From Bryum argenteum (lineage: Eukaryota; Streptophyta; Bryopsida; Bryales; Bryaceae): 64,000 nucleotides of DNA. The translations under genes and the position numbers were made by a program. Under the pieces are notes generated by a model. That model had not been told where the DNA came from. It saw nothing but the letters and a program-made list of their open reading frames with translations, and did no database searches. The stretch lies in the NCBI GenBank assembly GCA_037043015.1, contig CM073322.1, positions 27,804,364 to 27,868,363 of the forward strand. The letters run 5' to 3'. Of the stretch, positions 1 through 64,000 are shown piece by piece (within the stretch, counting starts at the first letter, position 1; each line of letters begins with the position of its first letter).

Positions 1-94
1 AGCAACTGTGACCACACCACTGGTTCCTCCACTCAAATATTGCCCGCTCAAATTCGGGTCGGCACAGATGACAGATTGGGCATTGCTACGATGT

Positions 95-100
95 TATAAG
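95..100 (+). promoter_or_regulatory. TATA-like box of germin-like gene 1
   Basis: TATAAG lies 108 bp before the ATG. The surrounding 90 bp (GGGTCGGCACAG, then TTGGGCA, then the TATA, then GTTTCTTC) recurs in the same order before the second gene around 3376-3430, so the proximal promoter was duplicated with the gene. Confidence 0.6.
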
Positions 101-207
101 TACGTCAAACGTTTCTTCGTTTCCATCAGTCTTCTGATCATCTCCTCTGTTTCACATTCCCCTCCCTGAAACTGCTCTTCTTGTCAACGAAGACTCCAGT
201 TCTCGAG

Positions 208-864
208 ATGGCCAAGCTCATGTTGGCGTTCGTGGCAGCTGCCCTGTTGGTGGCTGTGGTGTCTGCAACCGACGCTCCTCCCATCAACGACTTCTGTGTC
301 GCTGACCTCAAGAGCATGCTCATGATCAACGGGCTCGCCTGCAAGGCTAACACCGCTGTGGTGGCCGAGGACTTCGCATTCCGAGGTTTCCGCGCTGATG
401 CCGACACCAACAACCCTCTAGGAATCGGCATCATCCCCGGGTTCGCAGGTGTGAACTACCCGGCCCTGAACACGCAGAGCTTCGCGTTGGCCAAGTTCAA
501 CTACGCCAAGGGAGGATTGGTGCCCCCTCACACCCACGCCAGGGCGTCGGAGGTGATCATGGTGCTGAAGGGCGAGGTGTACGTTGGATTCGTGGACACT
601 GCGGGCAAGCTGTACGCCGTGACGATAAAGAAGGGCGACTTCTTCTTGTTCCCCCAGGGATTGGTGCACTTCCAGCTGAGCTTGGGCAACGGGCACAGCG
701 AGACGGTGTCGGTGCTGAACGCGCAGAACCCGGGTGTGCAGCTGATGCCTTCGGCATTGTTCGGATCGAGCCCGGCTATCAAGACGGAGATTTTGGCCAA
801 GGCATTCGGCATCTCGACGATGGAGGCAGACAAGATCAAGATGGGATTCCAGCCCACAGCTTAA
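208..864 (+). CDS. Germin-like protein, copy 1 (218 aa)
   Basis: Secreted cupin of the germin-like family, which usually acts in the apoplast as a manganese protein with superoxide dismutase, oxidase or structural activity. The start is the ATG at 208; the open frame reaches back to a TTG at 181, but only the ATG gives a clean signal peptide (about residues 1-20, hydrophobic core LMLAFVAAALLVAVV). Cys30 and Cys45 fit the conserved germin disulfide. The first germin box holds His108, His110 and Glu115 (PPHTHARASE) and the second holds His154 (GLVHFQ), so all four metal ligands are present. Length is normal for the family. It is intronless and followed by an AATAAA at 1020-1025. A near-identical gene lies 2.7 kb downstream. 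The precise enzyme activity cannot be read from sequence. Confidence 0.93.
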   Translation: MAKLMLAFVAAALLVAVVSATDAPPINDFCVADLKSMLMINGLACKANTAVVAEDFAFRGFRADADTNNPLGIGIIPGFAGVNYPALNTQSFALAKFNYAKGGLVPPHTHARASEVIMVLKGEVYVGFVDTAGKLYAVTIKKGDFFLFPQGLVHFQLSLGNGHSETVSVLNAQNPGVQLMPSALFGSSPAIKTEILAKAFGISTMEADKIKMGFQPTA

Positions 865-3317
865 GGTTGTCGCGTTTCAAGCATTGGAGGCCAATGCAAT
901 CGGGGCGTTCGATCACGAGGAAGAGTAGTGGACCTGTTGATGATGCGCTAGTCCATTCTTTTATTGTGTACATTTGTAGTGCCAAACCTGATAAAAATCA
1001 CAGTGGCATTGATTCTTTGAATAAATGTTCGTCATTTCGAACTGATACTTTACTCCAATCTACGATGGTCGTACTTGAGAGGGATACATTGCATTCGGAG
1101 ACAGTGCCTGCCCAATTTCTTTGAATGAGTTATATTAGTGCCAGATTCCTTTTTAAGATAATGGACGTCGATTCTCTGTTCACTGACAAGCCCGATCGAT
1201 ATCTCCGACCCTCACCATATGTACTATCCGTGTCTCCGCTGAGACCGAGTACGCATCGACATCTGCGAATCCGTACTTTGCATTATATCAAAGTTCATAT
1301 ACTCATCTGTAAATGTCCGTCATGCACTTGCCACTTCTCGAATGGCGTAACGGAAGAGAGGGGATTGTGGGATTCTCAGTACATGCTTGTAATGTGTAGA
1401 TATATGATGCTTGAATGGTAGTTTGAATGGTAGCTTGAATGCTTGAATAGTAGTTTCCATATGGGCCATACCGGAGGCAGAAGTGTAAGTTCTACGATAT
1501 CCAGGGTGGTTTTCTACCTCTATGCACGGTGTGATCCAAATTTTCTAACTTTTTTAGACTTCCTATCGTAAGATCTTACAAATAAGTCTAATTCTAGTCA
1601 CTCGTTTGATTAAGCATGAACATATTTCAAAAAATAAATAAATAAAACCAACTATTTTAAAGATTTTGTTTTGTCCACCTAGGGTGAAAACTAAAATCTA
1701 CATTAAAAAACTCTAGAATTGGATTTTGACTTTGCAATTTGTTGCAAACACACCTTGTAGTGTAGGAAATACCTTGTAGAAATCTTAGACTAAAAAATAT
1801 ATGTTGACACCTTCGTCTAGCCCACCTGAAACAACAAAAAACCTATTTGACTTGTTTGGATAGTTAGGGGTTAATGGTTGCCATCTTTCTTTCTGTCCCT
1901 ACTCTCTTCCTCAGTACCTTCTTCCCTCTCTTACTCCTATCCACAGAGCTACTTGCAATTGTGTCTCCGAGCAGAGTCTCTACTTTTATACAGATGTTAA
2001 GATCCATTGAAGATACTGTAGATGGATTGTTTTTTGGGAATATTATAAATAGATTGGTACTGGAAAAGCTTGTGAGATGGCGGGGTAAACATGTCGGCAC
2101 GGTGAGTGAGATCCAACATTCAAGCACTGGAGCACCCAGCCAGTGGGAGTCCTGGGGTGTGACCTGCGAGTCCACCTGCGATATTGATTACGCAATAAAG
2201 CTCCGACATTCATCGCCATGTACTCCGCTGCCCCTCTAGTCCTGTACTTTACAGCTTTTCCATGCCATTCACTTTCGGAGTGCAACCTGGATTCTGAAAA
2301 GCATGCTTGGACTTCTGCTCATTACTACTTGCCCCGATTGTCCATATCGATTCTTTTCCTTTTCCGTGCTTTCAATTTCCCTCTCCACTTTCAGGTGCTG
2401 GCTCTTAAGCTGCTTTCAGAAGCGCTTTCCTCTCACGTAGTCACTACAGTAGGTGCAGGTCAATCTCTAAAATTTCTTGGTCATGGGTGCGGAGCTTCAT
2501 CGTGGAGATAAGCAGGTAGATGATTCAATGCCCATGATAATTACATGTGATCTTTACACAAGTCCTTGTAATAATTGAGTTTTTGACGAGTGATATTTGA
2601 TGTGTATTTAGAACCCTCCAGAACATCTTTCCACCAATACACGTAGTAAAACATGGTTTGGTTGTACTAGTCTCAAAGGGACAATATTGGACTGAGAACA
2701 TCTTCAATGGAATTTCTTGAACAAAAACCATTTTCATTCTCGGATTAGTAACATAATCATGGGTGATTCTCGGACTAGTAACATAATCTACAATCATTCT
2801 TGGACCAAAAACATCACGAGGACATTTAGAGTTGAAGTTCAACAGACTGTAGATATCTCTTACAATGCAAGCATTATAAGGCAATCACAAGCTGGCATTG
2901 ATTTGTCACATACTTTAACTCTCATAACATACAATTTTCAAGTACAAATCTGTTAAAAGAAGATTTTATGGCGGTTCTAGTTTATTAACCAATCATAATC
3001 CTTCCACAAAGGAAGACCTCTTCTTGTCAAATCGTTCCAGTATAATAGATTTAACCATTATGATACTATTTGGTGGTAATAGCTTTTAAACCTTCACACC
3101 ATTACCCTCGAAGGAGCTGAGATTAATATGATGCAATTGATTACGGTCAATCTTGCTTATCCACATCGCCAGGTGCTTGCTAAATTGACGCACCTGCATC
3201 TGTGCATATGAATATATGATGTGACTTCTCCTCAGGTGCCAGTCTGGAACACTCTAATTAAAGAATGTAACGCTAAATGTGAATTGTGAAACCCAAAAAT
3301 GATCTCGCTGCCAATGC
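865..3317. other. 3' UTR and intergenic spacer between the germin-like genes
   Basis: The first 170 bp is the 3' UTR, with a poly(A) signal at 1020-1025. The rest is AT-rich spacer. A dispersed repeat sits at about 1640-1875 (see separate entry). The short open frames in 1125-2900 have no consistent codon pattern or recognisable motif and I do not support them as genes. Confidence 0.6.
1640..1875 (+). repeat. Dispersed repeat, copy related to 36960-37185
   Basis: Shares an ordered series of matching words with 36960-37185: GAAAACTAAAAT/GAGAACTAAAAT, CAAACACACCTTGTA/CACAAACACCTTGTAA, ACACCTTCGTCTAGC/AGCACCTTCATCTAGC, AAACAACAAAAA and ATAGTTAGGGGTTAAT. Both copies run in the same direction. 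Family unknown. Confidence 0.6.
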
Positions 3318-3409
3318 GCAGCAACTGTGGCCACACTACCGGTTTCTTCACTAAAGTAGTGCGCGGTGAAATTTGGGTCGGCACAGATTGGGCACTGAGC
3401 CTGCGATGA

Positions 3410-3415
3410 TATAAG
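3410..3415 (+). promoter_or_regulatory. TATA-like box of germin-like gene 2
   Basis: TATAAG 109 bp before the ATG, in a block matching the promoter of copy 1. Confidence 0.6.
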
Positions 3416-3523
3416 TACATGAGACGTTTCTTCACTTCTATCAGTCACCTGATCAGCTTCTGTGTCTCACATTCACCTACTTGTGTGTGTTCCCGTCTTT
3501 CAACTTCAACTTTAGTTGTCGAG

Positions 3524-4180
3524 ATGGCGAAGCTCATGGTAGTGTTCGTGGCAGCTGCCCTGTTGGTGGCTGTGGTGTCTGCAACCGACGCCCCTCCCAT
3601 CAATGACTTCTGCGTCGCCGACCTTAAGAGCATGATCATGTTCAACGGGCTCGCCTGCAAGGCTAACACCGCTGTGGTGGCCGAGGAGTTCGCATTCAGA
3701 GGTTTCCGCTCTAACGCCGACACCAACAACCCTCTGGGCATCGGCATCATCCCCGGATTCGCAGGTGTGAACTACCCGGCCCTGAACACGCAGAGCTTCG
3801 CATTGGCCAAGTTTAACTACGCCAAGGGAGGATTGGTGCCCCCTCACACCCACGCCAGGGCAGCGGAGGTGATCATGGTGCTCATGGGCGAGGTTAATGT
3901 TGGATTCGTGGACACTGCGGGCAAGCTGTACTCCGTGACGCTGTACCAGGGCGACTTCTTCCTGTTCCCTAAGGGTCTGGTGCACTACCAGCTGAACGTG
4001 GGCAACGGGCCCGCCCAGACGGTGTCGGTGCTGAACGCGCAGAACCCGGGTGTGCAGCTGATGCCTTCGGCATTGTTCGGATCGAGCCCGGCCATCAAGA
4101 CAGAGATCCTGGCCAAGGCTTTCGGCATCTCGACGATGGAGGCAGACAAGATCAAGATGGGCTTCCAGCCCACAGCTTAA
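3524..4180 (+). CDS. Germin-like protein, copy 2 (218 aa)
   Basis: Tandem paralogue of the gene at 208-864 with the same length and no intron. I chose the ATG at 3524 because it aligns with copy 1 and starts the signal peptide; an in-frame ATG at 3419 would add 35 residues and lies at the predicted transcript start. Cys30 and Cys45, His108, His110, Glu115 and His154 are all kept. Differences from copy 1 are mostly conservative and cluster between the two boxes and after the second one (MGEVNVGF, TLYQGDFF, LNVGNGPAQT). The 3' UTRs also match (GACCTGTTGATGATGCG) and an AATAAA lies at 4360-4365. Both copies look functional. Function as for copy 1. Confidence 0.93.
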   Translation: MAKLMVVFVAAALLVAVVSATDAPPINDFCVADLKSMIMFNGLACKANTAVVAEEFAFRGFRSNADTNNPLGIGIIPGFAGVNYPALNTQSFALAKFNYAKGGLVPPHTHARAAEVIMVLMGEVNVGFVDTAGKLYSVTLYQGDFFLFPKGLVHYQLNVGNGPAQTVSVLNAQNPGVQLMPSALFGSSPAIKTEILAKAFGISTMEADKIKMGFQPTA

Positions 4181-4369
4181 GCAAGTCACATTTCAGCTTG
4201 ATTCAGCACCCTGGACGAAGCATTGGAAACCTATGCAAGCAAGGCGCTCGATCACGACAGAGTAGTAGACCTGTTGATGATGCGTTCCCCATTTTTATTG
4301 TTTCTAATTTTGTGTTTGGCCATACGTGATAGAAATCACCAAGTGGCATTGATTCTTTAAATAAATGTT

Positions 4370-5164
4370 CGTTGAATCGAACTGTGATCATTCCAGCGCT
4401 TAGGGGCGTGCGGCGACGGTTGTGCACCGGGCAGCATGTACCAGTGGTCATATCTGTTGCTTTTTGTTCATGCTATTGGCACGAAGTTCCTGCTCACATG
4501 TTGTAGTTCAAGAAATGGCCTCGATGCATACCAGGATCCTAGAACATGTGGTACAAAATTGAGCAGAAACAGGTGAAGTTGTCACGTGCAGCTTCACTTC
4601 TGAATGTTTACGGTTGTCCACACATATGTGATCACTCCAGTAATAAACCTGAATCAAAGGTGAACTGCAGTACCTATGAGACCAGACTTCATGCGAGGCA
4701 TTCTAATGTTCATTTATCTTTATTCGCGATTTAGACTAGACAATGCAATATTGCAACGTCGAACTATGACCATGAACAGCGGATATGAAGCTAGCGGGTC
4801 CAAGCTGTTTTGATACAATCCTAGAATTTTCAGTATTTTCAATTTTTTTGCAAATCGCTCCAGATCCGTGCCCGAATCGTCGCATGCTAATTCAAAAGAA
4901 GATAGGTTACAAAGTCATGAGCTCTTTTGCATACTTGTTTTCACAAGTTTGTGCGCAAAAAATGAGATTACTTTGTGTACAAGTTACATCAGTGGTGGAA
5001 ACACAGTTAGCATACATCCCATTAGGACACCTGTAGTGGCACCCGAGCTTGGGCGTAGGTCGGGTGTAATGTGCTCGTGGGTGTGAGCGGACCATATATC
5101 TTTCCACTGGTGAATAGAAATGACATCAAGAACATATTCTAGGTACACCAACTACATAAGTTAT
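4370..5164. other. Intergenic spacer
   Basis: AT-rich sequence between germin-like gene 2 and the SCPL pseudogene. No supported gene, RNA or repeat was recognised. Confidence 0.5.
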
Positions 5165-6578
5165 TCTATAAACTCGTGAAGAGAGAGAAATTCGTGGAAG
5201 CAAAAAACTCAGTGATGTCGCAAAACTTGTCTCAAAGTTGAGCAACCAAGTGGTGAGGGTCATTTATCTTTTGTTCCAGGATCATTTATCAACTGGTTCC
5301 AGAAATATAAATTTGCAAGGCTTTTACCCAAATTTCTTTCTTTGGTACCATCCGAGGCAGGACAGCAATGACATCTGGGATACGATTGTTAGGATATGTA
5401 CAACATTCTCAGTGATAAAGTGGAGAAACGAAGCGCCGAACAAAAAATTCTCGCACTTACTGAACTCATGAACACACAAGTATTGATCAATCTGCACTTT
5501 CACACAAGCTTTTCCTAGCTTGCATTTGCACTGATAAGTCTTTGTAATGAGATCTGTGACTTCGCCCTCGTGCAAAAAAAAAAGCAGAGCCCTTGAAACC
5601 ATTTCTGTACATAACAAAACTTCGTGCATAAGAACTCTGACTTGAGAGCAATTTAATGTAGTTCTACACGAACTGTGAGTTTCCGTTGTCCGTTAGATTT
5701 CACATGTTGGCACAGGAAGTTAAAACAGCCCTTAAAGGCGACTTCATGAAAGACACGATTCATCAAGTGAGATCTCATTGCCTTAGGTGCAATATCTAGA
5801 CATAATTTCAAACTTTCATATTTCTGCAAATGTAGTAGTTCATTGGCTCGGCCTATCTTACACCTGTTAAAATCTATCATGCAGGTAGATAAACTGTTAC
5901 TCTAGGGGATCAAAGTAGCTGTGTGCCAGAGTTAGATGAGAATCGTTGTTGTCTCTTTTCCAATTTTTTTTTTTAAGCTTATCATTTGTTAGCATTTCGT
6001 TCTGCACATATATTCCAACTCCTGGATTAATATGCTTTTAATACCTCCATTACCATTGAAAAATTTATAATCTAGGATAGCAATTGGTGCTTGACGCTAT
6101 TGATGGTATTTACAGTAAGTTGGACTTGATGTTGGCAGAGGCAGAAACTAAAGTAAGCTAACTGCTCCTCCATTGAAACTATGTCGCTTGCACCATCGCA
6201 TGTTATTGACACAAATCGAGAATGCTTGCACATTTATGAAACTTTAAACTTGCCGCCACAAGAATGGTGATCAAATCGGCCGCATCCCCAAATAAAACTT
6301 TCATCTGGCTCAAATGGAAAGGGTTGGAGGAGATCAATAAGCAAGCTCGGCAACCTCTCTACTGCGCCAACTCAGAATCCACAAGAGCATTCGTGAACGA
6401 GCACAAAAACTTTTCGTTCTACTGGATTCTGAACGTTGGTCATATGGTAATTAACCACAATCTTACTTTTCTGTACGTTCATGATTGACAGGATATCTAC
6501 TTTGCATTCTCGTGGTACATTAGAGCACTAAAAATGCTTGTATACTAAGATTTTCTCGCAGGTGCTCATTAATAGTCT
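5165..6578 (+). pseudogene. SCPL carboxypeptidase pseudogene, left part (exons 8-14, broken)
   Basis: Plus-strand, 5'-truncated copy of the carboxypeptidase genes at 30.1 and 43.6 kb. Homology starts inside exon 8 (about 5165-5243; AACTCGTGAAGAG, SNQVVR). It continues through exon 9 (about 5405-5490), exon 10 (about 5725-5772), exon 11 (about 5885-5930), exon 12 (about 6118-6153), exon 13 (about 6316-6447; WKGLEEINKQARQPLYC, FYWILNVGHM) and the first part of exon 14 (from about 6561). Exons 1-7, including the nucleophile serine, are absent. Exon 11 carries an in-frame TAG where the intact gene has TAC, and exon 12 has lost about 27 bp. Exon 14 breaks at 6578 and resumes at 26434. Confidence 0.9.
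6575..6578. repeat. Left target-site duplication (GTCT)
   Basis: GTCT immediately before the left terminal inverted repeat, matched by GTCT at 26434-26437 directly after the right one. Removing the element and one GTCT restores the SCPL exon 14 reading AATAGTCT then GTGTGTAGCACAAG, which aligns with GATAGTCCATGTGTGGCACAAC in the intact copy when split at the join. Confidence 0.85.
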
Positions 6579-6602
6579 AACCTCGTATTCGTTATATTGG
6601 GA
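6579..6602 (+). repeat. Left terminal inverted repeat
   Basis: Begins AACCTCGTATTCG and ends TTGGGA. It matches the reverse complement of 26410-26433 at 23 of 24 positions; the single mismatch is six bases from the inner end. Similarity stops abruptly inward. Confidence 0.88.
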
Positions 6603-6912
6603 AATATGCAGGATTTTGGGAGATTGAGAGGGATTTATGAGGCCTAAAAGCTGTACAATTGGCGCGTAAATTGTACAATTTAAATGACTTGATAACCAAA
6701 ATATGATAGGGAGATGCTATAAACGTGAGTTTCGCACATGTATTGAATGCAAGGTGTTGTTGGAAAGTGCAAATCGACACAAAAGCCATAGTATAAGAGG
6801 GGAGTTTGAGAATATTATTGAAATATCCGAACTTTATATATGAGAAATTACTCCAAGAGTAATTAATACATAGTTTATTCATTGTATTCAAAAGTAATTC
6901 AGCTATCACTAC

Positions 6913-7687
6913 CTAAGGCGTTCCACCATATGCGATGATACGAGACTTTATGAACGCACGTTGACGCTGACGTGTCCATCCGTAATCATTATCTTGCATC
7001 ATAGGGCTATCCAGCAGTCGTTGCAACCGTCGTCTTCGATTATCCTCGATGCTTGATTTAGGAAGTGAGTGGCGGCGCGTTTCGGAAAGGCTCCTAGTCG
7101 CTTCTTTTACATCTGTCGAAAAACCAAGAGGGCACTGGGGCTCTGAAGGTCCTTCCTGCACATAATGAATTCAACTCCGTCTTAGATATCAATTCCGCAA
7201 ATTAAGGAGATTACAATCGTGTAACATACCTATTCATGTATCTTGCGCGGACATCGAAGTTAGCTCGACTCGAGCTAAAATAAGCTCTCGTAACCAAAAA
7301 CCATTTTCATAGCACAGATTACAGCGAAATCGGAAACAATGCTTCGAAAGAGAGAAGAAAACTAACCTTTGGTGACAAATCTTGAGTAACGTCCACCTCG
7401 TCATACAACACGCGATTGGTTCGCCCACATCTATTCTCGATCTGTTTAACATTATGACCTACTGAAAGTGACCTAACGGGCGAAGGCGACTTATCCAAGT
7501 CACGTACTTGACAGGTCGCCACGGGACTGTTTACCACTCCATCGTCCACAGCCATGGTGGAGAAATCCATAGTTGACTGAGCCGTTGCAGCTGACTGCAT
7601 TAATAGACCTCTACTCCGGAGTGTTGGCCCTACTCCCTCCCCATTGATAAACGAATCTACCGAAGCACGACAACCCCCCTGCGGAAC
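6913..7687 (-). CDS. Unknown element-borne gene, last two exons (partial)
   Basis: Predicted exons on the minus strand are 7367-7687 and 6913-7155, joined in phase 0 by an AAAG|GTTAGT donor and a GTGCAG acceptor. Together they read about 187 residues to a stop. The 7687 boundary is itself an acceptor (ATAATAG), so a further 5' exon should exist but was not found. The product is hydrophilic, with serine/proline-rich stretches (SPSPVRSLSVG) and a basic C-terminal half (NRRRRLQRLL, WTRQRQRAFIKSR). I recognise no domain. The intron holds one palindrome of the element family (7260-7278), which ties this gene to the same system. It could instead be 3' exons of the phosphatase-like gene upstream. 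Confidence 0.5.
7260..7278. repeat. Single GANTC palindrome in the intron of the unknown gene
   Basis: Arms TTAGCTCGA and their complement around a central C. It lies in the predicted intron 7156-7366 of the minus-strand unknown gene. Confidence 0.85.
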
Positions 7688-7917
7688 CTATTATAAATGA
7701 TTGACACGATAATCGACAGATAAACAGTTGTCAGTTGAGCTCATTCAGAACATACAATATTCAAAATTAGACTCCTATTTACACTTCACTCTGATCTATA
7801 CAGTAAACAAAACTTGTTAATTACAATGTAGGAAAAATGAAACCAGGGTGAAAAAATACAAAACTTAAACAAAACTGGATGTACAGCACTCAGTAGGCAA
7901 GAAGAATAGAATCGTTG

Positions 7918-9013
7918 CTAATCTGACATGGCCCTTAGGATGTCAGCATATATAGAACAAGTTGTTCTATCATCGTAAAACATAGGACGCCCAAAAAGAT
8001 GGGAAGTGCGGTACTCCTTGAGTGATCCTGGGAACTCGTGTAGCTCTATGAGATATGGCAAAATCTCGTCTAGTAAAACGGAGTCCTCTTCAGCCCTATT
8101 GACCTTGGAAGTCCACGAAGGCAGTAAAAGAACATTCTCACTAAGATTTAACATGTGCTTAATCGGACTATCGTCAATAAAGAGAGTATTGGCCTCTGTA
8201 TATAGACCATCATAACTATTAAAAAGGTGGGCAGACATGGTCTTAAGGAAAATATCTTTTTGGTTTCTGGTTCCTTCATGAAGATAGTTCGCCCCCAACA
8301 TTCCGCAGGGCACTCTATCACGATCTTCTTGACCGAGAATTCGTAATGGCTTAATAGGTTTTATCGGACCAAAGAGATAATCACAAATTGCTTGAGTCGT
8401 TGTTGTCATCATAGAACTCCAAACCGTGATAGTGGCGAACGCTGCCAACCCGGAGAGGAAGTCTTTACAACCGGGCCTTACCCACACAAGTTTCTTCCCC
8501 ACCTCAGTTGGCACCGTGGCCGAGTGGACTTGGATGTCACGGTTTCTGGATCCCTTAGCTTCCCAAGTTGGGGAACAAGAACAGAGGATCCCATTGAGGT
8601 CGATGACAACATTTAACCAAGCTTTGCCTGACTCTCTTGGAATAAAACCTATTTCTTCACTAGAATTTTCAGAGACCGTGGCGTTCCTAACCTGGATAGC
8701 AAGCACGTCGCAGCAGGACAACATTACTGAGGTTTCTCTGCGAGAGGTTTAATAAATTCAAAGACAACATCTTATAGTACAAATATTCGATGATCTCTAA
8801 AGATAAGAATGGATTGATGAAAAGTACCTGAATATCGTCATTGCTCATCTCGTCATCATCGTGAAGGCCCATTGATCCTAGCGACTGTTGGGTGCAATCT
8901 ACATCATCACCCAATGTAGGATCATTGCCGAGAAGCGATGCTTCAGTGTAATAGAGAGTGTCCTCGGGAGGATGCGAGTCATGGCGAACAAGATCAACAA
9001 ATACATCTTCCAT
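7918..9013 (-). CDS. FCP1/NIF-type HAD phosphatase-like protein (at least 319 aa)
   Basis: Predicted exons are 8828-9013 and 7918-8691 on the minus strand (ATTCAG|GTACTT donor, GCTATCCAG acceptor, phase 0). The second exon has the FCP1-homology layout. Motif I is VVIDLNGILC, with Asn replacing the second catalytic Asp of DxDxT; this DLNG form is, from memory, common in one plant clade of the family. Motif II is ITVWSSMM. The C-terminal motif is NTLFIDDSPIKHMLN with the double aspartate. Members act on phosphoserine, often of the RNA polymerase II tail, but loss of the second Asp makes activity doubtful. The N-terminal exon is acidic (HDDDEMSNDD). An acidic in-frame stretch runs upstream to a possible acceptor near 9055, so the true 5' end may lie in another exon. 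Confidence 0.75.
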
Positions 9014-9149
9014 GACCGGAGTATCGATATCTTCATGCTCATCCTCTACATCTGTTCAACGCAATACAAGGTCATTGAAATCAAGCAAACACGTGTGGTG
9101 GAAGGAGGAGTGTGAATCTGAAAAGAATGCCTATGTGGCTGATGGGCAA

Positions 9150-9170
9150 TTTAGCTCGAGTCGAGCTAAA
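9150..9170. repeat. Single GANTC palindrome between the phosphatase-like and ParB-like genes
   Basis: Perfect 10-bp arms around a central G. It lies in 9056-9280, either spacer or an undetected 5' intron of the phosphatase-like gene. Confidence 0.88.
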
Positions 9171-9280
9171 ATGAACGTGGTAACGCCTGTATTAATTACA
9201 AAAAAATGTTTGAGAGTTTGTATCAAAAAAAGTGTTCTACCGGTTTTTACAACTCAATAACTATACAGTATACCCATTAT

Positions 9281-12200
9281 CTAAGAAGAAGTGGGACCTG
9301 TGGTATTCTCTTGCACCTCAGCCTCAGAGTCAGTATTCCGCGGAATTGACGTAGGTGGATGCGCTGCTGGCTCGACAATAGCAGTGGCTGGAGGTGCAGT
9401 GTCAGGAAGAGGGCGTTGCCCCCCATGGAAAGTACCTGCATCTAAACTTTGAGTACTAGGCACTGCAATTGCAGAAGGCAGAGGAGGAGGAGGAAGTGCA
9501 GATGGATTTAAGCCACTTAGTGCTCTACTAAACATATCCATCATATCGAGGTGTCTTCTATTTGCCTCTTGTTCGCGCTGAGCGTCACGAGCGCGAAACT
9601 CATCAGCCATTCTCACAATCGCGGCTTGCTCTTCCTCAAGTTTCTTCTGCAGTGAAGAAATCACCGCAGCTTCGGAGAACCTTGACTTCGGCGATTCCTT
9701 GGCCATTGCAGAGCCTTTCCGCTTTCGACTTGCGGAACCCCTGCCACGCGCTGAACCGCTACGCGATTCCGGGGTATTGCGCAGATTGTCGGAGCTGTCC
9801 TGCGGGAGGTTCTGGAAATCGGGCTGCCGGATCCGCGCAGGAGAGGCGTCTACCTCAGCCGACCCTGCTAGGCGCGCACTGCCTTCCGCTTCGTCTTCCC
9901 CGGCGCTAGAGGCAACTTCTTCCACATCATCATCGTCTTCTTCTCCTTCACCGTCATCGCCCTTCATACTATCGTCATCAGCTTCCACCTTAGCTTTCCC
10001 CTTCAAGAGGGCTCTCCCAATGATAGGGTAGGTGTTAGCATCGACAGGATATCCGTTGATGCCGAAGTCATTCGGATCAAGATTAACACCGATCTGATAT
10101 GCCTGGTGTATGTCAGCGGAGTCGTCCTTGTCGGCTATGACGAACGATTCAGAAGCTACCATCTGCAGGACGACGATGAGAAGTCAGACAAAGGAATTTA
10201 GCTCGATTCGAGCTAAACTACATGCTACGAAGGAAATGAACGAGTTCATAACTTAGAAGGAAATTAGAAGTATCAGAGGTAACACTTAGTTTAGCTCGAC
10301 TCGAGCTAAACTGCATGTGCAGAAATCCATGTGCAGGAGGCATGCAACTGATTGAGTTTAGCTCGATTCGAGCTAAACTTCACTCTGAAGAAAGCAATCA
10401 AGGTATGGAATAAATAAGGCTACAAGGACATGGAATGACATAGTTTAGCTCGACTCGAGCTAAACTATATTACGAGCAGAGCACACCGAACTGGATTTCA
10501 ACGATGTCAGGTAAGGGAAGGGTAATGACCCCGTTTAGCTCGAGTCGAGCTAAACTGGGCTGTATCTTACCATGCTTGCTGTAACGGCTTTTGATCCGGA
10601 ATAGACAAGGCAGATAGACTCATTGGGGCCGCAGAAAAGCTTGATGACTTGGAGGTAGAATTCCATTCTCAGCTCGTTGGGGAACATGCTGTACTCCACC
10701 TCATTGTACTTTCGGGGCTTCTCGTACAGAATGTGTTTGGGGGCTGTGTAGATGGATTTTATCTCCCCGCGGATGCACACGGATGTGTGCTTGAGGAAGA
10801 GAAGTCGCACGGGCTCCAGTGCCTGCCTACTCTTCGCGGCAAACCCTCCAAGACGCTCGTTGGCGGCAGGCTCGTAAATGGACTGGATCAACTCGTATTC
10901 CACACCTTCGAAGAAGGGACTGGTCTTGGCGAAGTGCTGTACATGCTCAAGGTCCTTCTCATCCCCGCATATGAACAGCCAGACAGGGACATCCTTGAGA
11001 GCAGGCTTATCTTGTCCTCCGAGAACGTTCATGAAAATCTCAAAGAACGGTTTCTCGATAGTAGACTTCGCCTTTCCGTAAGCTCCAGGAACGAGTCTGA
11101 AGTCGATGATCCCGAAATTGATGTCCTCGCCGTCATTACTCCAGGAAGCTTCTTCCCAGTCATGAAGCTTCATCGGGTTCTCCCTTTGGAAGAACCGAGT
11201 ATGAGCAATTCCAGCAGTAGGTTCGAATTTCTTCCGGACTTCAAGGAATACGCGGAAGAACTCCTTGGCGTATGGCGAGAGAACCTCGCAGCTGCTATTC
11301 CGGTGCATAGTCGCCTTCTGGTTGGCGTAGTATGACTCCGGAACACCCCACTCGAGAAGCACTCGCTTCGACGCTTTCGTGACGTGGTAGTCCTTCTTAA
11401 ATTTCTTCCACGCCTGGACGTCAAGTTCGTCACCCTTAAAAATACCGAGCGTAGGATCGATCTTGTGAAGCTGGAGCTGGGCGATAGCTTTGCGCTTCAA
11501 TCGTTCTACGTAATCCTTCCATACGTAGCAGTCCTCGAGATGAGACTTAGGCTGCTTGAGCACAACCTTCGGGTATTTCAGTTTCCTTGATGGCCCAGAC
11601 TCGTTCAAGATGTGCCTACAGAGCTTCTCGTGGTCCTTCTCGGAGAGGTTGCCGAGGAATTTAAAAAACTCTCGATTGAGAGTTGTATCTTTGTCCGGAA
11701 TAAAGCCCTCCTTGTCCTTGAACTTGGATCCGTCCATGGACTCGGGGTCGACGAGGTCTCCTTGGGCTGCGCAAGTAATCACAAATTCCCAGAGTTTATA
11801 CAGGTTCTCTGGTGCAGTGATGATCTTGATCTCGTTAGTAAGGGTAAGCAATTTCTTGCCGCCCTTCTTGTTTAGTTCCCTTTGATGATTGACAACGTCG
11901 ATCATTGAGAACCTCTCGCTTACAGCCGCGAAGAATTTCTGCAAAATCGAGTACAGGTAATTAGAGTAAGTATTGACGGTGGCTATACAATTTAGCTCGA
12001 ATCGAGCTAAACCAAACTTAAGGGATTCATTGTCACAATAATGCAATTTAAGTTTAGCTCGATTCGAGCTAAACTTTACTGCATCTTCAGTTTAGCTCGA
12101 ATCGAGCTAAACATTTGACACAGTGGATCAGAAATGCTTACATCGTAAGCGATTGCTTGGCTTGCAGCGCGCTTTGGCTTTATTCGTTGCCCTGCCACCC

Positions 12201-15200
12201 CGGTTGCATCGCGTTTTGGTGGAGGACACCCGAACTCAACCCACACTTTCCGAGCAGCAAGGATATTCGTTGCCCACGTTGGCTTAAACTGAGCGAAGTG
12301 ATTCACTCTGTTATAAAAAGCCGAAATTTTGCGCAGCTTGTCCACATCTTTAGTCCAGACTATGTACGCATTCCAAGTCCGGAAGTCCTTCTTGATAGGC
12401 TCGGGGACGGTGTCTTTCTGAATCATCTCCTTCGACGCCGCCACGCTGTGCTGGCCGTTGATGATGTAGAATTTGCAGTCCGTCATATCCCGTTCGTCCT
12501 TGGGCTTGAACTTCAAGTCGGGCATGACGCACAGAGTCTGCTTGTGGGACCTGTCCGGCAAATTGATGAGGTAGTTCAGGAGGCTGGTTTGCCCCCTCTT
12601 CTCGAAGGCTCGGATTGTCCACGACGCTGGTGCTTCCTTCATCTTCATGGTGTCAATCTCCAATTTCCGCTGGGGATTATTTTCGAAGACGAATGCGTCT
12701 TGGCAGTCCGAAAAGAATTTCTGGTAGATGACATTGCAGTTAGTGTAGTCAATGTCTTCTACCTTGTCGACAATCATAGGGATCTCCGAGACGGCATCGT
12801 TGATAGCGTTTGCCAAGTCCTCTTCTGATACAAGCTTGTTGCGCCTCGCGTCATCAGCTTGCCTCCTCGACCGTCTCTTTTGAGGCGATGACAATCCAGG
12901 GGTTCCAGAACTATTTGCCCCTGTGGATGTTACCTTGGGGGTTGATGGCTGGACTCGTGTGGTGGTCCTGCTATCTATGGGACTCCTTGTTCCGGTAAGG
13001 ACTGAACGCTCAAACAGAGGTCGTTGAGCTACTTGTTTGGCTTTCGCTGCAACAGCTGCCTGAATGATGGAATTGACGACATTCCTTAGCTTGAAGGATA
13101 GAGCTTTAGCTTTGAGCGGCCCATCGTTCTTCGACCTCCACTTCCCTTCGAGGATTTCAGCTCTGAGAGTGGACTTGACTTCGTCGAAATGTGATGCCTC
13201 TAAACTCTCGACCATTGCTACAGCATCAAAGGGCGTCGCTACTGTGTTGATGGCAAGGATGAAATTGTATGGGGTCGACCCTGGAGGAGAACAAATGATC
13301 TTGATCACCTCTGGCGACTCGCAATCAAGCTCGGTGATTTTTGTGTTGACATCGATTGTCATATGATCAGCGACAGGCCCCTCGTAGCTTACAGCGACCG
13401 TAAGGAATGACGTATGCGCAGCCCAAAGCACTGTCCAGCTTTTGACCTTTGTTGCGTCCTTGAATTTGTAGCAATCAAGGTTCAAGGTATCATCGCCATC
13501 ATCGTCTTGATCCACCGCTGCCCTTGGCTTGAAGAAGTGGCCGAGCAAGCCCTTCATTCTCTGCTCACTGCATTCAGCAAGAAGTATTTGAGTTTAGTGA
13601 ATGGTTATGAGGTGACCGTAGGAGTTTAGCTCGACTCGAGCTAAACTGACTAGTTATCCACAGTTTATTCGTTATGGTATAAGTTTAGCTCGAGTCGAGC
13701 TAAACTTACTTACAATCGGACCATTGTAGTTAGGGAGTTTTACTTCATCATTTCTAGTTAGCAATATCCAATGAATGTACTTACTATTGTAGGGCCGAAG
13801 TTTAGCTCGAGTCGAGCTAAACTCAGCTTCATATAGGGCGAGTTGGATACCTCAGTTTAGCTCGACTCGAGCTAAACTGAATGATCTCAATAGTCTGGTA
13901 TTGGGATGTTTCGTTTAGCTCGATTCGAGCTAAAGTTTACGGATCAATTATGTTTACATCAGCCCTCTTTTATTTGGTATATTCTTACTTACTTATGGTC
14001 GAAGTTTAGCTCGAATCGAGCTAAACTCAAGGTTCGAGGACTGGACCTTTTATATTACCTCAGTCTTATACGAACGGAAGATCAGACATTCCTAGGGGAT
14101 AAGTTTAGCTCGAATCGAGCTAAACTGAGAAACACATTAGCCGAAGATGATATCTTAGTTTAGCTCGACTCGAGCTAAACTTGATAGATTTTAAAAGTCT
14201 GTACTGTAATTGTTCACTTTAGCTCGAATCGAGCTAAAGTTCAGAGATCCAGGATCTTTTCGCTTCTTTCTGGTATCGCTTCTTTCTTGTATCTTCTTAC
14301 TTACTTGAGGTCTCAGTTTAGCTCGAATCGAGCTAAACTTCAGAGTTTTAGGGCTTCACTATTTTAGGGCCTCACTCTTTTTCTTATGTAAATTCAGACT
14401 TACTTTGAGTCACAGTTTAGCTCGATTCAAGCTAAACTGAGTTTTATATTGGGCGAGATGGATTTCTCAGTTTAGCTCGACTCGAGCTAAACTGGTTATA
14501 TTCTCTTAGTCTGTAAAGGAATTGTTTAATTAGATTAGGTCGATTCGAACAATGCTTTAGTCTGAGGCTTACTGGTGTTTTTAGTTCGTTTCGAATAATT
14601 CTGATATATTCGTGTTCACAGTTTAGCTCGAGTCGAGCTAAACTAAGTTACATACTTGAATGTTGGATGCCTTAGTTTAGCTCGAATCGAGCTAAACTGA
14701 ATAGAATCTTACTGTCTCTTATGTATTCGTTTAGTTTAGCTCGAATCGAGTTAAACTTTGCAGATTAATGATTGGTATGGGTTTAATTAATCTTCATGTT
14801 TGGTTAAGTTTTTAGTTATTGAGTCATAGTTTAGCTCGAGTCGAGCTAAACTGAGTCAGCTAATGGGCGACTTGGATGTTTTTGTTTAGCTCGACTCGAG
14901 CTAAACTGAATATGTTTTTATTTTCTTATTTATTCGTTTAATTTAGCTCGAATCGAGCTAAACTTTACGGTCTAAGGATTCTAAAGACTACATTTTACCT
15001 CTGGTCTATATAGGTTTAGTCTTACTCATTCAGGTTTACAGTTTAGCTCGAGTCGAGCTAAACTAAACGTAGACATACGAGTCCATTAATATCTGTTCAG
15101 TTTAGCTCGACTCGAGCTAAACTGAGTAGAAATCAACAGTCTCTGACGTGGACGTGTAGTTTAGCTCGAATCGAGCTAAACCTCATACTCTAAGGGTACC

Positions 15201-15517
15201 TTTAGTTCTGTAGCTTTTTCTTATTAAATTACATTCTTATCTATAAAGGCCCTCAGTTCAGCTCGAGTCGAGCTAAACTGAGTTAGCCTTTCCGCGTGTT
15301 AGAATCTTTAGTTTAGCTCGACTCGAGCTAAACTGAGGCCCTCTAATTACGTTTTTTTATCTCGTTACCAACCACGTGCATTCTACATACTCTGAAAGCT
15401 TAGTTTAGCTCGACTCGAGCTAAACTTTCTGCTTCTGAGTATCTATTTCTACAAAGTTAGAGGTGTGTTCATGTTTCCGAATGAGCAGGTGTAGCACCTT
15501 TCTCCCATTCCAGCCAT
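9281..15517 (-). CDS. ParB-like box / permuted DNA methyltransferase-like fusion protein (1231 aa, four exons)
   Basis: Predicted coding exons are 15498-15517 (20 nt, start MAGMGE), 12142-13567, 10571-11938 and 9281-10162. All phases agree and the total is 3696 nt with the stop. Residues about 280-400 resemble the ParB N-terminal fold, with FYIINGQHSVAAS (about 373-385) replacing the usual GERR/DGQHR box. Residues about 750-965 look like a beta-order amino-methyltransferase: a motif IV position (GIIDFRLVPGAYG, about 758-770) comes first, and a motif I-like YSGSKAVTAS comes late, split by an intron just after it. The catalytic DPPY is not visible (DFRL instead), so catalysis is doubtful. The tail is acidic, then basic (RGRGSASRKRKG), then coiled coil. 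ParB-methylase fusions are known in phages; a plant intron-containing version is unusual. All three introns contain palindromes. The 5' splice site of the tiny exon (AAAG|GTGCTA) is weak. Confidence 0.72.
10197..10554. repeat. Five GANTC palindromes in intron 3 of the ParB/methyltransferase-like gene
   Basis: Cores begin at 10197 (centre T), 10290 (C), 10357 (T), 10444 (C) and 10534 (G) on the plus strand. Each core is 21 bp, and most are extended by GT/AC or AGT/ACT. The last one overlaps the point where reading through the intron would hit a stop, formed by the TAG inside the palindrome arm itself. Confidence 0.92.
11991..12111. repeat. Three GANTC palindromes in intron 2 of the ParB/methyltransferase-like gene
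   Basis: Cores at 11991 (A), 12053 (T) and 12091 (A). They occupy most of a 203-bp intron bounded by GAT|GTAAGC and TTTTGCAG. Confidence 0.92.
13625..15424. repeat. Array of 24 GANTC palindromes filling intron 1 of the ParB/methyltransferase-like gene
   Basis: Plus-strand core starts and centre bases: 13625C, 13684G, 13801G, 13856C, 13914T, 14005A, 14104A, 14159C, 14218A, 14317A, 14416T, 14471C, 14622G, 14676A, 14735A, 14830G, 14885C, 14942A, 15042G, 15101C, 15160A, 15257G, 15312C, 15404C. A decayed copy lies near 14530. Steps are about 55, 58 and 97 bp, giving triplets that repeat every 205-215 bp, clearest from 14622 on. Spacers are also related; for example, ATAGGGCGAGTTGGAT recurs in altered form before the C-centred copies. 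Unit arms tolerate few changes (14416, 14735 and 15257 have one mismatch each) while spacers vary freely. Confidence 0.95.
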
Positions 15518-17150
15518 TCCTGTGATCTGGAAGGTTCAACTTTCTGATGGTCTTCTTTGGCCTTGTTGTATATCTGCAAAACATACGAACCTACTGTTCA
15601 AAACAGAAGCAATTACAAACTACTAACTTTGCTGCGATTCCAATATCAATTTCTAATCACATACTACGCTGTCATTACAAACTGTTATGTGACTAGAATT
15701 ACTAGAATCTCTGCTGGAAATGCAAACTACGAAGTCTGTTGTCACTGAACTGACAATATCAAAGCATCTCAACCTCATTTCTAATGTTTCATCATTCAAT
15801 AACTTCAAAGAATTCAATCCAGCTTCAATCGTCTGTACATTGTAAAATTCTGTTGCATTGCTGAAGGTATCATAAGCATGTTGCTATGTATTGCACTCTT
15901 AGTAGAAAGGCTATCTTACCGCACAAATCAAACGTGAATGCCGATGCGCTTTCAGCAACGAAACTGAAGACCTTTAGTTATCCCACTTCCTAATCAGCGG
16001 AAATGCAACCTGTACGCAAGAAACAGAAAAATATTGAACCTCAAACTCAAAGAAAAACTATAGTGCATGCACAAATCTGTCCTGCTGCGAATTCTAGGTT
16101 CATAGGAACGATGGAGATGAAATGCAGCTGCATAAAATCCTCAATAACTGGACTCTCTACACTGACCGTGTTCATTTCGAAATCCTGCTTCTCGAGTACA
16201 AATTAGTAAGCTTCTACAGAATGAAACTTTCTGATACATATTAACGAGCTTTTATAAAAAAGAATCTATCTTACAAACACGGCGGTTTGCTTCATACAAT
16301 ACTTGAGGAAATGAATCAATCGTTCTCAGAGTCCTCTAAATACAAATTCAAAACTGTACCTAGCTCAAACAGTTGAAGCTTCCAACCCAGGCTGCGCAAC
16401 TCCGTTACCGACACACAAAGCTCTCGATTCTGCTGACCTAGAAGTGCATTCATTCTGTAAACCGCTGGCCTTTGATTCCATACATCAAGCAAGAACAAAT
16501 GCAAAACCTCTGAAAAGAATTACAAAAGAAACCGCACCTATGAACAACGTACCTACTGAGAACAATGTCGCACCACCAAACACGGCGCTGCAACTCCTCC
16601 TCCGACCCAATCAAGGCTCTGGAGCTCCTCCTCCTCCCCTACAACAGCGCTTCCCTCGAACAAATCTTCTCCTCGCCTTGCGACTCTCCTCGCACCAGCG
16701 TCACTCCTCCCACCGCGACAGTCTTCCAAAAGCAACGCTCACAAAAACGGCAGCGCAAACCCCAAGGAAACCCCAAGCAAACCGCAGCGGAAAACCCAAG
16801 CAAACAGCAGCGCGAAACCCAAGCAAACCCCAGATCCTCGAACAGCCTCTCTCCTCGCCCTGCGAGTCCCCTCGCACCAGCGTGACTCCTTCCACCGCGA
16901 CAGTCTTCCAATTGCGACGCTCCTCCAAAAGCGCCGCTTCTCACGGCAGCGCAAACCCCAAGCAAGCCCCGGATCCTCACACGCAGAACTGCGAGAGGGG
17001 AGCGACACTGAAATTCCTCGAACTCACTACTCCAATCACGAGCTGGAATAAAAAACTACCCTCTATTCTCGCTACTCGCAGGCGCTACGCAAAGTGCACT
17101 AGCGCATAGAGAAAGGATAAAAATGGCGGACAGAAAAGCAACAACGAGGC
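15518..17150. promoter_or_regulatory. Upstream region of the ParB/methyltransferase-like gene
   Basis: Non-coding by my reading. A possible acceptor (GTTTTGCAG) near 15576 on the minus strand suggests a 5' UTR intron before the tiny first coding exon. From 16.44 to 17.1 kb the DNA is distinctly more GC-rich than its surroundings and contains a two-copy repeat. One GCGCGAAA at 16810-16817 fits the E2F consensus. The long proline/serine-rich open frames here run on both strands and look like composition artefacts. Confidence 0.4.
16650..17000. repeat. Two-copy imperfect tandem repeat, period about 181 bp
   Basis: CCTCGCACCAGCGT, then a variable base, then ACTCCT, then ACCGCGACAGTCTTCC occurs at about 16690 and again at about 16870. 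The preceding CCTCGAACA and CTCCTCGCC words repeat at the same offset. Confidence 0.7.
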
Positions 17151-17439
17151 GCTGACATGCAAGAGCAGAAATGCAAAAGCGACAAAAGTGGAGCGAAAAC
17201 GATAGAAGAAAAAACAAAAACCTGAAAGTAAGAGTTGGAGAAAGGGAGGGGGAGGTGAAAGACGGCGGAGGTACATGCATGATTTGTATCCAATCATGAT
17301 GATTACTACCGAGGCCATCATTTTAACTGCCGAGGCCATCATTTTTACTGCCGAGGCTTTCATTACTGCCGAGGTAAAAAAATTTAAAAATTTGATTTCT
17401 TCCATAAAATTTCCCTCCAAGTTTTATTAGTCGTACTTA

Positions 17440-18285
17440 TATTTTCTAATTTGTAAATTTTATTTCATTCTCTTTTTAGATTCATTTTTCTTAGAACCAC
17501 ATTAGAATGCTAATTCTAACACGCTACATTTAATTTAAAGTATAAAAATATAAGTTTCCATTCACTTTTAATAATCATATTTTTTGAAACAACATTAGAA
17601 TGTTTATTCAAACACGCTAAGTTTCATTTTAAGTGTAATCATTTAGGTTTTCCTTCATTATAATTACTCATCTTTTTTCAACCAACATAAGAATGCTAAT
17701 TCCAACACGCTACATTTAATTCAAAGTGGAAAAATATAAGTTTCCATTCACTTTTATTAATCATATTTTTTAAAACAACATGAGAATGCTAATTTGAACA
17801 CGCTAAGTTTAATTTCAAGTGTAATCATATAGGTTTTCCTTCATTATAAATACTCATCTTTTTTCAACCAACATTAGAATGCTAATTCCAACACGCTACA
17901 TTTAATTTAAAGTATAAAAATATAAGTTTCCATTCACTTTTAATAATCATATTTTTTGAAACAACATTAGAATGTTTATTCAAACACGCTAAGTTTCATT
18001 TCAAGTGTAATCATATAGGTTTTCCTTCATTATAATTACTCATCTTTTTTCAACCAACATAAGAATGCTAATTCCAACACGCTACATTTAATTCAAAGTG
18101 TAAAAATATAAGTTTCCATTCACTTTTATTAATCATATTTTTTAAAACAACATTAGAATGCTAATTTAAACACGCTAAGTTTAATTTTAAGTATTATGAT
18201 ATAGGTTTTCATTCACTTTTAGTACTCATATTTTGTAGAGCCACATTAGAATGCTAATTCAAACACGCTCAGTTTAATTCGAATT
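17440..18285 (+). repeat. AT-rich tandem repeat, about 93-bp monomers in 187-bp dimers
   Basis: Two monomer types alternate: one with TTTCCATTCACTTTTA ... ACACGCTAAGTTT, one with TTTTCCTTCATTATAA ... ACACGCTACATTT. Each contains a version of AACATTAGAATGCTAATTC. The dimer restarts at about 17552, 17739, 17926 and 18112. The array lies inside the element between the two divergent genes. Confidence 0.88.
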
Positions 18286-21080
18286 GTATCAATATTGGTG
18301 TTCTATTTTGTATTGTCAAGTTTTTGGAACTAAGTTGATGTTTAATATTGTGTACTCTATTTTTTGTATGTGAAATTTACATTGCGATTCTTGTCACCAT
18401 TTTCTACCAAGTTCATTTTCAAGCAAGAAAAGTTTAGACGCGTCTATTTGCCAAGCACTTCGAGGTGCGGTCAGAAACACCGTGGGGAACCCGTATCCAT
18501 GACGAGCTTCCTCAAGCACCGTGCGCAATTTAGTTACCGCAATTGATTAAGTGGGAGCGGAATTACTTTAACCCTATCGACAAGTGAAGAGGCAGGAGTC
18601 ACACCAAGAATTGGCCCGTGTGTGGCGAATCGAGCACTTGGAGGCTGCTTCCCCCCGCGAAGTTGGTGCTACAATCATTTCATCGAAAGATTAATGTAGG
18701 ATTGATCACCGTGATTCCGCTCCACGCTTGGTTCCTCCATTGAGTCAATCGGGTACTTGCTACTATAGACTGTCGGCTAATGGCACATCAGGTTTTTTAT
18801 GGATATTCTTTAAATAATGCTATAAGAACTAAGTTGAAGTTTAAATTTTAAAGATTTCGTTGTGGTTTAAATTTTAAATTTCGTTATTCTTTGACATGTG
18901 CCTAGTTTTCCCTAGCACAATATTTAATATGTGAAATCATTATGACTTTTTTATTAGTATATCCTATACATACGTAGTATTCTTTAATAAAGATTTAAGT
19001 GTGTAATTTCCAAGATTTGTCCAATCATTTTAATGTACATAAGTATCACTCTTGAATTCAAATCCTCATACATGGTTTATTTTCTAAAGTTTAAAAATCA
19101 CAAGGTACATAAGTATTGCATTCAAATATAATAGGTTTAGTTTCTAACTTTTGTCCATAAGTAATCACTACATATTTCTAAATAATGCCATGTATTCCCA
19201 ATATACCTTTACATTGAAATTACATGTACAAGTATATGATTTATTACAAATATATAATATTTCCTATAATGGTAATTATGCCTATTTAATACATTATTAT
19301 AGGAATACATTATGTATAGTAATGTATAGTACGTTATTTATCATCATTATGAAAATAGTTCAAAATTTAATCATAATTCCAAACGTTATCATTCTTATAG
19401 CATGGTTATAGATAACTACAGTTAGAATGTTATTATCATTTATTACTAATAACTATTTACATTCGTATATAATTTAAACCAAAGAGCTTAGATGAAGAGA
19501 AAGTGCTTAAAATATTGATTTAGAAGAATGAGCACATTTCACATTAAAGGGTGACCATAATACATTAATGTCCGTTATGGATGTAAGGATCTATTTCACT
19601 TAAGATGATTATTTCGTTTCAAGTTCTTTATTTCAAATCTTTGACATAAGGTCACCTATAATTGATCAAATATTTTGGTATATGCTTTGATGTAACATAG
19701 CAAGCTATCCTAACTATTTGCACAGGAATTGATAGATAATTTAAGACTTTCTATCAAAGTTACTTAACTTGGTGCATAAAACCTAGGATAAATAATTAAG
19801 AATAATTATAGATTTGCTCTCGCAAGATGATTAGATATACAAATGCCTAAAATTATGAGTGAAAGCAAACATACCAATTAAAGTGTTCATAATGCTGTAG
19901 ATGTTGTATGTGATGTTTAGCAATCCAAGGTAAGTATTGATGTTTCAGAGTATAGTGTTTAGGATTTCGAGTTTTGGGGTTTAGGATATAGGGATTAGGG
20001 ATTAGGGTTTAGGGTTTAGGGTTTAGGGTTTAGGGTTTAGGGTTTAGGGTTTAGGGTTTAGGGTTTAGAGTTTAGGGTTTAGGGTTGAGGATTCTGGGTT
20101 TACTGTTTAGGGTTAAGGGTTTAGGGTTTATGTTGTGTGCAAAATGGTCCAATTGAGTTATTTTTCCATGGTGTTATACCTTAAGCTAACCATTTTGCTA
20201 AAATTCTTTATGAGGTTTTCAAAATATTCCACGTAGAATACATTATATTCCATACATTCATACCTTGATTTTGATGTTATAATATATGATGCATATCATC
20301 TGTAAGAAAGCAAGTTGGGAGCCTTTGATGAAGTAGCATGTTTATTTGGAGTTTTACCTTTTAATACAAATTTTTATGCACTTAAGTTAATCTTGCGTTG
20401 AGATTGGTACTGAGGTTGTTTCAGTTTGTTGTTTTTGAGAATTCAATACCTCTATGTTTTTGAGGAATCTCTTTCTTATTGACAATGAATCATATATAAA
20501 ACCAATTTTTTTACGAAACACGACTTACTATGAGTAATACTCATATTAAATGTATTCAATATGAGGGACTTTGAAATGCCACAATACGCTTAAGAAACAC
20601 CCAAGTGGAGAAGATGAATAATTACAATCCATTATATACAATATATCCATTCAAGTTGACATGTGAAACATACTATATCTACATGCAATAAAACCCCATG
20701 TAGTGAGATTGATAATGAATCGAATCACATTAAGCTATACACATAATCCTCAATGGCCATAAAAACAATTAAATTACTCGTTTCTCTATTCATTGAATTG
20801 TAAATTTATTTCCTAACTACGATGAAAATGAGTATTACTAACTTAGAAGATTATAACTTTCAAACTTAAATTATTTGAGTACGACTAACTTTTAATTGCA
20901 TGGTCAATAATGGCATGATAACTTGGAAATGCATTCTTTCATTGGAAGCCTACTTCGGCCAATGCGTGTATTTTTACGATTGATCTTGTAGCAGGAATGT
21001 ACAGAATTCGTCGAAGTAGGCAGGAAAGGCGGGTGGATTCCCGCTCGAATTCGCGGATTCTACTTCTATGTAGAAATATA
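18286..21080. other. AT-rich centre of the element
   Basis: Apart from the telomere-like tract at 19.98-20.13 kb, this stretch shows no supported gene. The open frames at 18364 and 19151 have low-complexity AT-driven translations. It separates the two divergent transcription units. Confidence 0.5.
19975..20133 (+). repeat. Interstitial telomere-like TTTAGGG tract
   Basis: About ten consecutive exact TTTAGGG units are flanked by variant units (GATTAGGG, TTTAGAG, GTTGAGG, GTTAAGGG). This is the plant telomere unit with the G-rich strand on top. It lies near the middle of the 19.86-kb element. Confidence 0.95.
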
Positions 21081-21092
21081 GGGAGAAGCAAT

Positions 21093-21179
21093 TTTCCCGC
21101 CGAATCTCACCATCGATTTTCCTAACAAATCGCATTTGTATTTCCCGCCTCATCTCGAGATAAGGTGGAGCGCGGGAAA
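21093..21179. promoter_or_regulatory. Cluster of three E2F-type sites upstream of the DUF7869 gene
   Basis: Exact TTTCCCGC occurs at 21093-21100 and 21141-21148, and its complement GCGGGAAA at 21172-21179, that is 142-228 bp before the predicted ATG at 21321. TTTSSCGC is the plant E2F consensus of S-phase promoters. Three perfect matches in 87 bp of AT-rich DNA are unlikely by chance. S-phase expression is inference. Confidence 0.7.
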
Positions 21180-21320
21180 GGCCAGACGAATCTGAATGAC
21201 CTCTGAGAACGTGGCCATGTTGATTCCTTTTTCCTCATTTTCTGAAGGTGATGCTCCTCCTTCGCGGTTTCGGGCTCCGTCGGCGTTTCAGACTCCAGCA
21301 CGCTGTACGTAGGGATCAAG

Positions 21321-24300
21321 ATGAGCTCCACACAAGCGTCAAGGTAAGACTCACGCACATGGCAGTATAGTGAATTGTGTCTGTGTTATCGTACGTGCTT
21401 CTTGCAATTTACAATTCAATTTCGGCGTCATAAACCCTAAACCCAGAAGATCGTTCCGTATGTGTCGTGGACGCCGTTCCTGTGATGCTTAAGATTTTGT
21501 GTTTCCGATGTAAGTGCAGGCTAGCCTTCGTTTTCATTGCATCCGTCTGGAGTGCAAAACTATTGCTTTCAGGGAATGAAGAAAGCGGTACTCCGAAATA
21601 TGCGCCGTAATTCTCGGGAGGTCATTTAGCCGGAGTCAAGAGAACTAGCAGGACTATCAGAGTGTAGCAATTTAGCTCGATTCGAGCTAAATTGCGGGGC
21701 TTGTACAGTCGAGGAATTTAGCTCGAATCGAGCTAAATTACAGGACTTTGCAAAGTCGAGCGATTTAGCTCGACTCGAGCTAAACTATGACTAACCGTAG
21801 ACATAATAGTTTAGCTCGATTCGAGCTAAACAAAACGTTCGATAGATTTGTTTTAAAATTAACCAGTTTAGCTCGAGTCGAGCTAAACTACGGAGTCCAA
21901 ATGGCGCAAGCTGTGCTTCAGTTTAGCTCGACTCGAGCTAAACTATACGTCTACTTTTGAGAGAATCGACATCCATTCAGTTAAGCTGGACTCGGGCTAA
22001 ACTAGACGCTTGCTTTTGAGAGAATCAAAATTTATTAAGTTTAGCTCGAGTCGAGCTAAACTCAGGCACCCCACTCGCCCAATATGTTACTCAGGTTAGC
22101 TCGACTCGAGCTAAACTGTGACCGTAAGTATGACTAAATTTACCTAAAATGAATATTGAGCTACTGTTAATACTGTAATCCTCAAAGAACAAAGTTTAGC
22201 TCGACTCGAGCTAAACTAAACGATTTCATTACAATCATATGAAATCCAGTAAGTTTAGCTCGAGTCGAGCTAAACTGCTGAATCAAACTCGCCCAGCAGG
22301 TAAGTCAGTTTAGCTCGACTCGAGCTAAACCCTGACCCTAAGTATGTCTGTACTCACATAAAAAGAAGAGTGAGAGAATGTGAATATTCTAATCCTCTAA
22401 CTATGAACATTAGCTTTAATCGACCTACACTAATCAATTTCATTACAATCACTTGGAATCTGGTAAGTTTAACTCGAGTCGAGCTAGACTAGACGTTTGC
22501 CTTTGAGAGGATTAAACTCCTTTCAGTTTAGCTCGAGTCGAGCTAAACTCAGGCACCCCACTAGCTCAATATGTTACTCAGTTTAGCTCGACTCGAGCTA
22601 AACTGTGACCCTAAGTATGTCTGAGTTTACCTAAATTGAAGATTGAGCTAATGTAAATATTGGAATCCTTTAACTATGTAGTTTAGCTTGCTTCGAGCTA
22701 AACTAAACGAATTCATTAGAATTATTTGAAATCTGGTAAGTTCAACTCGAGTCGAGCTAAACTGATAAATCACCCTCGCCCAATCTGCAACTCAGTTTAG
22801 CTCGACTCGAGCTAAACTGTGACCCTAATTAATCCAGAATTTAGCTAAAAAGAAAATAGAGCTGATTTACTCCATTAAATCTTTAGACTGTGAAGTTTAG
22901 CTCGATTCGAGCTAAACTAAATAATTACAGTAGAGGTTCTTGAAATCTGAAACTTAGCATTAGCTCGATTCGAGCTATATTACAGCACCTCGCAGAGTCG
23001 CGCAATTTAGCTCGCTTCGAGTTACATTTGATTACTTCGCAAATACGAGGAATTTAAGCTCGAATCGAGCTATTGTGACTTTAATGTAACTTTCTTATAA
23101 CTTATATCTATGTTCTTGTGCATCTGCAGCATGGGCACCTCATCCGCTGAAGAGGAGTCTGTTGTTCCCCCAGTGAACCCGGATATTCCAGATTTTGAGG
23201 TTGTTCCACCTCGACTCTGGTCGGGCAGAACTGTGGCGTTGCACAACAGCGATGGTCTCAAAATTGCAGAAGGTTTACCTCGGAATTTAAGATCCAATGC
23301 CCTTACTGATTCTTCAGGTCTCCTCGGTGAATCTGTTATTGTAGTGCAAGTTTCAACTTTGTTTGTGCCTGTGGACAATCCTGACGACTGGATTTACTCA
23401 TTCAAGTTGTGGCCCATTGATCGAGTTCTTCTGGACGGTGTTAGTCTTTTGCACCATACGCAGCGGGATGTGTACAACCGTTGGCTTAAAGAACAGGGTC
23501 GGGTCAATGGTAGACGCACTCGTACGTATGACAATTCCAAAAGGAATGTTCCTACTGAAGCACCTCGCAGAGCAAAAAACTTGTTGACACAGCAGTCGAT
23601 CAACGAAGTCGCATCGAATACCTGTTGTAGCCGAAATTGTGTCCAACATTACCCTAGAGACAAGATAAAGGTTCTTAGGTCTCGCATTTATGAAAATACA
23701 ACAGTGCAGTTCAGAAATCACATCAAATTAGATGTTCATCGACAATTCCATACAAACGCTAATCGGCGGAATGTCGTGACACTTGAAGGCATAGACGTAT
23801 GTCCGTTAGCGTGGATGCAAATTATGGGTGTTAGTTCTAGCGTCTTTTATCGCAACGCTTTGAACGCAGCTGCTGGGTTCGAAGCCCAACATCATGGGAA
23901 TACTGGAAAACGAAAGCCCAGGGGTCATACTGTTGTAGCTTCTGCTGTCTTGGGCGCATTACTTGCTAGGCATGCTGACCACATGCCTCACAAGTCTCAT
24001 AGCCTCTCCTCAGGGGAGAAGGTTGTAACGAAGATACTTCCTGCAAGTTTTAAGTGGAAAAATCAGATTCCGCCTATATGTGAACATCTTGCTGAATGCG
24101 GGCTTCCACCAGTTTCAGCTTCAAGCATTAGCAAAATCCGCCGACTTAGCTATCCGGAGTACTACGCGAAGAGGGCAGGAGACAATTTCGCACGGTGCTC
24201 AAAGTGTGATGAGTTTGACTCATTGATGAAGCTGGCCTTACCAGGAAGTCAATCTGCACTTTTATGGTCAAGGAAACTTAGTGCGCACTTGGACTCGGCG

Positions 24301-26010
24301 TTTGCTCATAGGGATTTGTATTACCTCAATCGTTTTAGGTCAAAGACGATGCCTCATGAGGTTCTTACTATTATGCATGACAAGATGGACCACTCAAAGA
24401 CAGCCTCCCCTGCCTTATCCCACAAGGTGAAGAACTTAGATGGTCTCATGAAATTGCCTCTCGCAGTGACAGGCATTTTAGCTCATGGACATGTAGATCA
24501 GCGCTATGCGCATTTTGGATTAGATATTTTCTCACATGATGCAAATTATACTGTGGGGTCATTTGCGAAGCTGCTACGCGATCTGGAGGCTCCGCCGAAA
24601 TCCACCTCCAGACAACTTTTTACAGAGGCATCTTCGCATCCTCTTTACGCAGCTCTTCTTCATGGTTCAGAGATGTGTTTGGATCCACTTGGCCCGATTC
24701 CGGACATTTTGGTTCCACCTAGGCCATTGCCCCCTATATTAAATGTACAAATGGACAATGCAGTTAGTGATAACAAAAATAGGTTTGTCTTCAGTTTCTG
24801 GTCCCTTCTCGTAGCCAAACGGGTATTTCGAGAAGTATATGTTAATTTTATGCTAGTTGGTCACACTCATGACGACATAGATGCATTATTTGGTCGTTGG
24901 AGCATGGCTTTGCATAAGGAGGATTATCCTACTATCCCTCTTCTCATGAAATCTTTCATGAAGCTAGAGTCACTTCCTGTCATTCCTCACCTCGTTCAAG
25001 AGGTTCCTAACTTCAAATCTTTCATTCAAGAGTGGCTGCTGGAGGGTGATGAAGCATTGGTTGGACATACAAAAGCGCATCAGTTCAAGTTCTTCCTCGA
25101 TGCACGTGGATGCCCCGTTATGAAGTACAAAATTCTTTGCCATGACGATGAATGGCTTCCTAGAGGTGATGAGGGGGGCATTAAGTTATGGAAGGAGGAT
25201 TCAGAGGGTAGATCGCTATGGCCTAGGGGGGTTCCACAAGCTATGCGGCCAATGCAGATGCGTCATTTGCCGGAGATTGTGAAAGGAGTTTCAGGATTCG
25301 TTGACCATTGGGAGCGATTATCACGTGAGTCAATCGAATCACGGCGACTGTACGAGCCTCTCTCATACTATTGGAGCAACGTAAAGGATGCTCTTTGTAT
25401 ACCTATGGATACACTAATATCCCAGGAACCTGGTATCTCGTCAACTCTTGAAGAAGCTCCGGAGTTGGAACATGGGTTTTGGCCATCAACTCGTCTCGCA
25501 CATGCTGTAGAAGATGAGTTTACATTGGAGGGGACACTTCGTGAAGAGTACGGCGAAGACGACCACTTTGTAGGTCAAAGACGTGATCGACCAGCTCCGT
25601 CATTCCGAGTTGGACGTGACCTTTACAAGGGATATTTTGTTGCACTACGTCCATGTGGCACAGATGGCCGTCCATTTTGGATAGGGCGTGCTATGTCTGA
25701 TCCAAATTCAAACCCAGACTTACCTAATACCGTAGAAATCCAATTCTTTCGTCCCATATCACGGGATAGGGATGTTCAAAAGTATTATACAGGTTGGGAT
25801 GTAAACAAAAAGCTACGTTGGACGGTGGAGAGAGGCGTCGACGTTTCATCTCAAAGTACGGATGCCATTTTCACAGCATGGAAATCTAGAACAAGGCAAC
25901 CTAGGGGGGACGACGGAATGGGGCAAGATATGACTATTTCAATACCTGAAATTCAAATCAATATCATAAAGGCCTCTTTGGGAGAACTTGCCACATCTTC
26001 AGAAGAGTAG
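21321..26010 (+). CDS. DUF7869-type transposase-like protein (967 aa, two coding exons)
   Basis: Predicted exons are 21321-21343 (23 nt, MSSTQAS) and 23130-26010, joined by CAAG|GTAAGA and CATCTGCAG; the joined frame reads MSSTQASSMGTSSAEEE. The ATG at 23110 also opens the long frame but lies before a strong acceptor, so I prefer the spliced start. In order: a cysteine cluster (TCCSRNC) and CSKC, both zinc-ligand-like; an MHDKMDHSK motif (Asp about 425/429); VQMDNAVSDNKNR (Asp about 550); and VGHTHDDIDALFGR (Asp about 589/590/592). These three acidic motifs match, from memory, the D / LQLDN / GHTHEDID signature of DUF7869 proteins of mosses and oomycetes and suggest an RNase H-like DDE/D nuclease. 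A C-terminal segment (GYFVALRPCG ... FWIGRAM) looks like a small barrel reader domain. The reading frame is intact. The first intron holds the right palindrome array. Confidence 0.82.
21671..23062. repeat. Array of 22 GANTC palindromes filling intron 1 of the DUF7869 gene
   Basis: Core starts and centre bases: 21671T, 21717A, 21764C, 21810T, 21867G, 21922C, 21981C (degenerate), 22040G, 22095C, 22195C, 22254G, 22309C, 22468G (degenerate), 22527G, 22582C, 22682C (degenerate), 22741G (degenerate), 22796C, 22896T, 22960T, 23006C (degenerate), 23047A. A decayed copy lies near 22430. From 21922 the steps are 59, 59, 55, then repeated 100, 59, 55, a 214-bp period. Spacers such as CACCCCACTCGCCCAATATG and TGTGACCCTAAGTATGTCTG recur. 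The first four copies have a shorter step of 46-47 bp. Confidence 0.95.
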
Positions 26011-26409
26011 TATTCCATCAATGATGCTCTACGCATCCGATAGCCGACTCTTAGACCATTTAGTTTGTATTCTAATATATAGTCGTAAGTGAATTACATA
26101 TTATACTGTATTTTGTTCATTTCCTACTATATATTCAAATTATGGGTTGATGCAATCCAATTCTTCATATTACGATGTTGATCCAATCTACGACAAGTGC
26201 TTATCATATTGCTAACACAAGGGTCTCAATCACTCTGTTTTATTTTCTTCATCTCATGACATGCTTTCCACATAATGTTTTGATCTAAGTGGACCTCCCA
26301 ATTTAATGGAAATTTTATTTTAATAATACATATGCTTACGGTGTGGCCAATAACTGAGTGAATTTTAGCTCGATTGAACTCCATGTATTAATTTGGGAGA
26401 TTGTTCTTC
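26011..26409. other. 3' UTR of the DUF7869 gene and right subterminal region
   Basis: AT-rich tail. A single palindrome arm with its centre (TTTAGCTCGAT, 26364-26374) remains 36 bp inside the right terminal repeat, the only trace of the palindrome outside introns on this side. No other feature seen. Confidence 0.6.
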
Positions 26410-26433
26410 TCCCATTATAACGAATACGAGGTT
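26410..26433 (-). repeat. Right terminal inverted repeat
   Basis: Ends ACGAATACGAGGTT on the plus strand. Its reverse complement matches 6579-6602 at 23 of 24 bases. Confidence 0.88.
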
Positions 26434-26490
26434 GTCTGTGTGTAGCACAAGAAATGGCGTATCTTATCACCGATACCACTTCATAGTTCA
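26434..26490 (+). pseudogene. SCPL carboxypeptidase pseudogene, right part (end of exon 14 and 3' UTR start)
   Basis: GTCTGTGTGTAGCACAAG, AAATGGCG, TCTTATCACC and CACTTCATAGTTCAAG align in order with the end of exon 14, the stop and the first UTR bases of the SCPL gene at 30.1 kb. It continues the exon interrupted at 6578. The first four bases are the target-site duplication. Confidence 0.88.
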
Positions 26491-27239
26491 AGGCCTATTG
26501 TAGCAAGGAAACCGGTGCTTATATGGTGAAACCACCTAAAGCCGTGCACCACCACAAGTACATACCATCCTAAATGGGAGCATGTACCACCCTAAAGGCA
26601 CGCACCCAAGATTCGTGTCTTCATAAAGAATTCACCTTTCTTGCATGTACCTCATGCATACATAATTGAGGTACCCACTTTTAGTTTTCTAAGATTTGTA
26701 TTTAATTATGTGTGTGTTTTAAAATTCCACAAAATAGGGAAGCTATGTCTTAAATACAAGATGGTTGAAAATGATATATGAAACTCTAATGCTCATACCA
26801 TTACTTTGAAGGGTCTCGGCCCCAAAATAAAAAGTAAAAAAATTTACATGTTTGTAGTCATCTCTTATAACAAAAAAGAGCTTTGTGATATGTAAATCTA
26901 CATGGTTTTCTATCATAAGTCAATTTATTTGACAAGAATATATAATATGAGCTATGAGTATATTTATAGTATTTGAAACTTAGAAATAATAAATTTATTT
27001 TGAAATAGTTGACTAGTATCGTTATTTTGATTTTGGAGTTGTTAGATGATATAACTATAATTGTTTCATATGTGACTTTCAACCATCTTTCAATACCTTT
27101 TCTGTGAACTCATATATTCAAACAATTCTTTCAATATTATCCATTCATTGGGAACCGGGAACGTCACGGGAACAAGAAGCAGGAAGAGTGAGGAAGACGA
27201 TGAAGCAGAACGAATTAGGGTTGCAAAATTCTTTTGGCT
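26491..27239. other. Intergenic and promoter region
   Basis: AT-rich spacer between the SCPL pseudogene tail and the chloroplast-protein gene. Its last part presumably contains that gene's promoter and 5' UTR. No distinct motif recognised. Confidence 0.5.
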
Positions 27240-29455
27240 ATGGCAACAATGGCAACATCCGAAGTGTTGCGGAGCTCCCATGGCTGCATTTTGTCACCTT
27301 CGATGTCCCTCCTCCGCTCCAAAATTTCGCCCACTCCCTTAGCTTTCCATCGACCCGATTCTTGTCAAATTCGGCCGCCAGTAGCAAGCTCACTAATTAG
27401 ATTGCCCAATTCGAGGTTGCATATACCGGTAGGGTATCCTTCATCGAGCCGGAGGTGCTCGCTTATAGCTCAAGCGAAGAAAGTGGCAGAAATTGAGGTT
27501 AGTGTGGATAAGGTCGAAGGTGCAGAGGAGGACGAAGAAGAGGAGGTAGAGATTTCTTGGATTCAGGAAAAGGCCGAGGATCTTGTTGTTGCTACTGGCC
27601 AAGCACTTGATAAAGTCCCTGGACCTAGAGTGGCAGAGACTCGCATGCCCTGGCTCGTTGCGGTGCCTTTGGCCTACCTCGGAATCACTTTCGTTCTTTC
27701 TATCGTCAAGACATACAAAAAGTACACATCTCCCAAGGGCCAACGAAAACGTCAGGTAGAGTCCTCGAAAGAATCGGTCATGGAGTCCTGGTCGGAGTAA
27801 GCGACTCCTGATATTGCATTTTGGATCAGCTGCATGAGAGGCAAGCAATTGTTTGCTTCTGAAAGTTTCCCTCTTCCCCGTTGGAGTGTCTTTCTGATGA
27901 GAGGATGCGATGGCAGATAGGAAAGAATGCGTTCTTGTGCGAAGCTTTGGAGGAGTATTTTCCATCGAAAAGGACTGAATTGGATTCTAGCAAGCTTCAG
28001 AAGCTTGCAAGCCAGGTACAGCTTGCCCTTTACGTTTTTTCACTAGTGTGCTTCAGGTGGTAAACCTTTCGTATACTATCAGCACGCATTATCTATATAC
28101 GCTTTATAGTACTTTTCGAACTAAGGCATTATAATTCGGATGTCTGGAAAGATAACACCTGAATTATCGAACATCAATACTGTTGGTGTGTTTGACGAGG
28201 GACATATGTCGTGAGGTTCAATTTTGGATTTTCGCATCAATGGGAGTAAATTTCTCATAGAAGATAGTCCTTACTGTGACTGAGTATATGTGAAGCAGAT
28301 GGCTCACATTGCAATTGGATTTGTGGCGGTCTGCAGTGCAACTTTTCCACGGCTGAGGTTCTGCGCAAGTACATACGCTATGTCTTAAACGAGCGGCCGT
28401 TCACTCCAGACACAGTTGCTGACTTGCTCCATCTGAGGAAGGTTTCAGGTTTAAGTGAACCTGAGGTTGCCGAAGTGTTGAACGATGTTGCTAAACGTGT
28501 CGTGAAGGCTAAAGGTACTTTGCTCTTTCACAGTCTTCCGTTATGCGGAGGAGGAAGTTTCTTGATTTGTAGTATGAGATTGCTTCTCATATTCCTGTGC
28601 AGCATTTATCTTTCTCCACATTAACATACTGGAGTATTGTCTTGTGAACTTCTAAGAGCAAGTTGTTGTAGATAGCTCATCAATATCGTGAATGTGGGTG
28701 TGCCAGGCCCAGTCGTTATGAATACTGAAGGCTTCACAGAAAAGGGTATCAAGCGCAAGGCGGCTGTGCAGGCCCTCTTCGCCAAGCTCCTCTACCTCTC
28801 TGAAGTGAGTTCTCTATGAATCACCCGATTGGAGGAATGCAATCAAGCTCTAAGCATGTTAACAGCTCCCTATACAAGTGTATCCTCTGTTCATTCACTT
28901 ATTCGAATGGATACTTAGCGGGTTTCAGTCAGCTCTGCAAGGCTGTACGATCGTTTTAACGCGATGGTGCTGTCATATCCTTTCACTTATGTATGTACCG
29001 GAAGTGCGGATATTGGGTTTTAATCGTAATATGAATCTGACGACTTGTTCGCTGCTTGTTCCAGTTGGAGGAGTTCGTCACAAGTGATAACAGGAGTGCT
29101 TTGACAATCAAAACAACATTTGGTGTCACTGAGTATGTTCATTCAATCCAACCTATGCATTGCTTTTCAGTCTCAATGCATGTGTGGAGAATCTAAATAC
29201 TTTCCATCTGACGAATCCTTTAGTTGCATTCGAGGGATATAATTTTTCAGTCGAGTGAAATGTTCGTATTTCTAGTAAGCACCTACTTTACAACGAGTTG
29301 AGAACGTTGGCTTCTTTTGCTGCAGTGGCGACGCAAACATGATCCGGATTGACACATTGTCTGAGCAATCCGACCTAGAATCTCTGGAGCGAATGGTTGG
29401 GGGAGAGTCCGACGATGAGGAGGCTAATTCACCCGAGAATGTCGAGAAGCAATAG
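27240..29455 (+). CDS. Conserved plastid-targeted membrane protein of unknown name (362 aa, six exons)
   Basis: Exons are 27240-27755, 27917-28015, 28337-28514, 28707-28804, 29065-29132 and 29326-29455. All have GT-AG borders and agreeing phases. The first ~75 residues are rich in Ser, Arg and Pro and poor in acids, like a chloroplast transit peptide. An acidic patch (EGAEEDEEEEVE) follows, then one hydrophobic segment (about 135-155, WLVAVPLAYLGITFVLSIV), then a basic stretch. The C-terminal half is helical and well formed (EVLRKYIRYVLNERPFTPDT, VADLLHLRKVSGL, FTEKGIKRKAAVQALFAKLL) and ends acidic. I recall closely similar uncharacterised chloroplast proteins across land plants but cannot give a trusted name. 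It is probably a single-pass plastid membrane protein with a soluble helical domain. Confidence 0.85.
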
Positions 29456-30104
29456 AGTTTAATCTCGAGTATCGGTGCTGTAAGCTTAATTTTGTCCAGT
29501 TTCATTTCTTAACGTCGTAGCATTCGTGAGAGAGATATCAAAAACGGGAACTACTTCTCATTTAGGTAGCATTCAGTATCAGGATGGTGAGAGATTAGAC
29601 GGGGGAAACTCTCACTTACTGACTACATCCCTTCTTGGGCTCAGAAACTTATTTTTACAAAAAAGTTTTCCACTGTCAGGATTGTGTGGCTTTCCAAGAT
29701 TAAAGTGGCTCATGCCTTTCTTAATAGGTATATCAGCATGCTTTATCTCATACGTGGTTCATGCTCTTTACATACATACAGTAATTGCTTCAACACATTC
29801 ATTTCAATCGTTTGCGGAGAAATTCGAATCTATTATCTCGAGGATATTAGAAGAGCTAAATCTAGTCCTATACTAATTCCACACATACTCCTAGTTAACT
29901 TAAAATTGGAAACCAGGGTATGCAAATTACGAGAATCATGTAGATTTATCTGTACGCTTTGCTTGTTTAAGATGAACGATGATCGTATTTTATCATGAAA
30001 TATCCGAAATAATTGAAGGGACCCCCAGTCCTATTTGGTGCAGGAGGTACATCCAGGAGGTATCTTTGGAAGAGGTCGGTGCCCTTGAAGCACTCTAGCT
30101 TGAA

Positions 30105-33100
30105 CTATGAAGCGATAAGAGACGCCATTTGTTGTGCCACACATGGACTATCAGCAGGCACCTGCGACGTTTTCAACAAGCAATAATACAATTATTAGAG
30201 CTCCAATGTACCACGAGAACGCTAAGTAGATACCCTATATTAACTTGTCATGAATGTAAGATTGTGATCACTTACAAAATGACCGGCTTTCAGAATCCAG
30301 TAGAAGGAGAGGTTTTCGTGCTCCTTCACGAATGCTTTTGTCGAAGATGAGTTGCAGTAGAGAGGTGTTCGAGCTTGCTTATTGAACTGCTCCAACCCTT
30401 CCCATCTAATCCAGCCAGCCACCCGCATGACAGTGTTCATCATTTTGGCCGATTTCATCATCACATCAGTGGCGGCGATTTTAGAAACTCATAAAAAATG
30501 TGCAAGAAATTCAGACTTGCTTGACATTACAATTAAATTGTAAGCAACATAGTTTCAGTGGAGGAGCAGTTAGCTTACTTTAGTTTCTGAACCCAGGCCT
30601 CGGCACCAGGCGTTGAACAGATCAAGTCCAACTGCAAACACCATTGAAAAAGCGTCAAGGACCAATTGCTAACCTAGTTTATAAATCCTTCATTGGTAAG
30701 AGAGGTATTTAAAGCATATTAATCCAGGAGTTCGAATATATGTGCAAAATGGAATGCTAAGCTTCTACAAAAACTGAAAAAGGGACAATAACGATTCTCA
30801 CCTGACCCTGGTAGACAGCAACTTTGATCCCGTAGTGTAACAGTTTATCTACCTGCATGACCGGTTTTGAATAGGCCTCCAATTGCAGAAGAATAAAACT
30901 ATATATCATGAAGTGTAGCGTATGGTATTATGTCTAGGAAAGAGATCTCACTTGATGAATCGTGTCTTTCATGAAGTCGCCTTCAAGGGCTGAAAATACT
31001 TCTTGTGACGATATTTGGAATCTAATCGGAACGCAACACAGTCAGTGATGCTTTGAAACTAATTGCTGGAGGGTTAGAAGATTTCATTATAAGATAACAT
31101 AGTCAAGGGAATCATCAGTGGAATTGCTGAAGAACACTCACGTTCAAGTGCAAAGTGATCCGTTACCTCACACTTGCAGGAATAATTTGCAGCTTGTCTC
31201 GAATAACTGTGTTCAGAAGTTCGGGAAGAGTGAGATTCTTTTGTTCTAGGGTTTGATCCTCCGATTTTACAGTGTAGAAGTTCCTGAAATAAGTTTTATG
31301 TTCTTTCCGTTCTTTCATCGTTGTTGAGATAGTTGATGTTGCGACGCTACTTGTCGCAGCTCCATCATCCTCGAGAATGTTGTAAAAATTCTGACCAGTC
31401 AACACGTACATACCATACATCATTACCTTGCAGCCTCCAAGAGTAGCAGATAAAGAAGTACGAGTAAAAGCCTTTCCGACATTTGCGAATGTAGAATCTG
31501 GAGCTGACGAATGATTTCAATGGCCCTCACCACATGGTTACTCAAATTGTAGACAAGATTTTCGACATTTTCCCATGAGTGTGTTGCTTCCACGAATTTC
31601 TTTCTCTTCACGAGTTCAGCAGTCTCGTCCACTTTCCTGAATGAATGATGCCAGTTATGATTGTCAGAATCCCATCTACACATGCATCGCATGCTTTACA
31701 ACGGAGAGTTTCTGGTTAGTTAGAGAGAGATTGAGGGAGCTCACTTGTTAATCAAAACGACGTCATGTGCATCAAGACGAGAATTAGTATGTAGAAAGCT
31801 CGCCCACGAATACTACAACAACCCACACTTCTCAATCAGCAGAAAATATTGACTGAGTCCGGTAATTTAGTTTCTGAGTATGCATGAATGTCAGATACAA
31901 ATCAGGAGTTTTCCGTTCGAAACTGAAAAGATTACCATGAAGTCGAGAGGAGAAATCCAAGCATCCCCAAGAGCAACCCCTGCCACGAGTGTAAGCGCCA
32001 TAAATGTCAGATTCGAACTTCACATGACGACAGGATTGTGTACAGTCAAGTTTCAAGAAGTTAGAGTTACCTCCGAAGTTGAGGTCTAGACTGCCACTTG
32101 CAATGGCCTCGTGAATCACGAGTCCGAACTCACTCGCATATTTTCCACCGTAGGACTCGGAGAAGATGAACCATTGGCGCTTGCTCAAATCAGGACGCTC
32201 TTTTAAGATTCCCTTGAGACATCGGAGAAGGTCATGGGCAATTTGAGTGTTGTCGGTTGCCAACAACGAAGGCTCATCCACGTAGCTAAACCCTGGAGTT
32301 TGTACAGAACGTTGAGCATGAAACTATTGACAGAAGACTGAGGGACATATCCAACGCTCGTCATACGATAACTAACTAATAAGAGGTTCCAGGACACGGA
32401 GCGTACCTGTGCCCACCGGATTATCCTGCACATGTTCGAAAACAATGTGTAGGTCAATTACAGCTGCTATGGGAATCATCGTTTGACTGGCCTACTACGG
32501 GCAATATAGAATCCACTCTAATCAAGAAAGAGCTGCTGTTACCAAGAAGAGAAGATCGGCAATCTCCACCCACGAGTGATTGCGAGGCTGAAGCTGCTCA
32601 TTTAGAGGTCCAATTTCTTGGAAGTCTCCCACACCCACACTTGATCCTCCCTGTACAATATCGCAATTCAATTTTATCTTCATGCACAGGTTCAATGAGC
32701 CACCTCGGTGAAACGGTATGAGATACTTTTACATTCTATCACGCTCGCAATTGTGCTCAGTAACTGAAGCTTATGATTCAACCTTCCTAGGGTGCTCTAG
32801 AAAATTGTGAAAACTTCTCATATCATTGCGTTGGAATCCTCTCAAGATCCATCAGAAATCATAGATTGACAGGCCTTTGAAAATTAGAATGCTGACTGAC
32901 GAAGCGAATTGACACTTGCTTTATTGGAACGAATCATAAGCTAGTAGAGATGGTGTATTACAGGACCCCCTTGCAACCACAGGATTACAGGAACTGTGGT
33001 GATGTCCACGGCTTGACTGGTGCTGCGGTACCACCACCAAAACATATGTGCTCCTGCACAGAAGGAAGAAAGAAGATTTTCTAGAGCACAGGAATCGAAT

Positions 33101-33376
33101 CAATTTCTGAAATAATCGACCACAAGCACTATCTCGATGTATACTAACCACTACGGGGGTACCGCAGAAGAATTCAGAGAGATCGATTGCTCTTGAAATC
33201 CGTGAAAGAGTACGTAAAAAATGAAGAGTACGTCAAGTCTCACCAGGCCTCACGTCGACATAGCCCCACTGCTCGCTTCCGTCTGCAGCACCCGAAACTG
33301 GAGAGTCATGAGCTGCTACCTGCTGCAGCCATGGCAGGAGCAGACAAATCACGGCTAGCACCGAGTACCTTGCCAT
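30105..33376 (-). CDS. Serine carboxypeptidase-like protein A (458 aa, 14 exons)
   Basis: Secreted or vacuolar alpha/beta-hydrolase of the SCPL family (peptidase S10). Exons on the minus strand: 33244-33376, 32962-33053, 32543-32650, 32407-32425, 32071-32292, 31936-31979, 31745-31812, 31531-31636, 31167-31390, 30952-31021, 30802-30852, 30579-30631, 30276-30405, 30105-30161. The sum is 1377 nt, all phases agree and every border is GT-AG. The signal peptide is at the start (YSVLAVICLLLPWL). Conserved blocks: ILWLQGGPG (oxyanion region), SESYGGKY with nucleophile Ser164, VYQGQLDL with Asp381, and KAGHFVP with His439, so the triad is complete. Exon 4 is a 19-nt microexon (DNPVGTG). The sequence resembles the SCPL51/retinoid-inducible branch by eye. 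Substrate unknown. Confidence 0.9.
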
Positions 33377-33837
33377 TTTTGCACGTAAGTTAAAACACAT
33401 GCATGGTTCACCAGGAGTAGAGCCAAAGCTAGGAGAAGAGCTGAAGCTCGATACGAAATTCCAAAGAGCCTTGGTCTTGTATCGATGAGAATGAGCACCA
33501 AGTACTAGCTAAAAGCTGCACTGTAATCCTTATCAATGAAGCTCGAAGGAAGCCGAGTACATCGCCATCGAAGTTCGATGATGGCTACCCGCACGAAAGC
33601 GAATGATTGTTTGGGTCTGAGTGGGTAGAAGATTGACAGGGCGTGTGGCCGGTGCTGTATGTCAGACGACGACCGTGGACTCCACTGCCACCGCTTTCTC
33701 GTCCAGTGAACAGCTCCATATGACTTTTTTGCTTACAGTACATTGATGCATTTGAGCTTCCGTTGCATTTGTCCGGAATCCCAATTTTGTTAATGTGGTG
33801 TTATTTTGGGGTTGTTCAATAATTTTGTCAGAGTAGA
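33377..33837. other. Upstream region of SCPL gene A
   Basis: Promoter and 5' UTR of the minus-strand SCPL gene A are expected here. I see no clear TATA box. No other feature. Confidence 0.4.
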
Positions 33838-34080
33838 TATGGGTTTTAAATCGTATTTCACCCTCCAATGTTTCTTAATGGCTGTTCCAGATCTTTAGAA
33901 GGGCAATGTTACTGTACGGTTGTTCAAGACCATTGTTCTACGATGATTCTAAACAAAACAACTGTTTAGAAACGTTGAAGCAAAAACGTGGGAAGTATCT
34001 GGTGCTATAATTGAGTGATATAACAAAATAAAGAAGATAATATGGAGATTAATAATGATGTTAGAAAAACGTGTCATTTT

Positions 34081-34276
34081 AGGAATAGCGTCTAAAAATG
34101 TTGTATGGAATAACTTGTCTCAAATGACATAAGAGATTTATATTTGGAATGACATAAAAATCCGTCACTATAAACATAATTATGTTTATAATGACAAAGG
34201 TTTGTGTCATTTGAGACATAGTTTTTCTTTTGTCACTTAGGACATGTTATTCCAAACAACATTTTTGATGAATTCC
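34081..34276. mobile_element. Foldback (palindromic) MITE, about 196 bp
   Basis: Two arms of about 95 bp are imperfect inverted repeats around the centre ACATAATTATGT (about 34175). AGGAAT ... AAAAATGTTGTATGGAATAA on the left matches the complement of TTATTCCAAACAACATTTTT ... ATTCCT on the right. Copy B has CATTTTAATGGAATGACTAGATAT at the equivalent place, an apparent empty site. Confidence 0.75.
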
Positions 34277-35776
34277 TACTAGTGACTAGATATTTCTTCA
34301 AAATGACATGCTTCCAAAATGGCACTTGGAATTATGCCAATATTACGGAAATGAGGTCTGTATAAGATTTTGTATTGTGTGAATAACGTAGTGGAGTTGA
34401 GATCTCATCACAAAATCTATATATTTTTCATTCTTCAACCTTTGTCGACACTTGCACAATCTGTCGTAAGCAACCGCCCTTTCCATCTCAAGATAGTCTT
34501 AAACGTCCTCAATCCCATCTCTAATCTTGTCTGTGATTGCATACTTTTCATATATATACCTCTCGACCACGTCCTCTTGATCAACTAGAGGGCTACTGCA
34601 TCAAGCCATTATTATCTTGGTCTTACAAGTTAGCATCAAACTATGAAGCACAAATTTATATTGATCTTGCTTTTGAAGAGTTTATTGATCATTTTGATTC
34701 AGCATAATCAATGAATAGAATGCATTATTGGTGAAGCACTAAGTGAAGAGACAGAGAATTGGTGGGATGAAGATGATAAAAATGTACTCCATAACGCGGT
34801 TTTATACAATCATACAAGCACCAAGTGCATTCATGAACCACATCATGAATAAGCACAACCACTAAGTAAGTGGTACCACTACTCGTACTTGGCGCTCAAA
34901 GGTTGCATTAATTGCACTATGCCACTATCTAAATGTATCATTGCTTTCTTCAACACTAACTTCCTTGCATACTTCACAATTGTAGTTGTCCCACACAAAC
35001 ATTCTGATATCAAGCTAGAGCTCTAGAAAGCATGATTTGAACAATTTTGGCATCTTGGTCAAGCTCGCCTTTGCATTTGCAATCCAACTCCACTAGAGCT
35101 TCTCTGTTCTCCCCTTCATCTTTGAAGATCGTGTCGAAAATGTTCACAAGAGATTCCCTCAATTATCATCTCTTTGCTACACATCTCTTATACATGACAC
35201 ATGATAGAGATTAAAGGGGATGGCAATAAGATAAAAGTTGGAACGTATATACTTGCGGCTGTGGAATGGTGATGGTGTGATGCGCGATTTCCTTGATTTC
35301 CTAAACTGCAATTTTACTTTTACTTGCTACTTAAAATAACAAATTGCCTATTATAAGTATAGGGCAATCCTTCAAAACATCCAACTTCTAGTATCCCATA
35401 ATCTCTAGAGCTATCAAAAGCACAAGTAATGATTTAAAACTATTGATAATGCGTCTTTGATTTATTGTAGGTTGTAAGAATGTTGTAAATTAAAGTTTAC
35501 TCCCCTCTTGTTGATTATTTTCCACAAGCAAAGACTTATCTAAGTTACCTAGCCTTTAATTGTTCAAGAAAACAACAACAAAAAGAAGTCTATCAATGCC
35601 CAAAAAAAAAGGGTTCATTATTAGTGCCTATTTCTAAATAATCCGTTCAAAAAAAATTGCTATAAAATGTTCATGAACCCAATATGTATTCATTTTATTG
35701 AGATAATTTATGAATATTAGGAAATATTCTCCTGATTTACTAACGATCACAATCACCAAAATCAATGATGTGCAAT

Positions 35777-36204
35777 GTTAACACTAGGACCGATTGCTAC
35801 CGTATCTGTAACATATAAGTTATGCTTATCCATAGGGTGGTGGAGGTTCATTGGTTGCACGAAATGACTAAGACTTTGGTGTAGCACTTCCTAACAACTT
35901 GCCTAAAATAGCTACAACAACAATATACCAATAGAACATACTTTAGATGCACTCATACGGAGTGAAATGAGTACGCCATGAGATTCTGGAAATGGTTCAA
36001 AATGAATAGTTCTGATTGGTCAAAGTCGTGGGTCATATCCCACATCAACAAGGTCTAATCAATCAAAATAGTTGCTAGGCAATGTATACAGACCATTGAT
36101 GTAGAAACATCAAGGGTTCAGGCTCAAAGCACAAGAAAAAGATAGGTGTGTTTCAGCCCTATAAGCGTAACACATATGTTACGCTTATCGGTCCTAGTGT
36201 TAAC
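35777..36204. mobile_element. Small TIR element (MITE), 428 bp
   Basis: Perfect 18-bp terminal inverted repeats: GTTAACACTAGGACCGAT at 35777-35794 and its complement at 36187-36204. If TA is the target duplication the repeats proper are 14 bp. A 12-bp-armed hairpin (ATAAGCGTAACA, loop CATA, complement) abuts the right end at 36163-36190. No open frame. Confidence 0.75.
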
Positions 36205-36959
36205 CCTCAAAATGATGGTTTGAATGAAATAGTACACCAAATAATTATAGGAATATATTCATATACTCAATCATTAACAATCACAATTATCGCAAGTCAA
36301 CAAAATAACCTCATGATTGGGATAGTGCATCATATATTTACAACAAAAGAAACCATTCATGATTCATTAGCAATTACAAGTACAACGGGTCCTTATGTTC
36401 ATCACAAGCCCTTCAATAAAGACTTAAAGAAGATACTAAATTAGATAGTCACCACTATTATAATTGGGTTGTTGGCAACATTTTTTGGTCAAACATTGCT
36501 AAAGTGAAGCAACGTCATGGAACTTGCTATAATAATGTTTTTAGGATAATAAGCAAATTTACAATCTCAATAAGTAATTTTATTTATAATTTCATAGATT
36601 CAAAATCAAATACGTTATAGAGCACGTACATGAATGTTGCTCCATATGAGCAACATTTGTAAGAAAATTCTGCAAACTCCCTCTTTCTACTAGTGCACTA
36701 GCAATCACAAGCCCTTAAGTGCACCCAAAGGTCTTAAAATAACCTTGTGAAATGCATAGTAGTGTAATGTGAGAATAGTTCTAGGAGTGACTTAGAAATT
36801 AGTTGCAAACTCAAGTGGATGAACTCTTCTTTTGAGTTATTTGCACAATGTGCTATTTATGCTCGTTTACTCAAGTGCATAAATTTTACATGATTGACTG
36901 ATTTTACATTTTTGAAATGTGGTTATGAACACTTATTTTTGGAAGAAATTATAAAGAGT

Positions 36960-37185
36960 CTCAAAATTAAAAAGATTATGTGCCCGCCTGGGGTGTGAGA
37001 ACTAAAATTTGAGTTTAAACAATCTAAAATTAGAATCTGACGTTGCAATTTTCTCCACAAACACCTTGTAAACTCTTAGGAATATATATAATTTATTTAT
37101 TTATTTATTTATTTTAGCACCTTCATCTAGCTTGTCTAAAACAACAAAAAGCTAGGTTGGCTTTTAAGAATAGTTAGGGGTTAAT
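36960..37185 (+). repeat. Dispersed repeat, copy related to 1640-1875
   Basis: See 1640-1875. This copy also contains a short (TTTA) microsatellite around 37093-37115. Confidence 0.6.
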
Positions 37186-38299
37186 TAGTGCTTACTTGGT
37201 TTTTATTAATGGAACTAAAAATGAATCAAGGTTAGGTTGTATTGTATGAAAAAGTTGTTATATAAATCTCATGTCTGTTAAAATGTCCTTGTTCCATGTG
37301 CCATTTTAGCGAACCACATGTGCCATTATGGCCCTTGTTCTAAAGCATGTCATTTCAAAAGCATGTCAAGTAATGTCTCTAAAGGCACGTTTCTTTAATA
37401 TTACCCATCTTCACCGTGTTATCAACTTCTGTAATATCACCAAAAAAATCTTAGTATTACAATAGCATTTGACCTTTAAAAAGTGGTGTTGTTTGTGAAC
37501 AACCATTCACAAATATTTTCCTTATGATAGTGTTCGAAGGTCAAAAACCGACACAAACCTTTGTTATTTGTTATGTTTGAATATCCCAAAACAAGTCATT
37601 TTAACAAATTAGGTTCCTGGTATCTTTTGGTAGTCTTTGTGAAAATCTTCAATCTCCGCATTACTTCTAACAGATGTCCAATAGACTAGCCATAGAATTG
37701 GGTAAATTCACAAAAGAGCTCACTCTTCTACAATTATGATTCTTCTCAAATTTCCATGCTATGTTCTATCTTCTACCCATCTTCACCATACCATGATAAA
37801 GTAGAAAAGTTTTGAAGTCAAAGTTCATGTGATTCGCCGATTCTTGAAGTTCAATGAACGGATCAACCACATTTGAGGGATTTTTGCCTTCCATACTGCC
37901 TTATGCACAACTTAACCCCTCATGTAAAGCGTAAGTATAAAAAATTTAAATATGAAGAATAAAAGTATGGATAGGTGTAAAGACACTCTAGGACAAGTAT
38001 ACGACTCTTGAAGGCAATGTGAAAATGTCCTTAGATATGTATATAAACACTCCCATAAACATTACCAAAGTCCTAACTCATAGTTGTTCCAAAGAAGTAA
38101 AATGCCGAGCGTAGAGGTGTTTGATTTACAAGTTGAATTTTTTGCAACTATTACAATATGAAAGCGGTCCACTCATATATAAAGATCATAGTGTTTCATT
38201 TTATATTGCATTTTGTGGTATTGCATTATTTTTTAATGTTTTACAATGTTGCATTATGAACACTAGGAATCAATATGACACAAAAGTAGAAACTTAAAG

Positions 38300-39560
38300 G
38301 GCGGCCGCACAAAGAGGAGGACATGGCCGACGACCAAAAGCTTTAGCAAGGGTGTACGTGGGAGAGGGATGCAATTCAACAAATATTGAGTTTAAGTTCT
38401 TCAACAATGACAAGTTTAATCAACCTTATCATCGTTGCGAGGATTTTTGGTGGAATTAGAATATGTTATAATAAGAATAAAACCAAAATCAAGATTAAGG
38501 AAGATGAAGAGACTAAGTGACAAAGATGGAGTTGAGAAGAGCGAAACTCGCAAGAGGCGAACGATGCAACTTTCAACGTGGGTAAAGACAAAGATTCTGA
38601 AGACAAAGATACTGAAGACGAAGATGATGAAGTTGAAGATGGAAGTGGCTGAATGAGAGCGTGGCGACTTGGAAGTATAAGCGGGTAGTCTAAAACAACA
38701 AATAAATTTTTCCTAGAGTCAAGCTAAGAAGTTGAAGACGACATACGAGAGGGTTTAGACGATGGAGAAGACGAGGATGTCGAAGGACGCTTTGATGGTC
38801 TATCCAGATCGGTTAGAAGAAAGGGAAAAGCACTTGTTGATGAGGATGAGGTGAGAACAAGCATCGGAAGAGCGTTGACGAAGAAAGCTATTGACCACTC
38901 ACATGTCGGTGAGAAGGTGCTGGCAGACAATGAACAAAACACCCGTCTTTGCAAGAGAGGGAAGCGTATGAACGAGACTACATTGAATATGATAGAGCTC
39001 TTCGCGAGGAGATGACGCAATACAAAGTATACATGGAGTACCAATCGACATTGGTAAAGGAGCTTGCTGGAGGAGGAGATGTGGGACACAAGAAAAGAGC
39101 CTTAAACAAAAAGCTCTTAATCACTTGGATGGTGCTCTAGTTGCTTGTAACAAGGTGCAATTCAAGGTACATTTGATGATGATGGATAAGTATTGGAAGG
39201 AGTATGAACGACGGATAATAGAAGATAACATGGAGATGTCTGAGTTGAAATAGTGAGATACAAGTTAAAAAACCGTTTCGTTACGACCTTAAGGAGTTTG
39301 TGGGTGGTTGGGTTGATGCGAGCACTTTCTAGTAGTCATAGATATGTGTGTTGTGGCTTTTGAAAGCGATTTAGAAAAGGCGAAGGAAGATGTATTGAGG
39401 TTTTGGGAACACGTAATTGATGTAGATGCAACATTGTGATCGTGGTGTTCGTTCGTGATTATGATTGAGAAGGAAGCTCGGAAGCTAGCCAAAGAAGTTT
39501 CAGATATTGTGAAACGCATTGGTTGATCAATGAAGGTGGAGGTGAAGGATGATATATTGA
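38300..39560 (+). pseudogene. Degenerate coding remnant, charged protein (probably repeat-derived)
   Basis: Several frames show protein-like, strongly charged translation broken by stops and frame changes: KDSEDKDTEDEDDEVEDGSG near 38590, EVEDDIREGLDDGEDEDVEG near 38730, SRSVRRKGKALVDEDEVRTS near 38800, and EAYERDYIEYDRALREEMTQ near 38955. Codon usage and the density of acidic residues suggest a decayed gene. The dispersed-repeat setting suggests a transposon-derived protein, but I recognise no domain. Confidence 0.45.
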
Positions 39561-39957
39561 GTTTTTGGGACCAAGTAGGAAATGTGGGCAGGAGGGAGGA
39601 GTCTACTCAGGCGCTCCTTTAGAGGTGCTGATGTTGTGGTGGCATTAAGAGTTTTGGCACTTGCTTTAAGCTCTGATTTGCTTGTTAATTTCGTGTTGCT
39701 TGGTCCCAATAAAGTTTGTGCTTTGGATGGAGCTCTCCTTCTTATCTCTTTGTTTGCTCAATCGCAATGAAGGTTGGGCGGAGTTGGGTGGTAGTTTTGG
39801 TGTTTCATTAGTTGGCCTGACCAATTGGTATTTACAAAGTATCCAATTGTGTGTAATTCTTGAGTCAACCAAGGTTCAGCGGGACTTATAATTGTGACTA
39901 CAATATCACCCATACTCAAACAAGTACTCTTCATTCAAGCATCATGCACACTAATAC

Positions 39958-41125
39958 AATATGGATTTTTGACCGTATTTCATCTCCATTGTTCTTTAAC
40001 GGCTGTTTGAGAACTTTTGAAGGGCCATGTTTGTGAACGGTTGTACAAGAACATTGTCTTATAATGTCCCTAAACAATCGTTTTAAAACTTTGAAGTTAA
40101 ATTATGTGATATTAGGGACATATTTCGTGCTATGATTTAGTGATGTATTAGAGAATAGTGAGTGATGTTAGAAAAATATTCATTTTAATGGAATGACTAG
40201 ATATGCCTTCAAAATGACACGCTTCCAGAATGTCACATGAAATAAGGCCATTTTATGGAAATAAGATTTGTATATGATTTTTTATTGTTTTTTATTGTTT
40301 AGGTCTCATCACAAAGTTTAAGTATTTTTCATCCTTTAAAACTATTTCTTGTATTCAACGGCTTATATTCTTTGCTTTGATTTTTTAGTAAGTTGTAAAA
40401 ATGTGCTATATTATGTTGTAAGTTTGAATTTACTCCCATCCTGCTAATAATTTCCTGCAAGCAAAGTCTACAAAGACTAAATTGAGTTAATTAGTCCTTG
40501 ATTGGCTTAGAAAGCAACAACCAATAAGAAGTTTAAGAATGCAAAAATAATAAAGGTCATGTTATTACATAATGCCAAATGCCAAATAATTGCTAGGAAA
40601 GTATTTGTACTCAATTTTTCACAAACCCTTTTATTGAGATAATATACTAAACAGTAAGGAATATGCTCTTAACTTACTAGGAATCACAATTACTACAAAC
40701 TATAACGTGCATTGTTAGCTTACAATAAATAGTCACTACTATTAAAATTGGGGTGTGGGCAACAATTTCTTGTCAAATATTGTTAAAGTGAAGCAATGTT
40801 ATGGAAATTGCTATAACAACATTGTAGAAAAATAAGAATAGTTATTAACTTATTATCTCTATAAGTAACGTTATTTATAACTTCATAGATTCAATATCAC
40901 AAACATTGTTAGAACAAGTATTTGAATGTTGCTCCACATGAGCAACATTCATAAAATTATTGCAAACTTCCTCTCTTCTATTAATGTGCTAGCAATCACA
41001 AGCTCTCAAGTGCATCCGTAGTCTTGGGAAAACCGTGTGAAATGCATAGTAGTGTAATGTGGGAATAGTTCTAGGATTGACTTAGATATTAGTTGCAAAC
41101 CCAAATAGATATTATGGAGTTATTT
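39958..41125 (+). repeat. Dispersed repeat copy B
   Basis: Shorter relative of 33838-36835, lacking both nested MITEs. The next stretch (about 41150-41310) is related to 48780-48920 (GAAAAAGGACGTTCAGAAG/CAAAAGAATGTTCAGAAG, then TTGTGAAGAAGCAT and ATTGTGCTTCTTTT), so the repeat family may extend further. Confidence 0.7.
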
Positions 41126-41714
41126 TATAGAGTTATTTATTGGCAAGGTAGATGGAGCAAGATGGCAGCATAAATCAACTAATTTAAAGAGTGCCAAGTT
41201 TGAAAAAGGACGTTCAGAAGCAAGCACAAGTGTCGGAGTTAATTGTGAAGAAGCATCGAAGCTGCATTCTTTGGGATGAATTGTGCTTCTTTTCATTCTT
41301 TTTGTTGCGATTGGTTTGACTCTTTAAGTTCTTACAAAAAGTAGTAAGTCGTAATTATCTGAGAGATCATGAGTTTGTCTTGTGGAAACCTCTCGAGTTG
41401 CAGAAACAACTATGCTTTCCAACATGGTTACTACATAATTGTCCACTTATATTGGAATCAATAACATTATTACCATGATAAAAGTGTTGTGATTTTGGTG
41501 TTTTTTCTATGATGGATGATTGTTCAAAGTTGAGTTTATTACTCTCTGTTTTCTATCTCATATCCTTCTTATAATGATTAAATGAAAAAACAATCACCAT
41601 ATCGAATATCGTTTACTTGACTTGTATGAATGTTATACACGTTTCTTTCTCTATATACGTCTCCATGTGAAGATTATAGAAAATCTTCAAATTCGTTCAA
41701 TAGTTTGAACCCTA

Positions 41715-42475
41715 TTTCGTTAAAAACTCAAAATAGCATCATTCCACTAAAACAACACTCCTCAACTTTCTAAACGACACTCCTAAACCATGTGACATTA
41801 CAATATTTGAAGGTGATATAATAGAATATGAATGTTATTATATATTAAATATGAGTTATTTCACACTAAAGTCTAATATTATAGAGTACACAATTGTGTA
41901 GGCATGCAAATGCAAGTTTTGATGTGACAAAATGGTACATGGCATAGTCACAGGTTAATAGGATTGACTTATTTCGTAGGCAAAAGTTAGTTTATAATTG
42001 CAGGTTGTAATTCTTGTCGTTTGTCATATTGTTTATGTATTGACTAATATCTTCTCGTTTGTCGTTTGCCATACATGTAGTACTTGGCTAATTTCTTGTG
42101 GTTTGTCATATATGAGATTAGTCAAGTTTTACATGTATTTCATATGCTAAAGTGCATAATTGGAGACCTTCATTCCTTAACCTACTTACACTCCATGAAG
42201 TATACATCCCCAATTCCGTTAAAATGGCGTTATGCCGCTAAAATGGCACACCTCAACTTTCTGAACTGTAATTCAAAAACCATGTGATATAACAGAATCT
42301 GAAGGTGATATTATGGAAAATCAGTGACACTATATATAAATGAGTAATATTATTCAAAAAATTGTGATATTATAGAATACACCATTCCATGTGAACACAT
42401 ATGTAAGATTTGGTGTGACAAAATGGCACATGGCATAGTGCCATTTTAACGGAATTGAGGTTATACATTCATTAC
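41715..42475 (+). repeat. Two related direct repeat segments
   Basis: 41715-41900 and 42210-42400 share CTCAACTTTCT, AACCATGTGA, ATTACAATATTTGAAGGTGA/ATAACAGAATCTGAAGGTGA and following words. Phrases such as GGCACATGGCATAGTG also recur. Unknown AT-rich repeat, no coding capacity. Confidence 0.55.
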
Positions 42476-43644
42476 GTTAAACTCTAGGACCCGTGAACTT
42501 TGTAGAATGAACATAATAGCTTTGAAAGTTTATTTATGTACCCACTAAGAACATTCTAAACTTCACCATGTCAAGATAACACCTACAAGGCCAACCTCAA
42601 GAATTATAACAAATCTTCAAAAAAGGAGTCTTAAAACGATGATTCTAATTACTTTTAATTTTCTACATATTGTGCTTATATACACAAATTGCTTGCACGA
42701 CTAACCTCACCATGGTTTGACCACAGTGAAAATAATGGTCATGGTTGTTACCTAGTATTGCATGGTTGCTAGAAAGCGATTAAATGCTCCTCCCTAACTT
42801 TTTTGGAGTACTTTAAAAAGGGCCACTTGCTCAAGTGTCTTATCGAACGTCTTAAAAGTCGTGCATCTAGTTTAAATATTCCTCATATGATTTTAAACCA
42901 ATTAATGAGATAGAAACTATCATAAGTCAATAGAAAAAAAAGTCGCAACATTCAAAATTAGACAATATAATAAAGACACTCAAAAACCACCATGTAACAA
43001 ATCCGCCTTGTAAAAGTCAAATTAACAAATATGAAAAAGTTGAAAAGTAAGTAATAGGTGTTACTAAAACTTTGAACAAGCTCTCATCAATGTCATCTAT
43101 AGAAGACTATCGACACCTCCTTTTTGTATAGAGTGCGACCCTTTGATCTAAAAAGGTAAAAGGACCCATAAAGGATGCCCTGCAAGAGCCCCGCTTGGGA
43201 TGCTCTAATCACCTTCCAAGGGCCCTTTAAGTTTCACTCCGATGGTCTTGTAAAATCTACATTTAAGACCAAAGGTGAGATTTTTGTTCTTTTTAAGCCC
43301 TAAAATAACCACTTACCTCAACTCTTATCATTTCCCATAACTTACAAACACCATGCTATTGACAACCTTCAAGAGAAAGTCAATCTAGCTAGACATTTAC
43401 CAAATTCTTGCATAAAACGTATAAGGCGAATAATCCAAAGAATATCTCTACATCCATGTAAACCACTTTAAAAAGAATCATAACTCCCATAACAAATGAC
43501 CATAATTACAATTCTTTGTTGATAATAGACAAAATTTGCACTTTATTCATGAAAATCTGAAAGACTCCTTGGTACGCAAGTACATTCGAGAAGAATCATA
43601 ACCTAAAAGACCTAAAAAGGACCTGAGAAAGATCCGTCTCCTGG
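42476..43644. other. Intergenic AT-rich DNA
   Basis: No supported gene or repeat was recognised before the 3' end of SCPL gene B. Confidence 0.45.
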
Positions 43645-46600
43645 CTACGAAGTGATAAGATGCGCCATTTGTTGAGCCACACATGGACTATCGACAGGCA
43701 CCTGCAAGAATTTCAATAAGCGAATGATCAGACCTCCAATTTATATTGAGATCATATTTGAGTCACATAGTTGTTAGAATATATGTTTGGCATGTGGTCA
43801 CTTACCATATGACCGGCTTTCAGAATCCAGTAGAAGGAGAGGTTTTCGTGCTCCTTCACGAATGCTTTCGTTGAAGATGAGTTGCAGTAGAGAGGTGTTC
43901 GAGCTTGCTTATTGAACTGCTTCAATCCTTCCCATCTGAGTCAGCCACACAGCCACACAATATTGTAAGTGAATCTATGAATGAGGCCGCTGAGATTATC
44001 ATTCCAGTGGCCGCAATTTCAGAATAACAACAGAATGTGAATGTGCAAGATACTAAACAGCCTGTCTTCCAAAGGTGCTTGACATGTAAACAAATTGCAA
44101 ACCACACGGTTTCGATGGAGGAGTAAATGGCTTACTTCAGTTTCTGGACCCAAGCCTCGGTACCAGGCGTTGCAACAACCATATCGAACTGCAAATATCA
44201 TTAAAAGCGTCAACTGCTAATCCAGAACATGAATCTCTCATTGGCAAAGGAAGATATTGAAAGAATGGCCGGAGTTGATTGTGTGTTGTAAGTACACATT
44301 CTTCTTCATGGAATCTATCATTCTGCCAAATGAAAATCTACCATTGATATGAAATGCTAATGTTAAAGAGAGAATCTTACCTGACCCTGGTACACCGCCA
44401 CTTTGATTCCATAGTGCAACAGTTTATCTACCTGCATGCATAATGTGTATTAGGCCTCCTCTACTATAATTTCGTTGCAAAAATACAGACTCTTAGATTC
44501 ACAAATTTAGGAAGTCATGTGAGAGAAGATGGCTGCACCTCATGGCAATGGAATCACACCTGATCAATCGTGTCTTTCAAGAAGTCGCTTTTAAGGGCCC
44601 CGTAAACTTCGTAGTTAGCTATCGAAAATCTAGACTCAAAGCAACTCAGAGTTAGTTATTGACTCAACAAGTCGAAATTCCTCGTCACGAGCAAGGTATT
44701 GAAATGATTTCGATATCCAGTCAATAAAAAGCTAGCGCAGAATCCATCACAAAGGCTCTTGAATGATAGAATTCTCTTGTGCAAGCTAGGGAGAGGAAAC
44801 AATTATGTTTAAGTGCACGATCTGTACCTGAGACTTGGAGGAATAATTTGCAGCTTCTCCCGTATAACTGTGTTCATGAGTTGAGTAAGAGTGAGGTTTT
44901 TCGGTGAGCTTTGTTCCTGCACTTTTACTTCGTTGAAGTTTTGAATCAAAGAATTTCTGATCGAGCTTTGCACCGTTGAAGTTGCCAGGCTAGTCTCGGA
45001 AGCAGCTTCATCATCATTGAGAATGTTGTAAACATCCTTGACAGTCAACACGTATCAGATGTGAGTCCTTGTGCTTAAAACCCATATAATAGCATGGCAA
45101 GAATTAATAAGAAAGAAGATGAATCGATCTAGCGCTCACCACGTTGTTGCTCAATGTAGTGACAAGATTCGAGACATTATCCCATGAGACCCATGCCTTT
45201 CCGAAGTGCTTATGCTCTATGAGCTTAGCAGTCTCGTCCACTCTCCTGAATTTTGTGGCGCCAATCACAATTTCAGCACTCCTTTTATACTGGTTGAATG
45301 ATACTTTACTAAATTATAGGGTTCTAGTCTCGTAGAGTGATTGAGGGAGCTTACTTGTTAATTAAAGCAACGTCATGTGAATCAAGACGAGAATTGGTAT
45401 GTAAAAAGCTCGCCCACGAATACTACAACAGCCCACACTTTTCAGTCAAAAGAAAGTATAGACTCTGTTTGAGTGATGAGATTCTTAGACTGATAAAACA
45501 TCAGGAATTCTCCGTGCGAATTTGAGAAAGATTACCGTGGAGTCGAGAGGAGATATCCAAGCATCCCCAAGAGCAACCCCTGCCACGAGTACACGCCGCA
45601 TTTGTATATTAGATTTCAGCTTCACAACATAAAGTTCCAGGGTTATTGCCAAGGAGAGGTACCTCGAAAGTTGAGGTCTAGACTGCCAATCGTAATGGCC
45701 TTGTGAAGCAAGACTCCCAGCTCAGTGGCATACTTTCCACCATACGACTCGGAGAAGATGAACCAGGGGCGTTTGCTCAAATCAGGACGCACTGTTAAGA
45801 TTCCCCTTATACACTGGAGAAGGTCATGCGCAATCTGACTGTTGTTGGTTACCAGCAACGAAGGCTCATCCACGTAGCTAAACCCTGGAGTTTGTACAGT
45901 GCTCACGTTCAGTAAGAACCCATGCATGCTGGTCATTCGACAGCTAACTAGTAACAGGTTCCAGGACATGGACTATAGTCACTTTACCTGTGCCCACCGG
46001 ATTATCCTGCACATATTCGGAACAAATAATTATGTAGTCAGTCACTGCTAGTTGCTTCGAGAATGTTCAACTACTCACTCATCAACTCATGAAAATGGTT
46101 AATATCCACTCCAATAGAAAGTGCTGGTACCAGGAAGAGAAGATCGGCAATCTCCACCCATGAGTGACTTCGAGGTTGTAGGTTCTGATCCAGAGGTCCA
46201 ATTTCTCCGAAGTTGCCCACAGCCACACCAGATGCTCCCTGTGCATCATCGTATTTCATCGTCATGCGTGAGTATGTACTACCGGATCGCAGGTTCAGTG
46301 AATTAATCCACCGATGTACTGTTGTCGTTTATATTCTAAGTAGATTAGCGTCTCTTCATCTTTGCTATTAAATGGGATGTTAACAAACCGATATTGGACA
46401 TTGCATTCTCTGCAAGGTTTTTCAAGTAGAGTGACTTACCGGGCCCCCTTGCAACCACAAGATCAGAGGAACTGTGTTGATGTCCTTGGCTTTGCTCGTG
46501 CTACGATACCACCACCAAAACATATGTGCTCCTGCACAAAGCCAAGAAGATATCGAAAAAGCACAAGATACCTACAATTATACATCAATCGATTACGCAG

Positions 46601-46869
46601 TTGCAACATTTCTTCTTTTACATCAAACTATCTTGACTGTTCTGCAATTGGAGAAAAACCACGGAGGGGGTGTGGCATAATTCGGACAGATTGCACTAAA
46701 GATCCATGAAAGAGTAAGAATGTAAGTACTCACCAGGCCTCACGTCAACATAGCCCCACTGCTCGCTTTTGTCTACAGTACCGGAATTCGAAACTGGAGC
46801 AACATGAGCCGCCGCTACCAGCCATGGTAGGAGCAAACACACCACGGCCACCACCCAGTACCTTGCCAT
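43645..46869 (-). CDS. Serine carboxypeptidase-like protein B (454 aa, 14 exons)
   Basis: Paralogue of gene A with an identical exon plan. Minus-strand exons: 46734-46869, 46440-46531, 46131-46238, 45988-46006, 45663-45884, 45536-45579, 45355-45422, 45140-45245, 44828-45036, 44560-44629, 44381-44431, 44136-44188, 43806-43935, 43645-43701. The total is 1365 nt and all phases agree. Signal peptide YWVVAVVCLLLPWLVAAA. Triad: Ser165 in SESYGGKY, Asp377 in VYQGQFDM, His435 in KAGHMVP. The 19-nt microexon is base-for-base the same as in gene A. Exon 9, the variable lid/linker region, is five codons shorter than in A. Coding identity is high while introns have diverged, so selection appears to maintain it. 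Confidence 0.9.
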
Positions 46870-49800
46870 CTTTTCTACAAAATCGTCCGTCAGCAGTAAT
46901 CGTCCACGGTCTGATGCTTGCAGAAAAGCAGTTTCAAAGCTAGAGCTGAAGGGACCGAGGACAGTCCTATTCACTTGTATTCTTTCTGTTCTCAACCCTC
47001 GACACGGATTCTAAGCTTTTTCTTTTCTTGCATCGCTCTGTTCTCTCGCTACATCTAAGCCTGTGAGTTTCAATTGCAACTTCTGGGAATTAGATTTGAT
47101 TGGGTCTCATCAGGGAGTCTGTGCGCTCCGCACTCTACTTCTCTTTCTACATTTAGATTGCTCACAACTTGTGCTTTTCAGGTTGCAAGTTTCACTACGA
47201 TATGGGATTAGGAGTACTTACCTTGTGTATTTCAATCAATCTTCAAGTTAGGTTGGAGGATTGAAAAAGAGATATTAGCGTGCAAGTCTAGAATGAAGAA
47301 TGCATAACAAATACACTCTTCACAGTATGGTGGAGGATTCAGAATCCCTCAAGCGGTCAAGTGTTGCAAGCACAAGAAAAAATAGGTAGGAGTTGGTGAA
47401 ACTAATGCTCCATAGTAGTGCAATCAAACACTCTTTCATTGCTTGCAAGATTTTAGGAAGTATTAGAATGATTGCTTTCTCCCACCACCACTTGAACCAC
47501 GATGACAACACGATGTTTTTCTTTAACTTGGCGACACTCTACTTAGTTGGCTATGAAGAGATGCATTTCCTCCAAAATTCAACGGTCTCTATTGCACCAA
47601 CTTGGCAAAGTGTCGCCAAAATAAATAAATAAATAAAATGAAAGGCAACTTCAGAAGGTACTAATTAATAAGAAAATTTAGAGCCTAATAACCCTTTGAA
47701 ACTTTTCATCGTCCTATGTGCATGTATCCACAATGCGTGCTTTATGTATTTCCCTCGAATAGAATTAACTAGGTCAAAGAGCATTACACCAATACATTTG
47801 AAAGCTACAATTTAAAATAAATGAAGTTATTGTGACTAATTGACGGATTGAAAATCCAAAAGCACAAAACCCTCCGAAATCTAAAATTGTTGACATAAGA
47901 AGAATGCATGTATCCGCATTCATAGAAAGTTGTCGACTATGACAACCCTCATACTTAATCTCTTGCAAAAATGAAAAGCGTATACCCTATTGATATGGGT
48001 ACCAATTTTTTGAAAAGAAAAACAAAATAATGTAAATTGAAAAATTCTTGCATCATTGAATAATCTTTGTGAAAAAGCATGATCAAGACAAGTTTGTTTG
48101 TGCATCGCTCTCACCTCTAATAGTTGCTCAAACTCAACTTCCCTTATAAACCTGCTTTACTCTTTGAAGGCGCCTTGACTGAATGAAAGCACAAAACAAC
48201 CTTGCTAGAAGATGAGAGTGTTTATATACACCTCAAAAGTAAAGTCTCGACAGACAAAAGTAAGTAAATACTTGTCTCGAGAGTCATGGGTGAGTAAATA
48301 CTTGTTTGGAGAGATGTAGGTGAATAAATACATGTTCTTGATGTCAATGACATAAATGCTCATCATTCTTTATAGTCATTCTATATTCAACTTACTATTT
48401 AAATAGTCACTTATTTGTGGGCAATTTTGGGCAAATATTTATGCATGCAAACCAATGGTCAATCTTGAACTCCTCTCAACTTCATAGTGTAGGAACTGAG
48501 TAATTGGAAACTTGCCCATAACCAAAACGACTATTTGGGTCTTTACATAGATTTCCAATGCATTTCAACTAGTATTACATGTTGTACTTTTGGTCAACAC
48601 AATAAGAGCGGTCAAGTAACTTATGTGCACTAATCTTTATCTTTCTGTCCCACACACCGCTTGAGTCCCCTTCGCATTGTTGCGCGTATATTCAGCTACA
48701 CTTGTACATACTTCTGCTGATTACCAACACCAACTTTTGGAACAACAAAAACCATGATGAAGTATGCCTAGCACATCAAGCAAGATGACCACATTAAGAT
48801 GATTAGTTATTTCAAGAGACTCGCCAAGTTCCAAAAGAATGTTCAGAAGAAAGGGCAAGTTCGAGAGTCCATTGTGAAGAAGCATGAAAAGTATCCCTTG
48901 GAATCAATCAATAATTGTGCTTCTTTTTCAATAAAATCAAGATTAATTTTTCATGAATAAATTTCATACAATTACAAATTTAACATGAATTTCAACAACT
49001 TTTTAGAGTAAGGTTTTTGGTCGCGTAATTTTGGTATTGGTTTTGCAAAAATATTTCTTTTTTGCAACACTTACAGAAGACATGTTTTTTGACGAGCGAG
49101 ATGTTCTATCCATTGTTCAATTCCAATTCTATTTCCCTCTATTGAATTTTAATTTGAATCATGTTTGGAAAACTTAGAATTTGCACTTAAAAGGTATTGC
49201 AATTCACACTTAAGTAACTTCAAAACTTGTATAAAGAGATTGTCCCCAATAATGTGAGCATTGGATTGCAACACTCTTGGATTAATTCAAGCTTCCGTAG
49301 TTTTAGTCCAGGCACCATTGTGATTTTAATTTCAGTGTGAATGAATTACAGAGCACTCTCAACATACTCGCTAAATGAGTTGAATTACCTACGTCTGGGG
49401 CATGAAGGGTCATTATCCATGGATTTGGTTTCATTTAGGGGGAGAAGGGCCAAATTTATTTTCCACAAGTGCCACCAAATAAAAGTCCTAGAACTAAGAA
49501 ATATAGTGTCTCTAGAAGTCGGGCTGATTGCTCCACCACCTCCTCAACTTTTACCAAACTCTCATCCAAACATGTTGGTTTTGGTTTCTTTTAGTTAACT
49601 TAACTTTTAGAAGACCTCACGTCTTTTTTGGAAAACCTCAACACTTCAAAACTCATGGGTTTGAAGCACTATAATTTGTGTCATGTTTTGATAAAGATCA
49701 ACATTGGTTAGCATGGGCATTTAGCATGGGCATTTAGAAAAGTATAGATTCGAAGGGGTGCTCAATTTAACAACCTATATTCTCCGACTACATTTAACCA

Positions 49801-50333
49801 ATCCCGTCTTGGGATGTCTAATCTTGGGATGTTCCCATTGAAATGCACTTAGTGACTTAGATCATCACTTTGACCCTACATACAAGCTTCCATAACACTC
49901 AAGCGTGCCCTGTTGATCAATGACTTTCATAGATACAAATGAGCTTTCAAATTTGAAGCCAAATATCAAGTCATTCATACAATGTGCTTTCGTCTTTCTA
50001 CATCATTTATGGTCTTTCCAACTTTCTAAAAAACCTCAATAATCAAGCTAAACATGATTGGAATTTTCAACCATTGATAGTCTCCTCAAAATCAAAATGT
50101 ACTGTGTCAATTGAAAAACAATGGTTTCACTAATTTTGATGCAAATCAAGAAAAACCAAACAAATGTCATTATGTTTAACTTGAAACATGTTGACCATTT
50201 CTCTCATCAAAGATTTCTATAGCCACAAAATATACGTCTACCAAAAACGCACGCTTATTATCTTGGCCGACAACACACAATAAGGCTCTTCAGAAGAAGA
50301 TTACATTCACTGTATCTTCTCTGTAGACATTCC
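46870..50333. other. Intergenic, repeat-containing
   Basis: Upstream region of SCPL gene B followed by AT-rich spacer. 48780-48920 is related to 41150-41310. Short direct repeats (GTAAATACTTGT-like words) occur around 48245-48340. I see no convincing gene. Confidence 0.45.
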
Positions 50334-50854
50334 TTAAATTTCTATAACATCGTAAGGCAAAATCTCTCGCCTCAAACTTTTGAACTGTAATTTCCAGTAG
50401 GGCAAAACGTCTTCAACTACAAAGCTCGCAAACTTGCTCACAGACATGCAAGGGAGGTTGTATGGGCCCCAGAAATCACAAGGTTGTAGAACAACGAACC
50501 CATTGTAGACTTGAAATTCAATAGAATGTGCTGAAGATGCGTGATCAAACGGTCTTCCTCCGTAAAAGATGTAGTGGAGCATACTTTGATTTGGAGCCCT
50601 TGCGGGCAAGATACATCTGATCAAATGTCGTATCCAAGCAGCTACGACATACAAGCCACAAGGTTGCCGGCCAGAAGGACGGCCCGAAGGTGCTCGTACT
50701 TGGTGGCTTCTACAAAATGGATCTCGATCTCATACTCCTCCTCTTGGAGTCCCTCCCTGCAAACCTCCATCGCTCTATGACTCCACCAACAATCGACCTC
50801 ACTTGCAGGGAGCACGAGCTTTAAACGCAAACTGCTTCGGTAAACAAGCCTCAC
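50334..50854 (-). pseudogene. Unknown coding sequence split by a frameshift
   Basis: Two minus-strand open frames abut with a frame change near 50642-50654. The upstream one reads SEVDCWWSHRAMEVC ... HLRAVLLAGNLVA; the downstream one continues YVVAAWIRHLIRC ... GGRPFDHASS ... VVLQPCDFWGPYNLP ... LPYDVIEI and stops at 50334. Both have protein-like composition and together give about 170 residues. No family recognised. The alternatives are an undetected short intron or an unrelated overlap. The 5' end is not defined. Confidence 0.4.
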
Positions 50855-52825
50855 TCAAGCCTGCATCACATGACCCACAGTGCGATTGCAGAAAGCTTCG
50901 CTGTCAACCAATTCATGTGAACTTTCTGCTGACATTTGACAAGGCAATGTTGCTATATAAAGTATGGGTATGGCTACAGTCGGTTCATTTCCTAGGGCCT
51001 CCCGACTGATTAATTTAGCTTTCAATCCAATTTTTCCACCACCGTTTCAGCAAAAGCACTCCAAGATCACCAAATTCAAGAGTGCTGGGAACAAGATGCA
51101 GCATCATGTTGATACATTTTTGCCAATGATTCTATCCTCTTACCTTCAGCTTCAGGATGGCGAGTTGACACTATGGATACTCAGCTACAGGAGTGTGTAA
51201 AATTATTCTTGCAAAAATGTGCCTGTGATTAGATAGCCAAGCTTCGAAGCAGACTGGAGGGGATTCCTTGATGGTGGGTTCTGTTTTATAATCCTTATTT
51301 TCCTGGAAATTATATGGGTTACTCAGATTAGGATGCTGATCAGACTAAATTGGACCGCGGTAAAGTCTATCGTCTGTAGGCCCGCTAACAAAGTTCATAT
51401 AAGCTGTTATTATTCAGTTCGTTCGCATTCATCACTTAAGTCTGTCAGTGTCTCTCTGTTTCTATCAGTAACTTCAAAAGAGGATTTTATGGTTGCGGAC
51501 TAAAATGTGGACGCAGATCTTGCACACTTGGGAGACATTCAAGCAAGTATGTGGTGAGAGTAAGTTCAACCTGGACGTGGTCATGATAGCTGACGATGTC
51601 AAAGAACAGTACACAACATCCCTAGATTCACCAGATTTAAGAGATTGCACAAGATAAGGGTCCTAAGATTGATTACTAGATGCTGCATCTCAATCGATGC
51701 CTATTCTGATAGCTCGATCTCATCAACTTGATCTCTCATCAGACTTCTAACGCACGAATCTATCATTCCGGAACAGAGCATAGAACCACCGGAACAGAGC
51801 ACGTTCATTCTCTCACCGATTCAAGATACATGAAACGATAAGGAATTATTTTGCAGCGATGAGAAGGATTCCTAACGAGGTCCCGCTACCGAAGAAACCA
51901 TCTCCACGCATTGCGAAACTTCTTGCAAACCCTACTTTGCGAACGTGAGAATGACGAAACTGCAACTCACAAGGCTTGCCGACTTCGTGGAGAGTACGTG
52001 GATCCTCATCGGGTCACCAGACCAAAACATTGTGGTTTGCCTTCCCTTCCACAGCCTTCCTTCGTGACGATATGATTGAATCTTCCAGAGGATTGGTCAC
52101 TGTGGCTCCGTCTTCCACAGCCTTCCTTCGAGCTACAATGACCCGATCCTCTGGAAGATTCATGTTCGTGTAAGAGGTAGCTAGCATCACGGCGGCTCTG
52201 CTTGACTGATTGTCGTGCGCCAGCAATAATTGACTCCATTCTACTTTGTTGGCAGATTGTGTAAATTCCATAGTTATAGTATGATTTTAATCTGAATTTG
52301 TTACTATTATTACATACCACGTTGTCGTAGGTATATACCTGGCTAAGTTGTTATGAGTATTGTAGTCGTGTTGTTAGTAATTTGGTCATGTTCGTGAGTG
52401 TTTTGGTTATGGCTCCAAGGCAAGTTGTCATTTCTTTCTTCATCTTCCTTTGTATACATTGTATCTGACAACTTTGTGCCAATCACACATAATACTGCAA
52501 AGACACCAACATCACTCGGGAATACATCACTTGAGTATCTTGACATGTTTACTTTGAAGTTGATGTATTTGATATTGAAAATATTGAACTCTAAGCTTCA
52601 TGTATACATGGATTCTAGTCTATTTTACTCTTGGTTGTTATCATGATTGATTTTATTCACATGTACCAAGTGGTAGTGTGACTTTTGCAAGTAGGCGAAG
52701 AGTGTCAGATGAGGGTATTAAAAGTATTCCTTCCTTCCATTCTGATTTTCGGTATTTTCTTTGAGTTCTTGCAACTGTGGCAAGTCGGAGTTTTCTGTAG
52801 AACTATGAATTTAAGAGAATCTTAC
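50855..52825. other. Intergenic
   Basis: Contains a short imperfect duplication near 52045-52150 (CTTCCACAGCCTTCCTTCG twice, 66 bp apart). No supported gene. The open frames here are short and overlap on both strands. Confidence 0.4.
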
Positions 52826-53765
52826 GTAGCCCTCACCACATAGTTGCTCAATGTCCGGATAAGAGGCAAGATATTACTCCAAGAGACAAATGCCTTTTTG
52901 AAGTGCTTATACTTTATGAGCAATCCTGTCCACTTTCCTGAATGAATAGCGTCATTCACAATTTTCAGCACTCCTTCTATACTGCTTGAATGCATACTTT
53001 ACTAGAGAGGTCTGGTTCCATAGAGAGGTTGTGCCAGGAGCTTACTTGTTAACCAAAGCAACATCATGTGCATCAACTAGCAACAGGTTCTTGGACATGG
53101 AATGTACCTGTGCCCACCGGATTATCCTGCGCATGTACGAAAAGGTTCGAAAATGTCTAGTCAGTTACTGCTAGTTGCTATGCAAATCTTTTAAATGACC
53201 TCACACAAAATGTGTCACAGGTTTCTAAAGGCAATATGGAGTTCACGTCAATGAATAAAAGGCTGTTTCCAAGAAGAGAAGATCGGCAATCTCCACCTAC
53301 GAGTGATTGCGGGGCTGTAGGTTCTGATCCAGAGGTCCAATTTCTTGGAATTCGCCCACACCCACATTAGATCCTCCCTGTACATCATCGCATTTAGATT
53401 TCATTCCAAAGCGAAGGAATATCATTCAAAAGCATGATAAGTATACATCGTTCACGAAGACTGGCAGTCAACTGCAACATTTCTTCTAGACTACATAAAA
53501 CCATCAGGATTTGCTACTCGTATAACATGGAAATGATAAAAACCTCGAGAAGAAAACCCATTATCTAAGAGGGCATTGCAGAATTCGGACATCCAGTTGC
53601 TTTTAAAAACGATAAAAGAGTAGCAGTCATTGAAAGTACTCACCAAGGTAACCCCACTGCTCGCATCCATCTACAGTACCGGAACACGAAACTGGAGCAA
53701 CATGAGCAGCTGCTACCAGCCATGGTACGAGCATACACACCACGGCCACCACCCAGTACCAAATT
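52826..53765 (-). pseudogene. SCPL carboxypeptidase pseudogene C
   Basis: Minus-strand remnant of the same family. Exon 1 (about 53640-53757) is recognisable (YWVVAVVCMLVPWLVAAAHV) but the start codon region MAR is replaced. Exon 2, with the GGP block, is missing. Exon 3 (about 53270-53378) has TAG in place of the TGG of SWVEIAD. The 19-nt microexon 4 (53108-53126) is preserved. Exons 5 and 6 are deleted, so the end of exon 7 (about 53041-53077) is fused to intron sequence. Part of exon 8 follows (about 52830-52940). No product is possible. Confidence 0.88.
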
Positions 53766-54440
53766 CCGGAGACCTGCTCCGGGATATTTCTTTCTTGTCA
53801 CTCTTGAGTGTATGGCATGTGAAAACCAAGCCTTCTCGATCAGTTAGAGTTAGAATTCATAGCACAACCATGGATTGTATAACTCGTGTATACATCGAAC
53901 GTACACATTACGTGACGAAAGATCCGATATGTAGGCTCCGATATCGGCGCTGGAGAGATGGTATCATGCCGGAAGCTGAAAGAACACGATGATTGCTTGA
54001 CAGTGGATTTGAAATGATCTGTTATCCCCTACATGTTGCATCTCTTGTTTACAACTGATGCGTATAATATTCGGTTTTCCCCAACTCAGCGATTGCGGAG
54101 CCGGGTGCTCAGCACAGAGCGAACTATTCTTTCGCCTTTTACTAAAGAATACCGTGCGCTGGGTACACTCACCGGCATACCTCACTTTTTGGATTGCCCC
54201 TCACCAGGGCCCATCGAACTACTCAAAACTGGATGCACTTGGGGAGAGTGAGAAATCGTTCGTTGAAATACTGCTATGACTTGTACTTGTCGGTGGTCCA
54301 AGATGTGATTTGTCTGTAGATTTAGCAGTTGTGTAGCATTTTATATGGAACTGCAAAAATTGTACTGGCCTGAGCTATTCGTGGTTCAAGAATTCATCGG
54401 ATCGTTAACAATGCCAATTGAGTCATGCATGAAGTACCTG
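53766..54440. other. Intergenic
   Basis: Spacer upstream of the U1 snRNA gene. The overlapping short open frames at 53964-54279 on both strands are not supported. Confidence 0.4.
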
Positions 54441-54452
54441 ATGCCCCATCGG
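54440..54452 (+). promoter_or_regulatory. Possible upstream sequence element (USE) of the U1 gene
   Basis: GATGCCCCATCGG about 70 bp before the predicted U1 5' end resembles the plant snRNA USE (RTCCCACATCG) in sequence and position. No clear TATA is seen at -30, which weakens the promoter call. Confidence 0.45.
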
Positions 54453-54510
54453 TTTTGGTGGCTCTTTGGTCGACCCTGCTCTAGAAGTAGCTAGGAGTGC
54501 GGTTTACCCT

Positions 54511-54667
54511 TCACTTACCTGGGCGGGGTCGATCCATGAACACGAATGTGGATGGCCTACAGGAACCTGCCCCATTGCACTCCGGGCCGGGTGACTGCAG
54601 TATCTTCCTACGGGAGGCATACACGTCATAATTTGTGGCAGCGGGGGCTCGCGTTCGCGCGGCCCTC
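54511..54667 (+). ncRNA. U1 spliceosomal snRNA
   Basis: RNA component of the U1 snRNP, which pairs with 5' splice sites. The 5' single strand has ACTTACCTG at 54513-54521. Stem-loop I is followed by GGATGGCCTA. The stem-loop II loop has ATTGCACTCC, the U1A-protein binding sequence. The Sm site is ATAATTTGTGG. The terminal stem-loop is GGGGGCTCGCG/TTCG/CGCGGCC. Length of about 157 nt is right for U1. The two bases before ACTTACC are TC rather than the usual AT, and the promoter lacks an obvious TATA, so it may be a variant or a young pseudogene. Confidence 0.88.
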
Positions 54668-55511
54668 ACCTAAATCAAAGCTCTAAATTGGAGATGGTCA
54701 ATCTGGAAAGCAGTCGTAGGCAGTGGTGTCCTAAATTACTGTGAGGGCCATATCTGAGCACTGAAAATCTGGCGTGGTCAGGGAAACAAGATGGACTTGG
54801 ACCCATGTGGGTGACTTGATTAGCCTTCATGATCTGAAGACGCGTGCGCGGGGATCGAAACATGAAACCATGACTTCCTTAACTTAGTAATCAGGGATAT
54901 TACCAAAGCCTATCTTGTTGTTTCTGTACCGTTGAAGTACATACAAAGGCCTGTACCATTAGAACTTCTTTTATTTTCGAACAACTTCGTTTAAAGTGCG
55001 TGATGCAATTCCTTCAACATTTCACACCTGTGAATTCGTAATGCTGACCTACATTGAGCATCTCAATGAATGCATTGATGAATACTATTACCGTACTTGG
55101 ACTTGGGAGTTGGCCACTTATAGTATAATATTCTGTCGAAAGGAGCGTCGTGAAGATGTAAAAGTAGCATGATGTAACAAACTGAAGTCTGTAACGCATT
55201 GATACCGACAAGTACAGAATGAACAAGAATGAACATTTGGGCTCTGCTACGGGGTACTCATGTCCACGAAGAAAGGAAGAATGGATAAAGTAACAAAGGT
55301 TTTATTTCGGAGGATCTGCAAGCAATCTTTACATTTCCACAAGTTAAAAGGGATCGAACATATACACAAATTACTTGCAGGTCAAAAGCCTTGTATTAGG
55401 TTCTATATATATGTAGACCTTCCAGCATGAATCGGGGGCACAAGCTACGAGATCAATGTACTAAGAAATTAGAATGGTTAGTAAGAGCGTGAAGATATAT
55501 AGTAAGGCTTG
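54668..55511. other. Intergenic and 3' UTR
   Basis: Spacer between U1 and the minus-strand SANT-domain gene. The part nearest 55512 is its 3' UTR. Nothing else recognised. Confidence 0.4.
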
Positions 55512-57881
55512 TCAGCTCAAGATGGAAAGATTTTGGTTCAACACAGTAAATCCTTCCAATACTTTCTCAAGTTTGAGATTCACACGTTCCAGCAATCTTG
55601 TTTGCGGCGTTCGACTTTCGTCGATGAGGCTCACTCTGTTTTCAACATGCTCTATGTGCCGTGTCAAAAGCTCCATCATCAGCTCCGCCCGATACTTCAT
55701 CGCCTCCTCCCTTTTCTCCGATGCCTGGATCAAGTATCTTCGTTAGTTCAATGTGTAAGCATGACGAGCTGGAACACTAAGAAGGAAACAACAGCACGTA
55801 GTACGTACCTGAAGCTGCACTAGCATCAATCTCTGCATCTCTTTCATTGCACTGTTGGAGTCTGTCACTCTTTGCTTCATGGGCTGTCCATCTTTCTCTC
55901 GTGAGGGCTCCCCTTTGAGCACTCCTTCTCCTTTGAGATTAGGGCTTTTTGTCTTGGTGGCTATCACTTGGTTCTTACCTGAAACATCAAGCCATACGTC
56001 GTAAAATTTTGGTTTCAAGAGTTCTCTTCCGGCAATGCTTGGGTTCCACAATGGATCGGTTGCCGCTGCTTTGGCAGACGTAATCCTGTAGAAAAAGCAA
56101 AGAAATTAGGATCTCCGTGAGCTTTTCTACAATAACCAAGTGATGTACGCACGATGCAAGCTTGAAGGACATGATGAGTCTGGCTATTACCTGTATTCTG
56201 TACATTCACGCCTTACGCTCCAATACTTGCTTTGACACTGCTTTTTGGTGAAATGGTTCCCGAATTTAGCCTGCATGGCTTTGAGTATGGGTGTCCACTT
56301 CTTCTGATATTTGACTTGACCTTGACTTTCCTCCCACAAACGTTGGTGTATGGCATCATAGGTCTCGAACAAGAATCGAACAGATTCATCCGTCCATGTG
56401 ACATTGCCATCGGCATCTTGACCAGGTCTTTTCAACGATTTCCTGCTGAGCAACTCTTTCTTGGTAGATAGTTTCTCTGAATCGTCACTATCAGATTCGG
56501 ACGATGACGTTGATCCTGAAGGGTTGATATTTATAATGAGCTCAGGATGTCCCTCCAGCTTGTTATTTCTGTATCTCTTCCTCGACTAGAGATAAAAACC
56601 CACAATAAGTCATCAGTAGGGGTGAAAAAACACGGCTTTTTCTAGAATTGCAGTGCCGGCAAGTGCTCGACTGTTTCTCCTATATTGTCACTTACATGGG
56701 TGACTTTTCAATGATGAGAGTTGGAACAAATGTCAGCATATTCAAAAGATTGGTTCGTGATTCACCTTGAGCTCATGCCCTACTTCGTAGACATTTTCAG
56801 ATTCTTCTAGCTTTACATCCTCAATCACAAAGTCTGCAATCATCGAGTCTGCGGTTAGAGAATCACAATGACATTGCAACCTCTTCTGTCAATGTCTGCA
56901 TCATGCAATTCCCATTTATTGCCAGTCTCTGAATGAACATATTGTTACCGTAACATCAATAATATCACTGAAACAAGTACGGCATCAGATATAGAATTCA
57001 CCACTTGATTTTGACACATACCTACGAAATTTTCTACCTTAGACAACGATGGTTGTGTCAATATATATGTGTGAAAAACCTAGCTGTGAACATGTAGCTA
57101 AGCCCACTCAGATAAAACTTGAAAAAATCAATGGGGCGAGCGATTTGGCTGAAACGAGGGCCTCACTATGGCGGTCAACTTAGTCATTTTGCCCAAGCCG
57201 CGAATTTGAACTAACTCAGCTCAGCAGGCAAAAATTCAGGGTTTCAAGACAAAAACCACAGATATCTTGACTGCGAATGTTTCGATTACTACAGATCAGG
57301 CTTGGTAGAATGATTTCAGGATTGATCCTAGAAGGAGAGAAAATCCATAGTAAACGCATACCTCCAGGTTTCCTCCAGTTCCCCTTGGCGGACTTCGCCC
57401 AATCCTCCTTTGCAGGAGCTCCCTCACCATCGCCGGAAGTGCTCTCATCCTCTCCATCACGCCTCACGTTTTCCTCCCCGAGATTGAAGACATTCAAAGA
57501 CTTGGCGTGATCAACCCTCGATTCGGTCGCAAATCCAGGGAAACTCGTGTTGTCCGGCTGCCATCTGGCGTTTGCCTGCCCACTGAGCAAGCTCTGCCAA
57601 CTAAACGGGACAGACAATGAGTTCTGCTGCTGCACCGGATGCTGTCGAAACAAATCGGAAGTCAAATCAGCGCCAAAACCACTACTACTAACCATCAACG
57701 GATCCACGAATCCACCCCCATTCCTCAAGCCACCTCCTTCCAGCGAGAATCCACGCTCATCAGTCGCTGCTGCCTTCGTACCACTTCCCCAGCCGCCATT
57801 AGCAGCCCCGGTGTTGTTCCCGGATCCCCAGTGCTGATGATGATCCTCCTCGCCTTGCTGCAACATGCTCTGATAGCTCAT
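55512..57881 (-). CDS. Myb/SANT-like (trihelix-type) DNA-binding protein (495 aa, five exons)
   Basis: Probable nuclear transcription regulator. Minus-strand exons: 57362-57881, 56766-56848, 56191-56585, 55809-56085, 55512-55724. The total is 1488 nt with agreeing phases. The N-terminal third is low complexity (Gln, Gly, Ser, Asn). A serine/acidic stretch (SGSTSSSESDSDDSE) precedes the DNA-binding domain at about residues 262-332, which carries spaced tryptophans (VTWTDESVRFLFETY, KKWTPILKAMQAKF, KQCQSKYWSVRRE), the pattern of Myb/SANT-like trihelix domains. The C-terminus is a long helical, coiled-coil-like segment (REEAMKYRAELMMELL ... NLKLEKVLEGF), likely for dimerisation. A GGTAAG inside exon 4 looks like a donor but reading continues with good coding, so I treat it as exon. 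Target genes unknown. Confidence 0.85.
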
Positions 57882-60500
57882 TGTCGGATCAGTTCATCGA
57901 TCCAGTGAACGCTTGCTAAAAAAAAACACAGTGCGGACGACGACAAACAACAAACGAGAATAAGCATATTCAGCCAGCCACGCGCTGCGCTCAAGTTAGA
58001 GGCCGCTGCTCTCAACACGCACACTCTCCCGCAGACAGCCACCATAGCCAGGTGAGCCACAAATACTAGTGTAGCTAGCTACTGTACTGTACAATACAGT
58101 AAGTTCACATGCAAGTTCTTCGGCAGGGACCACACTGTTGGGTTGTACTGCATTCTGGGTTCCCCCACGTTCCCCGTCCCTCGCCCATGTTGTTTACATG
58201 TAACCATGACATCACTGTTGGCGTCGGTATTGTACGATGTTGCTGGGGCTCTTTCATTGTGCGGCACAGCTTGAATCCACACACTCTCATACTGCAGTCA
58301 AGGCTCAAGTGTTGGTCCGCATTGCGTAACAACACGGTGATGTTTTGTACGGAGTCAGAAAGAAACTGTTTGTTACTTGTACTCTCCTCGCATTCGCCAA
58401 TCAAGTGCGTTTAGTCGCGGAGTGGATAAACTTGGAACGCCACAAGATTAGAATCTCAGATGACTGATTTTTCAAGGGCGTGCGGACCATGAGGATTGAC
58501 CTAGAAAACTCATCTTCATGGTTTAGAGACGTGACTAGGAATGATCAACATTGAATTCTAAATGGTTTGGTCTTATTTTGTTGTGTAAAGTGGATTTGGA
58601 TGGGGACGAGTATGAGCTTATTCTATTAGTGTATCAGTCATCATTCAGGTCTGTGGTCTGAAGTTAAGTTGGACTAGGAGCACTTTCTTGGCCACTTGCA
58701 CAATTGAAGAAGAGTATGGTCAATCTCCAAGGTCTATGGTCAAACTCGCCTTCAAAAGCACACAAGTGCATTCACACCTTGAGCTCTACAACTAAAGGTA
58801 TCGAGGAATATTGCAGTCTAGAAGCATTTGAACATAACAAAACTTTAACGACAGTCCTTGCTGTTATATACTTCTATACTAACTGACTAGTCAAATTCTC
58901 TAGGGATATATTTTCTATTTGTCTCGTTTAATTGTTAAGAGAATTTGTAAGTTGAAAGTCTTTATGTCAATCCATTGAACAAGAATGCTATATTAAATGG
59001 TATGATATTCCTTCTAGCATATTGCACATCTTAGCTATATCATCACTTTATAGCCGTCATCTACCTAACCTACGTGCAAGTTTGACTGCTTGCTACATTA
59101 ATTTAGTCCAAATTTTTCTCATTGCTTGTTGCTACATCTCCTCCGTCAAAGGGATTACGGAATATTCACAAATTACAAGAAAGTGTTGTTTGTAAGGCTA
59201 ATATCAAATGTTTACTAACTTCCATCCAGAATGTTGTTGTTAGTGTTTGTTGTCTTGATTCAATTGATCTTGCACTTCTTACACCCCTGACATCGTACAC
59301 ATATTCCATCCCTATTCGTGCAATTAATTGGCCATCTAACACGATTGAGATTCAACCAAACAAAAGAACTTCAATTGAGTTAATATCAAGAAGAAGAGAA
59401 ACTCCAACCTATTTAGAGGTCGGCATGAATAGAGTGTTCATTCGCCCTATTATTGGATGTATGTCTGGAGTTCCTCACTAGTGCCTTAGTGATACCGGAC
59501 ACGGTTATTCTCCCAAAGGGCTTTGAGTTACCCACACAACAAGGTCCAAGAACTCCCCACCATAGTTGAGTGGACTATGGTTGTGAGCACCACGCCGGCA
59601 TGGGAAATAGAACCCACGACCCCCTCTTTGGGGGCCATGAGCCCTAACCACCAAGTCAAGGACTCAAGGCTTGTGGTGCCTCCTACCTTCTCACGAAATA
59701 GAATAAGGCATCAGTGTCACACACACATTGATTCAACAATATTATTAGGGGAATTATCATATATAAAAACACTTTTGTAGAATATTGCCCTCAAAACATT
59801 TGCAAAGAGGGAGAAGGAAATTTTTTCTAGAGTTGCTTCAAGAATAAACAAAGAAGCTCTATGTAACTTCAATGTGCTAAGATGACAATCTTTTTTATAT
59901 TTAGCTCCGATATGTTTTTGAGTGATAAGAAATCAAAATAAAAATTTATTTTGGTCCCCTCTTTGTAATGTTTTATGATTCTTCCCCAATTTGGAAATCC
60001 TTTACAAAAGTATTCCCCTAAATGAAAATTCTTCATGTTGTTCCATAGTATTTTTCAAATTCATCAAAACCAAAATATGTGTTATTTTCCACGTTACGAG
60101 CAACTTACATGCATTCTTATGTTACGTAGGTTGAAGTTTTGTTGTTGGTAATGTTGCAAGGGGTCTAGTCATATGGAGAAGGGAAAATATTACAAGTAAT
60201 TACAAGTAGCACTCCGAAAATCACTTACGCATCACTCAGTTCCCAAAGGCTTCCACCATCTTGCTAAGTTACCAAAATTTTACAAAAGTGGCAAATAGCT
60301 CCACATAAGGTACCGTCACTTAAGCCAGATTATGGGGAAACATAAAAAAATATAAATTTAGAAAGTAGTATATTACAATCTTGCAGTTGTTTGGTGGAAG
60401 CTTCTAAAAATGTACAGATGTGAATGTATCCAAGTGTAATGTATCATGATAAAGGAGCATGCCAAAATCTTGGAGACTCCGCATGAATGCCTCCTACCCC
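57882..60500. other. 5' region of the SANT-domain gene and intergenic DNA
   Basis: 57882-58100 is likely 5' UTR and promoter. Beyond this the DNA is AT-rich without a supported gene; open frames near 58109, 59122 and 59523 are short and lack motifs. Confidence 0.45.
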
Positions 60501-60503
60501 TTA

Positions 60504-60892
60504 GAGCATCCACAGTCGAATCCCGCCATCAACTCCCTCCAACGGAACTTGACGGGAGTACCGGGAGGACTTGCCGGGTTGTGCACCCAATGCGCTCCCG
60601 GGAAAGTCGATTCCCTTTGCAGACGTGGCTCCCTGTAGTGGTTCGCGTTCATTACATGTGCGCTTTGAGATTTTGGATCTAGCTGTAATTAGCATCGCTG
60701 GCAGCAGTCAGGACTGCTAGCGGGAGGACTTTCCCTCACGGCAAATGAGGAAAATTTACAGAGAGCGGGAGGTCTTTTGACGAGATCCACACAGTGACGG
60801 GAGGCACAGAGAGGGCATTGGCCCGCGCCACAAGCTCCTGCGCCCGCCTTTTGCCGATACAGGGAGCTAATCTCTCAGGACTGAGGATGCTC
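60504..60892. mobile_element. PIF/Harbinger-type MITE, 389 bp
   Basis: Inverted termini GAGCATCCACAGTC and GACTGAGGATGCTC (one mismatch when complemented) are flanked on both sides by TTA (60501-60503 and 60893-60895), the usual PIF/Harbinger target duplication. The interior is markedly GC-richer than the surrounding DNA and non-coding. Confidence 0.85.
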
Positions 60893-61105
60893 TTATACAT
60901 ACAAGGCCAAAGAGCTGTTCACGGAGGGAGGGTAAGGGTTGCCTCCTGTTGAGGATTTGAAATTCGAATGAGAGACATGTTAGAATAAATTGGGGTTGTA
61001 AGACTTACATTCCAATTTCAATCTCCAAAGATGACCTTAAAGGCTCCAACATAGAAAGCTGCGTATTTCCACAAGAAAGTTCTTATTGCCTGCTTGACCA
61101 GCTCG

Positions 61106-61320
61106 CTACACTAAATTTGATAATTAGTGTTATAAGATTTGAAAATGCTATAAGTTTTTACTTTTGTTTAAAAAAAATTACCAAGAGCATTGATTCACAT
61201 ACTATATAAGGACCCCCATCTTGGCCAATATAGTGGGTAAAATTATTGAACAATAGTAAAAACTTATAACATGTTTATGTAAATTAGTGTATCTAACACT
61301 AATTATCAAATTTAGTGTAG
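61106..61320. mobile_element. Short MITE, 215 bp, copy 1
   Basis: Inverted termini of 27 bp (CTACACTAAATTTGATAA ... and complement), perfect by eye. A second copy enters the window at 63808. If TA is the target duplication, the repeats begin with CACTAAATTT. Confidence 0.82.
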
Positions 61321-61379
61321 CTTGGTAAGAATATATGGTGTATATTGGAAATACGATGTATGTAAATGTATGTATCATT

Positions 61380-61493
61380 AGTAGAAAAGTGGCTTCAGTA
61401 TAGTTGCAGTGTACCAAGGAGTACTCCCTTGGTTGCAATTTACATCCACCTATCTAATGTACTCATGTGGTATACTTAAACCACTTTTCTACT
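61380..61493. mobile_element. Very short inverted-repeat element, 114 bp
   Basis: Perfect 13-bp inverted ends, AGTAGAAAAGTGG and its complement, with an internal palindrome CCAAGGAGTACTCCCTTGG. It lies 60 bp from the preceding MITE. Confidence 0.6.
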
Positions 61494-61499
61494 ACACAA

Positions 61500-63540
61500 G
61501 TTGTTAATTAGTAGATTAGTGTTATTTATAGAAAATTAGCCATTACACTATTTCTCAACTCTTTTGAGATTAGTGTTCAATTGGGGCGGCCATTGCAAAC
61601 AATGCTCCTTGGCTTTTCTTTAAGCCACCAATTGCGGTAACTTCCTCTCCTTCTGAGAAAGCTTCCATGAATTCACATTAGTGTTCAATTTTGAAAATTA
61701 GTGTTATAACACTATAATAACGGGAGACATTTAGTGTTATGGTTGATAAGTAACCTTTTTAACACCAATCAACAACTCTTGTGTATTGTATAATGACCAA
61801 TGAGAATGAGGACAAATCGAACACACAATGCCACATCCACCTTTTTACTAAAACCTTGTATCCTTAACCCCTAAAAACCCCGATTTGGCAGGACATCCCC
61901 CCACGCTAGTACTTACCGGCGTGCTTGCCTTCTTGTCCCACAACCCTCCCCGGCCAAATAAAATTTTGGGGGTAAATTTGCCCCCTATTTTTGAATGGTA
62001 AATGTCACCCATTATGCCACGAAGGGGTGCCGCAAGGATAAAATGGGGTCTTAGATCCCATTTCCAAACTCAGAATTTCAAAAAAAGTAGTTGGAGGCCT
62101 CAAAAAATGAAAAAATAAATAATTGCCGTTTTTTGCCGGGCAGGGAGTATGGGTGAGCAGCCAGGCTAGTAAGTATGAGGGTGGGGTCATCCTATCTACG
62201 CCTAAAATCCCATGGTGCAAAATCCCAAACTTACTTCTAACTATCATTCTGCCAAGCCCCGATTTGGTACGATGACCTCCTTTTGCTTCAACTCCAAAAA
62301 ACCTCACTCTAAGCATTATTTAAATGATCCAACCATAGGATCTTAATGTAACTTGCATGCCAAATTCAAGCTCTCAACTCTTTTTTAATTGTGAGATCAT
62401 AACAGTCAAAGTTGGTTGAATTTATTCCGAAACCCACTTTGGGATTTCAAGGTTTTTAGAGGTTAAAGTTGTGATAAATATAAAGTGAGATGTGACTATT
62501 GTTTGATGCCCAAGACAATACGTGGATAATGAGTCAAATTCTTCCATAAAGGTATAGTAAAGTGGTCTAAAATAGAGCGTGTCTCATAATGGAGCTCTAG
62601 TAATCTTTACCCAAATATCCAGAATAGCTTCCCCATATAACAGTACCAAACATTATAAGGAGTCTCTTTAGGGCACCACTTTAGAAACACGTTATATTCA
62701 ACTTCAAAATTCCATAACTCAATGTAGAAGAATCCAAAAATAACAATTTCACTTGCTCTATCTTTCTACTAATATTCCCAATGCACAAAAATAACTTACA
62801 CGGATAACTTCCTTGTAGAAGATTGAGCCATCATTGAGCACCTCACTAAGGTAGACAGACCTATAACCGACACCTTAAGGAATTTAGCACATGATATTAA
62901 GGTATATATATTTTTTAGAATTTTTCATGTGTGCAAACATAAGGTTCTTGTTGAATGCAAAAAGTTTCGTGATTTTATTTGCATTATTCAAATAGTTATA
63001 ATTGTTTGAAGTGAAAAGTTGCTTGCGACCTAAAACCGATTTCATGCTCAAATATACAAATGAGGTACATCTGTCCTTTCAAAATCTAGGAATTGGGCTA
63101 GATCGGTTATTGGTCGCGTGTCGGTTTTGGGTCTGTCTACCTTATCGATCATTTTCATGAACAGGTGGTGGTCGACCTTGTACGCATGACAGATTAAAAA
63201 ACTAGAGACACACCTACATTTATGGAACTCTAAAAGGAGTGCATTGTCCAAGAAGTATCTTTTCATGCATATGTTGTCTTGGGAATGCCAAACCTGCAAT
63301 TGTCATGCACACACTGTGTGCCCTAACAGAGCTTTCGAAAAACGTGTCAATCAGCACAAAAGTATTCTTTAGGGATTAAACATAATCGGAGCTTTTTATG
63401 TCAGTAGCATGAATCATATTCGTTTTTAGTTTCATGAAAATTCATCTATTAACCCGTAAAGTGCTTTGGTGTTTTTTGAGAGCTTGAAACCTCAAAACTG
63501 TGATTTCCTACCTCTGTGCACTCTCTAGGGTGCGAATCAG
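61500..63540. other. Intergenic
   Basis: Scattered ATTAGTGTT words at 61513-61735 resemble the termini of the neighbouring MITE and may be a decayed copy. Otherwise no feature is supported. Confidence 0.4.
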
Positions 63541-63589
63541 GAAAAAGAAAGAAAGAAAGAAAGAAAAAAAAAAAAAAAAAAAAAAAAAA
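63541..63589 (+). repeat. (AAAG)n / poly(A) microsatellite
   Basis: Several AAAG units followed by an uninterrupted run of more than 20 A. Confidence 0.95.
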
Positions 63590-63807
63590 CTTTTTTAAAC
63601 TTCTAGCCGTAAGATCTTGTACCTAAGACTATCTTTGATTACTTTTGTAAACATTGACCGTTGGATGTTTACCATTTGAGAGATGGTAACATCGCAAGTT
63701 TGTCTCCCATGCTTTTTTAGGCGTTTTGAAGATTGTTTTTGAAATTTTTGTAGGTTGCACTTGTAAATTTAATAAAAAATTTAACTTATGTCTCACAAGA
63801 ACTTCAG

Positions 63808-64000
63808 TACACTAAATTTGATAATAAGTGTTGAAAATGCTATAAGTTTTTACTTTTGTTTAAAAAAATTTACCAAGAGCATTAATTCTGATAATACATA
63901 AGGACCCCATCTTGGCCAATATAGTGGGTAAAATTATTGAACAACAGTAAAAACTTATAACCTGTTTATGTAAATTAGTGTATCTAACACTAATTATCAA
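63808..64000. mobile_element. Short MITE, copy 2, cut by the window end
   Basis: Matches 61108-61312 closely, including CCATCTTGGCCAATATAGTG and TAGTGTATCTAACACTAATT. The right terminus lies beyond the window. Confidence 0.82.

Follow-up and report, generated by a model that had tools for sequence, protein, structure and literature searches.

Intronic palindrome arrays in a large DNA transposon of the moss Bryum argenteum as candidate binding sites of an element-encoded protein

Why should dozens of near-identical palindromes crowd into the non-coding DNA of a few genes? The question is raised by a window (the whole stretch of DNA that was analysed, 64 kb) of the genome of the moss Bryum argenteum. 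The window palindrome is TTTAGCTCGA-N-TCGAGCTAAA; called at ≤4 mismatches to TTTAGCTCGANTCGAGCTAAA, it is present in 56 near-perfect copies between 7259 and 23074 and in none in the remainder of the window. Every copy is non-coding, with 0 of the 56 site centres within exons. The inner 15-mer is exact in 49, a GANTC centre is found in most, and the free centre base is A in 12, C in 19, G in 14 and T in 11. A sequence-only reading had described about 56 GANTC-centred palindromes in non-coding DNA, with all four bases at the free centre, and its numbers per intron (24, 3, 5 and 22, plus two singles) were exactly reproduced by the site scan: 24 at 13.6-15.5 kb, 3 at 11.94-12.14 kb, 5 at 10.16-10.57 kb and 22 at 21.34-23.13 kb, with single sites at 9150 and 7259. 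All 56 sit within a 19,855-bp DNA transposon, the features of which are as follows.

6579..26433, no strand: whole DNA transposon, 19,855 bp (24-bp inverted ends and target site duplication (TSD) GTCT)
6579..6602, plus strand: left terminal inverted repeat AACCTCGTATTCGTTATATTGGGA, with TSD GTCT ahead of it at 6575-6578 (end alignment)
7259..7279, minus strand: single palindrome flanked by two exons towards the phosphatase gene's 3' end (AG at 7156; site scan)
7918..9051, minus strand: frames of a NIF-type (CTD) phosphatase gene (PF03031, 6e-14, in frame 7918-8748; frame 8687-9055 joined via homology to copy L010)
9150..9170, minus strand: single palindrome, with the stop of the methyltransferase-like frame (9281) on one side and a phosphatase-gene exon (acceptor AG 9052) on the other (site scan)
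10197..10554, minus strand: 5 palindromes, intron 3 of the ParB-like/methyltransferase-like gene (GT at 10570, AG at 10163)
10571..11938, minus strand: exon with a predicted adenine-methyltransferase fold and degenerate motif IV (DFR) (predicted structure, fold match, alignment)
11991..12111, minus strand: 3 palindromes, intron 2 of the same gene (GT at 12141, AG at 11939)
12142..13593, minus strand: main exon with an INGQHS motif, ParB/DGQHR-like by motif alone (motif match)
13625..15424, minus strand: 24 palindromes, intron 1 of the same gene (GT at 15497; acceptor placed by eye near 13580)
15498..21343, no strand: palindrome-free central region separating two divergent genes (site scan)
21671..23074, plus strand: 22 palindromes, 5' intron of the DUF7869 gene (GT at 21344, AG at 23129)
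23131..26010, plus strand: DUF7869 coding exon, putative DDD transposase (PF25273, 2.1e-41)
26410..26433, minus strand: right terminal inverted repeat, 23 of 24 bases identical to the left, followed by TSD GTCT at 26434-26437 (end alignment)

Inverted ends, a TSD of fixed length and many dispersed copies of similar length make this a TIR DNA transposon. The element ends have 274 matches genome-wide (control, 0), and 18 of the 21 exact end pairs are spaced 18.9-20.4 kb. Of 10 end pairs sampled, 8 have a 4-bp TSD (2 of 10 failed), as do the window element, copy A and copy C; between the ends at L017:525 and L019:7399 there was no match. An inverted repeat at 5.2-6.5 and 30.2-31.6 kb was rejected as the transposon ends, its alignment showing exon-like blocks at 73%, and is read from its sequence as probable paralogous host sequences flanking the insertion rather than as TIRs.

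Fifty-five of the sites lie fully inside the rough intron limits, and the remaining one (12091) is likewise intronic, with a GT donor at 12141. That the palindrome-bearing intervals are introns is supported by predicted GT..AG signals, which other copies share at homologous positions; the end of exon 1, ATGGCAGACAG followed by GTAA, is common to copies L010 and L011. The 5' position of the DUF7869 gene is also palindrome-filled in L009, L012, L019, L028 and L029. The palindrome at 9150, which had been left unassigned, now falls ahead of a phosphatase-gene exon, and its homologous place is also filled in L010; that at 7259, formerly allotted to an unknown gene, lies between two exons of the phosphatase gene, and the homologous intron of L010 contains none.

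The Bryum argenteum genome contains 12,708 matches to the palindrome at ≤3 mismatches and 5 to the reversed pattern, so chance is excluded. Related element DNA was found at 37 of 38 palindrome-bearing loci examined, a sample that was not random: 14 of the first 18 match element proteins and the remaining 4 match DNA of these loci; of 20 further loci, 19 prove to be element DNA when the palindromes are masked during comparison. An earlier concern was that the motif might be widespread in the genome and unrelated to these genes; widespread it is, yet tied to the transposon gene set. Homologous introns carry palindromes in elements with about 33% protein identity. Peptides encoded by the palindrome occur in 17 of 55 ParB-like homologues (shuffled, 0.2), 11 of 67 methyltransferase-like homologues (shuffled, 0.6) and 1 of 59 DUF7869 homologues (shuffled, 0.45). 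The exact palindrome had three matches in prokaryote species genomes, namely two single Rhizobium sites and L029, a plant-like contig from another sample, in which the palindrome recurs; this DNA was separately sequenced and probably comes from another moss. Viral contigs contained 0 exact palindromes. A virus origin was rejected, none of the 50 DUF7869 and 46 methyltransferase-like peptide-pattern stretches in viral contigs having been confirmed.

The palindrome arms are conserved beyond coding exons and spacers. In 244 exon-anchored alignments, which are not independent, identity was 92.1, 93.8, 94.6 and 96.8% for arms, 81.9, 84.7, 89.7 and 95.1% for coding exons and 70.4, 74.0, 80.8 and 91.4% for spacers, the calling of palindromes, which asked for ≤4 mismatches in one copy or more, favouring conserved sites. 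Homogenisation within arrays could raise arm identity. Selection on the site or its homogenisation, as first proposed, is thereby supported. The conserved unit is 21-25 bp.

We give about an even chance to the reading that the palindromes are DNA-binding sites of this large moss transposon, bound by a protein that it encodes. The sequence-only reading had offered a binding site or an RNA hairpin. As hairpins, the palindromes would act in the pre-mRNA, where they would aid splicing or be bound by an RNA-binding regulator that the element encodes. In favour of this, each of the 56 window sites is intronic or flanked by exons, the central region being free of them; the fold of the methyltransferase-like part is similar to METTL3 besides DNA enzymes; and the outer positions covary (±11 paired in 86% vs 46.5% expected, ±12 in 76% vs 38.5%), compensatory changes that a fixed binding site would not require. 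The inner 10 bp, however, are near-fixed in sequence itself, beyond mere pairing: two-sided changes that preserve pairing number 8 vs 257 one-sided ones. One-sided arm changes in the sense orientation comprise 66 G·U and 66 A·C, a weak test since decay of dead copies looks alike; because of this equality, and with the same weakness for dead copies, a binding site is preferred and RNA hairpins appear unlikely.

The arrays show many periods. When copies are aligned, 28 differences at the centre base are seen, and 25 of them are G<->C flips, a change that makes up 10-13% of all substitutions, the same sites recurring in several pairs. Young copies show few complement flips at the sites (counted by eye). 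The excess of G<->C centre flips is seen among older copies, and rampant palindrome inversion was considered. Some palindromes are external to the big element, two of them flanking a small foldback element (L072). Periods, flips and the foldback pair would all suit functionless, self-propagating repeats, multiplied through tandem duplication, template switching and conversion and retained only outside coding sequence, from which they are removed. We regard this as unlikely: introns with only one or two palindromes remain filled across distant elements, arms exceed exons in conservation in the exon-anchored alignments, an identical site occurs in another sample (L029), and centres of 6-8 kb are palindrome-free in three further copies (L009/L010, L011/L012 and L014).

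Which protein might bind the sites? The INGQHS main exon, which we take to be ParB/DGQHR-like, has N379, Q381 and H382 invariant in 27 aligned sequences. Pfam and NCBIfam searches of the main frames did not find a ParB-like family, nor is a ParB-type helix-turn-helix among the domains that they list, and a PDB sequence search with this protein gave 0 matches. The second part of the gene has a model with mean pLDDT 82.8 and, as predicted, the fold of MTA1, METTL3, M.BceJIV and MboIIA (best E 1.5e-3, prob 1.00; none under E 1e-3), from which it differs in having no catalytic motif and a ParB-like part in the same gene. Of the earlier label ParB/methyltransferase-like, the second half is thus upheld by fold, while the first is carried by the INGQHS motif, with no family match. 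Active N6-adenine methyltransferases (CcrM-like, GANTC) carry a [DNS]PP[YFW] catalytic motif. That motif is absent here, DFR (23 of 28 aligned sequences) or DLR (5 of 28) replacing DPP(Y/F/W), and the same alignment has mostly FxGxK where FxGxG is expected; judged from sequence, the domain is catalytically degenerate. It is therefore very improbable that the element's methyltransferase acts on the central GANTC of these sites, even with such a fold encoded in the same element and GANTC in most sites; the conserved unit is also far longer than GANTC.

DUF7869 is a candidate DDD transposase. Acidic residues are found at D417, D542 and D582/D584, and the predicted order of structural elements, b-b-b-a-b-a-b-a, fits an RNase H fold; the model has pLDDT 65 and 0 Foldseek matches at E≤1e-3. 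No paper in the literature searched names DUF7869.

Sites for transposition, replication or partition, either enhancer-like and bound by DUF7869 or a parS-like centromere bound by the ParB-like protein, would be conserved across distant elements, as observed. ParB-parS and SopB-sopC are partition arrays in which a palindromic site lies beside the gene for a ParB-motif protein, and the moss arrays similarly adjoin a gene whose product has a ParB-like motif. Unlike those systems, they are intronic and in a eukaryotic chromosomal transposon, and INGQHS is all that resembles ParB/DGQHR. With the first palindrome 680 bp from the left end and the last 3.36 kb from the right, they are not subterminal at both ends, for which reason subterminal transposase sites were rejected as the main reading; given also the family searches, which list no ParB-type helix-turn-helix in the main frames, a role in transposition or partition seems quite unlikely.

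The binding-site reading is built on the ends, TSDs, copies, gene plan, recurrence in homologous introns and conservation above exons; from these we infer protein binding and an anti-silencing role. A symmetric (homodimeric) element-encoded protein would bind the 10-bp half-sites around the free centre base. The best candidate would be the ParB-like protein with its degenerate methyltransferase fold, whose own gene contains 32 of the 56 sites. Many sites along both transcription units could concentrate the binder on the element and, in trans, on its relatives, keeping the element from silencing or regulating its genes, so that the putative DUF7869 transposase could be expressed. Tandem duplication would enlarge the arrays, and introns would offer transcribed DNA where sites accumulate without damage to proteins. 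Less expected of binding sites are the site-free central region, where the promoters should lie, the lack of sites over the last 3.36 kb on the right, the compensatory outer changes, the external palindromes of L072 and a site that has hardly diverged, VANC targets (below) diverging fast.

Self-defence by transposons through their own DNA-binding protein and motif arrays is known from Arabidopsis VANDALs. There VANC21 binds a motif arrayed in tandem in VANDAL21 introns, with loss of methylation, and present also in intergenic and terminal regions (PMC5735166); the motif, YAGTATTAY, is of 9 bases and non-palindromic. According to the same paper, VANC targets vary considerably between related elements, and VANC proteins carry DUF1985/DUF287, which Pfam did not find in the main frames of the moss element (E up to 0.1 and 5; small exon frames 6909-7093, 7319-7687 and 8687-9055 lay outside the scan). 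The earlier statement that no described transposon has this arrangement does not quite hold, VANDALs having intronic protein-binding motif arrays, though of a 9-base, non-palindromic motif and in another superfamily (PMC5735166). Both systems (for VANDALs, PMC5735166 and PMC10398659) are multi-gene DNA transposons with a short, often tandem motif, internal to the element, in introns and other non-coding DNA, its repeats gained and lost between copies. The moss site differs as a near-invariant palindrome of 21-25 bp, absent from the central region and the last 3.36 kb at the right end, and its element, with TSDs of 4 bp, encodes DUF7869 and a protein that joins a ParB-like part to a degenerate methyltransferase. 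For VANC21, binding and hypomethylation were demonstrated; for the moss palindromes we infer them. Fungal TET/JBP DNA transposons (PMC12730594) carry DNA-modification genes and likewise combine a transposase with a gene of the DNA-methylation world; the moss element has a methyltransferase fold in place of a dioxygenase, and palindrome arrays besides. The words ParB and moss have 0 occurrences in the main text of PMC12730594. Literature searches with half-site words gave no related paper among the matches listed, judged on title and start of abstract, and those on moss, palindrome and intron and on bryophyte transposons gave nothing on the element among the matches listed.

On our best reading, the moss palindrome system would resemble VANC/VANDAL anti-silencing, in an unrelated element whose site is symmetric and much better conserved; as protein docking sites, the palindromes perhaps serve resistance to silencing by the plant. 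More tentatively, and as a possibility only, mosses may have independently evolved a sequence-specific anti-silencing system in which a transposon made from a ParB-like domain and a dead adenine methyltransferase a DNA-binding protein to coat the parS-like arrays of its own introns, with a near-invariant site across elements of about 33% identity, seemingly in more than one moss. If true, mosses would have a second such system, set apart from the VANDALs by its kind of element and its nearly unchanging site, and the strategy would have arisen more than once. It would also provide a compact protein-site pair for studies of silencing in an early-diverging land-plant lineage, and DUF7869, a domain of unknown function, gains a likely role as a transposase.

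The 56 palindromes described in the sequence-only reading, each a 21-bp core of two 10-bp arms around one free centre base, are real, occupy the positions it gave them, and all fall within one insertion, a 19,855-bp DNA transposon.

Features of the transposon and its palindromes in the window
6579-26433: the element, bounded by a 24-bp terminal inverted repeat (AACCTCGTATTCGTTATA-T/A-TGGGA) with a GTCT target duplication on either side
Introns 1, 2 and 3 of the ParB-like/methyltransferase-like gene: 24, 3 and 5 palindromes
9150: one palindrome, ahead of the phosphatase exon
7259: one palindrome, between two later exons
5' intron of the DUF7869 gene: 22 palindromes

The genome (258.8 Mb, 25 contigs; window on contig C2) contained 274 matches to the element end sequence at ≤3 mismatches, against 0 for the control. 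Among 21 exact end pairs the spacing was 18.9-20.4 kb in 18, and 29.1, 34.2 and 54.2 kb in the remaining three. Identical 4-bp target duplications were present in eight of the ten pairs whose ends were read, the other two being flanked by CAGT/AGTA and AAAA/AAGA. A copy at C1:201626-220197 (target duplication CTAT) agrees with the window element, as does C1:6310645-6324386 (ATTT), a member of a diverged 13.7-kb family. The ends at L017:525 and L019:7399 have dissimilar flanks, and may not belong to one pair. DUF7869 gave at least 49 match rows, with the best 48 of 2574 first-look candidates scored, and 37 of these rows lay on contig C1 (44.1 Mb, 17% of the genome), which could be a sex chromosome or rich in transposons for another reason.

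The 5.8-kb centre of the window element, which separates its two genes, contained no palindromes. The same plan recurs in three further elements (L009/L010, L011/L012 and L014), each divergent gene carrying an array at its 5' end around a palindrome-free centre of 6-8 kb. Introns 2 and 3 are occupied in L010, L011, L013, L017 and L021, the methyltransferase-like exons of which show 33-57% identity to that of the window; the intron of L010 corresponding to 7259 carries no palindrome. About 25 copies of the telomere-type heptamer TAGGGTT lie in the palindrome-free region of the window (19953-20130), and such repeats also occur in the centres of L009 (3965-3992) and L011 (9810-9830).

Genome-wide, the motif had 12,708 matches at ≤3 mismatches. 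A first set of 20 loci comprised 18 selected because they held palindrome clusters, together with both flanks of the window; palindromes were confirmed in 18/18 of the former and were absent from both flanks. Fourteen of the 18 matched element proteins, and the remaining four (L014, L016, L022 and L027) matched the DNA of those 14. In a second set of 20 loci, picked through an uncommon arm variant (35 sites), 19 proved to be element DNA with the palindromes masked; this set is not random, because 18 of the 19 surround intron 2 of the ParB-like gene. In the exception, L072 (C5:18938669-18941069), a small foldback element of roughly 340 bp (927-1223) with ATTTTGAGAGATT-type ends has two palindromes close to those ends, one at each side; no link between it and the large element was found.

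Conservation was assessed in 244 exon-anchored alignments with ≤4 palindromes each, excluding the palindromes that drew the second locus set. In the bands <80, 80-85, 85-90 and 90+%, arm identity was 92.1, 93.8, 94.6 and 96.8%, exon identity 81.9, 84.7, 89.7 and 95.1%, and spacer identity 70.4, 74.0, 80.8 and 91.4%; many alignments share copies and are not independent, and the calling rule (one copy or more with ≤4 mismatches) favours arm identity somewhat. Across 284 distinct sites the inner ten arm positions were nearly fixed, while pairing reached 86% at ±11 (46.5% expected) and 76% at ±12 (38.5% expected). The ±11 pairs genome-wide were G..C (2885), A..T (1873), mismatched G..T or A..C (651) and C..G (35), many sites being related by duplication, which makes the number of events much smaller than that of sites. 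Where aligned copies (window, L009-L073) differed in the centre base, 25 of 28 differences were G<->C flips, some sites recurring in several pairs; the G<->C share of all substitutions was 10-13%, far below that at the centres, and young copies showed few flips.

An RNA hairpin under selection should show an excess of G·U among one-sided inner changes. After orientation by the nearest element gene (317 distinct oriented sites from 382; 54 dropped with no element protein within 4 kb), G·U and A·C were equal at 66 each, with 125 other mismatches, although already dead copies would blur such a signal. Both-sided inner changes kept pairing in eight cases and lost it in three. Many one-sided changes hit the two CpGs as C to T or G to A transitions, the pattern expected where methylated copies decay. 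Protein alignments covered ten of the 382 sites, all at introns 2 or 3 or similar; these are counted as intronic on the reading that the homologues' open frames run on into the intron.

One strand of the element encodes, in order, an INGQHS exon, an adenine-methyltransferase-fold exon and a NIF-type phosphatase; the DUF7869 gene lies on the opposite strand. By motif alone, we take the INGQHS exon to be ParB/DGQHR-like; Pfam/NCBIfam searches gave no match to such a family, nor did a PDB sequence search. The AlphaFold model of the methyltransferase-like exon (mean pLDDT 82.8) best matched MTA1, METTL3 and M.BceJIV in Foldseek (E from 1.5e-3 upward, none <1e-3). Its motif IV reads DFR (23/28 aligned sequences) or DLR (5/28) in place of DPP(Y/F/W), and catalysis is therefore doubtful. 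Residues D417, D542 and D582/D584 of DUF7869 do not vary among 28 sequences. A weak model (pLDDT 65.4) shows a b-b-b-a-b-a-b-a series, the RNase H order, in which they lie at the ends of strands 1 and 4 and where the last helix begins. A structural search with this model gave no match at E 1e-3; we regard DUF7869 as a putative DDD transposase.

The relatives of DUF7869 that carry a species name belong to Ceratodon purpureus (up to 64% identity), and the methyltransferase-like exon has a match in a Physcomitrium patens protein (45% over 61%); these matches identify the window as nuclear DNA of a moss. The insertion is flanked by inverted, seemingly paralogous host sequences (5200-6535 and 30191-31616; 73% identity in exon-like blocks). 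Elsewhere in the window are two cupin (germin-like) genes (100-4180) and adjacent U5 and U1 spliceosomal RNA genes (54099-54669, + strand). Contig L029, assigned to a cyanobacterial MAG, encodes DUF7869 with 66% identity over 964 aligned residues, with palindromes immediately 5' of the frame; it is plant-like transposon DNA, probably from a moss, its presence in the MAG probably reflecting contamination. Two Rhizobium genomes (L030, 914; L031, 567) each hold a single palindrome with near-identical flanks, and the element proteins had no match at these loci. Palindrome-encoded peptides (SSxRA, ARxEL, QL[DE]SS) were found, mostly near the frame end, in 17/55 ParB-like (shuffled 0.2), 11/67 methyltransferase-like (0.6) and 1/59 DUF7869 relatives (0.45).

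The nearest worked-out system is VANC. As described in PMC5735166, VANC21 binds YAGTATTAY in VANDAL21 non-coding DNA, intronic tandem arrays included, and brings about loss of methylation. The moss element shares its layout with VANC/VANDAL21; its protein, its type of motif, the kind of element and the rate at which the motif changes are different. DNA binding and anti-silencing account least well for the restriction to introns and for the covariation of the outer arms. Most likely, the palindromes would be bound as DNA sites by a protein that the element itself encodes, and the most likely purpose of such binding would be anti-silencing.
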